Shown here one piece after another: positions 1-64,000 of a stretch of DNA of 64,000 nt. Source of the DNA: Boswellia sacra (Eukaryota > Streptophyta > Magnoliopsida > Sapindales > Burseraceae); contig SNVD02001278.1 in assembly GCA_013180625.2 (NCBI GenBank), forward strand, positions 1 through 64,000. Reading direction: 5' to 3'. Positions within the stretch are counted from its first letter, which is position 1, and every line of letters begins with the position of its first letter. The notes below the pieces were generated by a model. That model searched no databases. It saw nothing but the letters and a program-made list of their open reading frames with translations, and had not been told where the DNA came from. A program made the translations under genes and the position numbers.

Positions 1-11
1 GCATTAGTTAA

Positions 12-595
12 TTGTGTGATAAGAGATATTTTGTTACTTTTGAGCATAATAGATGTGTGATTAAGGATGTTAATAACAATAAGATATTATTTGTTGGTAA
101 TAGATGTGGTAATATTTATACAATTGATATTGATGTTAATGATCATGTAGAAAAATGTTTCATTGTTAATAATGATGCTTGGTTATGGAATGGAAGGCTA
201 GGTCATGCTAGCATGGACACAATTTCAAAAATTTCTAAAAATGATTTAGTTGATGGTCTTCCAAAAATAAATTTGAAAATGATAAGATTTGTGATGCTTG
301 TCAATTTGGAAAACAAGTGAGAACTTCTTTTAAACAAAAGAAATTTATTTCAACAAATAAACCTCTACAATTACTTCATTTGGATTTATTTGGACCATCA
401 AGAACTCAACGCCTTGGTGGAAAGTATTATGTTTTTGTTATTGTGGATGATTATTCAAGATTCACTTGGGTATTATTCTTGAAAACTAAAAATGAGGCCA
501 TACAAGCTTTTTCAAAATTTGCAAAAAGAGTCAAAAATCAAAAAGGGTATTCTATTGTGTGCCATTATAGGAGGGATCATGGGGTGAAGGATTAG
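12..595 (+). pseudogene. GAG-pre-integrase and integrase N-terminal half of SIRE-A (broken)
   Basis: Translation gives a GAG-pre-integrase domain (RLGHAS at about residue 63 of the first reading frame), then, after a frameshift near position 290, the conserved start of the integrase core (LLHLDLFGP, VDDYSRFTWV). The reading frame ends at a stop near 595, before the second catalytic acidic region. The first residue of the usual WH-RLGHAS motif pair is altered (WNGRLGHAS), which would remove a zinc-binding histidine. No ATG start is visible because the gene continues from outside the window. It is a decayed pol fragment. Confidence 0.8.
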
Positions 596-669
596 ACAAT
601 GTTGCATTTGAAAATCTTTGTGATGAAAATGGTTTTGAGCATAATTTTTAATCACCTAGAACTCACACA

Positions 670-1167
670 ATGGTGGTGTGTGAGAGGAAAAGGGGGAAAA
701 ATAGGCACCTATCCAAGAAATGGCTAGGACCATGTTACTTGAAAATAATTTGCCAAAATATTTTTTGGGCCGAAGCCGTTAATACCGCATTCTTTATAAT
801 CAATAGAGTCCATATTAGAGCTTTAATAAAGAAAACTCCTTATGAACTTTGGAAAGGAAGAAAACCAAACATTGGATTTCTTAAAGTTTTTGGATGTAAA
901 TGTTTTATTTTAAACACCAAGGATAACCTTGAAAAATTTGATGCAAAAGCCGATGTTGGAATTTTTGTTGGCTATTCCAACCATAGTAAAGCAGATAGAG
1001 TTTTTAACAAAAAGACTCTTACTATTAAAGAATCTATGCATGTTGAATTTGATGAAACTAATGTTATTTCTTCAAAGAATTTAGATGATGATATTGTTGA
1101 GGTAGAAAGGCAAATCAAGGAATCAAGGCTTAATGAAAAGAGCCAAGATGAATTACAACTTCAATAA
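670..1167 (+). pseudogene. Integrase C-terminal half of SIRE-A (broken)
   Basis: This segment encodes the end of a copia integrase: AEAVNTAFFIINRV, TPYELWKGRKPN and FGCKCFILN are standard copia integrase blocks, followed by GIFVGYS and the acidic linker that precedes RT. It is separated from the preceding part by stops between 595 and 670, where the sequence of the second catalytic region is degraded. It ends in a stop after DELQLQ. The downstream RT is nearly absent. Confidence 0.8.
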
Positions 1168-1740
1168 AAAAAGCTTGAGGAAGTAATTGATTCTTTCCAA
1201 GAATTACCAAAGGAATGAAGGTACGCAAAAGCTCACCCTAATGATCTCATTATTGGTGAACCATAACAAGGTATGAGAACTAGATCTTCTTTTGAGAACT
1301 TTTGTAATCATTTTGGATTTGTCTCTTAATTTGAACCAAAATCTTTTAAAGTTGGATTTTGGCTATGCAAGAAGAATTGAACCAATTTGAGAGAAATCAA
1401 GTTTGGGAATTAGTCCCTAGACCCAAATATGACTAAAATCCTTAGTCAAGATTGATTTTGCATAATTAGAAGAGAATTAGGCATGTTGGATATGTCTTAA
1501 TTTTGTTTTTATATGATAATCTTTGAAGGTAGCATATGTTAAGGGGGAGAATATATTTAGGGGGAGTAGTTAATTTGATTACAATTTTTTGATGATAAAA
1601 AAAGGGGGAGAAATAGTTGGATTGCTTATATTCATAACAAGTGCCATTCTTTTTGCTTATTATTGATTTTATTTTCATTCTTGATTTTAGATTATATTTT
1701 AAAGCAATCAATGGTTTGTCATCATCAAAAAGGGGGAGAT
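1168..1740 (+). other. SIRE-A pol remnant, 3' non-coding region and polypurine tract
   Basis: No gene is intact here. Positions 1350-1430 still resemble the start of copia RT (the AMQEELNQFERNQVW-type stretch), then the sequence jumps at about 1430-1460 into 3' non-coding DNA; the rest of RT and all RNase H are missing. Purine tracts with GGGGGAG occur at about 1541-1568, 1600-1612 and 1729-1740. The last one directly abuts the LTR and is the presumed plus-strand primer. The same pol-to-3' junction occurs in SIRE-C (60560-60949, opposite strand). Confidence 0.7.
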
Positions 1741-3649
1741 TGTTAGCCCTAAGGATACATGATAATTTTGATGATAACAATACACATTGATTAATTGAGA
1801 TTTACTAACATGTTTATTTATGTGCAAGAGTAAGATCATTGAAATAATTTTAAAATCAAGAAGAGGCTTATTAAAATGAAGTGTTGAAGCTAAGGAGAAG
1901 ACTACATGTTAAAGGCACCAAAGTTTAAGGACAAGGATTGACTCAAGGAATGTGACACATGAGCAATGTTCAATCAATTGGTCATATATATCTTTACAAA
2001 TATCCAAATGATATGATTCTTAAGCCTTTGGAAAGCTTGCTCAATTTATAACATTTCATATGTTTTAATGAAATTCAAATTTCAAGTGCAAGGTTGTCCT
2101 AATCATCATGCAATTTGAAAGACAAATGGAAGTAGCTGACATGAGCACCTAATACTCCTTTGGACATATATTGAGCTAGAAAAATCAAAATGACTTGATT
2201 CTTATGGCATTGGAAAGATGACTTAATTAAGAACATTTCATATGTTTTGAAGAAACTCAAATTTCAAATGGAAGGCTGACATAATTGACATGCAATTCGG
2301 TGGACTGACACAGAGAAGAAAAATCAACTCACATGAGTACTGAATGGTGTTTTGGCCATATCTTAAGATAGAGATATCCCAAAACTTTGATTCTTAATGT
2401 TTTGGAAAGCTTATTCAAATATGCAGATCTTTTATGTTTTGAATAAATTCAAATTTCAAACGAAAGGCTGACAGAATTATCATTCAATTTGGTGGACTGA
2501 CACAAGAAAGAAAAATCAAGTCACATGAGCACCAAATGGTGTTTTGGCCATATCTTGAGCTACAGATATCCAAATGACTTGATTCTTGATGCGTTGGAAA
2601 GCTTATTCAAATTGCAAATCTTTTATGTTTTACAGATTTTCAAATTTCAAACGGAACATTGACAAAATTGGCAGACAAGATTACGGTTTTTATGGTGGGC
2701 AGAAAATTTGGAGTTGGTGTCTTCACTTGATTAAGTTCATCTCATTTGCCTATAAAAGGAGCCATTCTCCCATGCATTCAAGAAGAGCAAGACAAGCATT
2801 TTATCAAGCAAAAAAAACAAGAGAAATATCAAGTCTAGAGAGCTTTTATATTCTTTATCTACTCTTTGAAGAGAGTTGTACTTTTGTTGTAAGAATTTTC
2901 TTTGTTCTTGTATTGTGGTGAGAGTGAGATCTTCTTGTAAAGGATAAAAGTTATCCTTGAGAGAACTCTTTCCTTGGTGAGGTTGTTCATCAAGAAGAAC
3001 TCTTGGTGTGGTGTTATCAAGGGTTGAAGGAAGTTGCCTTGGTGAGGTTGTTCATCAAGAAGAACCTTGGTGTGGTGTTATCAAGGGTTGAAGGAAGTTG
3101 CCTTGGTGAGGTTGTTCATCAAGAAGAACTCTTGGTGTGGGGTTATCAAGGGTTGAAGGAAGTTGCCTTGGTGAGGTTGTTCATCAAGAAGAACTCTTGG
3201 TGTGGTGTTATCAAGGGTTGAAGGAAGTTGCCTTGGTGAAGTTGCCTTGGTGAAGTTGTTCATCAAGAAGAACTCTTGGTGTGGTGTTATCAAGAGTTGG
3301 AAGAAAAAGTCTTGGTGAGGTTGTTTATCAAGCAAGTTGTAAAGAATTCTACAACTTAGTGGAAAGCTTAGCTCGTGGAGTTAGGAGCCCGTGGACGTAG
3401 GCATGGTTTGTCGAACCACGTAAATTGAGTTTGCACTCTCTCTATCCCTATGCTCTTTACATTTACTTGCACTTGTGATTGTTCTTTATTGCTATTCTAT
3501 TGATTGCATTCTATTTTCATCTTCTTCACCTTTATTCTCAAAGAAAGAGTTAAATAATTTTGATCTTTCAAGAAAAGTTTTCTAATTCCGTATTGATAAA
3601 TAAAAACCCAATTCACCCCCCCTCTTGGGTTGCCATACCTGGGTCAACA
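1741..3649 (+). repeat. 3' LTR of SIRE-A (1.9 kb)
   Basis: The LTR begins TGTTAGCCC immediately after a polypurine tract and ends GGGTCAACA at the junction with SIRE-B sequence. The same unit occurs twice in inverse orientation at 58673-60559 and 60950-62708. It contains a run of about 66-bp tandem repeats near its 3' end, imperfect roughly 190-bp repeats between about 1980 and 2600, and a plausible promoter zone with a TATA-like CTATAAAAGG at about 2751. Small ORFs inside it are by-products of the tandem repeats. Confidence 0.85.
2970..3345 (+). repeat. About 66-bp tandem repeat inside the SIRE-A LTR, about 6 units
   Basis: The phrase GAGGTTGTTCATCAAGAAG recurs at a spacing of about 65-66 bp, each time followed by a TCTTGGTGTGGTGTTATCAAG-like segment. 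About six units are present, with a small internal duplication near 3230-3250. The homologous arrays in SIRE-C have about five (58990-59270) and four (61262-61490) units, so copy number varies between LTRs of one family. The repeat lies downstream of the TATA-like box, so it would be in the transcribed part. Confidence 0.85.
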
Positions 3650-4170
3650 CTCTCAAGTGTCTACTAACTCGCACAGACCTACTCAACAATTCATGCACGA
3701 TTACAACCTCTCTTACATGAATGAAAGACTTGTAATATCAAATCAAAGAGACATTCCTATTTGCATTGAAGCTCTCCTCTTTAATTCTTGGAATGCCGAA
3801 ACCTAAACTCACATAATTAGCATACTCAGTTATGTAAAAATAACTTTATATATATAGTGGTATGCCTAGACGAAATCTCCTTAGAATCCTGTAAAAATTC
3901 TAATCAAAATCATATTAGGATAAGGAGAAATATAATAGGAAGTGTTATAATTAAACTCCTAAAGGAATTAGGACATAAATAAATATTCTCCTATTTTAAT
4001 TAGGATACAAGAAACAGTATCCTAATCTAGGGAGATATTTATTGTAAACCAAATACTTCCTAAAATATACTTCTAGAAATAGTAAAATAAGAAACAAAAT
4101 CATATTCTAGTTTTATCACAAGTTGGTCAAAATTCATCATGTGCATGGCACATGTACGTTGGCACCAACA
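3650..4170 (-). repeat. 3' LTR of SIRE-B, partial
   Basis: From 3650 the sequence matches 41675-42083 closely, starting CTCTCAAGTGTCTAC. It continues beyond the truncation of the other copy to GGCACCAACA at 4170, which is the complement of a TGTTGGTGCC LTR start. The outer part of this LTR is replaced by SIRE-A. Together the two copies imply a complete LTR of about 860 bp. Confidence 0.8.
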
Positions 4171-4539
4171 ATCTCTTCCTTTTTGGCAACTTGTGATAAA
4201 AACACCAAACTGTTTCTGATCAAAAGAAATCACACATGATAAGTTAAACATAACTAAAAGCTATTATGAAATAGCAAACAGAAAATATCATGTGTAAAGA
4301 AATAACCAGTGTGCTGTTACAAATCATAAAACAGAACACTGTCAGAATCTGTATACCCTGCAAGCAAAATGAAGTTTGACAAAACTTGTCAAATAATTCA
4401 ATCAGATCATGATCAAAGCAATCCATTCATCAAATCAAGATAACACAAACACACAAACACAAAACATCAAAATAGCTCAAATGCACACACAAAGCAAGCA
4501 TAGCATAAGAAGTTCTTCTTACTCCCCCTTACTTCTTAC
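4171..4539 (-). other. SIRE-B polypurine tract and outer 3' non-coding region
   Basis: Immediately inside the LTR, the minus strand reads GCCAAAAAGGAAGAGAT, a polypurine tract (about 4171-4188). The rest is non-coding 3' sequence with a second purine run (complement of ACTCCCCCTTAC at 4520-4532). It ends where the Athila-1 LTR begins. No ORF of interest. Confidence 0.7.
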
Positions 4540-5886
4540 TGACACATCCGAAAAGGATTGTCTCCCAAGTATAGGAGTGTCGAAGTAATAAACCCGATGA
4601 GACCAGGGTCGATCCACGAGGAAGGAGATTTTAGCGCTACAAATTATAAGCTAAGCAAATATGATATGAATGATTTGAAGATATGCCAAGATAATATCAA
4701 CAATAGATGAGAATAATTAAAATGCACAAGTAAAAGAAATTAACACAATAATAATGAAAGCCAAGGTTAGGGGATCCGCCCTTGATATTTCAAATAAGGA
4801 TAAACAACCCGTTTTAGTTATATGAATTATATTTGATGCGTTACCAATATTTATACCACTATTTGTAAATCAAGCATCCAATGTGCCAATCACCATATGT
4901 CTACAACAAATCAAGGTTCCTAACTAGATTCATGTTGGTAATGAAGAACCATACGACATCTAGAAACGATCCAAGCATTTGATATGCTAAGGATTGCCTA
5001 CAATGGATCAAGACCTCCACTTTACAAGTGGTGTCAAGATTGATTAAGAAAATAAAATAAATCATATAAAATAAACAACATACTATTATGATTATTAAGC
5101 ACATACCAAAGGGTAGAAAATCCTTACTCTCATATCAAGGGTTTCACCCTTTCACTTTAGCAAGAGAGAAATTAGAAAGACATTATAAAAGAAAGAAAAC
5201 AAATTGTAAGAAAAAGAAGATTTATTAATAGCATAAAAACACAAGAGAGAAACACAATACAAGATCCCAGCAAGGCCACGATGCCCTAATGGATCACAAG
5301 GCACCTCTATTTATAGATACATTTTGGGGCAAACTTGTCAATTTACAAAGGAATAATTGTCAAATATTAGATGCACCAACTTTGATAATTGGGCTAATTA
5401 GGTGAACCGACTTTGACCACTGATTTTGACATTGAAGTATTGAGAATTTTAATCACATGTCTTCATGAAAGTCGTAGATATTTCTCTCAGATTTCTAGAA
5501 CATCTTGATTTATATGATTTGGATAAATATCGTGAGAGATATGATCAAAATACTGAGGCATGGTCAGGCTAGGCTGAAACTGCTGATGGGTTCACTTCAA
5601 GCCCATTTTTGGTCTATTAAGAGCCCGAATTTGATGATGCTTGTGAAATACAATCTTGTAGATAATTTAATCAGCTTTCCAAAACATTAAGATTTGTACC
5701 ATTCTAATCTATAAATAGAAAGTTATGCCCAATTTATGGAACCTACATCAAAACCAAAATTAAGAGAAAGTTAATTCAAAAGATGTAAAGACTACAAATC
5801 TGCTTAAATTGAGGAATTTAATGACACTATTAATGCAATATGATGAATTAAGCTCTTATTAAGCATACATGTTTAAGTGTTCATCA
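4540..5886 (-). repeat. 3' LTR of Athila-1
   Basis: On the plus strand it starts TGACACATCC and ends GTGTTCATCA; it is nearly identical to the pieces at 25818-27122 and 33921-33969 and related to 55142-56669. On the sense (minus) strand the ends are TG...CA as expected. It holds a CTATTTATAG motif (about 5310-5320) that reads as a TATA-like box on the minus strand. Short ORFs inside it look spurious. Confidence 0.9.
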
Positions 5887-5897
5887 CACCCCCCAAC
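5887..5897 (-). other. Polypurine tract of Athila-1
   Basis: The minus strand reads TTGGGGGGTG directly before the LTR start TGATGAACAC, the usual place for the plus-strand primer. The same tract is kept in Athila-2 at 46625-46635. Confidence 0.75.
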
Positions 5898-6176
5898 CAA
5901 CTTATTGCTAGTCCCTAGCAATTAAAGCGTTATTATTTAGAAGTGATTTATATAATTTTACATCCAAGGTGTTCATTATTGCACTCTCCTTGATTTTATC
6001 CAAATAAACAAACTCTCAACCGATTTTTTTTAATGACTCATGTACCCTTCAGTCAACATATTAATAAACCTTCTTTTTGTGCTCAGTCGACACATGACTA
6101 TGGGGCTTATTAGAAAGAAGCCATATCGGTTCTAATATTTGTTAAGGCTAACAACTTTAGGTATGGGGCATTCATT

Positions 6177-6208
<32 letters not shown>

Positions 6209-6860
6209 GTTTTTTTTTGAACGAATGCATCTTTAACCCATGTAGCGAGCCTTAGGCTAATGACTCCCAGACCAATTGGCGTTAGGGCATTAGGTGTTAA
6301 GACACCCCTTCGAGCTTAACGACTCGGGTTGCCGATGCTTTATTTTTGCTTAGAAACTTGTGGGTAGTGCAATGTTCAATCGCATTAAGCTTTCTCCTTA
6401 ATCCATGTAGCGAGCTTTGAGCCAATAGCTCTCAAACCAGTTGGTCTTAGGGTATTAGGTGTTAAGACACCCCTCGGGCTTAATTGCTCGAATTAAGGAG
6501 GCTACGAAACCAAACTTATCAACAATTGCTTTCTCTTCTTCTCTTCTTTTATTTTCACTTTTATTTTGCCTTTATTTTGCTTTTTTTTTTTTACTTTCCC
6601 TTTCCTTTTGTGTTATCCTAAACAAAACAAAAGAACTCAAATATTACAACATTTCATTTCGCCATCCACAATCATGCATCAAGGTATGTGTGTATGTGAA
6701 GAAAGGTTCATGAATACTTGCTTAACGAGTTCATAAGCACACAGTTCATCAACATTTTATTTTTAGCATTTTATTTTATAAGTCCTCAATGTTTAAATGT
6801 AGAGAGATAAAGTATAGTAGACATTACTTGAAGCTTCTATTATTCAAGATAAGAAAAAAA
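5898..6860 (-). other. Athila-1 3' non-coding region with a repeated, hairpin-prone segment
   Basis: No gene here. A (TA)n run lies at about 6178-6208. Two related segments of about 90 bp (6236-6325 and 6405-6495) share the phrases TGTAGCGAGC, GGTGTTAAGACACC and CTTAA-GCTCG-like ends. GGTGTTAAGACACC is a perfect 5-bp stem with a TAAG loop, so each segment could fold in the RNA. Both segments and their spacing are kept in Athila-2 (about 46995-47090 and 47160-47255). A pyrimidine-rich low-complexity tract follows at 6520-6605. Confidence 0.65.
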
Positions 6861-7511
6861 TTACAAACGGAGATTCAGATTCAGTTTACACCTTTTATTT
6901 TGCCCTCCTGACCAATTAATTTGAGTACTAGCTAGGTCAGGTTTATACTCAACTGCTTGTAATTTGTCAAGTAACTCACCAGCAGAAGTGGTAGAAACAA
7001 GGAACTGTCTCGCCGAATGAGGGATAAAATTTTGTTCCACGGCTGCATCAACAAAACTTATTAAAGGATCAAAGAAATTTTTGACATTCAACAAACCTAT
7101 AGGTTTTTTATGGAGATTCAGTTGGGCCCAAGAGGCAATTTGAAAAATTTCTTCAAGAGTACCAAAGCCACCTGGTAAAGCAATAAAGGCATCTGAATTG
7201 ATGAGCATATGTGCCATGCGTTCATGCATAGAGGAGACTTGTAACTCATTCCCAACCGTTTTTCCAACAATGCTTTCTATAGCCAAAGCTTTAGGAATAA
7301 CTCCTAAAACTTGACTACTTCCTACATGTGCAGCTGTTGACACACAACCCATTAACCCGAGGCTACCTCCCCCATAAATCACATGAATCTTTCTTTCAGC
7401 CAGTAGCCTACCAAGATAATTTGCTGCTTCTACAAACTCCTTACTTTTGCCCGGTCGAGATCCACAGAATACACATATCCTTTGGATTCGACGTTTTGAA
7501 GTTCCCTCCAT
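6861..7511 (-). CDS. LOG-like: LOG-type cytokinin riboside 5'-monophosphate phosphoribohydrolase, captured by Athila-1
   Basis: A complete 216-codon ORF with an ATG at 7509-7511. LOG enzymes release ribose 5-phosphate from cytokinin nucleotides to give the active free base, mostly in cytosol and nucleus. Visible marks: ICVFCGS near residue 12, YGGGSLGLMG near residue 46, the MHERMAHM helix with its arginine near residue 96, and the PGGFGTLEE signature near residue 113, all typical of LOG; length is that of plant LOGs (about 210-230). Plant LOG genes known to me have several introns; this one has none, so it looks like a captured cDNA. It lies 3' of pol, on the pol strand, between CRP and the 3' LTR. 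The neighbouring pol is full of stops, yet this frame is open. Unknown: whether it is expressed or active. Confidence 0.9.
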   Translation of the reverse strand: MEGTSKRRIQRICVFCGSRPGKSKEFVEAANYLGRLLAERKIHVIYGGGSLGLMGCVSTAAHVGSSQVLGVIPKALAIESIVGKTVGNELQVSSMHERMAHMLINSDAFIALPGGFGTLEEIFQIASWAQLNLHKKPIGLLNVKNFFDPLISFVDAAVEQNFIPHSARQFLVSTTSAGELLDKLQAVEYKPDLASTQINWSGGQNKRCKLNLNLRL

Positions 7512-7829
7512 GTCTATGCAACTCTCTAACTATGTGTGAAAAAGAGAACAAAAAATGTGGTATTTATGGAGTGCAAAAAGGTATGCTAATGATGACATCC
7601 AAATAGGTAGCTCGGTTACTTTTTGAAAAATATGACAATAATGCATAGAAATTAAAAAAAAAACGATGAAATAAGACACCATAAGTCAAACAAAAGATAC
7701 AAATTCAAAAATGACAGCTATGAGGCATTAAAATAAAAAAATGATGGCACGCATGCATATGTATAGGTAGTTATGACTGTGGCTCACATCTTCCACTGGT
7801 TTTACGTCCAGAAACGGCTTAAACACCTT
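7512..7829 (-). other. Spacer between CRP and LOG in Athila-1
   Basis: About 320 bp without a gene. The same spacer is kept in Athila-2 (48633-48948). On the sense strand it is the 3' flank of CRP and the 5' leader of LOG. I see no clear promoter or splice signal. Confidence 0.5.
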
Positions 7830-8377
7830 CTATGAGTTGGGGATATGCTTCCCATCCAGTTTTCTTATAAACTGGCAAACATGGTCGTTTTGAGTTAGAT
7901 TTCCAAGACTATAGCGTTCCTCCTCATCTCGGAATTGTGTCCACAATTTAAAAATTTCACGCTGCATAAGTCCACAAGAACGCGTCTCAAGAGTCATTCG
8001 GATATCATCCAAAGACTCCTTACTCAGTCCACTCTTGATGAATTGTAGTTTATCCTCTCGATTATTAGACAAATATCCCAAGGAGCGGCAACGCTGGTTA
8101 CAAGTCCATCTTGCACATTTGGGACAAACTTGTAACCTTTTCGCTCTTCGCTTTTTGGCGTAAGAGCTTTTCCCCATACCCGGCATGTGAGAAACAAGAT
8201 TATCTGAAAATTCATAAGAAAATCGAACCTTGGCTTCAATCAACTATCTTACTTCAACAGGCATACCCTTACGCATCAACATCCTTAGTCTTTTTGCGCA
8301 AGCTTTGTAAATTTTAAGCAAATCATTTGGAGGAAGAGAGGGAAAATGTTTGTGGAGATTTGAGAGAATGGTGTCAT
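7830..8377 (-). pseudogene. CRP: viral nucleic-acid-binding-protein-like gene of Athila-1 (broken)
   Basis: The frame encodes a basic, cysteine-rich protein of about 180 residues. The centre has a lysine/arginine block (AKKRRAKR) followed by C-x2-C and a further cysteine pattern (CPKCARWTCNQRC), then a conserved FIKSGL-type segment. This order (GxGxSxYA, basic block, cysteine finger, FI-x-G) matches the small cysteine-rich nucleic-acid-binding proteins of carla-, viti- and allexiviruses; some of those suppress RNA silencing. The copy is damaged: relative to Athila-2, one base is missing just after the start codon, and a tryptophan codon in the N-terminal third is TAG (near 8244). From there on the frame is open. 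It lies between pol and LOG on the same strand. Confidence 0.7.
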
Positions 8378-8494
8378 GTGAAAATACGAGAAAAGAAAAG
8401 AAAATGAATGCAAGGTGAGCAACAGTTTTTAGGGAACTGAAAAATCGACTTTAAAAGTCACGGACTACCGTATCCGCCACTTGACCGGGAAAAA

Positions 8495-8515
8495 TCAATC
8501 CTTAAAAAGGATTGA
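8495..8515 (-). other. 9-bp perfect hairpin across the pol stop codon
   Basis: TCAATCCTT, AAA, AAGGATTGA forms a perfect inverted repeat that includes the last pol codons and the TAA stop (8502-8504 on the plus strand). Athila-2 keeps it at 49618-49638 with one changed pair. It lies just before the CRP leader, so it could affect termination or access to the downstream gene; this is inference. Confidence 0.55.
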
Positions 8516-9706
8516 CTAAAGTAATGGACTCTTCATTTTGGTCAAAATTTTCAAAGAATGGTTTTAACTGTTGTCCATTAACTTTAAACACATTACCAAT
8601 CTTTGGGTTCTCAATTTCAACTGCTCCATAAGGGAAAACATTTTTAACAATGAAAGGCCCAGTCCAACGAGACCGAAGTTTACCAAGAAACAAGTGCAAT
8701 CTTGAATCATACAAAAGAACTTTTTGTGAAGGTTCAAAAGATTTTCTAACAATGTATTTTTCATGAAAAACCTTCATTTTTTCTTTGTAGATTTTAGAAT
8801 TTTCATAAGCCTCATTCCTGATTTCTTCAAGTTCACTCAATTGGAGTTTACGTAACTTGCAAGCATCATTCAAATTTGTGTTAAATGTTTTAATGTCCCA
8901 ATAAGCTTTATGCTCGATTTTTACAGGCAAGTGACAAGGTTTTCCATAAACTAATCTATAAGGAGACATTCCTAATGATGTTTTAAAAGCAGTTCAGTAA
9001 GCCTAAAGTGCATCATTAAGTATTAAGGACCAATCTTTACGATTTGGGTTAACCGTTTTTTCTAAGATCTATTTTATCTCCCTATTAGTCAATTCAACTT
9101 GTCCACTTGTTTGTGGGTGATAAGGTGCAGAAATTTTATGGGTTATTCCACAATTCTTCATTAGAGTTTCAAACGGTTTGTTACAAAAATATGTACCCCC
9201 ATCACTAATAATGGCTCGAGGAATTCCAAATCTATACAAGATATTCTCTTTCAAGAATTTGATAACTATTTTGTGATCATTGTTTCGACATGGAATTGCC
9301 TCAACCTATTTTGAAACATAGTCTACTACAACAAGAATGTACACAAAACCAAATGATGGTGGAAAAGGTCCCATAAAATCAATACCCTAACAGTCAAATA
9401 TTTCAACAACAAGAATGAGATTCAAAGGCATCATGTTTCTTTTTGAAATGGATCCCAATTTTTGACAATTTTCACACGTCTTGCAAAATGCATGTGCATT
9501 TTTAAATAAGATGGGCCAATAAAATCACATTGCAAGATTTTAGCAGTTGTTTTTCTAGATGAAAAATGTCCTCCACATGCTTCAGAACGACAAAAATTAA
9601 TAACACTACTTACCTCATTGTCGGGTATGCATCTTCTAATTATTTGATCCTGATAATATTTGAGCAGATATGGGTCATCCCAGTAAAAAATTTTCATCTC
9701 GGTCAA
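8502..9706 (-). pseudogene. Athila-1 integrase (broken)
   Basis: Three open segments (9431-9706, 9069-9254, 8502-8969) follow one another. They contain the histidine/cysteine zinc-binding region (EACGGHF...), core blocks IISDGGTYFCN and [16 protein letters not shown] with the final glutamate, and the C-terminal part [24 protein letters not shown], all characteristic of Athila and related plant gypsy integrases. Several in-frame stops separate them (for example near 9067, 8999 and in the core at about 9310). Non-functional. Confidence 0.9.
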
Positions 9707-11131
9707 AAACTTTCTTTTGTCTTGAGCATTCCAATGAAGTGGGCATTTTTCCTGTTGTAAGGAAATTTACAATTTTAGCAAACCAAGGTATAACAGCAAC
9801 AGAAAATAAAAATTCATCAGGAAAAAAGTCATTGATAGGTGAAGTTTCAATTAATGTCTCTGTCGTTAGTCTTGAAAGATGATCTGCAACGACATTTTCG
9901 GCTCCTTTCTTATGCTTTATTGTGATGTTGAATTCTTGGAGCAATAAGATCCACCGTATCAATCTAGGTTTTGCATATTGTTTAGTCATTAAATATCTCA
10001 CAGCTGCATGGTCAGTGTAAACAATCATGGGAGAACCAATTAAATAAATACAAATACTACTGCAAGTAGTTCTTTTTCAGTTGTTGTGTAATTCATTTGC
10101 GCATCATTTAAAGTCCTACTTGCATAGTATATCACATAAGGCTTACCTTCTTTTCTTTGTCCTAAGACAACACCAACGGCATAGTCACTTGCATCACACA
10201 TTAATTCAAAAGGCAAGGACCAATCAGGAGATTGCATAATTGGAGTAGTTGTTAAAAGTCTAATTAATTTATCAAAGGCATTTTGACATTCTTGAGTCCA
10301 TTCAAAAGAAGTGTCTTTTATTAAGAGGTTACAAAGAAGTTTAGATATAACACTGAAATTTCTTATGGACCTCCTATAAAATCCGGCATGCCCTAAGAAT
10401 GAACAAACCTCTTTAACTGTTTTTGGTGGAGGCAAATGGGAAATTAATTCCACTTTTGCTTTATCCACTTCAATTCCCTTAGAAGACACCACATGACGTA
10501 AGACAATTCCCGAAGTGACCATATAATGACATTTTTCCCAATTCAAAATAAGACCTTTTTCCTCACACCTTTTTAGGACTTTTTCTAAGTTTTCAAGACA
10601 ATTATCAAAAGAGTTTCCAAAGACAGTTAAATAATCCATGAAAACTTCTAAACAATGCTAAACCATGTCACTAAAAATGCTTAGCATGCATCTTTGAAAA
10701 GTAGCTGGAGCATTACAAAGTCCAAAAGGCATTCTTTTAAATGCAAAAGTACCAAAGGGGCACGTGAATGTGGTCTTTTCTTGGTCTCCAAGTGCAATGG
10801 GAATTTGATAGTAGCCTGCATATCCATCAAGAAAGCAGTAGTAGGAGTGCCCTGCTACTCTTTCTAGAATTTGGTTAAGGAATAGTAAGGGAAAGTGGTC
10901 TTTTCTAGTGATAGCATTTAATTTTCTATAATCAATGCACATACTCCAACTAGATGAGACTCGAGTTGGCAATGATTCCCCCTTTTCATTTTTAACTACT
11001 GTAATGCCAGATTTCTTAGGTACTACTTGTGTAGGGCTTACCCACTTGCTATTAGAAATAGGGTAGATAATTTCCACATCAAATAGTTTAAGAACTTCAG
11101 CCCTAATAACCTCTTTCATATGTGGATTCAA
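9675..11131 (-). pseudogene. Athila-1 reverse transcriptase and RNase H (broken)
   Basis: RT (10658-11131) shows VVPKKSG, WSMCIDYRKLNAITRKDHFPL and MPFGLCNAPATFQRCM. The catalytic YxDD-equivalent, FMDD in Athila-2, reads MDYLTVFG here (10040-10639): the second aspartate codon GAT has become TAT, which would abolish polymerisation. RNase H blocks follow ([21 protein letters not shown], then [10 protein letters not shown] and VVADHLSRL at 9675-10028). Stops near 10657 and 10029-10040 break the frame. Confidence 0.9.
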
Positions 11132-12424
11132 TCTTCTTTGAGGTTGTTGGGATGTTTTGGCATTTTCCTCTAAATGTATTCTATGTGTGCAAATTAAAGG
11201 GTTAATGCCTTTTATGTCTTATAAAGTCTATCCGATTGCATTTTTATGTCTTTTAAGCACTTCTATCAACTTACCTTGTTGCTCGCTTGTGAGGGATGAA
11301 GAAATTACCACCAGATATGTCTGATTCTCCCCAAGATATGCATATTTTAGTCCTTCAGGTAAGGGCTTCAATTCTAACTTGGGAGCTTCCTCTTCCTTGC
11401 TTTCATTCATTTGCCCCAATTCTTCAAATCTTGGTTTTGAGCCTTTTTCCATTACTTGTGCACAATCTAGTGAAGAACACATATCAGAAAGATTAGGTTC
11501 TAGTTCCATACTTGATTCTAATGAATTCACTAAATAAGTTTCCAAAGGGTCAGAAGAACTCCCTTTTTGGATATGATCTTCCACAATAGTTTCGATCATA
11601 TTGGTCTCCTCAATTTCATCTTCTTCTTCATGTGGTTGTTTGCACATATTAAAAACATTAAGTTCCAATGTCATGTTCCCAAATGATAGCTTCATGACTC
11701 CAATCCTGCAATTAATCAAAGCATTAGAGGTAGCTAGAAATGGACGCCCTAAAATGACAAGAATTGAATTACATACTTCCACTGGTTGTGTGTCCAAGAC
11801 GATAAAATCCACTGGATAAATGAATTTATCGACTTGAACTAACACATCTTTTACTATTCCTCTTGGTACTTTGATTGATCTATCAGCAAGCAAAAGAGTC
11901 ACAGAAGTCGGTTTTAACTCACCTAGATTGAGTTTCTAAAAAATCGAATATGGAAGCAAATTCACACTAGCACCAAGATCAAGTAAAGCTTGTTCAATTT
12001 TATGGTCTCTAATAACACATGAAATTGTAGGACAACCTGGATCCTTATATTTCACTGTATTATTGTTTTGAAGAATAGCACTTACTTGCTCGGCTAGAAA
12101 GATCTTCTTTTTCACATTTAATTTCCTTTTCACATTGCATAAGTCTTTCAAAAATTTTGTATAAGAAGGTACCTGTTTGATCACATCAAGCAAGGGAATG
12201 TTAACCTTTACCTGTTTAAAAATTTCAAAGATTTGAGAATTGTGAGTTGGCTTCTTTTGTGTAGCTAATGCTTGAGGAAATGAAGGCACAGATGAGGATT
12301 TGGTTTCTTCTTCGCTAGGTGTTGGTTTGACAACCTCTTCCTGCCTTTTAGAGATTGATTCTTCTTTTTTCTCACAAGGGTTAGGAATGTGTTTTTCAAC
12401 AACCTTACCATTGCGAAGGGTCAT
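11132..12424 (-). pseudogene. Athila-1 protease region and gag-pol linker (broken)
   Basis: The segment starts with MTLRNGKVVEKHIPNP, a conserved Athila landmark, and a charged Ser/Glu-rich linker. The aspartic protease follows with ALLDLGASVNLLPYS; DLG stands where DTG/DSG is usual. A stop immediately after LLPYSIF (about 11936) divides the domain. The second part (11228-11902) has ILGRPFLATSNALI, typical of the protease flap and C-terminal strand, and a Glu-rich linker to RT. Stops near 11225 also separate it from RT. Confidence 0.85.
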
Positions 12425-12654
12425 GACTAATTTGGCTTGGTCAAAATAATGGTTACTTGAACTCTCTGCATTTGAGTTAGATTGATCTTTGGGGTTTTGT
12501 AATGTTTAAGAAGGAAATTTCCCTTTCTCTTGGATGCTAAATGTAGATGCAAATTTTGCAAGAGTGTCTGACAAATTTGCTAATGTTTGAGCAGTTTGAC
12601 TATTGAAAGTCTCTTGCTTTATAATGAATGAATGCAATGTTTCTTCAAGGTCAT

Positions 12655-13546
12655 TCATAAGAATAGGAGCATATGCATGATCATGAGAATTTTGAAAATT
12701 TTGTCACGTTTGAAAAGGGACTTGTAAAGATTGTGCATGATTGTCATTTTTCCAACTAAAATTTGGATGATTTCTCCAACTGGGATTGTAGGTTGTGAGT
12801 ATGGATTGTGATTTGGCCTTTTGAAAGTGTTCAAGGCATTGGCTTGCTCATGGAGATATTCCCTAAAGGCAGGCAAAGTTGGACAATCATCAGTAGAATG
12901 GTCATTGTCATTACAAATGTTACAAATATTTTCTTGAATTGAATTCAATTGACCACTCTTTTTCATCTCTAAAGCCTCGACTTTTCTAGCTAGGGATGCA
13001 TATTTGGCTTGAAGGTCATGGTCTTCCCTAAGGTTGTAAATGTCTCTATTGGATGTCGAGGATGGGGCCTTGCTTGGTACCTCATAGGTGCCAGCAGTGT
13101 CCCAATTTTGTGCCTTTTCTGTCAAGGAATCTAGGTAGTCAATTGCTTCCTCAGGGTCTTTATCTCCAAATTCTCCATTACACATTAATTTCACTAGTTG
13201 CCTATCTTGAGGTGTTAACCTTTCATAGAAGTGTGCAACTATTCTCCAGGTTTCAAAACCATGGTTAGGATAGGTGTTAAGTAGTTCCTTATACATATCC
13301 TAACATTGGTAAAGGGTTTCCCCTTGTTTTTGAGAGAAATTGGAAATTTGTCTTTTAAGAGAATTTATTCTATGGGTAGGAAAAAATTTATTCAAAAATT
13401 GTTGTTTCATCTCATCCCATGAACTGATGGAATTCGACCTCAAATTTTGTAGCCATATTCTAGCTTTATCTTTTAAGAAAAAAGGAAAAAGCTTTAATCT
13501 AATGGTGTTTATGCTACAATTTAGGTCAGTGTAGGAGTTACATACC
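12655..13546 (-). pseudogene. Athila-1 gag, main part (broken, cut by CACTA-1)
   Basis: The capsid-like segment reads ETLYQCW...YKELLNTYPNHGFETW in two frames with a stop near 13297; then FYERLTPQDRQLVKLMCNGEFG and a glutamate-rich region. A CCHC knuckle (CNICNDNDHSTDDC, at about 12880-12930) follows. The frame ends in a frameshift near 12660. The 5' end continues on the far side of CACTA-1 at 25374-25614. Confidence 0.85.
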
Positions 13547-13549
13547 TTT

Positions 13550-14070
13550 CACTACAAGAAAAATGGGCTATGGCAACGCGCATTTCGTGTTGCTAAAGCG
13601 TTTTCGCAATGCGCAGACGCATGTTGCCGTTCTTGTTGCTGCGAAAAGTACTTCACTTTTAGCAACGCGCGTATGCATGTTGCGAAAAGTGATTTTGCAT
13701 GTTGCAAAAAATCTTTTGGCAACGCACATTGCGTGTTGCTAAAAGACGGAGTCAGCAACACACAATGCGTGTTGTTGTAGACATCAATTGCAACGTGCAT
13801 TGCGCGTTGCTGAAAGACAAAGAGTAATAGAGTTTCAGCAACATGCAATGCGTGTTGCCATAGACATCAATGGCAACGCGCAATGCGTGTTGTCGTAGAC
13901 ATCAATGGCAACGCGCAATGCGTGTTGCTATAGACCTCAATGGCAACGCATATTGCACGTTGCAAAAAAGATCCAAAATAATATAGTTTCAGCAACATGC
14001 AATGTGTGTTGCTATAGATTTAAGCATGTGAGTTTTAGCAACATGCGCATGTTGCCATTTGTTTGATATA
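13550..14070. repeat. Left subterminal repeats of CACTA-1
   Basis: About fifteen degenerate copies of a motif like GCAACGCGCATTGCGTGTTGC in both orientations, often spaced by TATAGACATCAATG. Such arrays serve as transposase binding regions in En/Spm elements. Open frames here are repeat artefacts. Confidence 0.8.
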
Positions 14071-14303
14071 GAAATATATTGTATTTATAATTAAATACCC
14101 TTTTTATTAATACGTAATACCTGCTCATTTTTAATTATACAAATTGGTATATAAATAATCACAGAATACATAATATATAATAAATGTAGAAATTTGTATT
14201 ATGTTAATATTATCACAAATATTATGAAAAATACGGGTACTTGTAATTAATATGTAATACAATCCTAAATGACTTAAGGAAAATGAAATAAAGTAAAACA
14301 TAC

Positions 14304-14690
14304 TTAAGCACAAATTCGTACATAAGCAGCAAAATCATCATCTTCTTTTAGCATCTTGATTGATGAACTTTCCTTAAAAGTGCCAACATAAAAGGCAATC
14401 CCCACCTAAAAATAAGGATAATAAAAATGCAGTTAACATCCTTAGAACATATTGTAAAAATTAAATAATATAAGCTTCCAAATACAAACTTATAGAAATT
14501 TAGTCAATGAGAAAGTATTACCTTTATGATATCAACTTGATGCAACATTTTTGCCAGGCAATAGCACTTCCTACGGCCTGATCGATGTTTTGAGCTTCGT
14601 CAGTTGATCTATACAGTTCAACATCATTCCTAATAGCATGAGTAACCCAAACTTTCCAACAGTCCCTTCCTAAAGGCTTGTGATGGTATT
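14304..14690 (-). pseudogene. CACTA-1 plant transposase (Transposase_24-like) exons, remnant
   Basis: Two exons can be read. The first (about 14522-14690) encodes GRDCWKVWVTHAIRNDVELY followed by STDEAQNIDQAVGSAIAWQK, and ends at a GT donor (14520-14521). The second (14304-14405) has an AG acceptor, encodes VGIAFYVGTFKESSSIKM and further residues, and ends in TAA. The wording recalls the Ptta/En/Spm plant transposase family (Transposase_24). One A seems to be missing after AWQK, shifting the frame near 14543. Upstream exons are not recognisable, so the gene is probably a remnant. Confidence 0.65.
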
Positions 14691-15806
14691 ATTAAACTTG
14701 CAAATAGGCCTCAAAGATTGAACTTAATTATAACCCAAGGAAAACTTCAAAATTATGCACTTGATCAAGAATTTTATCTCAAAGATTGGTTTCACTCCAC
14801 TTCAATTCCTCAAGTGCGTGTGTGTAGAGCCATTCTCACCTAATCACTTTTAACCCGGATGAGTTTTTTCATATTTAATAGTGAATATGTGCACATTGTC
14901 CTTAATGTTTAAGCAAGTGGAAGATAAGTATAGATTTTTTTTTCTTTTTTTTCTTAAACACAATATATCTCACTTTTATTGTTCATGACATAACCCAACT
15001 CCTTTAACTTCTCAAAACCATAACAAGGAAAAATGGTTAAAAAGGCTCAAAAGCATTACTAGGGACCAAATTCAATCAAGGTAGGTTATGAAATCTCAAA
15101 CGGTCCAAAGATGGCCTAAATCATTTTTCTAATGTTGCACAGTCTAGGACTTCGTCTCGACTGATCATCAAACAAGTTATAGAATTCATTGAAATATGGA
15201 GAAATACTTAAATTGCATAAACCTTCTCTAATTAAATAAATAACCCAGTGATAATGGCCCAATGCTCAATGCTATGCAAGGAATCAAAGGCAAAGCAAAA
15301 ACCAATTAATATTTCAAGCACATAGATCTATGCATCATTTATCATTTTTCAAGAGTTATTCTCAATTCAATCATTGCCTTATCATCGGCCCACAAAATGA
15401 AAAAAAAAACGAAGTACGTGACGTTGTTAGACTTGAGTCAAGATTGTATATTTCAACAATCCTTAGGACCAGTAGCAACTAAGGTCTGCCATTCTAAAGT
15501 CTTTCCACAATTTTTTTTTTGAATCAGACCTGATAGAAACAAAAAACACATAACAACTCTAAATTACATAAAATTAAACTTACTCATAAAGTAACAAAGT
15601 CCAACAGTCAGTAAACAAAAACAAGTTAGTTAGAATGAGTCTATAAAGTTTATAAGTTAGCCTCCTTATTCAGCCATTATGGATTGAAAAGATCCATAAT
15701 GCGTTTCAAGAGGACTTGAACTTAAAACAAACAAAATCAACAAACAATAACAACACAAAGATAGCAGTAATAATCAAATCAAACAAAACAAGAAAAATAA
15801 ATTTCA
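14691..15806 (-). other. Non-coding segment inside CACTA-1, like an Athila 3' region
   Basis: No gene. Phrases such as ACATTGTCCTTAATGTTTAA (14895-14915) and ATGCGTTTCAAGAGGACTTG (about 15698-15718) resemble the Athila-2 3' region (47850-47870 and 47710-47730). It lies 3' of the CRP gene in the same relative position, so this stretch is probably a fragment of a related retroelement inside CACTA-1. No LOG sequence is found between these phrases and CRP. Confidence 0.5.
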
Positions 15807-16361
15807 TCAATTTTTGAGGATTTGCTTCCCATCCAATTTTCTTATAAAGTGACAAATAGGGTCTTTTTTTGTCATATTTTCTAGACTATAATGCTGCAGT
15901 TCATCACGAAATTGTGTCCATAGATTAAGCAATTCACGTTGAACAAGTCCACAAGAATGTGATTCAAGAGTTAATAAAATATTATCTAGAGACTCATTAT
16001 TCAGACCATTCTTAATGAACAAAAGTTTATCTTCTCTATTCCTGGACACAAAACCTAATGATCTACAATTTTGGTTACAATTCCATCTAGCACATTTATA
16101 ACATACTTGTAACCTCTTTGCTCTTCGCCTCTTGGCGTAGTAGCTCTTTCCTAGACCAGGCATGTATTTAGTGAGATTAATATCAGGCTCACCAGACAAT
16201 CTTACCTTGGCTTCGATAAGCCACCGGATATCCGCAGGCATTTTTAGGAGCATCAACGTCCAGAGTCTAGTCATCCGTATTTTATAAATTTTGAACACAG
16301 CATTTTGAGGAAGTGAAGGGAAATATTTACGAAGGTTTGAAAGAAATATATCAACATCCAT
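15807..16361 (-). CDS. CRP: viral nucleic-acid-binding-protein-like gene within CACTA-1 (intact frame)
   Basis: An uninterrupted frame of about 184 codons from the ATG at 16359-16361 (MDVDIFLSNL), the start supported by alignment with Athila-2; an in-frame upstream ATG at 16418 would add 19 residues. The N-terminal third is hydrophobic/helical; then GLGKSYYAKRRRAKR, a cysteine finger (CYKCARWNCNQNC), FIKNGL and a C-terminal helical region. The positions broken in both Athila copies (the TGG and CGA codons) are normal here. Family resemblance is to the cysteine-rich RNA-virus proteins described for 7830-8377. It is on the minus strand, like the transposase exons. Whether it is transcribed is unknown. 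Confidence 0.65.
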   Translation of the reverse strand: MDVDIFLSNLRKYFPSLPQNAVFKIYKIRMTRLWTLMLLKMPADIRWLIEAKVRLSGEPDINLTKYMPGLGKSYYAKRRRAKRLQVCYKCARWNCNQNCRSLGFVSRNREDKLLFIKNGLNNESLDNILLTLESHSCGLVQRELLNLWTQFRDELQHYSLENMTKKDPICHFIRKLDGKQILKN

Positions 16362-16842
16362 TGAAGAGGAGAAAAGGAAAGATATTACCGATAATGCGTT
16401 TGAGTCCAAGATATGCACGCTTCAAACCTTCAGGCAATAGGGATGACTACAATATCAAATACAATCAATGAGCTCTTATTAATGTGTGTGTGTATGTATA
16501 CACTAATACTAATTAGATCATAAACTCCTTAAATTTAACATTAAACAATATGATGAATTCCATATTAATTTGCTACCTCAATTTATTTTCTTTAAATATT
16601 TTTAAAAAATTAAATTAATTCATGAAACAAAAGCTTAGAATAATCAAACACTTATATAAATAAATATTTTTAAAAATGAATAATGATCAAAATTCATTTC
16701 TATCACTTTTACAAAATTCATAAATCAACATGCAATAAAAGTGGTATAGTTAGAAAGAACTTGGAACAAGCTTTATTTGAGGTATAGATTGTAAGGAAAA
16801 AAAATAAATATGCATCATAAACTCCATTAAGAAGGCAATATT
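16362..16842. other. Unassigned AT-rich segment of CACTA-1
   Basis: No gene or clear signal. The phrase CATAAACTCCATTAAGAAGGCAA at its right edge recurs beyond the gypsy insertion (22814-22838 and about 22957-22980), so it is an imperfect local repeat of the CACTA-1 interior. Confidence 0.5.
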
Positions 16843-17642
16843 TGATACCGGGCTGCTGGATTATAATAGATCAGGATAGGATCTTCAAGTTGATTATCAA
16901 CTCAACCAATGGCTGGAACAAATAAAATGGAACCTAACAAACACTCTTTGAAAGGGATAACAAGCTCACCACCAAAGTAAACACCAATGGGATACAGATA
17001 ATTCACCACCCAAGGATGTAAACCAAGGATACAGGGCTTAAACTAACTCACCACTCTATGGAATCCACCAAGAGATACAGAGTTAAGGAGAAATCAGTAT
17101 AAACACTGAAATTTCACTCAAATTCGAATTCAAAACTTCACCCTTGAACACACAACTTTGGGACTTTAAATAACTTGGAACAACCCTCCAAGCATAGGTA
17201 AAAGACAATAATTAGATGTGTTCAACAATTACGGCTCAACTAATACATTGACAACTCAATTATTGACTAAGACTCATAAGTAAACACATTAGGTAATAAA
17301 AGCACAACCAACTAAGCTAGAAATTCAAATTCCAACCAACTAAGCAAAAATTCAAATTCTAGAGTGGACTTTAATGCAGCATTCATCATGAACCAGCTGT
17401 GAAGAGATAGTCATAGATTCCTGCAGAACAACTCCAAATGACACATTGACAAATGTGTTAGAAAGCTGACTTCAAGATCTTTTATAGCCACAAATCTTGA
17501 CATTTAATTCTCTGCACAGCAATACCAGTTCTTTTACGAAATTATCCCTCATTCTGGTTCATGTGCACTCCTGACCATTGTAACAATTTGCACCCTTTGA
17601 TGATCTATCATGAATCCCATGGATTGCAACACTCCTGTGTCA
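16843..17642 (-). repeat. 3' LTR of the gypsy element in CACTA-1
   Basis: Plus-strand ends are TGATACCGGG and CTGTGTCA; 800 bp. It contains the last codons of the integrase frame, which runs across the LTR edge to 17549. Confidence 0.9.
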
Positions 17643-18768
17643 AGCTCCTCTGGTTGAGAAAGACTCGACCTCGAGTCTTGATTGTTGTTTTCACCAAGAT
17701 AAGGACTAAGGTCAGAGATATTAAATGTGTTAGAAACACCATAATGCTCAGGTAGCTCAATTTTGTAAGCATTCTCTCCAATGCGTTGTAAAACTTTGAA
17801 TGGTCCATCAGCTCTAGGCTTCAACTTGGCATATTTGCCTGGAGGAAACCTTTCTTTTCTAAGGTGTATCCACACTAGATCTCCTTCTTTGAACTCAGCA
17901 TACTTCCGATATTTGTTTGCTGCAGCTTTATATTTCTCATTTTGCTTCAAAATCTTCTCTCGAACTTGTTCATGTAGTTTCTTGATGTTCTTAGCTCTCT
18001 CCTCTGCATCACTGCTAAATTGAGTTTTGGAAGGAATAGGAGCTAAATCCAAAGGACTTATTGGATTCTTGCCATAAACAACCTCAAAAGGACTATGACC
18101 AGTGGTTTGACTTGATGATCTATTGTAAGCAAACTCAACTTGAGGTAAAACAAGATCCCATTGCCGTAAATTCTTACCAACATAACTCCTCAGAAGATTT
18201 CCCAAGCTTCTGTTGATAACTTCAGTTTGTCCATCTGTTTGAGGATGATGAGATGAACTAAAGTTAAGTGTAGTCCCCAGCTTTCTCCAAAGCGTACGCC
18301 AAAAATGAGATAAGAACTTTGGGTTATGATATGAGACTATGGCCTTAGGAATGCCATGCAATTTCACAATCTCCTTGAAGTACAAATCGGCCACGTGAGT
18401 CGCATCATTTGTCTTGTTACAGGGGACAAAATGAGCCATTTTAGAAAATCGGTCAACCACCACCATGATTGAATCTTTGTTTCGCTGTGTTCTAGGCAAT
18501 CCCACCACAAAATCCAAGCTAACATCTTCCCATGGATCATTAGGAACAGGTAATGGAGTGTACAAACCAGTGTTCTGCCCATGACTTTTTCCACGTGACA
18601 AATTGTACACCTCTTCACGTGCTTCATCACATCCCTTTCCATCTTCGGCCAATAGAAGTTTTCCTTCACAATAGCAATAGTTTTGTCTCTCCCAAAATGA
18701 CCGCTAATGCCACTGCCATGTGCTTCATTAATGATTAATTCTCTCAAGGAACATTGAGGAATACACAA
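17549..18768 (-). pseudogene. Integrase of the gypsy element (frameshifted)
   Basis: The zinc-binding region (HGSGISGHFGRDKT...CTICHVEK) is in one frame (18364-18768); near 18600 the reading moves to another frame that holds the rest (17549-18652). That frame has DFVVGLPRTQ, HHPQTDGQTEVINR with the catalytic glutamate, FEVVYGKNP, and the C-terminal SNTFNISDLSPY. In the second catalytic block the usual SDRD-like sequence reads VSYHNPKF, so an essential aspartate is lost. No chromodomain follows; the tail enters the LTR. Confidence 0.9.
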
Positions 18769-21306
18769 TTAGTTTGCCTTGAGTAGATAACCATCCTGCA
18801 AAACAAATTGGTTAGATGAAAACTCATTACAGTTACTCCATATTTTGCCGAAATCTGGATCATCCTTGTAAAGCTCTTTTAAAACCTCAAACCCAAGAAC
18901 ATTCACTTGCATAGAGGTCAGCAAAGAATGTCTTCGGCTTAAGGCATCAGCCACCACATTTTGAACTCCAGATTTATGCTTGATGGTAAAGTTGAAAGCT
19001 TGAAGAAACTCTACCCATCTAGCATGTCGAACATTAAGCTTCTGTTGGCTGTTGATGAACTTCAAAGCTTCATGGTCAGAATATAGAACAAACAGTTTTG
19101 GCAAGAGATACTGACTCCAATGCTTCAACGCTCGACAAATAGCATACAACTCTTTGTCATAAGTTGAGTACTTTTTGCGAGATGCATTCAATTTTTCACT
19201 AAAGAAAGCAATTGGTCTGCGTTCTTGGCTAATAACAGCACCAATACCAATATTGGAAGCATCACATTCAACTTCAAAAACCTTGTTGAAATCTGGAAAT
19301 GATAAGATAGGAGCTTCTGTCATCTTCTTTTTAATCAGCTCAAAGCTTCTTTGTGCATCTTTCGTCCAAGTAAAACCATTACCTTTTAAGCATTCAGTGA
19401 TTGGAGCCATTATAGTACTAAATCCTCCGATAAATCGACGATAAAATGAAGCTAACCCTTGAAAACTTCGAATGTTGTGGACTGATGTAGGAATCGGCCA
19501 ATTCTGAATTGCTTCAATCTTGCTAGGGTCCATCTGAATTCCATCTTTTGAAACCACATACCCCAAGAAAATGAGGCTTTTGGTGAAGAACTCACACTTC
19601 TTCAAGTTGGCATAAAGCTTTTCACTTCTCAAGGTGTGAAAAACTTGCTGAAGATGATCCAAGTGATGCTCCTTATCTTTGCTGTACACAAGTATATCAT
19701 CAAAATCTACAACAACAAACTTGCCAATGAATGGTTTAAAGACATGGTTCATCAACCGCATAAATGTACTTGGTGCATTAGATAGGCCAAATGGCATCAC
19801 CATCCATTCATAAAGGCTATTCTTTGTTTTAAATGCAGTCTTCCATTCATCACCAGGTCTCATACGAATTTGATGATAGCCACTTCGAAGATCAATTTTT
19901 GAGAAGACAGTAGCACCGTGAAGTTGATCAAGAAGGTCGTCAAGCCTCAGAATAGGAAATCTGTAATTAATTGTGATCTTGTTAACAGCCCTACTATCAA
20001 TGCACATTCTCCAAGAGCCATCCTTTTTAGGCACCAAAAGAGCTGGGACAGCACAAGGACTCATGCTTTCCCTCACTAACCCTTTAGTGATAAGCTCATC
20101 AACCTGCCGTTGTAATTCTTCGTGTTCTGTGGGACTCATTCGATAGGCTGATTTATTTGGTAACACAGCACCTGGAACAAGATCAATGCAATGCTGTATG
20201 TCTCTCATTGGAGGAAGGCCTGGTAGTATCTCATCTGGTACAACATCATGGTATTCTTCAAGAAGATACTTCATCTCCAAAGGCGGTTTGTTACTAACTT
20301 CATTTTCTTCTAACAACAAGAACACATAAATTTCACTTCCCCTCTCCAACTCTCTTCTACATTCTGTTTGGGTAAGCAAAGCATTTCCCTCCCCTTTAGT
20401 AGGTTTAGGAACACCTTCTAACTTTGAAGGACCCAAAATAACTTTGATCCCATCTTTAAAGAATGTATAAGTATTCCTATAGCCATCATGCATTACTCTC
20501 CTATCATACTGCCATGGTCTACCAAGAAGTAAATGACAAGCATCCATAGGAACGACATCACACCATATTTCATCTTTATACTTTTTCCCAATAGAAAATG
20601 AAACAAGGCAGCGTTTGTTTACCTGGATCTCGTTATCTTTCCGTAGCCATGAAATCTTGTAAGGTTGAGGATGCTTCTCTGTTTGAAGGCCAAGTTTATC
20701 AATCATCTCCGTAGACACCACATTTTCAAAGTTGCCACCATCAATAATAACATTGCACACCTTACCATGAGAAGTACATCTGGTATGGAAGATATTTTTA
20801 CGAAGCCAATCATCTTCTCGTCCTTGGGCAATATTCAAACTCCTTTGAATAATAAAGAGATAATCACCTTGATCTGCATAAGTGACTTCCTCTTCATCAG
20901 CAAATTCTGGATTACTGAAATTGATCAGGGCATCTGTCTCTATCTCTTCATCACTTTCTTCCTCTACTAGTGTTACAATTTTACGATTAGGACACTCGGA
21001 AGCAATATGTCCATAGCCTTGGCATTTGAAACAGCGACGGGAAGTAGCATTTGAAGAGCTTTGGGCTTGTTTGGAACTATTACCTTGCTCATTCTTTGAA
21101 AAAGCTTTTGGCTTTGTTTTCAGACCTGTTTTAGGCTTAGGATAAGGACTACTGCCACGATTGGGAGTGCCATCGCCATTAGCAAAACGAGAGTTGCGAA
21201 CGTGTGCCTCTTTAAGCTGTTTCTCCACTCTAAGAGCAAGCCTACACACATTATTGTAGGACCAGTAGGGTTGCAATTGGACCATATTGCAGATTTCAGA
21301 TCTCAA
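18769..21306 (-). pseudogene. Gag zinc knuckle, protease, RT and RNase H of the gypsy element
   Basis: One 845-codon frame contains CCHC knuckle [14 protein letters not shown] (near residue 92), protease region ([13 protein letters not shown]), RT ([28 protein letters not shown]) and RNase H ([23 protein letters not shown]). The polymerase motif reads [11 protein letters not shown]: both aspartates of the DD pair are kept but the tyrosine of YxDD has become aspartate, so activity is doubtful. Stops at each end (about 21328 towards gag, and after LLKAN at 18769 towards integrase) look like nonsense changes in a once continuous polyprotein. Confidence 0.92.
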
Positions 21307-21330
21307 TCCCCTAAGAAAACGTGCTATGGT

Positions 21331-21982
21331 TTATTCTTTCGGTTCGGTCAGATCGCATTTCATCATCAAATTATCAAATTCTGCCACATACTCTTCCACA
21401 GATAACTCTTTTTGCCTGAAATTGTGAAACTTAAGGAAAACATCTTGCCTGTATTTTTCAGGCAGGAATTTCCTCTTAAGCTCTCTTTTCATTTTCTCCC
21501 ATGTCAAAATTCGACCTCTGCCCTCTCTTTCTCTTTGTTTCTTCAAATTCTCCCACCATAAAGAATCATACTTCTTTAGCTTGATTGCAGCAAGCTTGAC
21601 TTTACGAATTTCAGGCACATTTTTGTATTCAAAATTACGCTCAACCGTATTAAGCCAATCAATGAACTCATCAGGATGCATTCTTCCTTCAAATTCTGGA
21701 ATGTCAACCTTCACATCAAAATCTGGGAAGAAATGATTTCGTAATTCATGAGGAGGAGGTGGAGTGCTATCACTAGATTGTGAAACGGATTATCATCATC
21801 ATGGACTGCATTTTCCCATTCGTCACCATTTTCACCCCTATCTTCTTGATTTTTCATTACCTCCAAACGTTGCTGACTTGCTGGAGCTGCCGCCTGAGAT
21901 CTTCAATGATCAAATCTCGTTCGTCTCTTTGAGGAGGAGGCGGTTGGCTAGTAGAAGCAGCCTTGCGAGTGCGACCAGCCAT
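21331..21982 (-). pseudogene. Gag of the gypsy element (interrupted)
   Basis: It starts at ATG 21980-21982, just inside the primer site (MAGRTRKAAST...), with a Pro/Gln-rich leader. Stops and frame changes occur near 21840-21720. The retrotransposon gag domain is clear from 21714 (DIPEFEGRMHPDEFIDWL... LKRKFLPEKYRQDVF). The frame stops at TAA 21328-21330, where other elements have glutamine; the neighbouring ORF continues directly in the same frame. Confidence 0.85.
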
Positions 21983-21996
21983 TGAACCAAAAGCTC

Positions 21997-22800
21997 TGAT
22001 ACCGGGCTGCTGGATTATAATAGATCAGGATAGGATCATCAAGTTGATTATCAACTCAACCAATGGCTGGAACAAATAAAATGGAACCTAACAAACACTC
22101 TTTGAAAGGGATAACAAGCTCACCACCAAAGTAAACACCAATGGGATACAGATAATTCACCACCCAAGGATGTAAAACCAAGGATACAGGGCTTAAACTA
22201 ACTCACACTCTATGGAATCCACCAAGAGATACAGAGTTAAGGAGAAATCAGTATAAACACTGAAATTTCACTCAAATTCGAATTCAAAACTTCACTGCCT
22301 TGAACACACAACTTTAGGGACTTTAAATAACTTGGAACAACCCTCCAAGCATAGGTAAAAGACAATAATTAGATGTGTTCAACAATTACAGCTCAACTAA
22401 TACATTGACAACTCAGTTATTGACTAAGACTCATAAGTAAACACATTAGGTAATAAAAGCACAACCAACTAAGCTAGAAATTCAAATTCCAACCAACTAA
22501 GCAATCAAATTCAAATTCTAGAGTAGACTTTAATGCACCATTAACTATGAACCAGCTATGAAGAGATAGTCATAGATTCCTGCAGACAACTCCAAATGAC
22601 ACATTGACAAATGTGTTAGAAAGCTGACTTCAAGATCTTTTATAGCCACAAATCTTGACATTTAATTCTCTGCACAGCAATACCAGTTCTTTTACGAAAT
22701 TATCCCTCATTCTGGTTCATGTGCACTCCTGACCATTGTAACAATTTGCACCCCTTGATGATCTATCATGAATCCCATGGATTGCAACACTCCTATGTCA
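21997..22800 (-). repeat. 5' LTR of the gypsy element in CACTA-1
   Basis: 804 bp, nearly identical to 16843-17642. The tRNA-iMet primer site overlaps its inner edge (plus strand GCTCTGATACC at 21993-22003). Confidence 0.9.
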
Positions 22801-22805
22801 ATATT

Positions 22806-25135
22806 TATGGAGTTCATAAACTCCATTCAGAAGGCAAAATAAGGAAAAAAATAATAATAAAATTTATAACAACATATGCAGGCAAAACGAATAATTATGA
22901 AGTATAGTATATTTATTAACTCAAAAAGAAGTTGCAACAAGGTTTACTAACCACATCATAAACTCCAATTCAGAAGGCACGTGAATAAGTGATGAAGATC
23001 ATAAAACAAATCAAAATTTAAAGCCTTCATCCACATTGAATAGTTCATGTAATCAATAAACAAAGCAAAGCTTTTAACACAAAACCTCTAAGTACAGGCA
23101 AAGGAAAATGGAGTAGTCCGAATGTTATTGCATGTGTTAGTTCATGATTATATGACACTTAATAACATGATCCTAGTCAAATTAAAATCTTATTGATATC
23201 GGTAAAATTAATCGGCCATGGTTGGATGTGCATATATACATATAGTTCAAAGGGTGTGAGTAGATTATTATATAAACTTATTTACCTTTTGATCTTGGTT
23301 AAAGTGCCTTGTAGCATAGTTAGCAAACGTGGGAACAAGAAGATGGAATTGTATATGCTTAGCTAGTGCATGAAGTGGCCCACATGGCCTTCCATGAGTT
23401 GCATGTGCTTAGGCTATACTAAAGTGTTGCAAGGATGAAGGTACACCATAATATGGTCATCATTTTCCCTTAAGAGAAACTTGTTCTCCAAAAAAGTGAG
23501 CTTGCTATATATTCAAAGTCTGAAACTGACTTAAAGCACATGCTCTGCATATTGCATAACCAAGTACAAGCATAATAAAAAACATTAAAATTGGAGTAGT
23601 CCGAATAGCTCAGTACCAAGTACAAGCAAAGGAAAATAGAGTAGTCCAAATGGGTATAGGCCAACTAATGGATAAAAGTTGCAACAATAGAATGTTTGTG
23701 AATCTATCAGTTGGGAATCCTTGCGAAATTGATGACACTACTACTGCTTCGTGTAGCTGACATCATTTGTTAGATAGCTATAAGTATATTAGTGGTGGCA
23801 TATCTGATTATTTGTTCTATTTTCTCCACTTTTTTTATACTTACGTAATTATATAAATATTTAAACGTAAAGTTTGAGAGATTCTACTTCTTGGAATTGC
23901 TATTATTTTACAGAAATTCAGATTCCACAACTGGGAATAAAATATTAAAGTGGAAGAATGCAGGAATAACACAAAGTTCAGGTGCAAATAGAGCCAGGCA
24001 ATAACGTGAATATTTTATTTATAAAAGTATTATTTAATCTTTGTCTATGAGCGTGAACAAGATAGAAACAAAGGTTTATCTTCTTCAAATTTGATTAAAT
24101 ATTAATCTATAATTAAAAACATATATATAACCATGGAAGGAATAATGATCATCATCTTCCTGGAAATGTCCATGACATGCATGCAAAGCAAAGCATATAA
24201 AAGTGGAAAGGAACCAACTCAAGTCTCAACATAAACTATATATTATAATAAGGTGATTGTCGCGTCTAAAAATCTTGTACCCGTTAAGTGTAGCAATGAA
24301 ATCCTAGGCTTAAAGATATAGAACATTAAAAGACTTAAATTATTCAATACCTGCAGCAGTAATCCACTTATATATGAAGTAGCTCGCCTGCAGCAGTAGC
24401 AAACCTGCCAAGTAAAATGGAGTTCTCGAGCAGGAAAGCAGGCGATGGAAATGGCTCTGCAGTGAGTCGAGATAAAGTTCTGCAGCTAGCGTGGAGCAAG
24501 CAGGTAAAGGAAACTTCTGCAGCGAGTCGAAACAAATGGCTCTGCAGCTAGCATGGAGGAAGCTTGTAAAGTAAAGATATAACTTTCCTTTGCAGTAGGG
24601 CAGGGGATAATTATTCACCTATACAGTCTTGTAAATGGCTCTGCAGCGATGGAGGAAATGCAGTTATTTTTCTCAATTGAGCGGTATCTCACTTCTTATA
24701 CACTCCTATGGCTATCAATCATGACAACAATGCTCTCTGCTCCTCCGTTCTGCTTGTCCCCGAACAGAGGGAGTGACACATAAGGGCTGAGCTGCGAGTA
24801 AGGATGGCCGAAGCTGCGGAGGCTGGGCTGGGCTGCCGGAGCTGTGGAGGCCAGCTGGCCACAAGAGGTGCTGCGAGTAAGGATGGCGGAGGATTATCAA
24901 GAGGCCGCTTAGGCGAGCGTTGATGAGTGATGACAGTGAAGATGGTGGAGACAAGGCGACTTAGGGATTTGAGGATTAATACGTTTAGGAGATTTTCGGC
25001 CGAATAACTATTTTTTCCTTTATATAAAGTAGTAAATTTTCAGGATTTCCCATTATATTAAACTTTATCACTATCACCCCTATAAATTTTTATAAGTTCA
25101 AATTTTTAATTTTTTTTATATACACCCTTATAGAC
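22806..25135. other. Unassigned right part of CACTA-1
   Basis: No convincing gene. The AT-rich stretch 22806-24330 has an imperfect local repeat (ATAAACTCCA-TTCAGAAGGC). Positions 24340-24660 contain degenerate repeats with CTGCAGC (GGCTCTGCAGC, TTCTGCAGC). Positions 24715-24960 are GC-richer than their surroundings and give a Pro/Ser/Leu-rich minus-strand frame that I do not recognise. Transposase exons may once have lain here. Confidence 0.5.
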
Positions 25136-25373
25136 ATTTCGCAACATGCAGGATGAGCATGTTGCTAAATTTAGTAGTTTTGGCAACGTGCATTTTCTGC
25201 GCATTGCCGAATGATAATTTTCGCAACGTGCATTGCTTGCACGTTGCTAAAAGTGAAGTTTAGCAATCTTTCGCAACACACACAAATTACGCGTTGCGAA
25301 AAACAACATTTAGCAACGTGCATAAGCGCGCGTTGCGAAAACCCTGTTGTCATAGCCTTTTTTTCTTGTAGTG
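25136..25373. repeat. Right subterminal repeats and terminal inverted repeat of CACTA-1
   Basis: Inverse counterparts of the left-end motif (GCAACGTGCATT, CGCGTTGCGAAAA) followed by CATAGCC and the terminal TTCTTGTAGTG. Confidence 0.85.
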
Positions 25374-25614
25374 TTTTCAAAGAGTTTTAAGTGCGAATAT
25401 GGGTTCTCCATATCAAGGCCATGAAAGGTAGGTAGAAATCGAACAAAACTTGGTTTGAAATTGAAATTGATTGAATCGGGAGGAGAAATTACACATGATG
25501 GTGCACTAGTCCTTACCGGATTCATGTAGTCTCTGTTCTTGGTTGGTTTTGATCATTTTGTTGGGAACGGTTGTCCCCTTCATCCGTGAACCTTTCCACT
25601 AGATTTTCGACCAT
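25374..25614 (-). pseudogene. Athila-1 gag, 5' end (broken)
   Basis: The ATG at 25612-25614 begins a frame with FTDEGDNRSQQNDQNQ, shared with Athila-2. Compared with Athila-2, four bases are missing near 25530, which shifts the frame before MNPVRTSAPSC. The CACTA-1 insertion follows at HLKLFE. The rest of gag is at 12655-13546. Confidence 0.85.
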
Positions 25615-25793
25615 GTTTTCTAAGGAAGATGATGTTTTTCTAACAAGTCTACCACTAAATGTTCGTGACCAAATTTTCATGCAAGAAAGAGAGAAGAAAA
25701 GAGAAGAAAAGACGAACACACAAAAAAAGTAAAAAATTTAGATCTAAGATGAGAAACGAGAACACTTACAATTTTGCACGCCAATTTTTACCT

Positions 25794-25811
25794 TCCCCGG
25801 CAACGGTGCCA
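25794..25811 (-). other. tRNA-Asp primer binding site of Athila-1
   Basis: The minus strand reads TGGCACCGTTGCCGGGGA, which complements the 3' end of plant tRNA-Asp at 17 of 18 positions. It lies six bases inside the 5' LTR, as usual for Athila elements. Confidence 0.85.
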
Positions 25812-27122
25812 AAAACTTGACACATCCGAAAAGGATTGTCTCCCAAGTATAGGAGTATCGAAGAAATAAAACCGGTGAGACCGCGGTCGATCCACGAGGA
25901 ATGGGATTTTAGCGCTACAAATTATAAGCTAAGCAAATATGATATGAATGATTTGAAGATATGCCAAGATAATATCAACAATAGATGAGAATAATTAAAA
26001 TGCACAAGTAAAAGAAATTAACACAATAATAATGAAAGCTAAGGTTAGGGGATCCGCCCTTGATATTTCAAATAAGGATAAACAACCCGTTTTAGTTATA
26101 TGAATTATATTTGTTTCGTTACCAATATTTATACCACTACTTGTAAATGGGTTCAAGCATCCAATGTGCTAATCACCATATGTTTATAACAAATCAAGGT
26201 TCTTAACTAGATTCATGTCGGTAAGGAGGAACCATACGACATCTAGAAAGGATCCAAGCATTTGATGTGTCAAGGATTGTCTACAATGGATCAAGACCTC
26301 CACTTTACGAGTGGTGTCAAGATTGATTAAGAAAATAAATATAAATCATATAAAATAAACAACATAATATTATGATTATTAAGCACATATCAAAGGGTTA
26401 GAAAATCCTTACTCTCATATCAAGGGTTTCACCCTTTCACCTTAGTAAGAGAGAAATTAGAAAGACATTATAAAAGAAAGAAAACAAATTGCAAGAAAAA
26501 GAAGATTTATTAATAGCATAAAAACACAAGAGAGAAACACAATACAAAATCCCAGCAAGGCCAAGATACCCTAATGGGTCACAAGGCACCTCTATTTATA
26601 GATACATTTTGAGGCAAACTTGTCAATTTACGAAGGAATAATTGTCAAATATTAGATGCACCAACTTTGACAATTGGGCTAATTAGGTGAACCGACTTTG
26701 ACCACCGATTTTGACATTGAAGTATTGAGAATTTTAATCACATGTCTTCATTAAAGTCATAGATATTTCTTTCAACTTTCTAGAACATCTTTGTTTATAT
26801 TATTTGGATACGTATCTTGAGAGATATGATCAAAATACTGAGGCATGGTCAGGCTAGGCTGAAACTGCTGATGGGTTCAATTCAAGCCCATTTTTGGTCT
26901 ACTAAGAGCCCGAATTTGATGATGCTTGTGAAAAACAATCTTGTAGATAATTTAATTAGGTTTCCAAAACATTAAGACTTGCACCATTCTGATCTATAAA
27001 TAGAAAGTTATGCCTAATTTATCAAACCTACATCAAAACCAAAATTAAGAGAAAATTAATTCAAAAGATGTAAAGACTATAAATCTGCTTAAGTTGAGGA
27101 ATTTAATGATACTATTAATGCA

Positions 27123-27560
27123 CACTACAATAAGGAGGATTATTTACGGCAGGCCAAAACCACCATAAATAGTCATTTATGGCGATTATGCGGCGGTTGT
27201 CAACCGCTGCAAAAACAACCGCAGTAAAAGCTTTTACAGCGGTTTTGGCCCGCCGTAAAAGGTTTACTATTTACGATGAACAAAAAACCGCGGTAAAAAG
27301 TCACAAAACCGTTGTAAAAAGATTTCATACAATTTTTCAGAAACTGTCGTGGGTTGATTTACGGCGGTTTCGTGTTCGCCGTAAAAAGTAACTATTTACG
27401 ACGAACAAAAAACTGCTGTAAAAAGTCACAAAACCGCCGTAAAAAGATTTTATACAATTTTTTAGAAACTGTCGTGGGTTGATGGAAACAGCCGTAAACA
27501 ATTAAAAAAAATTTTTTGTGTCGACCAAGAAACTGCCATAAATAGTTAGCAAAAATTTTT
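27123..27560. repeat. Left terminal inverted repeat and subterminal repeats of CACTA-2
   Basis: Repeated TTTACGGCGGTTT, ACAACCGC and CGCCGTAAAA motifs in both orientations, with a roughly 100-bp direct duplication (about 27290-27350 and 27415-27480). The plus-strand frame 27179-27391 is a repeat artefact. Confidence 0.8.
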
Positions 27561-27871
27561 CAAAGTTTCGCTGTTTGTGCTATTCTATATTTATTTGCTG
27601 TTTACAAAATAATTAACCTGTCTCAAAAAAATGTTTTGATATAATTCTATAATCATTCATTCAATGAATATAATGAAATCAAATCAAATACAAAAATATC
27701 TCATATAATGGTTCAATCATAATTAAAAAAAAAATTAAATATAACGCAATCATCATCCATACTATTCAACATGTTATAATCAAATAGTTTGATTATCTTC
27801 AATCTTCACACCACTTTGTGAAAAGACTCGGTGGGATTATAGGCCTGCATGAGAAAGGATCCAAACTTTGT

Positions 27872-28100
27872 CTATAGTTTCAATCCAGGGCAATTTATGT
27901 CTGCTACTTTATCTTCAATCTTCACTTTAATATATTTTGCTATGCAATCTTGACAAAAAGGGTGATCACAACATTTCTTGATAGTGAATTTCTTGTTCGG
28001 TGAGATAGGTTCGATGCAGGTCTCACAAATGAAGCCTTCCTTTTGCATCGATTGGCTATTCTCTTGGCGTGCCCTTTGTTTTTGCTTTCCCATGGGAATC
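27872..28100 (-). pseudogene. RBR-type E3 ligase RING1 exon fragment captured by CACTA-2
   Basis: After an AG acceptor (28101-28102) the frame encodes CETCIEPI, then CDHPFCQDCIAKYI and a final CPG. The spacing C-x2-C, C-x-H-x2-C-x2-C and the closing CPG match the first RING of plant RING-between-RING ubiquitin ligases. Only this domain is present; the in-between and second RING domains are missing and a stop follows at about 27872. It is not a functional ligase. Confidence 0.75.
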
Positions 28101-28111
28101 CTATGAGATTT

Positions 28112-30018
28112 TGAAATGCAGAAAATTAATAACAAAAAGAAAGAAACTCAACAATATATATAGTTAGCTGATGATGCTAACAACCAATTGGTATCCTCAT
28201 ATTATTTGATTGTATTTTGCATAGAAATATTAAGATCTACTTCAACAAAATAGCAAAGTAATTAAATGCACATAGACAACATAATCCTTTTTAGTTTTAC
28301 TGATATAAAGCTACAAACATAAAGGCCTAAATCATGAATTGAATTTAATAAGATAAATAAGTTTATAAATTACAATGCCAACAAAATCAATCAAATGATC
28401 ATAGAATCACATTGAATCTAAATCCAGAATTGAGCAGCCCTATTGCAACAGCAGTACTTGCACATATTAACACAAATGCTGAATAATATGGAAATATGCA
28501 CACGCTCTCTGTACCATAAAGAAAATAATAACAAAGAGAGAGAGAGAGAGAGAGAGATAGAAACATGTTAATTTCTATCATATTAATTTACAAAACCTGT
28601 AAATTAATAGTAAAAACAAGTGGGATGCTTTCAAAATAAACAAAAATGAACAAGTAAGCAACAGGAGAGAAGCCAAAGAGAATTGATGAACATATAACTA
28701 ACTTGATGAAAGTAGCATGTATGAATATATAGACGTATAGCTCTTTTCAGCTGTTCACCTGCAGTTATTTTCAAGAATGTTATCTTAAAAATTTTGTTAT
28801 CTTTTTAGGAAATCATGTATATTTTGATTCTTACACAAAGTCCTGCAATATATCTGCTTGCGGCTTTCGGATTTTGCTATCCTTGAGAAAGCCATACTAT
28901 ATATTATTTATAGAGAGATGTCTTAATTTATTATCACCCTTAATTCAATTTTCAAGTATGAGAGATTTATCTAAACAAATCCTTTGTTGTTTCTAATAAT
29001 TAATTAATTTGATTGACTGCGAAAGTCAAAAATTGCAGCCATGATAATTCTTCCTTGATACATGTGTTCAAATTATATACAATATAATGTTGCAACTCTC
29101 CTAGTTAAGAGGGAGAGGATAATGGAGGAGACATTGGACAGTATTATGAGTTTTGTCTAGATCTCAGGTTGAATTGTTGAAGTCAAATGAAATCTTTTAC
29201 ATATATTATTCAATGACGTGTGACTAGCATTTATAAAGTTAGCAATGAAGTTAGGTACATGGAGATAATCATTAATCCTCTGGATGGCTTTTTCATTGTT
29301 CTAACTCTTAAAATTGTTGAAAGTCGTTTCTTATACTTTATTTTTATGTTATATAATCGAACAAATTATTCAATGGAAATTATAAAATAAGCGACAATAT
29401 ATATAAGTTTTGATACTATATTACATCATGATTGACTGTTATCTAATCAATTCCAATGATTGAATGAGATAAATTATAAGGTAATTTTTTCATGTGAGCT
29501 CAACAATTTTTTTCTGCTGTTAAATTGAATAAAAATAAAGTGTTATCAATCATGGAATTAAAATTTAAAGTAAAAAAACTTTCAAGTTACAATACACTTG
29601 ATCATAGATCGAAGACAGACATGGATGGATGTGAGTGATGAATCCAAGTCCATGATATAATATATGCAAGGAATTTGTCTAAACAAGCTATGGGGAGGTG
29701 GTAGGGACAAGTTACTGATGTAAATGGATTCCGATAAATGTCTTGTTTTCAAGTGATAAGAGAATTTATACGGAAAGCTATCCTCATCAACTTTTTCTTT
29801 TCTATTTCTTTTCAGTGTTAATTGGATTATAGTTATACTGGAGATTGAAACTTTGCCTCCAACCTTTAAGCTTTAGCACAGTTAGAGAAATGAGAGGAAA
29901 AAAAAAAAGGTCTAATCCTGTTCAGCCAACTAATACTTAAACTCATGGATAACTAATTGAGCAATAGCCATACATGTAATCATTAAATGTCATAGCATTT
30001 AATCTGTAATGCAACTAC
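28112..30018. other. Intron-like sequence in CACTA-2
   Basis: AT-rich and without a supported exon. A (GA)n run lies at 28530-28558. Probably introns carried along with the captured gene pieces. Confidence 0.5.
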
Positions 30019-30104
30019 CTGGCTCACGCTGTTATTGTCTAAGCAAAGAGATTTTAAGTGGATGAGATTACAAACTGATGTGGGAAGCTCCTCAATAAGA
30101 TTAC
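30019..30104 (-). pseudogene. Leucine-rich-repeat exon captured by CACTA-2
   Basis: An 86-bp segment with an AG acceptor (30105-30106) and a GT donor (30017-30018). In the phase with two leading bases it encodes NLIEELPTSVCNLIHLKSL followed by CLDNNSVSQ, a standard plant LRR (LxxLP-x-L). The wording recalls cytosolic plant LRR proteins, including one with an N-terminal ubiquitin-like domain, but one repeat is too little to choose the source gene. Confidence 0.65.
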
Positions 30105-30558
30105 CTGTAACTTGAATAAAATTAAGTAGCTGAGTGAAGTAGAAATAATATTATGAATAATGCCACCACAGCATTAGCAATATAGCAAATTACTTGAAAC
30201 AGAGGAGAAGCAAAAGGAAAAAGGAAGAAAAGAACAGGTACAACAAAGAGCACAGACAAATTTCAATGAAAACAACATACAACAATGAACTAAAATTAAC
30301 ACATGCAAAACTAATGTTTTAAACCTAGCAAATCACTCTAATACTGAAACCACATGGTATTAATATGTAACAGTTACAACCATAGGTCAGAATCTGCCTC
30401 CCTATATCTTCTGAAATGATCATCTACAAGATACAACCATTCAACAATTATAAGCCCATGACAAACAAAAAAAATAACTCACCAAAAAAAAAAGAACAAA
30501 ACCAAAAAAAAAAACAAACAGAATGACCCAAACAATACAGCAGGGAGAAAGAGCTTAC

Positions 30559-31323
30559 TCTAGATTCCAGATTCATAAGAACTGCTGATTTTGTGGCCTC
30601 TTTAGCACGATTAAGCTATACCTAGCTCACTGTCACACAGTCGAAGTCAGAAAAAATAAAGAAATTAATAGCAGGACTTGCTAGAGATTAAGACACCATC
30701 CAAGAAAACACACAGAATGGAATAACTAGAAAACAAACCTTTTCCAAGTGTTGCAATTGAAATTAACTCTGCTACTGGTATATCAACTGCCTCTGACACA
30801 AAATCAGAGCCCTGAATCCATAAAGTGAACATACTTGAGCTTAGTGATTTTGTAAATCCTCATACATTAATTCATTTTTCCAGGAATGTTCACTTTAATT
30901 CATTCATGTATCAGAAAAGATTTGTTGACAAACCTAAAAAGTTCACATTAATTCATTCATGTACCAGAAAATGAAAAAGCAATTTAAAAGGCACTAGTAG
31001 AATCTCATTGGTTACACAATCATTTAAGATTCCAGAATCAGATTGCTGAGATGAATCATCAGACAATGGAGAGCCATGCATAATTCCAGTATTAGCAAGA
31101 GGATTGCTCGTGGAGACCCTTCCATCTCTTACTGCTAATGTGTTACCATTACCAACTCTAGTCAATGGACCAATTTGTGAACCAACAATACTTCCACTTC
31201 CTGACGCTTTTATATTGGTTAATGAAGGTAATGAATTTAGCAAAGAATTCGACTGAGGTTTCCAATATGTAGCAGCAATTGACTTGAGGTGCTGCTTGTG
31301 CCCAAAGGCAAAACGTGCTAAAG
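30559..31323 (-). pseudogene. Three-exon fragment of an unidentified host gene in CACTA-2
   Basis: Three candidate exons with splice signals: 31016-31323 ([20 protein letters not shown], then a Ser/Gly-rich part), 30739-30811 (GSDFVSEAVDIPVAELISIA), and 30559-30615 (LNRAKEATKSAVLMNLESR). The first two join in phase; the third is out of phase by what looks like a small deletion at its acceptor. I do not recognise the protein. Confidence 0.5.
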
Positions 31324-33237
31324 CTGTGAAGACATTTAAAAACCAACTCAATTGTATTAATTTTAGCCAATTATCCCATAAACATACAAGCAAAAGCTTC
31401 ATCCCCCACCACCCAGCACACTCTGGGAGGAGGAAAAGAACCTTGTGTCCTCATTCATTCTCACAGACACACAATGTCAAATGAGATCACAAAAATATGG
31501 AACAACCCACATCAGTTTTGTCAAACACATACCAAAATCATTCGAGTTGCAAGATACGAAAGACTTATTTTTTATGTACGAGGATTTACAAAGAACAGGA
31601 AAAATAGATTAGTCCATAGAACCCAGGGATCACCTAGTGAAATCACTTGATTCTTTAAAAAATATACTAACCAGATTCAATCTATAAGATTTAAATAAAC
31701 ATGAGAAAGTTCTTATACATAGTGTTACAAGCCAGTATGCAACAATGCCATCCAATGAGTTTGGGTAATATGCAACCCAGGAAACGAATAGACTAAACAA
31801 TTCCAAAAAGAAGAAACTGAATTGCACACTCAGTAATCCAGTGCTTACTAGTTATCATAAATCCAACAAATCAAATGCAGGAAAAGAAACAAACAAGCAA
31901 GAGTAACAAATAGAAAATACATATCAGTTACACAGACAATAACAAATAATCTACAAGCTTCCATAGAATTGTCAACTTATAAGTCTAATTTCAAGGTTAC
32001 AGTGATAAAGAAGGAAAAAGAGAAAGGAAGATCCAGAAAGCACCTTCTATACCAAAAGGTTATTATTAATATTACAGCAAAAACCTTTCAGAACAAAAAT
32101 AGATCCCAGAAAAAAAAATGTATTCCATCCAAACAAATTTATAAACATTGACATTCTATTTCTTAGCAAACCCTATAGATTATTTGATAAAATACCAGGC
32201 AAATCATTTTCCATACAAGTTCAAAACTTGCATTAACCAATATAAGATGATTTGCCCAAGTGTCAAGGCAAATTACCTTTTATATAAAGGTAGAGAATTA
32301 TATTGAAAGAAGGAAATAGATCAGAGGAACAGGGGTAAAAGAAATTTTCTAGAGGAAGGAAGAGAAAAGAAGAAACAGGGAAACGAGAGAAAAGAAGAAA
32401 TAATGAAGAGATAAACATCTAGACAAGCATAAAACTACATAGCAAGATCCCGAAGGTCAAAAAGATGAGCAAATGAAACAGAATAGAGCTGCTTTGCCTA
32501 TAATCCACAATTCCATCTAAAGCCAAGCTTAAAAACAATATAAGAAACAATGCCTCAACTAGTCTTAAAAGCCGACATAACGGGTTCAGCTGATTAAACT
32601 AGAATACACATAAACCTCCCAGCTCCAATCGAACCCTATTACCCCTTGAAAAACCAACTAATATTCTACACGTAACACCCATTACTGATTCAATTTTCTA
32701 TGTATTGTAAGAGCAGACACTTCAAATAATAATACCAAAATCATACCAATTCAGAAACAATAGCAGTAGCTAACCTCAATTCCTTTATCATAAGCAAATT
32801 TATTACTTTAAAAAATGAAATTAACCAGATCACAGTTTGAAAAACTAGTAAATAAAAAGCTGAAACACGAAGAAAAGTTCAAAAGTTTCCAATTAACGAA
32901 AACCCAAATGTTGAAACTCGTTATAAATAATACCCATAAAACAAAATCACATAATCATCAAAATCTACAAACACAATCAATGAAATTTCAACAAGTTCTT
33001 GTCAATTCTCAATAACAGAATATATTGCTCACAAAAAATTGCCTAATTCCAAATAGTACCCACAAAACAAAATCATACAACACCAAAAACCCAATTGCAC
33101 AATCGACAAATCGACAAATCAACTCAAAGCACTTGATGAAACAAATAATCAATGAATCACTATAAATTAGATTCCATTTCCAGTAAAAGTTAACGCAAAA
33201 GCAGAAACTTTATTGTATAAAAAGCTGAAGAATGGAC
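31324..33237. other. Intron-like sequence between captured fragments in CACTA-2
   Basis: No supported exon in about 1.9 kb of AT-rich sequence. It may be the first intron of the cullin-3 copy and other captured non-coding DNA. Confidence 0.5.
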
Positions 33238-33422
33238 CTGTAAAGCTCCTCGAAGCTGAGGCCACTGGCGTTGTGGTTGTAAATCTCATGAATCGTATGC
33301 TCCAATATCTTCCACGTCTTCTCTGCGTATTTCGGATCCACCACGACCCGGTGCTTGAACGCCTTTATCTGAAACGTCCGTTTCTTCGAAGCACTCATCT
33401 TCCTCAATAAGCTTCCACTCAT
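33238..33422 (-). pseudogene. CUL3-like: Cullin-3 first coding exon (with 5' UTR) captured by CACTA-2
   Basis: The exon encodes KKRTFQIKAFKHRVVVDPKY and then KTWKILEHTIHEIYNHNASG to ELYR, the almost invariant N-terminus of plant cullin-3, scaffold of BTB-type ubiquitin ligases. The likely native start is the ATG at 33396-33398 (MSASKK); an upstream in-frame ATG lies at 33420-33422. It ends at a GT donor (33236-33237) as AG|GT. About 360 bp upstream (33423-33780) looks like the accompanying 5' UTR. No further cullin exons follow, so it can at most give a short N-terminal peptide. Confidence 0.85.
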
Positions 33423-33784
33423 CGTAATGTCACATGGAGAGAACCCGCAACAGCCCAATTAGTTGCGTCTATGTTTACCTCCGATTCTGACCTGATTACC
33501 ATAGTTGAAGAGAAAATCTGGCCTGAATTGGTGACAGAATGTACAGAGCAGAGCGAGCAATTCTGGTAAAGATTGAAGAGAATTTGATGCTTCTCATGGT
33601 TAACTAATAAATCTGTTAATTGAAGATGTAAAGTTAATGCTTCTAATATAAGGAACTTCAAAGCAGGCAAGAAGCTTGGCAGAGAAAGGCAAAGAAGAGG
33701 TTTTCGATCGAGAGAAAAAGTGAGAGAGATGAGAGGGAAATTGAAACAAGTTGATGCAAAATTGAGGTGGTTAGGGTAAAATTG

Positions 33785-33917
33785 GTTTCCGCGGATTTTG
33801 GGCAATTTAGACTGCGGTTCTAAAACCGCCGTATACACGTTTGTAGTTCATCCATTTACGACGGTTTTTAAAAACCGCCTCAAACGGGTGCAGTAAAAGC
33901 CCAGCTGTCTTGTAGTG
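33785..33917. repeat. Right subterminal repeats and terminus of CACTA-2
   Basis: Contains GACTGCGGTTCTAAAACCGCC and ACGACGGTTTTTAAAAACCG-type inverted motifs and the terminal CTTGTAGTG. Confidence 0.8.
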
Positions 33918-34118
33918 GCAATATGATGAATTAAGCTCTTATTAAGCATACATGTTTAAGTGTTCATCACTTTCTCAGATCCCTTGAGAGGAAGCAGTAA
34001 CAAAAACATCGAATAGACAGATGTAAACAAAGTTAAAAGGAATAGAGGAACAGTTTTATAAAAAAAACAGTATCAGAGCTCTTCTCCCCCTTGATTTCAG
34101 CACAAGTGCCAAAAGTAC

Positions 34119-35543
34119 TTAGCGAAGTCTTGGAGACTTTTGAACTGGTAGTGAAGAGGAACTGTCGGGTCGCTTCTTAATTCTGCCAGCCTTCACTTTG
34201 TACCGTTTTTCAGTAGTAGTGGAAGTAGGCTGCTCAGTGGGCTTAGAAATAGGCTGTGCATCAGTTGTCTCGGAAGAAGTAGCAGTAACTTCGGCTACAA
34301 CTCTACAAATCTCCTTGTCAAGTCTCTCTGCACTAGTTTCTATTGTGGGCAACTCAACAGCAAGTTGTTGAGAAGGAACCAGTGACTCTTCTTCAAGAAT
34401 AGGTAGTGGAGAAGTGGCTAGTGCAGTTGTTTCTTCAGCAGGAGGGGGTGTCTGAGTGTATTCGACAGGTGATGAGGTTGGAGCTTCATGTGGTGGTGAC
34501 TGTGTTGATGGTGGTGAATCATGATGCTCTGCTTCAGGGACTGGAGAAACAGGCGGTTCATTCTCAACAAGTGGTGAAGGCAAGTTCATCTCGGTTTCTG
34601 CTTGTGCTGGTTCATCTGACAAAGATTCATCTCTCAATGTAGGAGCTCTGGATTCAATTTTCTTCTTCTTCTTGTCAGATGGTTTCTTCACCATTTCAAC
34701 TTTCTTCTTTCTTGTCAATTTTTATCCCTTAGCAGTTGTCTTGATTTTCTTTTACTTCGATAATTTTTCTGTTGTTATATCTGTCTCAACAGCAGTTTGT
34801 GCAGTTTGTCCTGCTGTAGGCATTTGCTCAGCTTCTGCAGGCAGTGGTGCATCTGGTTCTAGTATTTACTCAACTGACTTCTCAGGAACCACATTCTTAG
34901 TTTCCATTGGCTGTGGCTCTTCTTCAGTACCAGAGTGTCCTGCAAATTTTGCCTCCAAAGCATGCTGTTTTGCTTTGATGTCCTTCAAATCCTGCACAAT
35001 CTTAGTCAAGGCAGAATTGATCAATACAAGCTGTTCTTCAACATTTTTCATTTGATTTTTCCTGACTCTCTTTGGCTTGGGTTCAGGTGCAGGCAGGTAA
35101 GACTTATCATGCAATCGAAGTAGAATGCTCTTTGTAATCGATTTTGACAGAATTTTGGTATGTTCCGTAGGACTAATAGGAATACTATTCTGTGCTAAAA
35201 TGCCTTGAATCAAGTATATAGACTAAACAAAATCACTTAAACCGTAGTTGTTGAAGTCAATAAGCTTTACCAGCCTTTCCATCTGCAACTTCCTTTGTGA
35301 AGAGTATTTCATGAATTTCTGCTTGATGTCGGTTGTGAGAAACTTGTTGTACTTCAGTTTAACTTTGTGTTTCATCTTCTTCACTGGAACTAACTCATCT
35401 TCGCTCATGGCTGGATCAATAGAAACCTCTGTATGAGGCTGTTGAGACTGAGATGACGGTGCACTGTTGCTTCTGTTGTGACTGGAGTCACTTTGAAAAG
35501 ATAAAGAACTGTTGGTCTTTGAAGTCTCAGATGTCTTCGCCAT
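34119..35543 (-). pseudogene. Third (3') ORF of SIRE-B, coiled-coil and Pro/Glu-rich (broken)
   Basis: Three collinear frames (35223-35543, 34866-35213, 34119-34718) together cover about 470 codons. Order: Ser/Gln-rich N-terminus, a basic segment, a probable coiled coil (NVEEQLVLINSALTKIVQDL), a Pro/Glu/Ser-rich region (34300-34600) and a basic C-terminus (KKRPDSSSSLPVQKSPRLR). It lies after RNase H, where SIRE elements carry an env-like ORF, but I see no signal peptide or membrane segment. In-frame stops occur near 35220, 34865 and 34720-34760. Function unknown. Confidence 0.65.
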
Positions 35544-36395
35544 TGTTAGGGTTTCCTGGTCTGCAACAATTTCTCAGAACATAGAGAGAGAGAAATAGGA
35601 CGAGGGACAGTAACTGTTGAATGGGTATGGAATGAACAGGAGAAGCCCTAACTTAATTTCGTAATATATTATGCTAAAAAAATTTTTGTTTCAAAATTTA
35701 ATATTAATTCCTTTTCCAAAAACATAATTCCCTTTTCAAAACCGTTTAATAACTGTCATTAATGAATAGGAATTCAAAATTTGATTTCCATTAGACTAAG
35801 GAGTTCTAATAGAGTTAGGATTCCTGCCATTAAAACTTCTCCCCCTCAATTCAATACAACTGACATAGCATTTTGACACATAGACACATAAGAATAGTCA
35901 AATTTCAGATCGGCACAAAGAACATCATATGTTATGAAAAACATAACAAAAAACAGTTAACAATAACATAACAACAATATCTGGACATCATATGAATCAT
36001 TCTAAGAAAGCATATTTTAGAGCTGTTTATTTACTTTTATTTTATTACTTAATCCAATTGAGTGATCAACTTGAGCATGCTTATTACACACACAAAAGTT
36101 GGTCTCAATGTGGATTTTCTAAATAAATACAGTAGCTTTTACACATGTATAGAGGTAGCCCTTTTCCATTTGAGTTGGTGACCTCACCATATTTCCTAGA
36201 TACAATGAAATTACTCTCCATGGATGGCTTTCACACATCATATTTTGGTAGCCCTCTCTGTATTTTTTATTTTTAAACCAGTATTTTATCATTCACATAA
36301 TTTTTATATCACAGCTCACACATGCTTAATTAGAAGAAAACTTATGATATTACAGATACAAATAGCATAACAGTAAGCAGTGTTTATTCATAAAA
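35544..36395 (-). other. SIRE-B spacer between RNase H and third ORF
   Basis: No gene. Purine tracts on the minus strand (complement of CTTCTCCCCCTCAATTC at 35838-35855) resemble internal polypurine tracts of SIRE elements. Confidence 0.6.
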
Positions 36396-37900
36396 CTAAC
36401 AGATGCCTAAGGCCTTTCTTAGATTTTCAAATTTTGTTGTGTCCAATGCCTTAGTGAACAAGTCAGCCAATTGTTTATCAGTGGAGATGTGTTCAATGTG
36501 TATCACCTTAGACTCTACTAGTTCCCTTATAAAATGGTACCTTATGTCAATGTGTTTTGTTCTAGAATGCTGAACAAGATTTTTAGAAATATTTATAGCA
36601 CTAGTATTATCACAAAACACAGTTATAGGCTTTTGTTCAATACCATAATCACTCAACATTTGCTTCATCCACAATAGTTGTGTACAACAACTCCCTGCTG
36701 CTATGTATTCAGCTTCAGCAATAGATAAAGAAATAGAACTCTGCTTTTTGCTGTGCCAAGAAACCAAGTTAGTACCAAGATAAAAATGCCCTCCTGATGT
36801 GCTTTTTCTATCATCTGTATTTCCTGCCTAATCAGCATCACTAAACCCTGCAAGATAATCATTTGTATCTTTAGAAAACCATATACCATAATCATGGGTT
36901 TCATGTACATACCTGATGATTCTTTTAGCCGCTGACAGATGTGATTCTTTGGGATTTGTTTGAAATCTTGCACAAAGTCCTACACTAAAGCACAAGTCTG
37001 GTCTACTTGCTGTGAGGTATAACAAATTGCCAATGATACTTCTATACAAACTTGCATTAACCTCTTTTCCTGCATTGTTTTTTGAAAGTTTCAGATTAGT
37101 ACTGATCAGAGTTTTCATTGGTTCGAATTCTCAAGCCCAAATTTCTTTACAAGATTTTTAGTATATTTTGATTGAGATAGGAATATCCCATCATTCATTT
37201 GCTTAACCTGCAATCCAAGAAAGAAATTTAATTCTCCTACCATGCTCATTTCAAACTCTTCCTGCATCAACTTAACAAACTCATTAGTTTTGCTTTTGTT
37301 AGTTGATCCGAATACAATGTCATCCACATAAATTTGAGCAACAATAAAATAGTTAGATGCATGTTTGATAAACAAAGTCTTATCATTGCTGCCTCTCTTA
37401 TAACCTCCGTTGATCAAAAAGTTTGTCAACCTTTAATACTCTAGGAGCTTGTTTCAAACCATACAAAGCTTTGTGCAATCTGTACGCAAAATCAGGATGT
37501 TTAGGATCTTCAAACCCTTAGGCTGTTCAACAAAAACTTCTTCATTGAGATAACGATTTAAAAATGTTGTTTTAACATCCATTTGGTACAACTTAAAATC
37601 AAGCAAACAAGCAATTACAAGTAGTAATCTGATTGACTCAAGTCTAGCTACTGGTGCAAAGGTTTCATCAAAGTCTATGCCTTCTACTTGTGTGTAACCT
37701 TGTGCAACTAGCCTAGCTTTATTTTTTACTACTTGACCACTTTCATCAGTTTTATTTTTGAATATCCATTTAGTTCCAATGACATTTGCATTTTCTAGCC
37801 TAGGAACTAATTCTCATACTTCATTCTTTTTAAACTGATTAAGTTCATCTTACATAGCTTGAATCTAAACATCTTCTTTTAAGGCTTCTTTCACATTTTT
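36396..37900 (-). pseudogene. SIRE-B reverse transcriptase and RNase H (broken)
   Basis: RT is degraded upstream (37430-37900, several stops), then readable in 37115-37429 with the catalytic QIYVDDIVFGSTN intact. The connection (36828-37118) has SIIGNLLYLTASRPDLCFSV. RNase H (36396-36767) has SIAEAEYIAAGSCC, CDNTSAINISKN, RTKHIDIRYHFIREL and ADLFTKAL, all standard copia blocks. A stop near 36828 and a frameshift near 37118 break the chain. Confidence 0.9.
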
Positions 37901-37935
37901 TGTTTAACTAAAGACACATAACATGCAAATCTTAC

Positions 37936-39210
37936 CTAATTACTTACCTTGCTCCGAGTTGTCATCATACCATCTGGTGTTCCAATAATAGAACTTGTTG
38001 GATGTGCCTTCTGAATCCAAGTGGGTGGATCATTTGTATCATCCTTATTCCTGATTGAATTTCTGTTAAAATCTGAGTTGTCAGTTGTCATTGTTACGTC
38101 GGGTGTAACAACAGCTGTTTCCTCTTTTATAACAGAATCTTCTTTATTGTTGCTACCTGAATCTGAATTTTCTGTAGCTTCTGTGAAGCTGGTTATGTTT
38201 TCCTCTTGTGAGTACTTTGCATAATCATCCAAATCATCAAACACGACGTTTGCAGATTCCATGACTACCTCAGTTCGAAGGTTGTAAACTCGAAATGCTT
38301 TGCTGTTTTGTGCATATTCCACAAAGACTCCTTCATCACTTCTCGGATCTAATTTTCCTAACTGCTCTCTATCATTTAAGATGTAACACCTGCATCCAAA
38401 AACATGAAAATATTTTAAATTCGGTTTTCTACCTTTCAAAATTTCATAAGGTGTCTGGTTAGTGCCAGGTCTTAGAAAAACCCTATTTGAAATATAGCAA
38501 GCAGTGCTTATTGCTTCAGCCCATAGCCTCTTGGTCAACTTCTTGTTATTGAGCATTACTCTAGCCATCTCTTGAAGAGTTCTATTCTTTCTTTCCATAA
38601 TGCCATTTTGTTCAGGGGTTTTGGGAGCTAAAAATTCATGATCAACTCCATGATATTTGCAAAAGTCAGCATAGCTAACGTTTTCAAATTCCTTTCCATG
38701 ATCACTTCTTATTCTCACAATCCTTCCAATGTTCCTGTTTTGCTCATTTTCAAGTTTAACACAAAGATTCCTGAAAGCTTCAAAAGTGTCAGATTTTTCT
38801 TTAATGAAATCAACCCAAGTATATATAGAAAAATCATCCACATAAACAAATATTTATCTCTTACTTGTAATGCTTTCAATTTGTATAGGACCCATAAGAT
38901 CCATGTGAAGCAAATCAAGTATTTTGGATGTGCTAAGATATGGATTTGATTTGTGTGAACTTCTAATTTGTTTTCCTATTTGACATGGTCCACAAATTTC
39001 ATTAACTTTGTCATCAAGTTTAGGAACTCCTTTTACAGCATCTAACTTAGTTAATTTAGCCAAGTCTTTATAATTTAAGTGTCCTAATTTTTGATGCCAT
39101 AGTTCTAAATCTGAAATCCTAGTTTGAAATGCAATCTTTACCAAATAACAATTATTCGAAGATATATTACCTTCCAGAATGCATTTACCAAAGTTATTTA
39201 AACCATGCAT
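37936..39210 (-). pseudogene. SIRE-B GAG-pre-integrase and integrase (broken)
   Basis: The zinc-binding region reads HQKLGHLNYKDLAKL and CGPCQIGKQ (38854-39210). The core (37936-38841) has DDFSIYTWVDF, RSDHGKEFEN, PEQNGIMERKNRTLQEMARV and TPYEILKGRKPN, so the three catalytic acidic residues appear present. A stop near 38850 separates the two frames. The C-terminal acidic linker follows. Confidence 0.9.
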
Positions 39211-39392
39211 TTGTTTTGTGTGAAATTAACAATATACTTGTCATCACATATCTGACTAATACTAATAAGATTAGCATCTAAACCTTTAACCAACAAGACA
39301 TTTTGAAAATTGGGTAGGCCATTGACATTCAAAGTGCCTTTACCAATGATCTTACTCTTTGCTCCATCTCTATAGGTGATATTTCCTTCCCT

Positions 39393-40367
39393 TCATGCTT
39401 CAAAATTTGATAAAAACTGTTTATTTCCAGTCATGTGCCTCGAACAACCACTGTCAAAATACCACAAATCGTTAGATACATGATTAAGTGCAGTAAACGC
39501 AACATGGCATACTGTCTTATCTTTCTTAACCCATTGCAGTTGTGACTTTGGTAATAGTTTGAACTGTCTTGATCTTTTATGTAAAAGATTTAATAATTTA
39601 AAGCATCTAGGCCTAATATGTCCCTTTTTACCACAAAAATAACAAGTTGGAATGAATTTTCTTACCTTTTCGGGACTGGATTTGAAAGAACTCAAAGGAG
39701 AAATAAATGTTTTATTAGTTTTTGAACTAGGACTCGACCTCAAGGAGCTAAGTTCAGAACTTTTACTTGATGTTGATGCTTTCACAAAAACTGTTTTTGA
39801 TGAAGATGCAACATTACCTTCTGTATACCCTAATCCTTATTTGTTGAAGTTGTCTCTTCCAAGACTCAAGACCTTATCAAGTTTGGTTGCCCCAATTTTG
39901 AGTTGATCAATACACCTTTTGCTTTCAACCAGTTCTATTGTAATTTTCTTAATATGTGTTGTTTTATTTGTCAAAACAGTCTCCAGTTCAGTGATATGGT
40001 TTTCAGCATAAGATTTTTCACATTACAACACCTCAATCTTCTTCTTTAAGGCTTTGATTTCTTCGTTCTGACTCAACCATTCACCATAGAGTGCATTGTA
40101 TGTTTCTTGCAACTCTTCATAGTATTCTGGGCCATCTTCTTCATCTGAATGATCACCACTGGTTTTGTAATTTTCTGTTATGTCTGACATAACAGCCTTT
40201 CCTTTATCAGCTGCAGATGTAGTAAATGCAATAAAATTGCTCATGCAATCTTGATCTTCTGAATTCGATTCTGGTTCATCACTCTAGGTTGCTGTCAGGC
40301 CTTTGTTTTTCTTCTTGAGATTAGCACATTCAGATTGAATATGCCCATAACCAAAACATTCATAACA
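39393..40367 (-). pseudogene. SIRE-B zinc knuckles and aspartic protease (broken)
   Basis: A CCHC knuckle CYECFGYGHIQSEC lies at about 40326-40367, just after a TAG that ends the gag frame. A glutamate-rich coiled-coil stretch follows (40023-40244). A second knuckle CYFCGKKGHIRPRC and the protease active site WYFDSGCSRHMTG are in 39393-39785. Stops at about 40288, 40020 and 39835 interrupt the frame. Confidence 0.85.
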
Positions 40368-41270
40368 CTAAATCTGTCCTTTCTTATCTGGTTGTTTCAC
40401 TTTCTTCTTGTCATTCTCCTTGCTGAACTTCTTGAACTTATCTTCGTTTGCGTTTGATGGCTTCCCTTGATTCTTTTTCTTGAAATTTCTTTTCATGAAC
40501 TTGACATAATTTCTTGTTAGAAAAGCTATCTGTTTAGAATCAGTTTCATTAAGCTCATAATTACTTTCATCATCAGATTTTTCAGTTTTAGCATTGAATG
40601 CAATGCTTTTTCCTTTTTGCTTCCTAGCACTTTGATTAATTTCAAAGTTTTGGAGAATGCCAACCAGTTCATCAACCCTCATTTCATCAGTGTTTTTAAC
40701 TTTCTCAATGACTGAAATTTTAGGTTGAAATTTATCTGGGACAGACCTAATTATTTTACTAACAATTTCTGCATCAGTGAAAGTTTTTCCAAGCATGTAT
40801 GCCGAATTTGTGATATGACATATCTTAGAGTAAATCTTAGAAATTGATTTATCCTCATGCATCATTAAAGTTTCAAATTGAGAATTAAGTCTCATCAATT
40901 TAGATCTTTTAACAGATGCAGTACCTTCATGTTTTACCTCAAGTATGTCCCATGCTTCTTTGGCCACTTTGCATCTAAAAATCTGTCTGAAATTGTTTAA
41001 GTCCACTGCAGTAAAAATTGCATTAAGAGCCTTTGAATTCCAACTGGGACGTTTGCATTCTTCATCAGTCCATTCATCCTCAGGCTTGGGTTCGAAATCT
41101 CCAAAAGCATTCGATTTTGTTGGTGGTGTCCATCCTTTAAGCACACTAGTCCATGCCCTATCATCAAGAGATTTGATATATATCATCATTCTTACCTTCA
41201 AATATGGGTAATTACCATCATCAAGAATAGGTGGTTGTGTTCCGGATCCTCCATTGCGAATAAACTCCAT
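40368..41270 (-). pseudogene. SIRE-B gag
   Basis: A 300-codon frame starting MEFIRNGGSGTQPPILDDGN at the ATG near 41270. Gag blocks: WTDEECKRPSWNSKALNAIF, AKEAWDILEVKHEG, and the lysine-rich end KKVKQPDKKGQI. The frame ends in a stop immediately before the zinc knuckle, so the full gag-pol is interrupted. Lineage by the SIRE-like DSKQIAFLTRNYVKFMKR stretch. Confidence 0.85.
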
Positions 41271-41321
41271 TCTTCCATATCGATCTAATCGTTTTCTTCA
41301 CTTGTCTATCAGTGAACCTGG

Positions 41322-41331
41322 TCTGATACCA
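41322..41331 (-). other. tRNA-iMet primer binding site of SIRE-B
   Basis: The minus strand reads TGGTATCAGA, matching initiator methionine tRNA. It lies two bases inside the 5' LTR end. Confidence 0.8.
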
Positions 41332-41333
41332 GT

Positions 41334-42083
41334 TGAAAGTTCTAGAAGTATGTAGTTATAATAAATACAACAGTAAACTGTAAAGTAAATCGGCACAGGA
41401 GGATTTTTAACGTGGTTCGATTATAAAACCTACATCCACTGACAACTATAGAGCTGCAATTCACTAGTTCTTGTTTGTACAATCTTTAGGATCTTTTACA
41501 GTGCTGACTCACTCTCACACACTTACCTAATCTTTGTAAAACAAAATCCCGCCAAGATTTTAAACTCTAGTAACACTGCTCACTCTCTGTCACAGATAAC
41601 TTAACAACACACTATTAAGTTATACATAACAATGATGTGTGACACTGAATTACATAAACATTTAACTCGCAAGTTCTCTCAAGTGTCTACTAACTCACAC
41701 AGACCTAATCAATAATTCATGCATGATTACAACCTCTCTTACATGAATGAAACACTCATAACATCAAATCAAAAAGACATTCCTATTTGCGTTGAAGCTC
41801 TCCTCTTTAATTCTTGTAATGCTGAAACCTAAACTCACATAACACACCACATAATCAGCATACTCAGTTATGTAAAAATAACTTTGTATATATAGTGGTA
41901 TGCCTGGATGAAATCTCCTTAAAATCCTGTAAAAATTCTAATCAAAATCATATTAGGATAAGGAGAAATATAATAGGAAGTGTTATAATTAAACTCCTAA
42001 AGGAATTTGGACACAAATAAGTATTATCCTATTTTAATTGGAATACAAGAAACAATATCCTAATTTAAGGAGATATTTATTTT
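41334..42083 (-). repeat. 5' LTR of SIRE-B, truncated
   Basis: Starts TGAAAGTTC next to the primer site. From 41675 it matches 3650-4050. It is cut at about 42083 by the Athila-3 fragment; about 110 bp of its outer end is missing. Confidence 0.85.
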
Positions 42084-44847
42084 TTCAAGACAATGTATCA
42101 AAAAGTTTCCAAGACAGTTAAAATTATCCATGAAAAAGTCTAAACAATCTCAACCATGTCATGAAAATGCATTAAACATTGCACTCTTTGAAAAGTGGCT
42201 GGGGCCATTACAAAGCCCAAATGGCATGCTCCGTAAAATGCCAATAAAAAAGCGCCAAAGGGGTCAAGTGAATGTGCGTATTATTCTGGTCTTCAAGTGC
42301 CACAGGGGGGATTTGATAGTAGCCTGAGTATCCATCAAGGAAGCGTAGTAGGATTCCTGCTACTCTTTCAAGAATTTGGTCAAGGAAGGGTAAGGGGGGG
42401 GGGGAAAAATGCGTCCTTTTCAGTGACAGATTTAATTTTATATAATCAATGCACATCCTACAACTAGATGAGACACGAGTTGGCAATAATTCACCCTTTT
42501 CATTTTTAACTACTGTAATGCCAGATTTCTTAGGTACTACTTGTGTAGGGCTTACCACTTCACTATCAGAAAAATAGGGATAGATCAATTCCACAAAATC
42601 AACGTCCGCTTTTGAGCACACTTCAGCCCTAATGACCTCTTTCATGTGTGGATTTAATCTCCGTTGAGGTTGTTGAGAGGTTTTGGCATTTTCCTCTAAA
42701 TGTATTCTATGTGTGCAAATTAAAGGGTTAATGCCTTTTATATCGTTTAAAGTCCACCCAATTGCATTTTTATGCCTTTTAAGCACTTCTATCAACTTAC
42801 CTTGTTTCTCGCATGTGAGGGATGAAGAAATTACCACCGGATATGTCTGATTCTCCCCAAGATATGCATATTCGTCCTTACAGGTAAGGGCTTCAATTCT
42901 AGCTTAGGAGCTTCACCTTCCTTGCTTTCATTCATTTGCCCCAATTCTTCAAATCTTGATTTTGAGCCTTTTTCCATCACCTGTGCACAATCCAATAAAG
43001 AGCATATATCAGAACGATCAGACTCTAGTTCCATGCTTGATTCTAATGAATTCACTAGAGAAGTTTCCAAAGGGTCAGAAGAACTCCCTTTTCGGATGTG
43101 ATCTTCCACAATCGATTCAATTACATTGCTGCATAACTCATATCTCTTCTTCATGTGGTTGTTTGCACATATTAAAAACATAATTGCTAATGTAATGTCT
43201 CCAAATGATAGCTTCAGGACTCATTCCGCAATTAATCAAAGTATAGAAGTAGCTAGAAATGGACGCCCTAACAATAACAGGAATTGAATGTTACTTCCAC
43301 TGGTTGTGTGTCAATGACGATAAAAACCACTGGGTAAATGAATTTATCGGAACTGAACTAACACATCTTCTACTATTCCTCTTGGTACTTTAAATGATCT
43401 ATCAGCAAGCAAAAGAGTGACAGAAGTTGGTTTTAACTCACCTAGATTGAGTTTTTGAAAAACCGAGTATGGAAGCAAATTCACACTAGCACCAAGATCA
43501 AGTAAAGCTTGTTAAATTTTATGGTCTCCAATAACACATGAAATTGTAGGACAACCTGGATCCTTATATTTCACTGTATTATTATTTTGAAGAATAGCAC
43601 TTACTTGCTCGGCTAGAAAGGCCTTCTTTTTCACATTCAGTTTTCTTTTCACAGTGCACAAGTCTTTCAAAAATTTTGCATAAGAAGGTACCTATTTGAT
43701 CACATCAAGCAAGGGAATGTTGACCTTTACATGTTTGAAAATTTCAAAGATTTCAGAATTGTGAGTTGGCTTCTTTTGTGTAGCTAATGCTTGAGGAAAT
43801 GGAGACACAGATGAGGATTTGCTTTCTTCTTCGCTAGGTGTTGGGTTGGCAACCTCTTCCTGTCCTTTAGAGATCGATTCTTCTTCTTTCTCACAAGGGT
43901 CAGGAATGTGTTTTTCAACAATCTTACCATTGCGAAGGAGATCTGATGAAGGACCTTAGCTTGGTGAAACAATAAGTGCGTTATTTTGAACTCCCCTGCG
44001 CATTTGAGTTAGATTGATCTTTGGGGTTGCAATGTTTGAGGAAGAAATTTCATTCTTCTTGGATGCTAAATGTAGATGCAAATTTGCAGAGTTCTGACAA
44101 ATTTGCTAGTGTTTGCAGCAGTTTGACTATTGAAAGTCTCTGGGCTTTGTAATGATGAAGGCCAATGTTTCTCAAAGTCTTCCTAGGAGGAGGAGCAAGC
44201 ATATGCATGATCATGAGAATTTTGAAAATTTGTCATGTTTGAAAAGGGACTTGTGAAGATTGTGCATGATTGTCATTTTTCCAACTAAAATTTGGATGAT
44301 TTCTCCAACCAGGATTGTAGTTTTGTGAATATGGATTGTGATTTGGCCTTTTGAAAGTGTTCAAGGCATTGGCTTCTTCATAGGGACATTCCCTAAAGGC
44401 AGGCAAAGTTAGGCAATCATCAGTAGAATGGTCATTGTCATCATAGATGTTACAGACATTTTCTTGAATAGATTTCAATTGACCATTCTTTTTCATCTCT
44501 AAAGCCTCGACTTTTCTAGCTAGGGATGCAAATTTGGCTTGAAGGTCATGGTCTTCCCTAAGGTGCCAGCAGTGTCCTAATTTTGTGCCTTTTCTGCCAA
44601 GGAATCTAGGAAGTCAAGTGCTTCCTCAGGGTCTTTTTCTTTAAATTCTCTATTACACATTAATTCCACTAGTTGCCTATCTTGAGGTGTTAACCCTTCA
44701 TAGAAGTGTGCAACTATTCTCCAAGTTTCAAACCCATGGTGAGGATAGGTATTAAGTAGTTCTTTATACCTATCCCAACATTGGTAAAGGGTTTCTCCTT
44801 GTTTTTGAGAGAAATTAGAAATTTGTCCTTTAAGAGAATTTGTTCTA
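42084..44847 (-). mobile_element. Athila-3: internal fragment (RT part, protease, gag)
   Basis: The fragment is collinear with Athila-1 10600-13400 and Athila-2 51750-54500. It begins inside RT (just before the FMDD region), passes through RT N-terminus (42208-42837, with MCIDYIKLN), linker (42831-43181), protease remnant (43182-43640), the MTLRNGK linker region (about 43780-43970), and gag with CCHC-like CNIYDDNDHSTDDC (one cysteine changed to tyrosine) and NSLKGQISNFSQKQGETLYQ. Both ends are truncated. Small indels are very dense, and a run of nine G lies at about 42396-42404, so some breaks may be sequencing errors. Confidence 0.85.
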
Positions 44848-45795
44848 TGATTCAAAGAAATAACAAGAGAATATCAATAAATATGTAAGATGGTAGGCGG
44901 TATTACCGACCATTCAAATATAAAACAAAAAGCAAAAGGAGGTAAAACCATCCATGGAAATAGGTGGTATAACCAACCATAGTAAATTAAAGAACAATTT
45001 CATAAGGAGGTAGAAACTACCATAGTAAATAAAATAAAAAGTTCATAAACAATAGAATAATTAAAATACAAGAGGAATTAATACAATAACAATGAAGGCT
45101 AAGGTTAGGGGATCCGCCCTTGATATTTCAAATAAGGATAATTAAACCATTTTAGTTATATATGGATGATTCAAAGAAATAACAAGAGAATATCAATAAA
45201 TATGTAAGATGGTAGGCGGTATTACCGACCATTCAAATATAAAACAAAAAGAAAGAGAAAGTAAAACCATCCATGGAAATAGGTGGCATAACCAACCATA
45301 GTAAATTAAAGAACAATTTCATAAAGTGGTAGAACCTACCATAGTAAATAAATAAAAAGTTCATAAACAATAGAATAATTAAAATACAAGAGGAATTAAC
45401 ATAATAACAATGAAGGCTAAGGTTAGGGGATCCGCCCTTGACATTTCAAATAAGGATAATTAAACCATTTTAGTTATATATGGATGATTCAAGGAAATAA
45501 CAAGAGAATATCAATAAATATGTAAGATGGTAGGCGGTATTACCGACCATTCAAATATAAAACAAAAAGCAAGAGGAGGTAAAACCATCCATGGAAATAG
45601 GTGGTATAACCAACCATAGTAAATTAAAGAACAATTTCATAAGGTGGTAGAACCTACCATAGTAAATAAAATAAAAAGTTCATAAACAATAGAATCATTA
45701 AAATACAAGAGGAATTAACACAATAACAATGAAGGCTAAGGTTAGGGGATCCGCCCTTGATATTTCAAATAAGGATAATTAACCCATTTTATTTA
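44848..45795 (-). repeat. Three tandem copies of a 318-bp LTR segment
   Basis: Units begin TGATTCAAAG/GG at 44848, 45168 and 45485, each ending near a TTTAGTTATATATGGA or equivalent. The matching single copy is at about 55270-55590. Each unit contains short inverted motifs (GGTAGGCGGTATTACCGACC; GGTGGTATAACCAACC; GGTGGTAGAACCTACC). Confidence 0.85.
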
Positions 45796-46624
45796 TATGA
45801 ATTATATTTGTTTCATTACCAACATTTATACCACTTCTTGTAAATGGGTTCAAGCATCCAATGTGCCAATCATCATATGTCTACAACAAATCAAGTTTCC
45901 TAACTAGATTTGTGTCGGTAAGGAAGAACCATACATCATCTAGAAAGGATCCAAGCATTTGATGTGCCAAGGATTGTCGACAATGGATCAAGACCTCCAC
46001 TTTACGAGTGGTGTCAAGATTGATTAAGAAATTAAATATAAATCATATTGAATAATCATTATAAGATTAAGATTATTAAGCACATATTAAGGGTTAGAGA
46101 ATCCTTATTCTCATATCAAGGGTTTCACCCTTTCACCTTAGCACAAGAGAATTTAGAAGAACATTATAATAGAAAGAAAATAAAATGCAAGAAAAAGGAA
46201 ATTCATTAATAACATAAACACACAAAACACAAGATCCTAGCCAAAGCCAAAATGTTCCAGCCAAGGCCAAGATGTTCTAATGGGTCACAAGGCACCTCTA
46301 TTTATAGATACATCCAGGGGCAAACTTGCCAAATTACAAGGGCATAATTGTCCACTGAGAGCCCGAATTTGATTATTCTTGTGAAATGCAATCTTGTAGA
46401 TAATTGAATCAGCTTTCCAAAACATTAAGAATTGCACCATTCTGATCTATAAATAGAGAGTTATGCCCATTTTACCGAACCTGTAACAAAACCAAAATTG
46501 AGAGGAATTAATTCCAAAGATGCAAATGTACAAATATGCTTAAGTTGATGAATTTAATGACACTATTAATGCAATATGATGAACTAAACTCTTATTAAAC
46601 ATTCATATTTAAGTGTTCATGGCA
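44848..46624 (-). repeat. 3' LTR of Athila-2 with an internal triplication
   Basis: The outer first 100-odd bases of a normal LTR (TGACACATCC...) are missing; the sequence starts inside the LTR at GATTCAAAGAAATAACAAG. Three tandem copies of an approximately 318-bp LTR segment follow, then the rest of the LTR to about 46624. The inner end reads GTTCATGGCA instead of GTTCATCA. Confidence 0.85.
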
Positions 46625-47986
46625 CACCCCCCAACTAGCTTATTTGCTAGTTCCCTAGCAATTAAAGCGTTATTATTTAGAAGGTGGTTATAGAATTTTT
46701 AACATCCGAAAGGTGGTCATTTTATTGCACTCTCCACCTCCTTGATTTTCTATCCACATAAAAACTCTCAACCAATTATTATTATTAATATTTTTTTGAT
46801 GACTCATGTACCCTTCAGTCAAGATATCAATAAACCATCCTTTTTTGTGCTCAGTCAACACATGACTATGGGCTTATTAGAAAGAAGGAAGCCATATCGG
46901 TTCTATATTTGTTAAGCACCAACTTAGTTGGGGCATCATTTATTTTATATATATATGTGTTTTTTTTTTTTGAAAAAAAATGGGTCCTTTAACCCCATGT
47001 AGCGAGCCTTAGGCTAATGACTCCCAGACCAGTTGGCCTTAGGGCATTAGTTGTTAAGACACCCCTTCGAGCTTAACGACTCGGGTTGCCGATGCTTTAT
47101 TTTTACTTAGAAACTTGTGGATAGTGCAATGTTCAATCCCATTAAGCTTTCTCCTTAATCCATATAGCGAGCTTTGGGCCAATAGCTTCCAAACCAGTTG
47201 GTCTTAGGGTATTAGGTGTTAAGGCACCCCTCGGGCTTAATTGCTCGAATTAAGGAGGCTACGAGACCAAACTTTATCCACAATTGCTTTTTTTTTTTCT
47301 TCTTTTTTTCTTCTTTTTTTTTCTTTTTTTTTTTTTTTAACTTTCCCCTTCCTTTGTGTTGTTATCCTAAACAAAACAAAAGAACTCAATATTACAACAT
47401 TTCATGTTGCCATCCACAATCATGCATCAAGGTATGTGTGTGTGTGTGAAGAAAGGTTCATGAATACTTGCTTAATGAGTACATAAGCACACAATTTTTT
47501 TTTTAAAAATGATAAGGTTGTGAGAGTTCATAGATTTGAATAATTCAAAGTGAAATGAATAAGACCTCCTTGTATAAAATTCAAAAATCAAGTCTAAATA
47601 ATATCAAGTTAGCTAAAATGAGCTCATAAGATCAAAATAAAATGACAAATTGGTTAGAATGGGTTTCAAGAGTTCAAACTGGCCCTCCATGCTCTGCCAT
47701 TCCTGACCCAGAATGCGTCTTAAGAGGATTTGAACTCCTTACACCGCACTCTAAATCTAATTACTAACTCGCTTTTTTTTTTTTTGTAAGAAAAAATAAA
47801 ATTTCAAGACACACTTATGTCTACTATCCTTCCCCCCCAACCAAATGAAACATTGTCCTCAATGTTTAAATGTAGAGAGATAAAGTATAGGAGACATTAC
47901 CTAAAGCTTCTGTTATTCAAGAGAGATGACCTGAAAGACTCATAAAATAACATGCTAAAAATAAAATAAAATAAAAGAAAAAAAAA
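46625..47986 (-). other. Athila-2 polypurine tract and 3' non-coding region
   Basis: The polypurine tract (complement of CACCCCCCAACT) directly follows the LTR. The two hairpin-prone segments with GTTAAGACACC or GTTAAGGCACC lie at about 46995-47090 and 47160-47255. A pyrimidine-rich tract at 47285-47340 gives a spurious Phe/Ser-rich frame. A further 47490-47830 stretch is missing from Athila-1. No gene. Confidence 0.65.
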
Positions 47987-48632
47987 TTACAAACGGAGAT
48001 TCAGATCCAATTTGCACTTTTTGTTTTGCCCTCCTGCCCAATTAATTTGAGTACTAGCTGGGTCAGGTTCATACTCAACTTCTTGTAATTTGTCAAGTAA
48101 CTCACCAGCAGAAGTGACAGAAACAAGGATCTTTCTCGCCCAATGTGGGATAAAATTTTGTTCTACAGCTGCATCAACAAAACTTATTAAAGGATTAAAG
48201 AAAATGTAAACATTCAACAAACCTATGGTTTGATGGAGATTCAGTTGGGCCAAAGAGGCAATTTGAAAAATTTCTTCAAGAGTGCCAAAGCCACCTGGTA
48301 AAGCAATAAAGGCATCTGAATTGATGAGCATATGTGCCATGCGTTCATGCATAGAGGAGACCTGTAACTCTTTCCCAACCGTTTTTCCAACAATACTTTC
48401 TACAGCCAAAGCTTTAGGAATAACTTCTAAAACTTGAGTACCTCTTACATGTGCAGCTGTTGACACACAACCCATTAACCCGAGGCTACCTCCCCCATAA
48501 ACCACATGAATCTTTATTTCAGCCAGTAGCCTACCAAGATAATTCGCTACTTCTACGAACTCTTCACTTTTACCTGGTCGAGATCCACAGAATACACATA
48601 TCCTTTGGATTCGACGTTTTGAAGTTCCCTCC
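47987..48632 (-). pseudogene. LOG-like: LOG-type phosphoribohydrolase copy in Athila-2 (start codon lost)
   Basis: Collinear with the Athila-1 LOG gene. The frame is open from GTSKRRIQRICVFCGS (about 48625) to the same C-terminus (LNLRL). Signatures YGGGSLGLMG, MHERMAHM and PGGFGTLEE are kept. A one-base deletion at the start removes the ATG (ACATGG in Athila-1, ACTGG here), and one codon is missing in the loop after AQLNLH. Translation could start only at a downstream codon, losing the N-terminal part of the nucleotide-binding fold. It lies between CRP and the 3' LTR as in Athila-1, so capture predates the split of the two copies. Confidence 0.85.
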
Positions 48633-48948
48633 AGTCTATGTAAACTCTTAACTATGTGGGCAGAAAGGGAAAAGAGATGTGGGTATTTATGGAGTGCAAA
48701 AAGGTATGCTAATGATGATATCTATCTAGGTAGCTCGGTTGTTTGTTGAAAAATTTGACAATAACGCATAAAAATTCAAAAGATGATGAAATAGACACCA
48801 TAAGTCAAACAAAAGATACAAATTCAAAACTGACAGCTATGAGGTATTAAAATTCAAAAATGATGGCACGCATGCATATGTACAGGTAGTTGTAACTGTG
48901 GCTCACATCTTCCTCTGGTTTTACGTCCAAAAACGGCTTAAACACCTT

Positions 48949-49497
48949 CTATGAGTTGGGGATATGCTTCCCATCCAGTTTTCTTATAAACTGACCAACA
49001 GGGTCGTTTTGAGTCAGATTCCCAAGACTATAGCGTTCCTGCTCATCTCGGAATTGTGTCCACAAGTTAAAAATTTCACGCTGCACAAGTCCACAAGAAT
49101 GCGTCTCAAGAGTCACTCGGATATCATCCAAGGACTCCTTACTCAGTCCATCCTTGATGAATTGTAGCTTATCCTCTCGATTGTTAGACAAATATCCCAA
49201 GGAGCGGCAACGCTGGTTACAAGTCCATCTTGCACATTTGTGACAAACTTGTAACCTTTTTGCTTTTCGCTTTTTGGCATAAGAGCTTTTTCCCAAACCT
49301 GGCATATGGGAAACAAGATTATCTGAAAACTCACAAGAGAATCAAACCTTGGCTTCAATTAACCATCTTAAATCAGTAGGAATACCCTTACGCATCAACA
49401 ACCTTAGTCTTTCTGCACAAGCTTTATAAATTTTAAGCAAATCATTTTGAGGAAAAGAGGGAAAATGTTTGTACAATTTTGAGAGAATGGTATCCAT
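48949..49497 (-). pseudogene. CRP: viral nucleic-acid-binding-protein-like gene in Athila-2 (one nonsense codon)
   Basis: An ATG at 49495-49497 begins MDTILSKLYKHFPSFPQNDL; the frame continues to LRWLIEAKV, where a TGA (about 49348) replaces the CGA arginine codon of Athila-1. After that it is open to the stop at 48949, with GLGKSSYAKKRKAKR, CHKCARWTCNQRC and FIKDGL. Apart from the single C-to-T type change the gene is whole. It is collinear with Athila-1 (7830-8377) and with the intact copy in CACTA-1 (15807-16361). See those entries for the family. Confidence 0.7.
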
Positions 49498-49624
49498 GTG
49501 AAGAAAATGAGAGAGAAGAAAAGAAAATGGATGCAAGGTGAGCAACAGTTTTTAGGGAACTGAAAAACTGACTTTAAACGTCACGGAGTACCGTATCCGC
49601 CACTTGACCGGGAAAAATCAATCC

Positions 49625-50857
49625 TTAAAAAGGATCGACTAAAGCAACGGACTCTTCATTTTGGTCAAAATTTTCAAAGAATGGTTTTAACCATTGTCCA
49701 TTAACTTTAAACACATGACCATTCTTTGGGTTATCAATTTCAACTGCTCCATGAGGGAAAACATTTTTAACAATGAAAGGCCCAGTCCAACGTGACCGAA
49801 GTTTACCAGGAAATAAATGCAACCTTGAATCATACAAAAGAACTTTTTGTGAAGGTTCAAAAGATTTTCTAACCATAAATTTGTCATGAAAAAACCTTCA
49901 TTTTTTCTTTGTAGATTTTAGAATTTTCATAAGCCTCATTCCTGATTTCTTCAAGTTCACTCAGTTGGAGTTCACGTAACTTGCAAGCATCATTCAAATT
50001 TGTATTGAATGTTTTAATGGCCCAATAAGCTTTATGCTCAATTTTCACAGGCAAGTGACAAGGTTTTCCATAAACTAGTCTATAAGGAGACATTCCCAAT
50101 GATGTTTTAAAAGCAGTTCGATAAGCCCAAAGTGCATCATTAAGTCTTAAAGATCAATCTTTACGATTTGGGTTAACCGTTTTTTCTAAGATTTGTTTTA
50201 TCTCCCTATTAGCTAATTCAACTTGTCCACTTGTTTGCGGGTGATAAGGTGTATAAATTTTATGGGATATTCCATATTTCTTCATTAAAGTTTCAAATGG
50301 TTTGTTACAAAAATGTGTACCCCATCACTAATAATGGCTCGAGGAATTCCAAATCTACTTAAGATATTCTCCTTCAAGAATTTGACAACTGTTTTGTGAT
50401 CATTATTTCGACATGGAATTGCCTCGACCCATTTTGAAACATAGTCTACTGCAACAAGGATGTACACAAAACCAAATGACGGTGGAAAGGGTCCCATAAA
50501 ATCAATACCCCAACAGTCAAAGATTTCAACGATAAGAATGGGATTCAACGGCATCATGTTTTTTTTTGAAATAGATCCCAATTTTTGACAATTTTCAAAC
50601 GTTTTGCAAAATGCATGTGCATCTTTAAATAAGGTGGGCCAATAAAATCCACATTGTAAGATCTTAGCAGCTGTTTTTCTAGATGGAAAATGTCCTCCAC
50701 ATGCTTCAGAATGACAAAAGTTAATGACACTACTTACCTCATTGTCGGGTATGCATCTTCTCATTATTTGGTCTGGACAATATTTGAACAGATATGGGTC
50801 ATCCCAGTAAAAATTTTCACCTCGGTTAAAAATTTTCTTTTGTCTTGAGCATTCCAA
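49625..50857 (-). pseudogene. Athila-2 integrase (broken)
   Basis: Frame 50285-50857 holds the zinc-binding part (CHSEACGGHFPSRKTAAKIL), GIDFMGPFPPSFGFVYILVA and IPRAIISDG; it is lost at a one-base deletion near 50322. The remainder (49884-50099: [20 protein letters not shown]; 49625-49876: [20 protein letters not shown]) follows in other frames. Stops near 50150. Confidence 0.9.
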
Positions 50858-52135
50858 TGAGGTGGCATTTTCCCTGTCGCAAGAAAATTTACAATGTTAG
50901 AAAACCAAGGTACAGTAGCAACGGAAAATAAAAATTCATCAGGAAAAGAATCATTGATAGGTGAAGTTTCAATTAATGTCTCTGTCGTTAGTCTTGAAAG
51001 ATGATCAGCAACGACATTTTCGGCTCCTTTCTTATCCTTTATTATGATGTTGAATTCTTTGAGCAATAAGATCCACTGTATCAATCTAGGTTTTGCATCC
51101 TGTTTAGTCATTAAATATCTCACAGCTGCATGGTCAGTGTAAACAATTGTTGGAGAGCCAATTAAATAAGATCAAAATTTGTCCAATGCAAATACTACTG
51201 CAAGTAGTTCTTTCTCAGTTGTTGTGTAATTCATTTGTGCATCATTTAAAGTCCTACTTGCATAGTAATTACATAAGGCTTACCTTCTTTTCTTTGTCCT
51301 AAGACAGCACCAACGGCATAGTCACTTGCATCACACATCAATTCAAAAGGCAAGGACCAATCAGGAGATTGCATAATTGGAGCAGTTGTTAAAAGTCTAA
51401 TTAGTGTATCAAAGGCATTTTGACATTCTTGAGTCCATTCAAAGAAAGTATCTTTTATTAAGAGGTTACAAAGAAGTTTAGATATAGCACTGAAATTTCT
51501 TATGAACCTTCTATAAAATCCAGCATGCCCTAAGAATGAACGAACCTCTTTAACTGTTTTTGGTGGAGGCAAATGGTAAATTAATTCCACTTTTGCTTTA
51601 TCCACTTCAATTCCTTTAGAAGACACCACATGACCTAAAACAATTCCTGAAGTGACCATATAAAGACATTTTTCCCAATTCAAAATAAGACCTTTTTCTA
51701 CACACCTTTTTAGGACTTTTTCTAAATTTTCAAGACAATTATCAAAAGAGTTTCCAAAGACAGTTAAATCATCCATGAAAACTTCTAAACAATGCTCAAC
51801 CATGTCCCTGAAAATACTTAACATGCATCTTTGAAAAGTGGCTGGGGCATTACAAAGTCCAAAAGGCATTCTCCTAAATGCAAAAGTGCCAAAGGGGCAC
51901 GTGAATGTGGTCTTTTCTTGGTCTTCAAGTGCAATGGGGATTTGATAGTAGCCTGAGTATCATCAAGAAAGTAGTAGTAGGGGTTTCCTGCTACTCTTTC
52001 AAGAATTTGGTCAAGGAAGGGTAAGGGAAAATGGTCTTTTCTATTGACAGCATTTAATTTTCTATAATCAATGCACATCCTCCAACTAGATGAGACTCGA
52101 GTTGGTAATGATTCACCCTTTTCATTTTTTTACTA
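50764..52135 (-). pseudogene. Athila-2 reverse transcriptase and RNase H (broken)
   Basis: RT blocks MCIDYRKLNAVNRKDHFPLP (51818-52078) and MPFGLCNAPATFQRCM with intact VFMDDLTVFG (51246-51869). RNase H shows CDASDYAVGAVLGQRKEG and [16 protein letters not shown]...VVADHLSRL (50764-51123). Frameshifts near 51970 and 51265 break it. Unlike Athila-1, the catalytic DD pair is kept. Confidence 0.9.
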
Positions 52136-53228
52136 CTGTAATGCCAGATTTCTTAGGTACCACTTGTGTAGGGCTTACCACTTACTATCAGAAATATGGT
52201 AGATAATTCCCACATCAAGTAGTTTGAGAACTTCAGCCCTAATGACCTCTTTCATGTGTGGATTTAATCTCCTTTAAGGTTGTTGAGATGTTTTGGCATT
52301 TTCCTCTAAATGTATTCTATGTGTGCAAATTAAAGGGTTAATGCCTTTTATATCTTTTAAAGTCCAACCAATTGCATTTTTATGCCTTTTAAGCACTTCT
52401 ATCAACTTACCTTGTTGCTCGCATGTGAGGGATGAAGAAATTACCACCGGATATGTCAGATTCTCCCCAAGATATGCATAGTTCAGTCCTTCAGGTAAGG
52501 GCTTCAATTCTAGCTTGGGAGCTTCATCTTCCTTGCTTTCATTCATCTGCCCCAATTCTTCAAATCTTGATTTTGAGCCTTTTTCCATCACCTGTGCACA
52601 ATCCAATAAAGAGCATATATAAGAAAGATTAGACTCTAGTTCCATGCTTGATTCTAATGAATTCACTAGAGAAGTTTCCAAAGAGTCAGAAGAACTCCCT
52701 TTTTGGATGTGATCTTCCACAATAGATTCAATTACATTGGCTTCATCAACTTCATCTTCTTCTTCATTTGGTGGTTTGCACATATTAAAAACATTAAGTT
52801 CTAATGTCATGTTCCCAAATGATAGCTTCATGACTCCATTCCTGCAATTAAATCAAAGCAAGAAGTAGCTAGAAATGGACCGCACTAAAATAACAGGAAT
52901 TGAAATTGCTTAATTCCACTGGTTGTGTGGCCAAGACGATAAAATAACACCTTCGGGGTTAATGAATTTATCGACTTCAACATAAACACATCTTTTACTA
53001 TTTCCCTTGGTACTTTAATTGATCATCAGCAAGCAAAAGAGTCACAGAAGTTGGTTTTAACTCACCTAGATTAGTTTTTGAAAAAAAAAACCGAGTATGG
53101 AAGCCAAATTCACACTAGCACCAGATCAAGTAAAGATGTTCAATTTTATGGCTCAATACACATGGGAATTGTAGGACCAACCTGGGATCCTATACCGTCA
53201 CTGCTATTATTATTTTGAAGAATAGCAC
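52136..53228 (-). pseudogene. Athila-2 protease and gag-pol linker (degraded)
   Basis: The linker frame 52274-52831 (MKLSFGNMTLELNVFNMCKP... KLELKPLPEGLNYAYLGENL) matches Athila-1. Upstream, 52840-53228 corresponds to the protease domain but holds so many single-base insertions and deletions that no frame survives. Confidence 0.8.
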
Positions 53229-54937
53229 TTACTGCTCGGCTAGAAAGGCCCTTCTGTTGACATTCAGTTTTCTTTTCACAGTGCACAAGTCTTTCAAAAA
53301 TTTTGCATACGAAGGTACCTGTTTGATCACATCAAGCAAGGGAATGTTGACCTTTACCTGTTTGAAAATTTCAAAGATTTCAGAATTGTGAGTTGGCTTC
53401 TTTTGTGTGGCTAATGCTTGAGGAAATGAAGGCACAGATGAGGATTTGGTTTCCTCTTCGCTAGGTGTTGGTTTGGCAACCTCTTCCTGCCCTTTAGAGA
53501 TCGATTCTTCTTCTTTCTCACAAGGGTTAGGAATATGTTTTGCAACAACCTTACCATTGCGAAGGGTCATGACTGACTTGGCTTGGTCAAAATAATGGTT
53601 ATTTGAACTCCCTGCATTTGAGTTAGATTGATCTTTGGGGTTTTGCAATGTTTGAGAAGGAAATTTTCCCTTCTCTTGGATGCTAAATGTAGATGCAAAT
53701 TTTGCAAGAGTTTCTGACAAATGTGCTAGTGTTTGAGCAGTTTGACTATTGAAAGTCTCTTGCTTTGTAATGAATGAATGCAATGTTTCTTTAAAGTCAT
53801 TCCTAGGAGGAGAAGCATATGCATGATCATGAGAATTTTGAAAATTTTGTCGTGTTTGAAAAGGGACTTGTGAAGATTGAGCATGATTGTCATTTTTCCA
53901 GCTAAAATTTGGATGATTTCTCCAACCAGGATTGTAGGTTTGTGAATATGGATTGTGATTTGGCCTTTTGAAAGTGTTCAAGGCATTGGCTTCTTCATGG
54001 AGACATTCCCTAAAGGCAGGCAAAGTTGGACAATTATCAGTAGAATGGTCATTGTCATCACAAATGTTACAGACATTTCTTGAATAGAATTCAATTGACC
54101 ACTCTTTTTCATTTCTAAAGCCTCGACTTTTCTAGCTAGGGATGCATATTTGGCTTGAAGGTCATGGTCTTCACTAAGGTTGTAAATACCTCTATTGGAT
54201 GTCGAGGTTGGGGTCTTGCTTGGTACCTCATAGGTGCCAACAGTGTCCCAATTTTGTGCCTTTTCTACCAAGGAATCTAGGAAGTCAAGTGCTTCCTCAG
54301 GGTCTTTTTCTTTAAAATCTCCATTACACATTAATTCTACTAGTTGCCTATCTTGAGGTGTTAACCCTTCATAGAAGTGTGCAACCATTCTCCAAGTTTC
54401 AAACCCATGGTGACGACAGGTATTAAGTAGTTCTTTATACCTATCCCAACATTGGTAAAGGGTTTCTTTTTGTTTTTGAGAGAAATCAGAAATTTGTCTT
54501 TTAAGAGAATTTGTTATATGGGTAGGAAAAAAATTTTTCTAAAATTGTTGTTTCATCTCATCCCATGAATTGATGGAATTCGACCTCAAATTTTGTAGTC
54601 ATGTTCTAGCTTTATCTTTTAAAGAAAAAGGAAAAAGCTTTAATCTAATGGTGTTTATGCTACAATTTGGGTCAGTGTAGGAGCTACATACCTCTTCAAA
54701 GAGTTTCAAGTGCGAATATGGGTTCTCCATGTCAAGGCCATGAAAAGTGGGTAGAAGTCGAACAAAACTTGGTTTGAAATTGAAATGGATTGAATCTGGA
54801 GGAGAAACTACACAAGATGGTGCACTAGTCCTTACCGGATTCATGTAGTCTTTGAGGGTTCTTCGTTGGTTTTGATCATTTTGTTGCGAACGGTTGTCCC
54901 CTTCATCCGTGAATATTTCCTCATGATTGTCGGCCAT
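53229..54937 (-). pseudogene. Athila-2 gag (broken)
   Basis: ATG at 54935-54937 (MADNHEEIFTDEGDNRSQQ). Frame one runs to 54599 (FKPSFVRLLPTFHGLDMENP, a conserved Athila gag block). Stops near 54545-54598 follow, then FYEGLTPQDRQLVELMCNGD (53978-54388) and 53229-54023 with HNPYSQTYNPGWRNHPNFSW, MTLRNGKVVAKHIPNP. A one-base deletion at the zinc knuckle (about 54077) shifts the frame. This copy shows what the Athila-1 gag looked like before CACTA-1 inserted. Confidence 0.88.
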
Positions 54938-55117
54938 GTTTTCTAAGGAAGATGATGTTTTTCTAACAAGTCTTACACTAGATGTTCATGACCAAATTTT
55001 CATGCAAGAAAGAGAGAAGAAAAGAGAGGAAAAGATGAACACTCAAAAAAATAAAAAATTTAGATCTAAGATGAGAAAAGAGAATACTTACAATTTTGCA
55101 CGCCAATTTTTTTACCT

Positions 55118-55135
55118 TCCCCGACAACGGCACCA
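55118..55135 (-). other. tRNA-Asp primer binding site of Athila-2
   Basis: The minus strand reads TGGTGCCGTTGTCGGGGA, matching the 3' end of tRNA-Asp with two changes. Six bases from the LTR. Confidence 0.8.
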
Positions 55136-55141
55136 AAAACT

Positions 55142-56669
55142 TGACACATCCAAAAAAGGATTGTCTCCCAAGTATAGGAGTGTCGAAGTAATAATCCCGG
55201 TGAGACCGAGGTCGATCCACGAGGAAGGAGATTTTAGCGCTACAAATTATAAGCTAAGCAAATGTGATATGAATGATTCAAAGAGGTGACATGATAATAT
55301 CAATAAATATGTAAGATGGTAGGCGGTATTACCGACCATTCAAATATAAAACAAAAAGCAAGAGGAGGTAAAACCATCCATGGAAATAGGTGGTATAACC
55401 AACCATAGTAAATTAAAGAACAATTTCATAAGGTGGTAGAACCTACCATAGTAAATAAAATAAAAAGTTCATAAACAATAGAATAATTAAAATACAAGAG
55501 GAATTAACACAATAATAATGGAGGCTAAGGTTAGGGGATCCGCCCTTGATCTTTCAAATAAGGATAATTAACCCATTTTAGTTATATGAATTATATTTGT
55601 TTCCTCGCCAATATTTATACCACTTCTTGTAAATGGGTTCAAGCATCCAATGTGCCAATCATCATATGTCTACAACAAATCAAAATTCCTAACTAGATTT
55701 GTGTCGGTAAGGAAGAACCATACATCATCTAGAAAGGATCCAAGCATTTGATGTGCCAAGGATTGTCGACAATGGATCAAGACCTCCACTTTACGAGTGG
55801 TGTCAAGATTGATTAAGAAATTAAATATAAATCATATTAAATAAACATTATAAGATTAAGATTATTAAGCACATATTAAGGGTTAGAGAATCCTTATTCT
55901 CATATTAAGGGTTTCACCCTTTCACTTTAGCAAGAGAGAAATTAGAAGAACATTATAATAGAAAGAAAATAAAATGCAAGAAAAAGGAAATTCATTAATA
56001 ACATAAACACACAAAACACAATACAAGATCCTAGCCAAAGCCAAAATGTTCCAGCCAAGGCCAAGATGCCCTAATGGGTCACAAGGCACCTCTATTTATA
56101 GATACATCCAGGGGCAAACTTGTCAAATTACAAGGGCATAATTGTCAAATATTAGTTGTAAATATCTTTGACAATTGGGATCATTAGGCACCGATTTTGA
56201 CCATCAATTTGGACATTGAAATGTTGAGAATTTTAATCATATGTCTTCATGAAAGTTGTAGATATTTCTCTCAGCCTTCTAGAACATATTGATTTGCACA
56301 ATTTCAATATGTATTTTAAGAGATACGGTCCAAATACTGAGGTTTTGTCAGACTGGGCCGAGACTGTAGATAGGTTCACTTCAAGCCCAATTTTGGTCCA
56401 CTAAGAGCCCGAATTTGATGATGCTTGTGAAATGCAACCTTGTAGACAATTGAATCAGCTTTCCAAAACATTAAGAATTGCACCATTCTGATCTGTAAAT
56501 AGAGAGTTATACCCATTTTACCGAACCTGTAACAAAACCAAAATTAAGAGGAATTAATTCCAAAGATGCAAATGCTACAAATATGCTTAAGTTGAGGAAT
56601 TTAATGACACTATTAATGTAATATGATAAACTAAACTCTTATTAAACATGCATATTTAAGTGTTCATCA
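55142..56669 (-). repeat. 5' LTR of Athila-2
   Basis: Plus-strand ends are TGACACATCC and GTGTTCATCA; 1528 bp. Compared with the Athila-1 LTR it has an extra segment of about 200 bp (55295-55490) with GGTAGGCGGTATTACCGACC-type inverted motifs. It has one copy of the unit that is triplicated at 44848-45795. Confidence 0.9.
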
Positions 56670-56768
56670 ATCCTCTTTATTATTTTCTTAATGATTGAAC
56701 TTGTGGTTCAGATGTCCCGGATGTTGCATTTTAAATATATTCTAAAGATACTACTTGGCTGGTAACAG

Positions 56769-56830
56769 GCTGAGAAAGCTAAAGAGAAGGAGGAGTTCAT
56801 GTCACAGAAATATAATGATTTCAATAAGAG
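56769..56830 (+). CDS. Host gene exon, coiled-coil protein (part 1)
   Basis: A 62-bp exon with an AG acceptor (56767-56768) and a GT donor (56831-56832). It encodes AEKAKEKEEFMSQKYNDFNK, strongly charged and probably coiled-coil. It ends with two bases of a codon and joins in phase to the exon at 58279-58381. I do not recognise the protein. The Athila-2 LTR ends 99 bp upstream, so the element sits in the preceding intron or just 5' of it. Confidence 0.6.
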
Positions 56831-57134
56831 GTAATTGGGAAACTTTTAGATCTTGGAGGAGCTCATTTATTGCTTGTATCACCACTGGAAAATAAGAGGG
56901 GAGAAAGAAATGAATCTAAAACCCACTTGCTTAGGGGTTTTCTTACTACTGTGTCACTGTATAATCATGCTTGGTTTTCTTAAAATTGATTGACATTTCC
57001 AAGCAAGTAGAACGGGAGGCATAAGAAAAAGACATAAAGGAAAATGATGATAACTACTTACTGTAGAGGACAGAAGATGGGGGCATAGTTGGCTTAAAAC
57101 AGGACTTTTATTTCAAAATCCTACAGGTTGAAAT

Positions 57135-57136
<2 letters not shown>

Positions 57137-57179
<43 letters not shown>
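57137..57179. repeat. (TA)n microsatellite in a host intron
   Basis: About 20 uninterrupted TA units. Confidence 0.9.
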
Positions 57180-57181
<2 letters not shown>

Positions 57182-58278
57182 GATTTAATCGGTGATACAC
57201 ATTTTGTATTGTTCATAAATTTCCATCTCAAATGGAAGTCTTTCTTATTTTATAAATCTTTTTTCATTTCTTTTTGAAAACTTGTGTTACATATGCAGTG
57301 TCTGGGCAATATCCAATTGCTTGAGTTCTTATCTGCCCTGAAGTGACTTTAGTAGCCTGTCATGAGGCCATAATTCCCCTTTGTCTAAATTCTAGATATA
57401 CAGTGCAAATGGGAACTCTCATAAGATACCTGCATCTTTTTCTAGTTATATAACCTATAAGTATCGTTCAATAATTGCATATATTTGATATGACGTGCTC
57501 TTTATCAGAGCTGGGGGGCTTATTATTCTTAAGCTAGAGCATAGTTGGACTGTCTGACTTAACAAAAATGTATTATTCTAAATTTGGGCTGATTAGTTGA
57601 GTTGTTTTTAGGAGTGTTTAGTGCATAGTTGATTTGTTCTATCTAATCTGGTTACCCTGGGCGGTGCTTTACTGCTATTATGTAGCATTCATGTGGCCTG
57701 GCTTTATTTATCGTATTTTGGTCTCTATTCTCCATAACATGGAGAATTGAAGGTATTGTTTGGGGAATTGAAGAAGGATTGGTCCAAGTTATCCTTACAA
57801 TCGATATTGTTTGATGAGCTTTAGTTTGAAAAATTTTGCCTGAATATTTCTCTGTGTTTCATCTAAGGGCCTTGATTGTATGTGTTAATGTAGGACTTAT
57901 AGGACCTGGTTTTTAAATTATGTTCGTTTTGGGGGGATTATGGTTTCTGGCGGCATGTCTTAAATGTATCACGTCTTTCTTTTAGCAAACTCCTTGTCCA
58001 CCTCTTCATAAATCAATTTTTGACTAATATAAATTTTTCATATCTCATCCTAAAAGGTGCAGGGAATTATATGTTATTTCATAAATAAAGAGTTTGGATC
58101 AGTTTCTATACTTATTTTTTTGAGTCGATAATCTATTACCAATATATATTTACTTTTAGGCTACTTTGAATATCTGCTGAAGCTGAATTGGATTTGTGCT
58201 TCCATGGTTTTAACAGTGCAAACAATGCCATTTCTTTAAGTTTTTAAATCTGCATTTGGTCCGTAATTGGTAATATAG

Positions 58279-58381
58279 GTTAGAAGAGCTCAACTCAAAT
58301 TGTCTTGAACAGAAGAAGCTTAATGCTACACTACGAATTGATTTAGCAGAACAAGAAGAACTGAATGAATCTTTCAAAGAG
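58279..58381 (+). CDS. Host gene exon, coiled-coil protein (part 2)
   Basis: A 103-bp exon with an AG acceptor (58277-58278) and a GT donor (58382-58383). Continuing the phase of the previous exon it encodes RLEELNSNCLEQKKLNATL and then IDLAEQEELNESFKE, a heptad-like Leu/Glu-rich coiled coil. The intron between the two exons is 1448 bp and has no other gene. SIRE-C begins 291 bp downstream, in the next intron. No downstream exon of the same protein is visible in the window. Confidence 0.65.
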
Positions 58382-58672
58382 GTATCATCTATGATACTTC
58401 AATTTCTAAGTCAATTTTAGAACATTGGTCATTGGCTTTTTTCTTTAGTTAAAATAAGAATTATTGTTTACTCTCTATGGACCAAAAAGAATTGACATAC
58501 TTTCATAATATGTTCTGTGTCTTCTACACTACAATTTCTATTGGTGTCATTGACATGGTATTGGTATTGTTGAAATGGTCAGATCACATGTTGAGCATTT
58601 TAGAGTGTTGCACCATGGTGGAGACTGTGGCAGAGATTTTAATTTCAATTTTTTATTTTTTAAACTTTGTTG

Positions 58673-60559
58673 TGTTGATCCAAGCATGGCAACCCAAGAG
58701 GGGGGGGTGAATTAGGTTTTTATTTATAAAAACTGATTTAGAAAACTTTTCTTGAAAGATCAAAATTATTTAACTCTTTCTTTGAGAATAAAGGTGAAAA
58801 AGATGAAAATAGAATGCAATCAAGAGAATACAAATAAAGAACAATCACAAGTACAAGTAAATATAAAGAGGAAAGGGATAGAGAGAGTGCAAACTCAATT
58901 TACGTGGTTCGGCAAACCTTGCCTACGTCCACGGGCTCCTAGCTCCACGAGCTAAGCTTTCCACTAAGTTGTAGAAATTTTTACAACTTGCTTGATGAAC
59001 AACCTCACCAAGACGTTTTCTTCCAACTCTTGATAACACCACACCAAGAGTTCTTCTTGATAAACAACCTCACCAAGGCAACTTCCTTCAACCCTTGATA
59101 ACACCACACCAAGAGTTCTTCTTGATGAACAACCTCACCAAGGCAACTTTCCTCAACTCTTGATAACACCACACCAAGAGTTCTCTTGATGAACAACTTC
59201 ACCAAGGCAACTTTCTTCAACCCTTGATAACACAACCAGAGTTTTTCTTGATAAACAACCTCACAAAGGAAAGAGTTCTCTCAAGGATAACTTTTATCCT
59301 TTACAAGTAGATCTCACTCTCACCACAATACAAGAACAAGGATAATTTTTACAACAAAAATACAACTCTCTTCAAAGAGTAGATAAAGAATATAAAAGCT
59401 CTCTAGACTTGATATTTCTTTTGTTTTTTGCTTGATAGATGCTTCTCTTGCTCTTTTCTTTTTTTGTTTTTTACTTGCTGAATGCATGGGAGAAGGGCTC
59501 CTTTTATAGGCAAATGAGATGAACTTAATCAAGTGAAGACACCATCTCCAAATTTTCTGTCCATCATAAAAACTGTAATTTTCTCTGCCATTTTTGTCAA
59601 TGTTTCGTTTGAAATTTAAAAATATAGAAAACATAAAAATCTGCACATTTGAATAAGCTTTCCAATGCATCAAGAATCAAGTCATTTGGATATCTGTAGC
59701 TGAAGATATGGCCAAAACACCATTCGGTGCTCATGTGACTTGATTTTTCTTTCTTGTGTCAGTCCACCGAATTGAATGATAATTCTGTCAGCATTACGTT
59801 TGAAATTTGAATTTATTCAAAACATAAAAGATCTGCATATTTGAATAATCTTTCCAACGCATCAAGAACCAAGTCATTTGGATATCTGTAGCTTAATATA
59901 TGGCCAAAACACCATTCGGTGCTCATGTGACTTGATTTTTCTTTCATGTGTCAGTCCACCCACTTGCATGTGTATTATGTCAGCCTTCTGTTTGAAATTT
60001 GAATTTCTTCAAAGAATATGAAATCTGCTCCATTGAATGATCTTTCCAATTCCACAAGAATCAAGTCATTTGGATATCTCAAACTCAAGATATGGATAAA
60101 ATATCATTCGGTGCTCAAATGAGTTGATTTTTCTTCTCTGTGTCAGTCCACCGCATTGCATGTCAATTATGTCGGCCTTCTCTTTGAAATTTGAATTTCT
60201 TCAAAACATATGAAATGTGTTTCATTAAGTCCTCTTTCCAATGACACAAGAATCAAGTTATTTTGATTTTTTTAGCTCAAGATATGTCCAAAAGAGTATT
60301 CAGTGCTCATGTCAGCTGCTTCCATTTGTCTTTCAACTTGCATGATGATTTGGATAACCTTGCACTTGTTCTTAAACTTTGGTGCCTTTAACATGTAGTC
60401 TTCTCCTTAGCTTCAACACTTCATTTTAATAAGCCTTTTCTTGAGTTTACAATTATTTCAAGGATATTACTCTTGCACATAAATAAACATGTTAGTAAAT
60501 CACAATGAATCAATGTGTATTGTTATCATCAAAATTATCATGTAGCCTTAGGGCTAATA
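58673..60559 (-). repeat. Left LTR of SIRE-C
   Basis: Plus-strand start TGTTGATCCAAGC, end GGGCTAATA (normal copies end GGGCTAACA). It is the inverse of 1741-3649. It contains about five units of the 66-bp tandem repeat (58990-59270). Confidence 0.85.
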
Positions 60560-60949
60560 ATCTCCCCCTTTTTGATGATGACAAACCATTGATTGCTTTC
60601 AAATAATATCTAAAATAAAGAATGAAAATAAAATCAAGAATAAACAAAAAATGGCACTTGTTATGAATATAAGCAATCCAACTATTTCTCCCCCTTTTGT
60701 TATCATCAAAAAGATGTAATCAAAATAACTACTCCCCCTAAATATATTCTCCCCCTTAACATATGCTACTATTCAAAGATTATCATATTAAAGCAAAATT
60801 AAGACATATCCAACATGCCTAATTCTTTTCTAATTATGCAAAATCTATCTTGACTAAGGGGTTTAGTCATATTTGGGTCTAGGGATTAATTCCCAAACTT
60901 GATTTCTCTCAAATTGGTTTAATTCTTCTTGCATAGCCAAAATCGAACT
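60560..60949 (-). other. Internal remnant of SIRE-C
   Basis: Polypurine tract (complement of ATCTCCCCCTTTTTG) at its left edge, further GGGGGAG-type tracts, and at the right edge the first codons of RT. The junction TTTAGTCATATTTGGGTCTA (about 60865-60884) is the inverse of the SIRE-A junction at 1416-1440. No gene. Confidence 0.75.
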
Positions 60950-62708
60950 TGTTGACCCAGGTATGGCAACCCAAGAGGGGTGGTGAATTGGGTTTTTATT
61001 TATCAATACGAAATTAGAAAACTTTTCTTGAAAGATCAAAATTATTTAACTCTTTCTTTGAGAATAAAGGTAAAGAAGATGAAAATAGACTGTAATCAAT
61101 AGAATAACAATAAAGAACAATCACAAGTGCAAGTAAATGTAAAGAGAATAGGGATAGAGAGAGCGCAAACTCAATTTACGTGGTTCGACAAACCTTGCCT
61201 ACGTCCACGGGCTCCTAGCTCCACGAGCTAAGCTTTCCACTAAGTTGTAGAAATCTTTACAACTTGCTTGATGAACAACCTCACCAAGACTTTTTCCTTT
61301 AACTCTTGATAACACCACACCAAGAGTTCTTCTTGATGAACAACCTCACCAAGGCAACTTCCTTCAACTCTTGATACCACCACACCAAGAGTTCTTCTTG
61401 ATGAACAACCTCACCAAGGCAACTTTCTTCAACTCTTGATAACATCACACCAAGAGTTCTTCTTGATGAACAACCTCACCAAGGAAAGAGTTCTTTCAAG
61501 GATAACTTTTATCCTTTACAAGAAGATCTCACTCTCACCACAATACAAGAACAAAGTAAATTTTTTCAACAAAAGTACAACTCTTTTTAAAGAGTAGATA
61601 AAGAATATAAAAGCTCTCTAGACTTGATATTTCTCTTGCTTTTTGCTTGATAAAATGCTTCTCTTGCACTACTTGAATGCATGGGAGAATGGCTCCTTTT
61701 ATAGGCAAATGAGATGAACTTAAGCAAGTGAAGACACCAACTCCAAATTTTCTGCCCACCATAAAAACCGTAATCTTGTCTTCCATTTTTGTCAATGTTC
61801 CGTTTGAAATTTGAAAATCTGCAAAACATTTCGTCTAATTTGAATAAAATTTCCAACGCATCAAGAATCAAGTCATTTGGATATCTGTAGCTCAAGATAT
61901 GGCCAAAACACCATTCGGTGCTCATGTGACTTGATTTTTCTTTCTTGTTTCAGTCCACCAAATTGAATGATAATTCTGTCAGCCTTCCGTTTGAAATTTG
62001 AATTTCTTCAAAACATAAAATATCTGAATATTTGAATAAGCTTTCCAAAACATTAATAATCAAAGTATTTGGATATCTCTATCTTAAGATATGGCCAAAA
62101 CACCATTCGGTGCTCATGTGAGTTGATTTTTCTTCTTTGTGTCAGTCCACCAAATTGCATGTCAATTATGTCGGCCTTCTGTTTGAAATTTGAATTTTTT
62201 CAAAACATATGAAATGTTATTCATTAAGTCATCTTTCCAATGCCGCAAGAATCAAGTCATTTTGATTTTTCTAGCTCAAGATATGTCCAAAGGAGTATTC
62301 AGTGCTCATGTCAGCTGCTTCCATTTGTCTTTCAACTTGGATGATGATTTGGACAACCTTGCACTTGAAATTTGAATTTCATTAAAACATATGAAATGTT
62401 ATAAATTGAGTAAGCTTTCCAAAGGCTCAAAACTCACGTCATTTGGATATTTGTAGAGATATATATGACCAATTGATTGAACATTGCTCATGTGTCATAT
62501 TCCTTGAGTCAATCCTTGTTCTTAAACTTTGGTGCCTTTAACATGTAGTCTTCTCCTTAGCTTCAACACTTCATTTTAATAAGCTCTTCTTGATTTTAAA
62601 ATTATTTCAATGATCTTACTCTTGCACATAAATAAACATGTTAGTAAATCTCAATTAATCAATGTGTATTGTTATCATCAAAATTATCATGTAGCCTTAG
62701 GGCTAACA
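60950..62708 (-). repeat. Right LTR of SIRE-C
   Basis: Plus-strand start TGTTGACCCAGG, end GGGCTAACA. About four units of the 66-bp tandem repeat (61262-61490). Confidence 0.85.
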
Positions 62709-62725
62709 ATCTCCTCCTTTACAAG

Positions 62726-62775
62726 TTTATCAAATTGAACATGGCAGTGAAGTTACCTATCATGGTCCTGGTCAG
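62726..62775 (+). pseudogene. Lipoate octanoyltransferase (LipB/LIP2-type) exon fragment
   Basis: A 50-bp exon-like segment with an AG acceptor (62724-62725) and a GT donor (62776-62777). It encodes YQIEHGSEVTYHGPGQ. Octanoyltransferases carry an RGG-x-x-TYHGPGQ signature; here the arginine is histidine and the second glycine is serine, both explicable by G-to-A changes. The pyrimidine tract before the acceptor (CTCCTCCTTT) is the polypurine-tract remnant of SIRE-C read from the other strand. No flanking exons of this gene are visible, so it is probably a relic. Confidence 0.6.
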
Positions 62776-62777
62776 GT

Positions 62778-64000
62778 AAAACATTCATATTTCACCTTCC
62801 GTGTTGAGAAAATTAGATCAAAATTGAATTTTGCTGCTAATTAATTAATTAATATCCCATCGTGACAAGGTGTTGGTGTCCTATTTGCTATATCTAGATT
62901 AGTTGCAAAAATTATACTTAGAAGTGGAGTTGGCAGTAGATTATATTTCAGATTTTCTACTAGAGCTCGTGATTGCTTGGGGTTCTTGCGCCATGGTTCC
63001 AACCAATGATTTTTCTTTTTTCATATAATTTGGTACTTTGTCGATTGTTTCATGAGCATATAATTATTTTTTCATTTCCATTCGAAAACCAAATACAGCA
63101 GAGAATACTGTGGCCACATTAACACACTAACTTGCTTAATTGAAGCTTGTAACTACTTGCTTTACGATTATGGCCACATTAACACTTTAATCACATGACT
63201 CGTTATAATCTTTATCTAGTAGAGCACACATAAGTTTTGAAATAACTTTTTTCATTTAAATATATATATGCTATTGTACTCTTGTAAGATGCATCGTTGA
63301 AAGTGGATATTGTTGGATATGATAATAAGTTGGTTGTGATATGTCTGTGTGTGTGTGTGTGTGTAGTTGTATGGTCATGTATTTTGTAAGTTGTGATTTT
63401 TCTTGTAATGTTTGCTTAGCTCCAATCCTACACGGATAATCTTTTGTGAATTTTTTCCAATTAACATATAGCTATCTAAAAAATCTGGGCTAGAATATAT
63501 AATCTCCGTATCCCATCTATGTATAATCTCCTTCTTGTTTCCCTTTGATAGTATCTAGCTTCGCAAATTGCCATTTTTTGGAGCTTTGGATACCTTAGTC
63601 ACTATCTAAAACCTTAGTGCTTTTTTTATGGTTTTTACTTGGTAGAAATTTAATAGAAAAGTAAATGGTGCATGTCTAGCTACTTTTCATATTACTGAAT
63701 GCATCTAAAATGTTATTGATCATTCTACATTGGCCAATACTGCTTCAAGCTTTATGTATCTTACAATGTCTTCTTTATATTAACTATTGAAATGTTGAAG
63801 TATTTACATTCTTATTGCTAAATTTGGCCTCTAATAACTACAGTTGATTCTGCACATGAGTCTACTGAGTCTAATGAAAAGTTTTAGATCTATGAGATAT
63901 GCAATGCGGATGAGGTAATGGTTTTTCTGGTTTAGATGATTTGAGTATCTACAAAATGTAATCGTGCATCCTACTTTTAAGCATAGCAAATGGAGAAACT
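62778..64000. other. Unassigned host sequence at the right edge
   Basis: AT-rich, no supported gene; reads like intron sequence. A (GT)n run lies at about 63346-63363. Confidence 0.5.

What the first reader, a model, noticed from the sequence alone, without database searches (positions are those of the whole stretch)
7830..8377. Plant retrotransposon family carries a viral-type cysteine-rich nucleic-acid-binding protein
Seen: the same 180-residue gene, with a GxGxSxYA segment, basic block, cysteine finger and FI-x-G segment, sits between pol and LOG in Athila-1 and Athila-2, and a third copy is in CACTA-1. Established: this order of motifs marks the small cysteine-rich proteins of carla-, viti- and allexiviruses, several of which bind nucleic acid and suppress RNA silencing. 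Inference: an LTR retrotransposon lineage captured a plant RNA virus gene and spread it, possibly gaining protection from host small-RNA silencing. If confirmed, a rare case of virus-to-retrotransposon transfer.
Basis: partly seen in the sequence, partly recalled or inferred. Interest (0 to 1): 0.92.

Follow-up and report, generated by a model that had tools for sequence, protein, structure and literature searches.

The report
Virus-like gene riding plant jumping genes
Plant retrotransposons here and in several other plants carry, next to a gene for a hormone-activating enzyme, a small gene that resembles proteins by which some plant RNA viruses suppress RNA silencing; what it does, and which way it was transferred, remain to be shown.

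Summary
The gene is on the minus strand. Copies at 7842-8375 and 48961-49503 lie between pol and a LOG gene in two Athila-like elements; each has one stop. A third, at 15807-16361 in a non-autonomous CACTA element, is intact (184 codons). Pfam places copy 3 and the open part of copy 1 in the flexivirus nucleic-acid-binding families above the curated cut-offs (copy 3: Viral_NABP 36.2 bits, cut-off 23). The signal sits mainly in a roughly 30-residue core, and structure prediction is too weak to confirm a fold. Homologues, most often 182 residues long, occur in nine named rosid and asterid genera, some in gene models joined to pol domains, to LOG, or to both (Diospyros). The window's own genome holds an abundant LTR family with NABP and LOG, from which the CACTA took its copy. 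Sequence change between lineages is constrained (omega about 0.15), but resident copies decay: 5 of 19 copies sampled without regard to NABP keep an uninterrupted frame of normal length. LOG in such elements is in print; my searches found no report of the viral-type gene. Silencing suppression and the direction of transfer are inference.

The parts
15807..16361 (-). NABP copy 3, intact frame of 184 codons, inside the CACTA element
   Evidence: uninterrupted; PF05515 36.2 bits, PF01623 24.2 bits
7842..8375 (-). NABP copy 1 in Athila-1, one internal stop, start codon out of register
   Evidence: 65% identical to copy 3; open part (7830-8243) scores PF01623 28.2 and PF05515 24.3 bits
48961..49503 (-). 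NABP copy 2 in Athila-2, one internal stop
   Evidence: 65% identical to copy 3, 88% to copy 1
6861..7511 (-). LOG gene of Athila-1, open, 216 codons
   Evidence: Lysine_decarbox 128.7 bits, TIGR00730 162 bits; nearest solved chain is Arabidopsis At2g37210
48005..48634 (-). LOG copy of Athila-2, no stop inside, start codon lost
4540..27122 (-). Athila-1, Ty3-type LTR element split by the CACTA element; the 5' LTR is cut at its outer end
   Evidence: LTRs 94.6% identical, RT and RNase H frames
4540..5886 (-). 3' LTR of Athila-1; polypurine tract (as CACCCCCCAACC on +) at about 5887-5898
25794..25811 (-). Primer binding site of Athila-1 (TGGCACCGTTGCCGGGGA), tRNA-Asp type by recall
   Evidence: the same site type in L009 and L012
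25818..27122 (-). 5' LTR of Athila-1, shorter than the 3' LTR
44847..56669 (-). Athila-2 with NABP and LOG; 5' LTR about 55142-56669, 3' LTR cut and with a tandem triplication
13550..25373 (.). CACTA-1, non-autonomous, carries NABP copy 3 and a nested Ty3-type element
   Evidence: ends CACTACAAG/CTTGTAGTG, TTT duplication; two complete copies without the nested element elsewhere in the genome (L010, L011)
16843..22801 (-). Nested Ty3-type element in CACTA-1, LTRs 97.6% identical, ATATT duplication

Best explanation
A lineage of Athila-like LTR retrotransposons in eudicots carries two extra genes after pol: NABP, a basic cysteine-rich protein of about 182 residues related to the small cysteine-rich (NABP/CRP) proteins of carla-, allexi- and mandariviruses, and LOG, of the cytokinin-activating enzyme family. 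In this genome an abundant LTR family with gag-protease remains, NABP and LOG (no reverse transcriptase frame seen in the complete copy read) also carries the pair, and a CACTA transposon captured NABP with part of that family's 3' region, without LOG. Shown: anatomy, profile membership, linkage to pol and LOG in other plants, the CACTA capture, constraint between lineages. Inferred: NABP is a nucleic-acid-binding protein that weakens small-RNA control of the element or alters host transcription, as described for viral relatives, while LOG raises active cytokinin; together they would make cells, perhaps dividing ones, more permissive for transposition. The family and anatomy part I hold at about 0.85; the host-acting role at about 0.4.
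For: Pfam scores above the curated cut-offs; 110 and 109 of 136 aligned proteins match PF05515 and PF01623 at E<=0.001. Gene models join NABP to integrase (Melia), RNase H (Populus), protease (Orobanche), LOG (many Orobanche, Citrus, Acer) and to integrase plus LOG (Diospyros). Own genome: 150 of 13624 first-look candidates scored, 146 of 150 without stops (chosen by NABP score); LTR family with NABP and LOG in 6 of 8 stretches read, complete CACTA copies in 2 of 8; CACTA carries the LTR family's NABP and 3' pieces. Copy 3 against copies 1 and 2: omega 0.15, bootstrap 0.05-0.27; in a sample not chosen by NABP, pN/pS 0.31 (7 copies). Of the first 22 viral structure matches 19 were named flexivirus proteins, 3 unnamed. 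Functions of viral relatives: passages of PMC12172455 and PMC3689765.
Against: With basic block and cysteine finger masked no Pfam match remains, so homology rests on a short core. Models are weak (pLDDT 64.0 and 71.8, pTM 0.32 and 0.38), and no viral structure match reached E 0.001. The cysteine spacing C-x2-C-x4-C-x3-C differs from C-x2-C-x9-C-x4-C given for potato virus H. Both Athila copies in the window are broken, and in 19 usable copies sampled independently of NABP only 5 have an uninterrupted frame of normal length, a sixth being open with 13 extra residues. Not all viral CRPs suppress silencing. No expression or activity data.
Confidence: 0.6

Rival explanations
1. Reverse or shared origin: the gene is an old plant gene (of retrotransposons or hosts), and flexiviruses captured it from plants; the viral proteins are trimmed descendants.
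For: Plant NABPs are longer than many viral CRPs and conserved over the whole length, in rosids and asterids; the viral relatives listed are mostly 70-170 residues.
Against: No NABP gene clearly outside transposons was identified here (not searched systematically); no rooted tree.
Confidence: 0.3
2. Convergence: a retrotransposon accessory protein with an NLS-like basic block followed by CxxC that happens to match the viral profiles.
For: Masking the core abolishes the match; masking the basic block leaves 12.9 bits for Viral_NABP and masking the finger 13.3 bits for Carla_C4, below the cut-offs; different spacing of the later cysteines.
Against: Two viral families and no other at E<=1 for copies 1 and 3; match spans residues 35-127 of copy 3; 110 of 136 relatives match; two structure searches rank flexivirus proteins first, though these also use sequence.
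Confidence: 0.15
3. Structural role: NABP is an extra nucleocapsid-like or nuclear-import helper for the element's own RNA or cDNA, not a host-acting factor.
For: Basic block and cysteine finger.
Against: The Athila-1 gag frame has its own CCHC knuckle; NABP lies after pol, the place of accessory frames; viral relatives with known effects act on host silencing or transcription.
Confidence: 0.25

Closest known systems
Small cysteine-rich / nucleic-acid-binding proteins of carla-, allexi- and mandariviruses (Pfam PF05515 Viral_NABP, PF01623 Carla_C4)
   Same: Profile match above cut-off; GxGxSxYA segment, basic block and CxxC in the same order
   Different: Encoded by LTR retrotransposons and a CACTA element; mostly 182 residues; later cysteines spaced differently; function untested
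LOG-carrying Athila-like elements of Citrus and Populus (Steinbauerova 2011 as cited in PMC9289625)
   Same: LOG (YgdH) domain in a Ty3-type element of plants
   Different: The adjacent viral-type NABP is not mentioned in the parts of PMC9289625 that I saw (passages and section 12)
Insect LINEs with RNA-virus helicase domains (PMC5563155, PMC4686597)
   Same: RNA-virus-type gene with reported silencing-suppressor activity fixed in a retrotransposon lineage
   Different: Non-LTR elements of insects and a helicase; here plant LTR elements and a cysteine-rich protein of untested activity
Non-autonomous CACTA transposons carrying captured gene pieces (recalled)
   Same: CACTA ends, 3-base duplications, no transposase frame, captured sequence
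   Different: The captured gene comes from another transposon

Membership tests
Viral_NABP / Carla_C4 (flexivirus CRP) | Curated profile cut-off reached | tested here: met
   copy 3 36.2 and 24.2 bits, copy 1 24.3 and 28.2 bits; cut-offs 23 and 20.9
Viral_NABP / Carla_C4 (flexivirus CRP) | Zinc-finger cysteine spacing as in carlaviruses (C-x2-C-x9-C-x4-C in potato virus H) | tested here: not met
   here C-x2-C-x4-C-x3-C; the first CxxC agrees. This spacing is that of one virus, not a Pfam criterion
Viral_NABP / Carla_C4 (flexivirus CRP) | Shared fold | tested here: inconclusive
   weak models, no match at E<=0.001, flexivirus proteins ranked first
Viral_NABP / Carla_C4 (flexivirus CRP) | Encoded near the 3' end of a flexivirus RNA genome, beside the coat protein | tested here: not met
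   it lies after pol in LTR elements; so it is a relative of viral genes, not a virus gene in place
Viral_NABP / Carla_C4 (flexivirus CRP) | Nucleic-acid binding or silencing suppression | not testable with these tools
   Needs the bench
Athila-like Ty3 retrotransposon | Ty3-type pol (RT, RNase H, integrase) | tested here: met
   RVT_1 and RNase H frames in Athila-1, integrase frame in Athila-2
Athila-like Ty3 retrotransposon | tRNA-Asp-type primer site and accessory frames after pol (recalled) | tested here: met
   for the site; for the frames; the tRNA itself was not compared
Athila-like Ty3 retrotransposon | RT placed in the Athila clade by a tree | not tested
   No reference RT set at hand
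LOG cytokinin phosphoribohydrolase | Family profile and PGGxGTxxE motif | tested here: met
   Lysine_decarbox, TIGR00730; PGGFGTLEE visible
LOG cytokinin phosphoribohydrolase | NCBI equivalog model for cytokinin LOG | tested here: not met
   NF058542 108.9 bits, cut-off 300 (a model made for bacterial and archaeal annotation)
CACTA transposon | CACTA ends and 3-base duplication | tested here: met
   3 of 3 copies examined
CACTA transposon | Transposase gene | tested here: not met
   the only ATG-started frame of 100 or more codons in L010 is NABP; non-autonomous

The most novel reading that the evidence does not exclude
The retrotransposon lineage is an old reservoir, possibly the source, of the flexivirus cysteine-rich protein: RNA viruses, LTR elements and a CACTA transposon share one counter-defence gene, and the LTR lineage keeps it paired with a cytokinin-activating enzyme as a two-gene kit that changes the state of the host cell.
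Probability: 0.25. Interest if true: 0.92.

Novelty: new variant of a known kind. Interest (0 to 1): 0.74.

Why it matters
If the protein acts like its viral relatives, one counter-silencing gene would be shared by plant RNA viruses, LTR retrotransposons and a DNA transposon, and its pairing with a cytokinin-activating enzyme would suggest that transposons change the state of host cells in order to spread. It also offers cellular relatives with which the unknown origin of flexivirus cysteine-rich proteins can be tested.

Tried and rejected
Near-universal intactness. The first genome search had 146 of 150 scored copies free of stops, and 16 copies chosen from NABP hits gave pN/pS 0.129; both were chosen by NABP protein score. 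A sample anchored on the protease region (20 fetched, ranks 2-23 of the 40 listed without two at contig ends; one of the 20 cut off by its contig) gave 5 of 19 copies uninterrupted at normal length, and a sixth open with 13 extra residues. So I dropped the claim that resident copies are maintained, and likewise the identity peak over NABP in four NABP-chosen copies. One search printed pN/pS 0.78 for that sample; this was my error (one copy with an insertion was compared out of register); the recount gives 0.31 for 7 copies and for the 5 intact ones. The LOG ratio (0.476) includes stretches out of frame and is not used.

Viral sequences for a tree: two scans of IMG/VR gave none, and no viral protein was among the rows shown by the three protein searches (one search showed 120 of 751). 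The direction of transfer is therefore untested. Asked for but did not complete: other flexivirus genes (coat protein family) in this genome, a LOG search of it, and a count of CACTA copies. Solved structures: one chance-level match. Splicing: a pyrimidine-rich stretch precedes the NABP start in all three window copies but without AG directly before it; left open.

Full report
What is there. The gene is on the minus strand. Three copies lie in the window: 7842-8375 in Athila-1 and 48961-49503 in Athila-2, each with one internal stop, and an intact 184-codon frame at 15807-16361. The first two lie between pol and a LOG gene (6861-7511, 48005-48634). Athila-1 has LTRs at 4540-5886 and 25818-27122 (94.6% identical), a primer site of tRNA-Asp type (recalled) and a polypurine tract; a CACTA element at 13550-25373 splits it, and this carries the intact copy and a nested Ty3-type element.

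Is it viral-type? Pfam gives copy 3 36.2 bits for Viral_NABP and 24.2 for Carla_C4, and the open part of copy 1 24.3 and 28.2, all above the curated cut-offs; no other family was listed at E<=1 for either. Of 136 aligned proteins (the window's copy 3 and 135 homologues) 110 and 109 match at E<=0.001; one of them also matches an unrelated viral coat domain. The limits: with the basic block masked Viral_NABP falls to 12.9 bits, with the finger masked only Carla_C4 remains at 13.3, with both masked nothing is found; three shuffles matched neither family. AlphaFold models were weak (pLDDT 64.0 with 28 sequences, 71.8 with 136; pTM 0.32 and 0.38). Against predicted viral structures no match reached E 0.001 (best 0.063 and 0.047). 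That score also uses sequence, TM-scores were low, and the assignment of the viruses to flexiviruses is partly recalled. I read this as probable homology with a short firm core.

Relatives elsewhere. One query gave 103 proteins, a profile 751 at E<=10 of which 120 were listed, and a search with part of an Orobanche model 45. Of the 210 proteins gathered, fragments and fused models included, 71 have exactly 182 residues. The named sources are Citrus, Melia, Acer, Xanthoceras, Populus, Rhamnella, Diplodiscus, Diospyros and Orobanche; most rows name no organism. Gene models join NABP to integrase (Melia), RNase H (Populus) and protease (Orobanche), to LOG (many Orobanche, Citrus, Acer), and in Diospyros to both integrase and LOG, there with NABP slightly below the cut-offs (20.2 and 19.5 bits). 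Some of these are machine-made gene models, so they show neighbourhood rather than real fusions. In a quick tree of 149 rows, rows of Populus, of Acer with Xanthoceras, of Citrus (two groups) and of Orobanche (two groups, one near Diospyros) lie together by host, with 79 of 146 inner branches open. This fits long residence in eudicot genomes; horizontal spread is not excluded.

The window's own genome (638.6 Mb, unnamed). The search with copy 3 had 13624 first-look candidates, which are not confirmed matches; the best 150 were scored, 146 of them without stops, most of them 90-92% identical to copy 3. Of eight 10-kb stretches read, two (L010, L011) hold complete CACTA copies of 5.9-6.0 kb without the nested element, and six belong to an LTR family with NABP and LOG. 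L012 is a complete member: LTRs 98.0% identical, primer site, polypurine tract, AGACT on both sides, protease-like frames, no reverse transcriptase among the frames listed (the frames were read by eye). CACTA carries the stretch of this family from just before NABP into its 3' region at 80-94% identity, without the LOG part. In 3 of 3 CACTA copies examined the flanking three bases are duplicated. So NABP reached the DNA transposon from the LTR family.

Selection. Copy 3 against copies 1 and 2 gives omega 0.15 (bootstrap 0.05-0.27, dS about 1.5); copies 1 and 2 give 0.32 (0.17-0.65); LOG 1 against 2 gives 0.51 with an interval reaching 1.04. LTR-family against CACTA copies gives pN/pS 0.17, the LTR copies being chosen by NABP score. 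In the sample found through the protease region, 5 of 19 usable copies have an uninterrupted NABP of normal length, a sixth is open with 13 extra residues, and pN/pS is 0.31 for the 7 copies that align without gaps. In 16 NABP-chosen copies LOG is free of stops and gaps over its whole length in 4, one of them the reference. The picture is a gene constrained while lineages replicate and decaying in resident copies.

Mechanism. Shown: a basic cysteine-rich protein of a viral nucleic-acid-binding family beside an enzyme family that activates cytokinin, in the accessory position of an element whose gag has its own zinc knuckle. Reported of relatives (passages of PMC12172455, PMC3689765 and PMC10335701): CRPs of several flexiviruses suppress RNA silencing, some do not, and that of chrysanthemum virus B acts as a transcription factor that causes overgrowth. 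Inferred: NABP eases silencing of the element or alters host transcription, and LOG favours proliferating cells. I give the host-acting role about two in five.

What is known. LOG (YgdH) in elements of Citrus and Populus is in print (PMC9289625, passages and section 12, which cites Steinbauerova 2011; that paper itself I did not see). Endogenous flexivirus replicase-like sequence is known in cucumber (PMC3136472, passages). Retrotransposons with a virus-type silencing-suppressor domain have a precedent in insect LINEs (PMC5563155, abstract and section 10; PMC4686597, listing only). Reviews and surveys of extra frames that I saw in passages (PMC7264820, PMC11728184) did not mention such a gene there. 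My ten paper searches turned up no report of a flexivirus-type NABP in a plant transposon; most subscription papers are not held, and supplements were out of reach, so it may be in one of those.

Noticed in passing
44847-45798: Three tandem copies of a 318-base unit (96% matches) within the 3' LTR region of Athila-2.
   Followed up: no
1349-3650 and 58673-62720: Related segments in opposite orientation, 83-94% identical, each with 65-base and 192-base tandem repeats inside.
   Followed up: no
42082-44849: A further piece of Athila-like internal sequence, 86-88% identical to Athila-1 and Athila-2, next to the LTR of Athila-2.
   Followed up: no
36396-41270: Frames that look like a copia-type element (gag-like, integrase-like and RNase-H-like) on the minus strand (read by eye).
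   Followed up: no
L009, L012, L014, L016, NABP part: NABP is 98-100% identical among these four LTR-family copies while flanks are mostly 85-97%, and all 30 differences over the six pairs are transitions. The copies were chosen by NABP score, so selection of hits may explain it; not resolved.
   Followed up: partly
P0171 and relatives (Orobanche): LOG parts of many Orobanche NABP-LOG models read PGGYDTLNE or PGGYGTLNE rather than PGGFGTLEE, so enzyme activity may be changed there.
   Followed up: no
P0179 (Orobanche gracilis): A gene model joins NABP to a copia-type gag, perhaps an insertion next to NABP.
   Followed up: no
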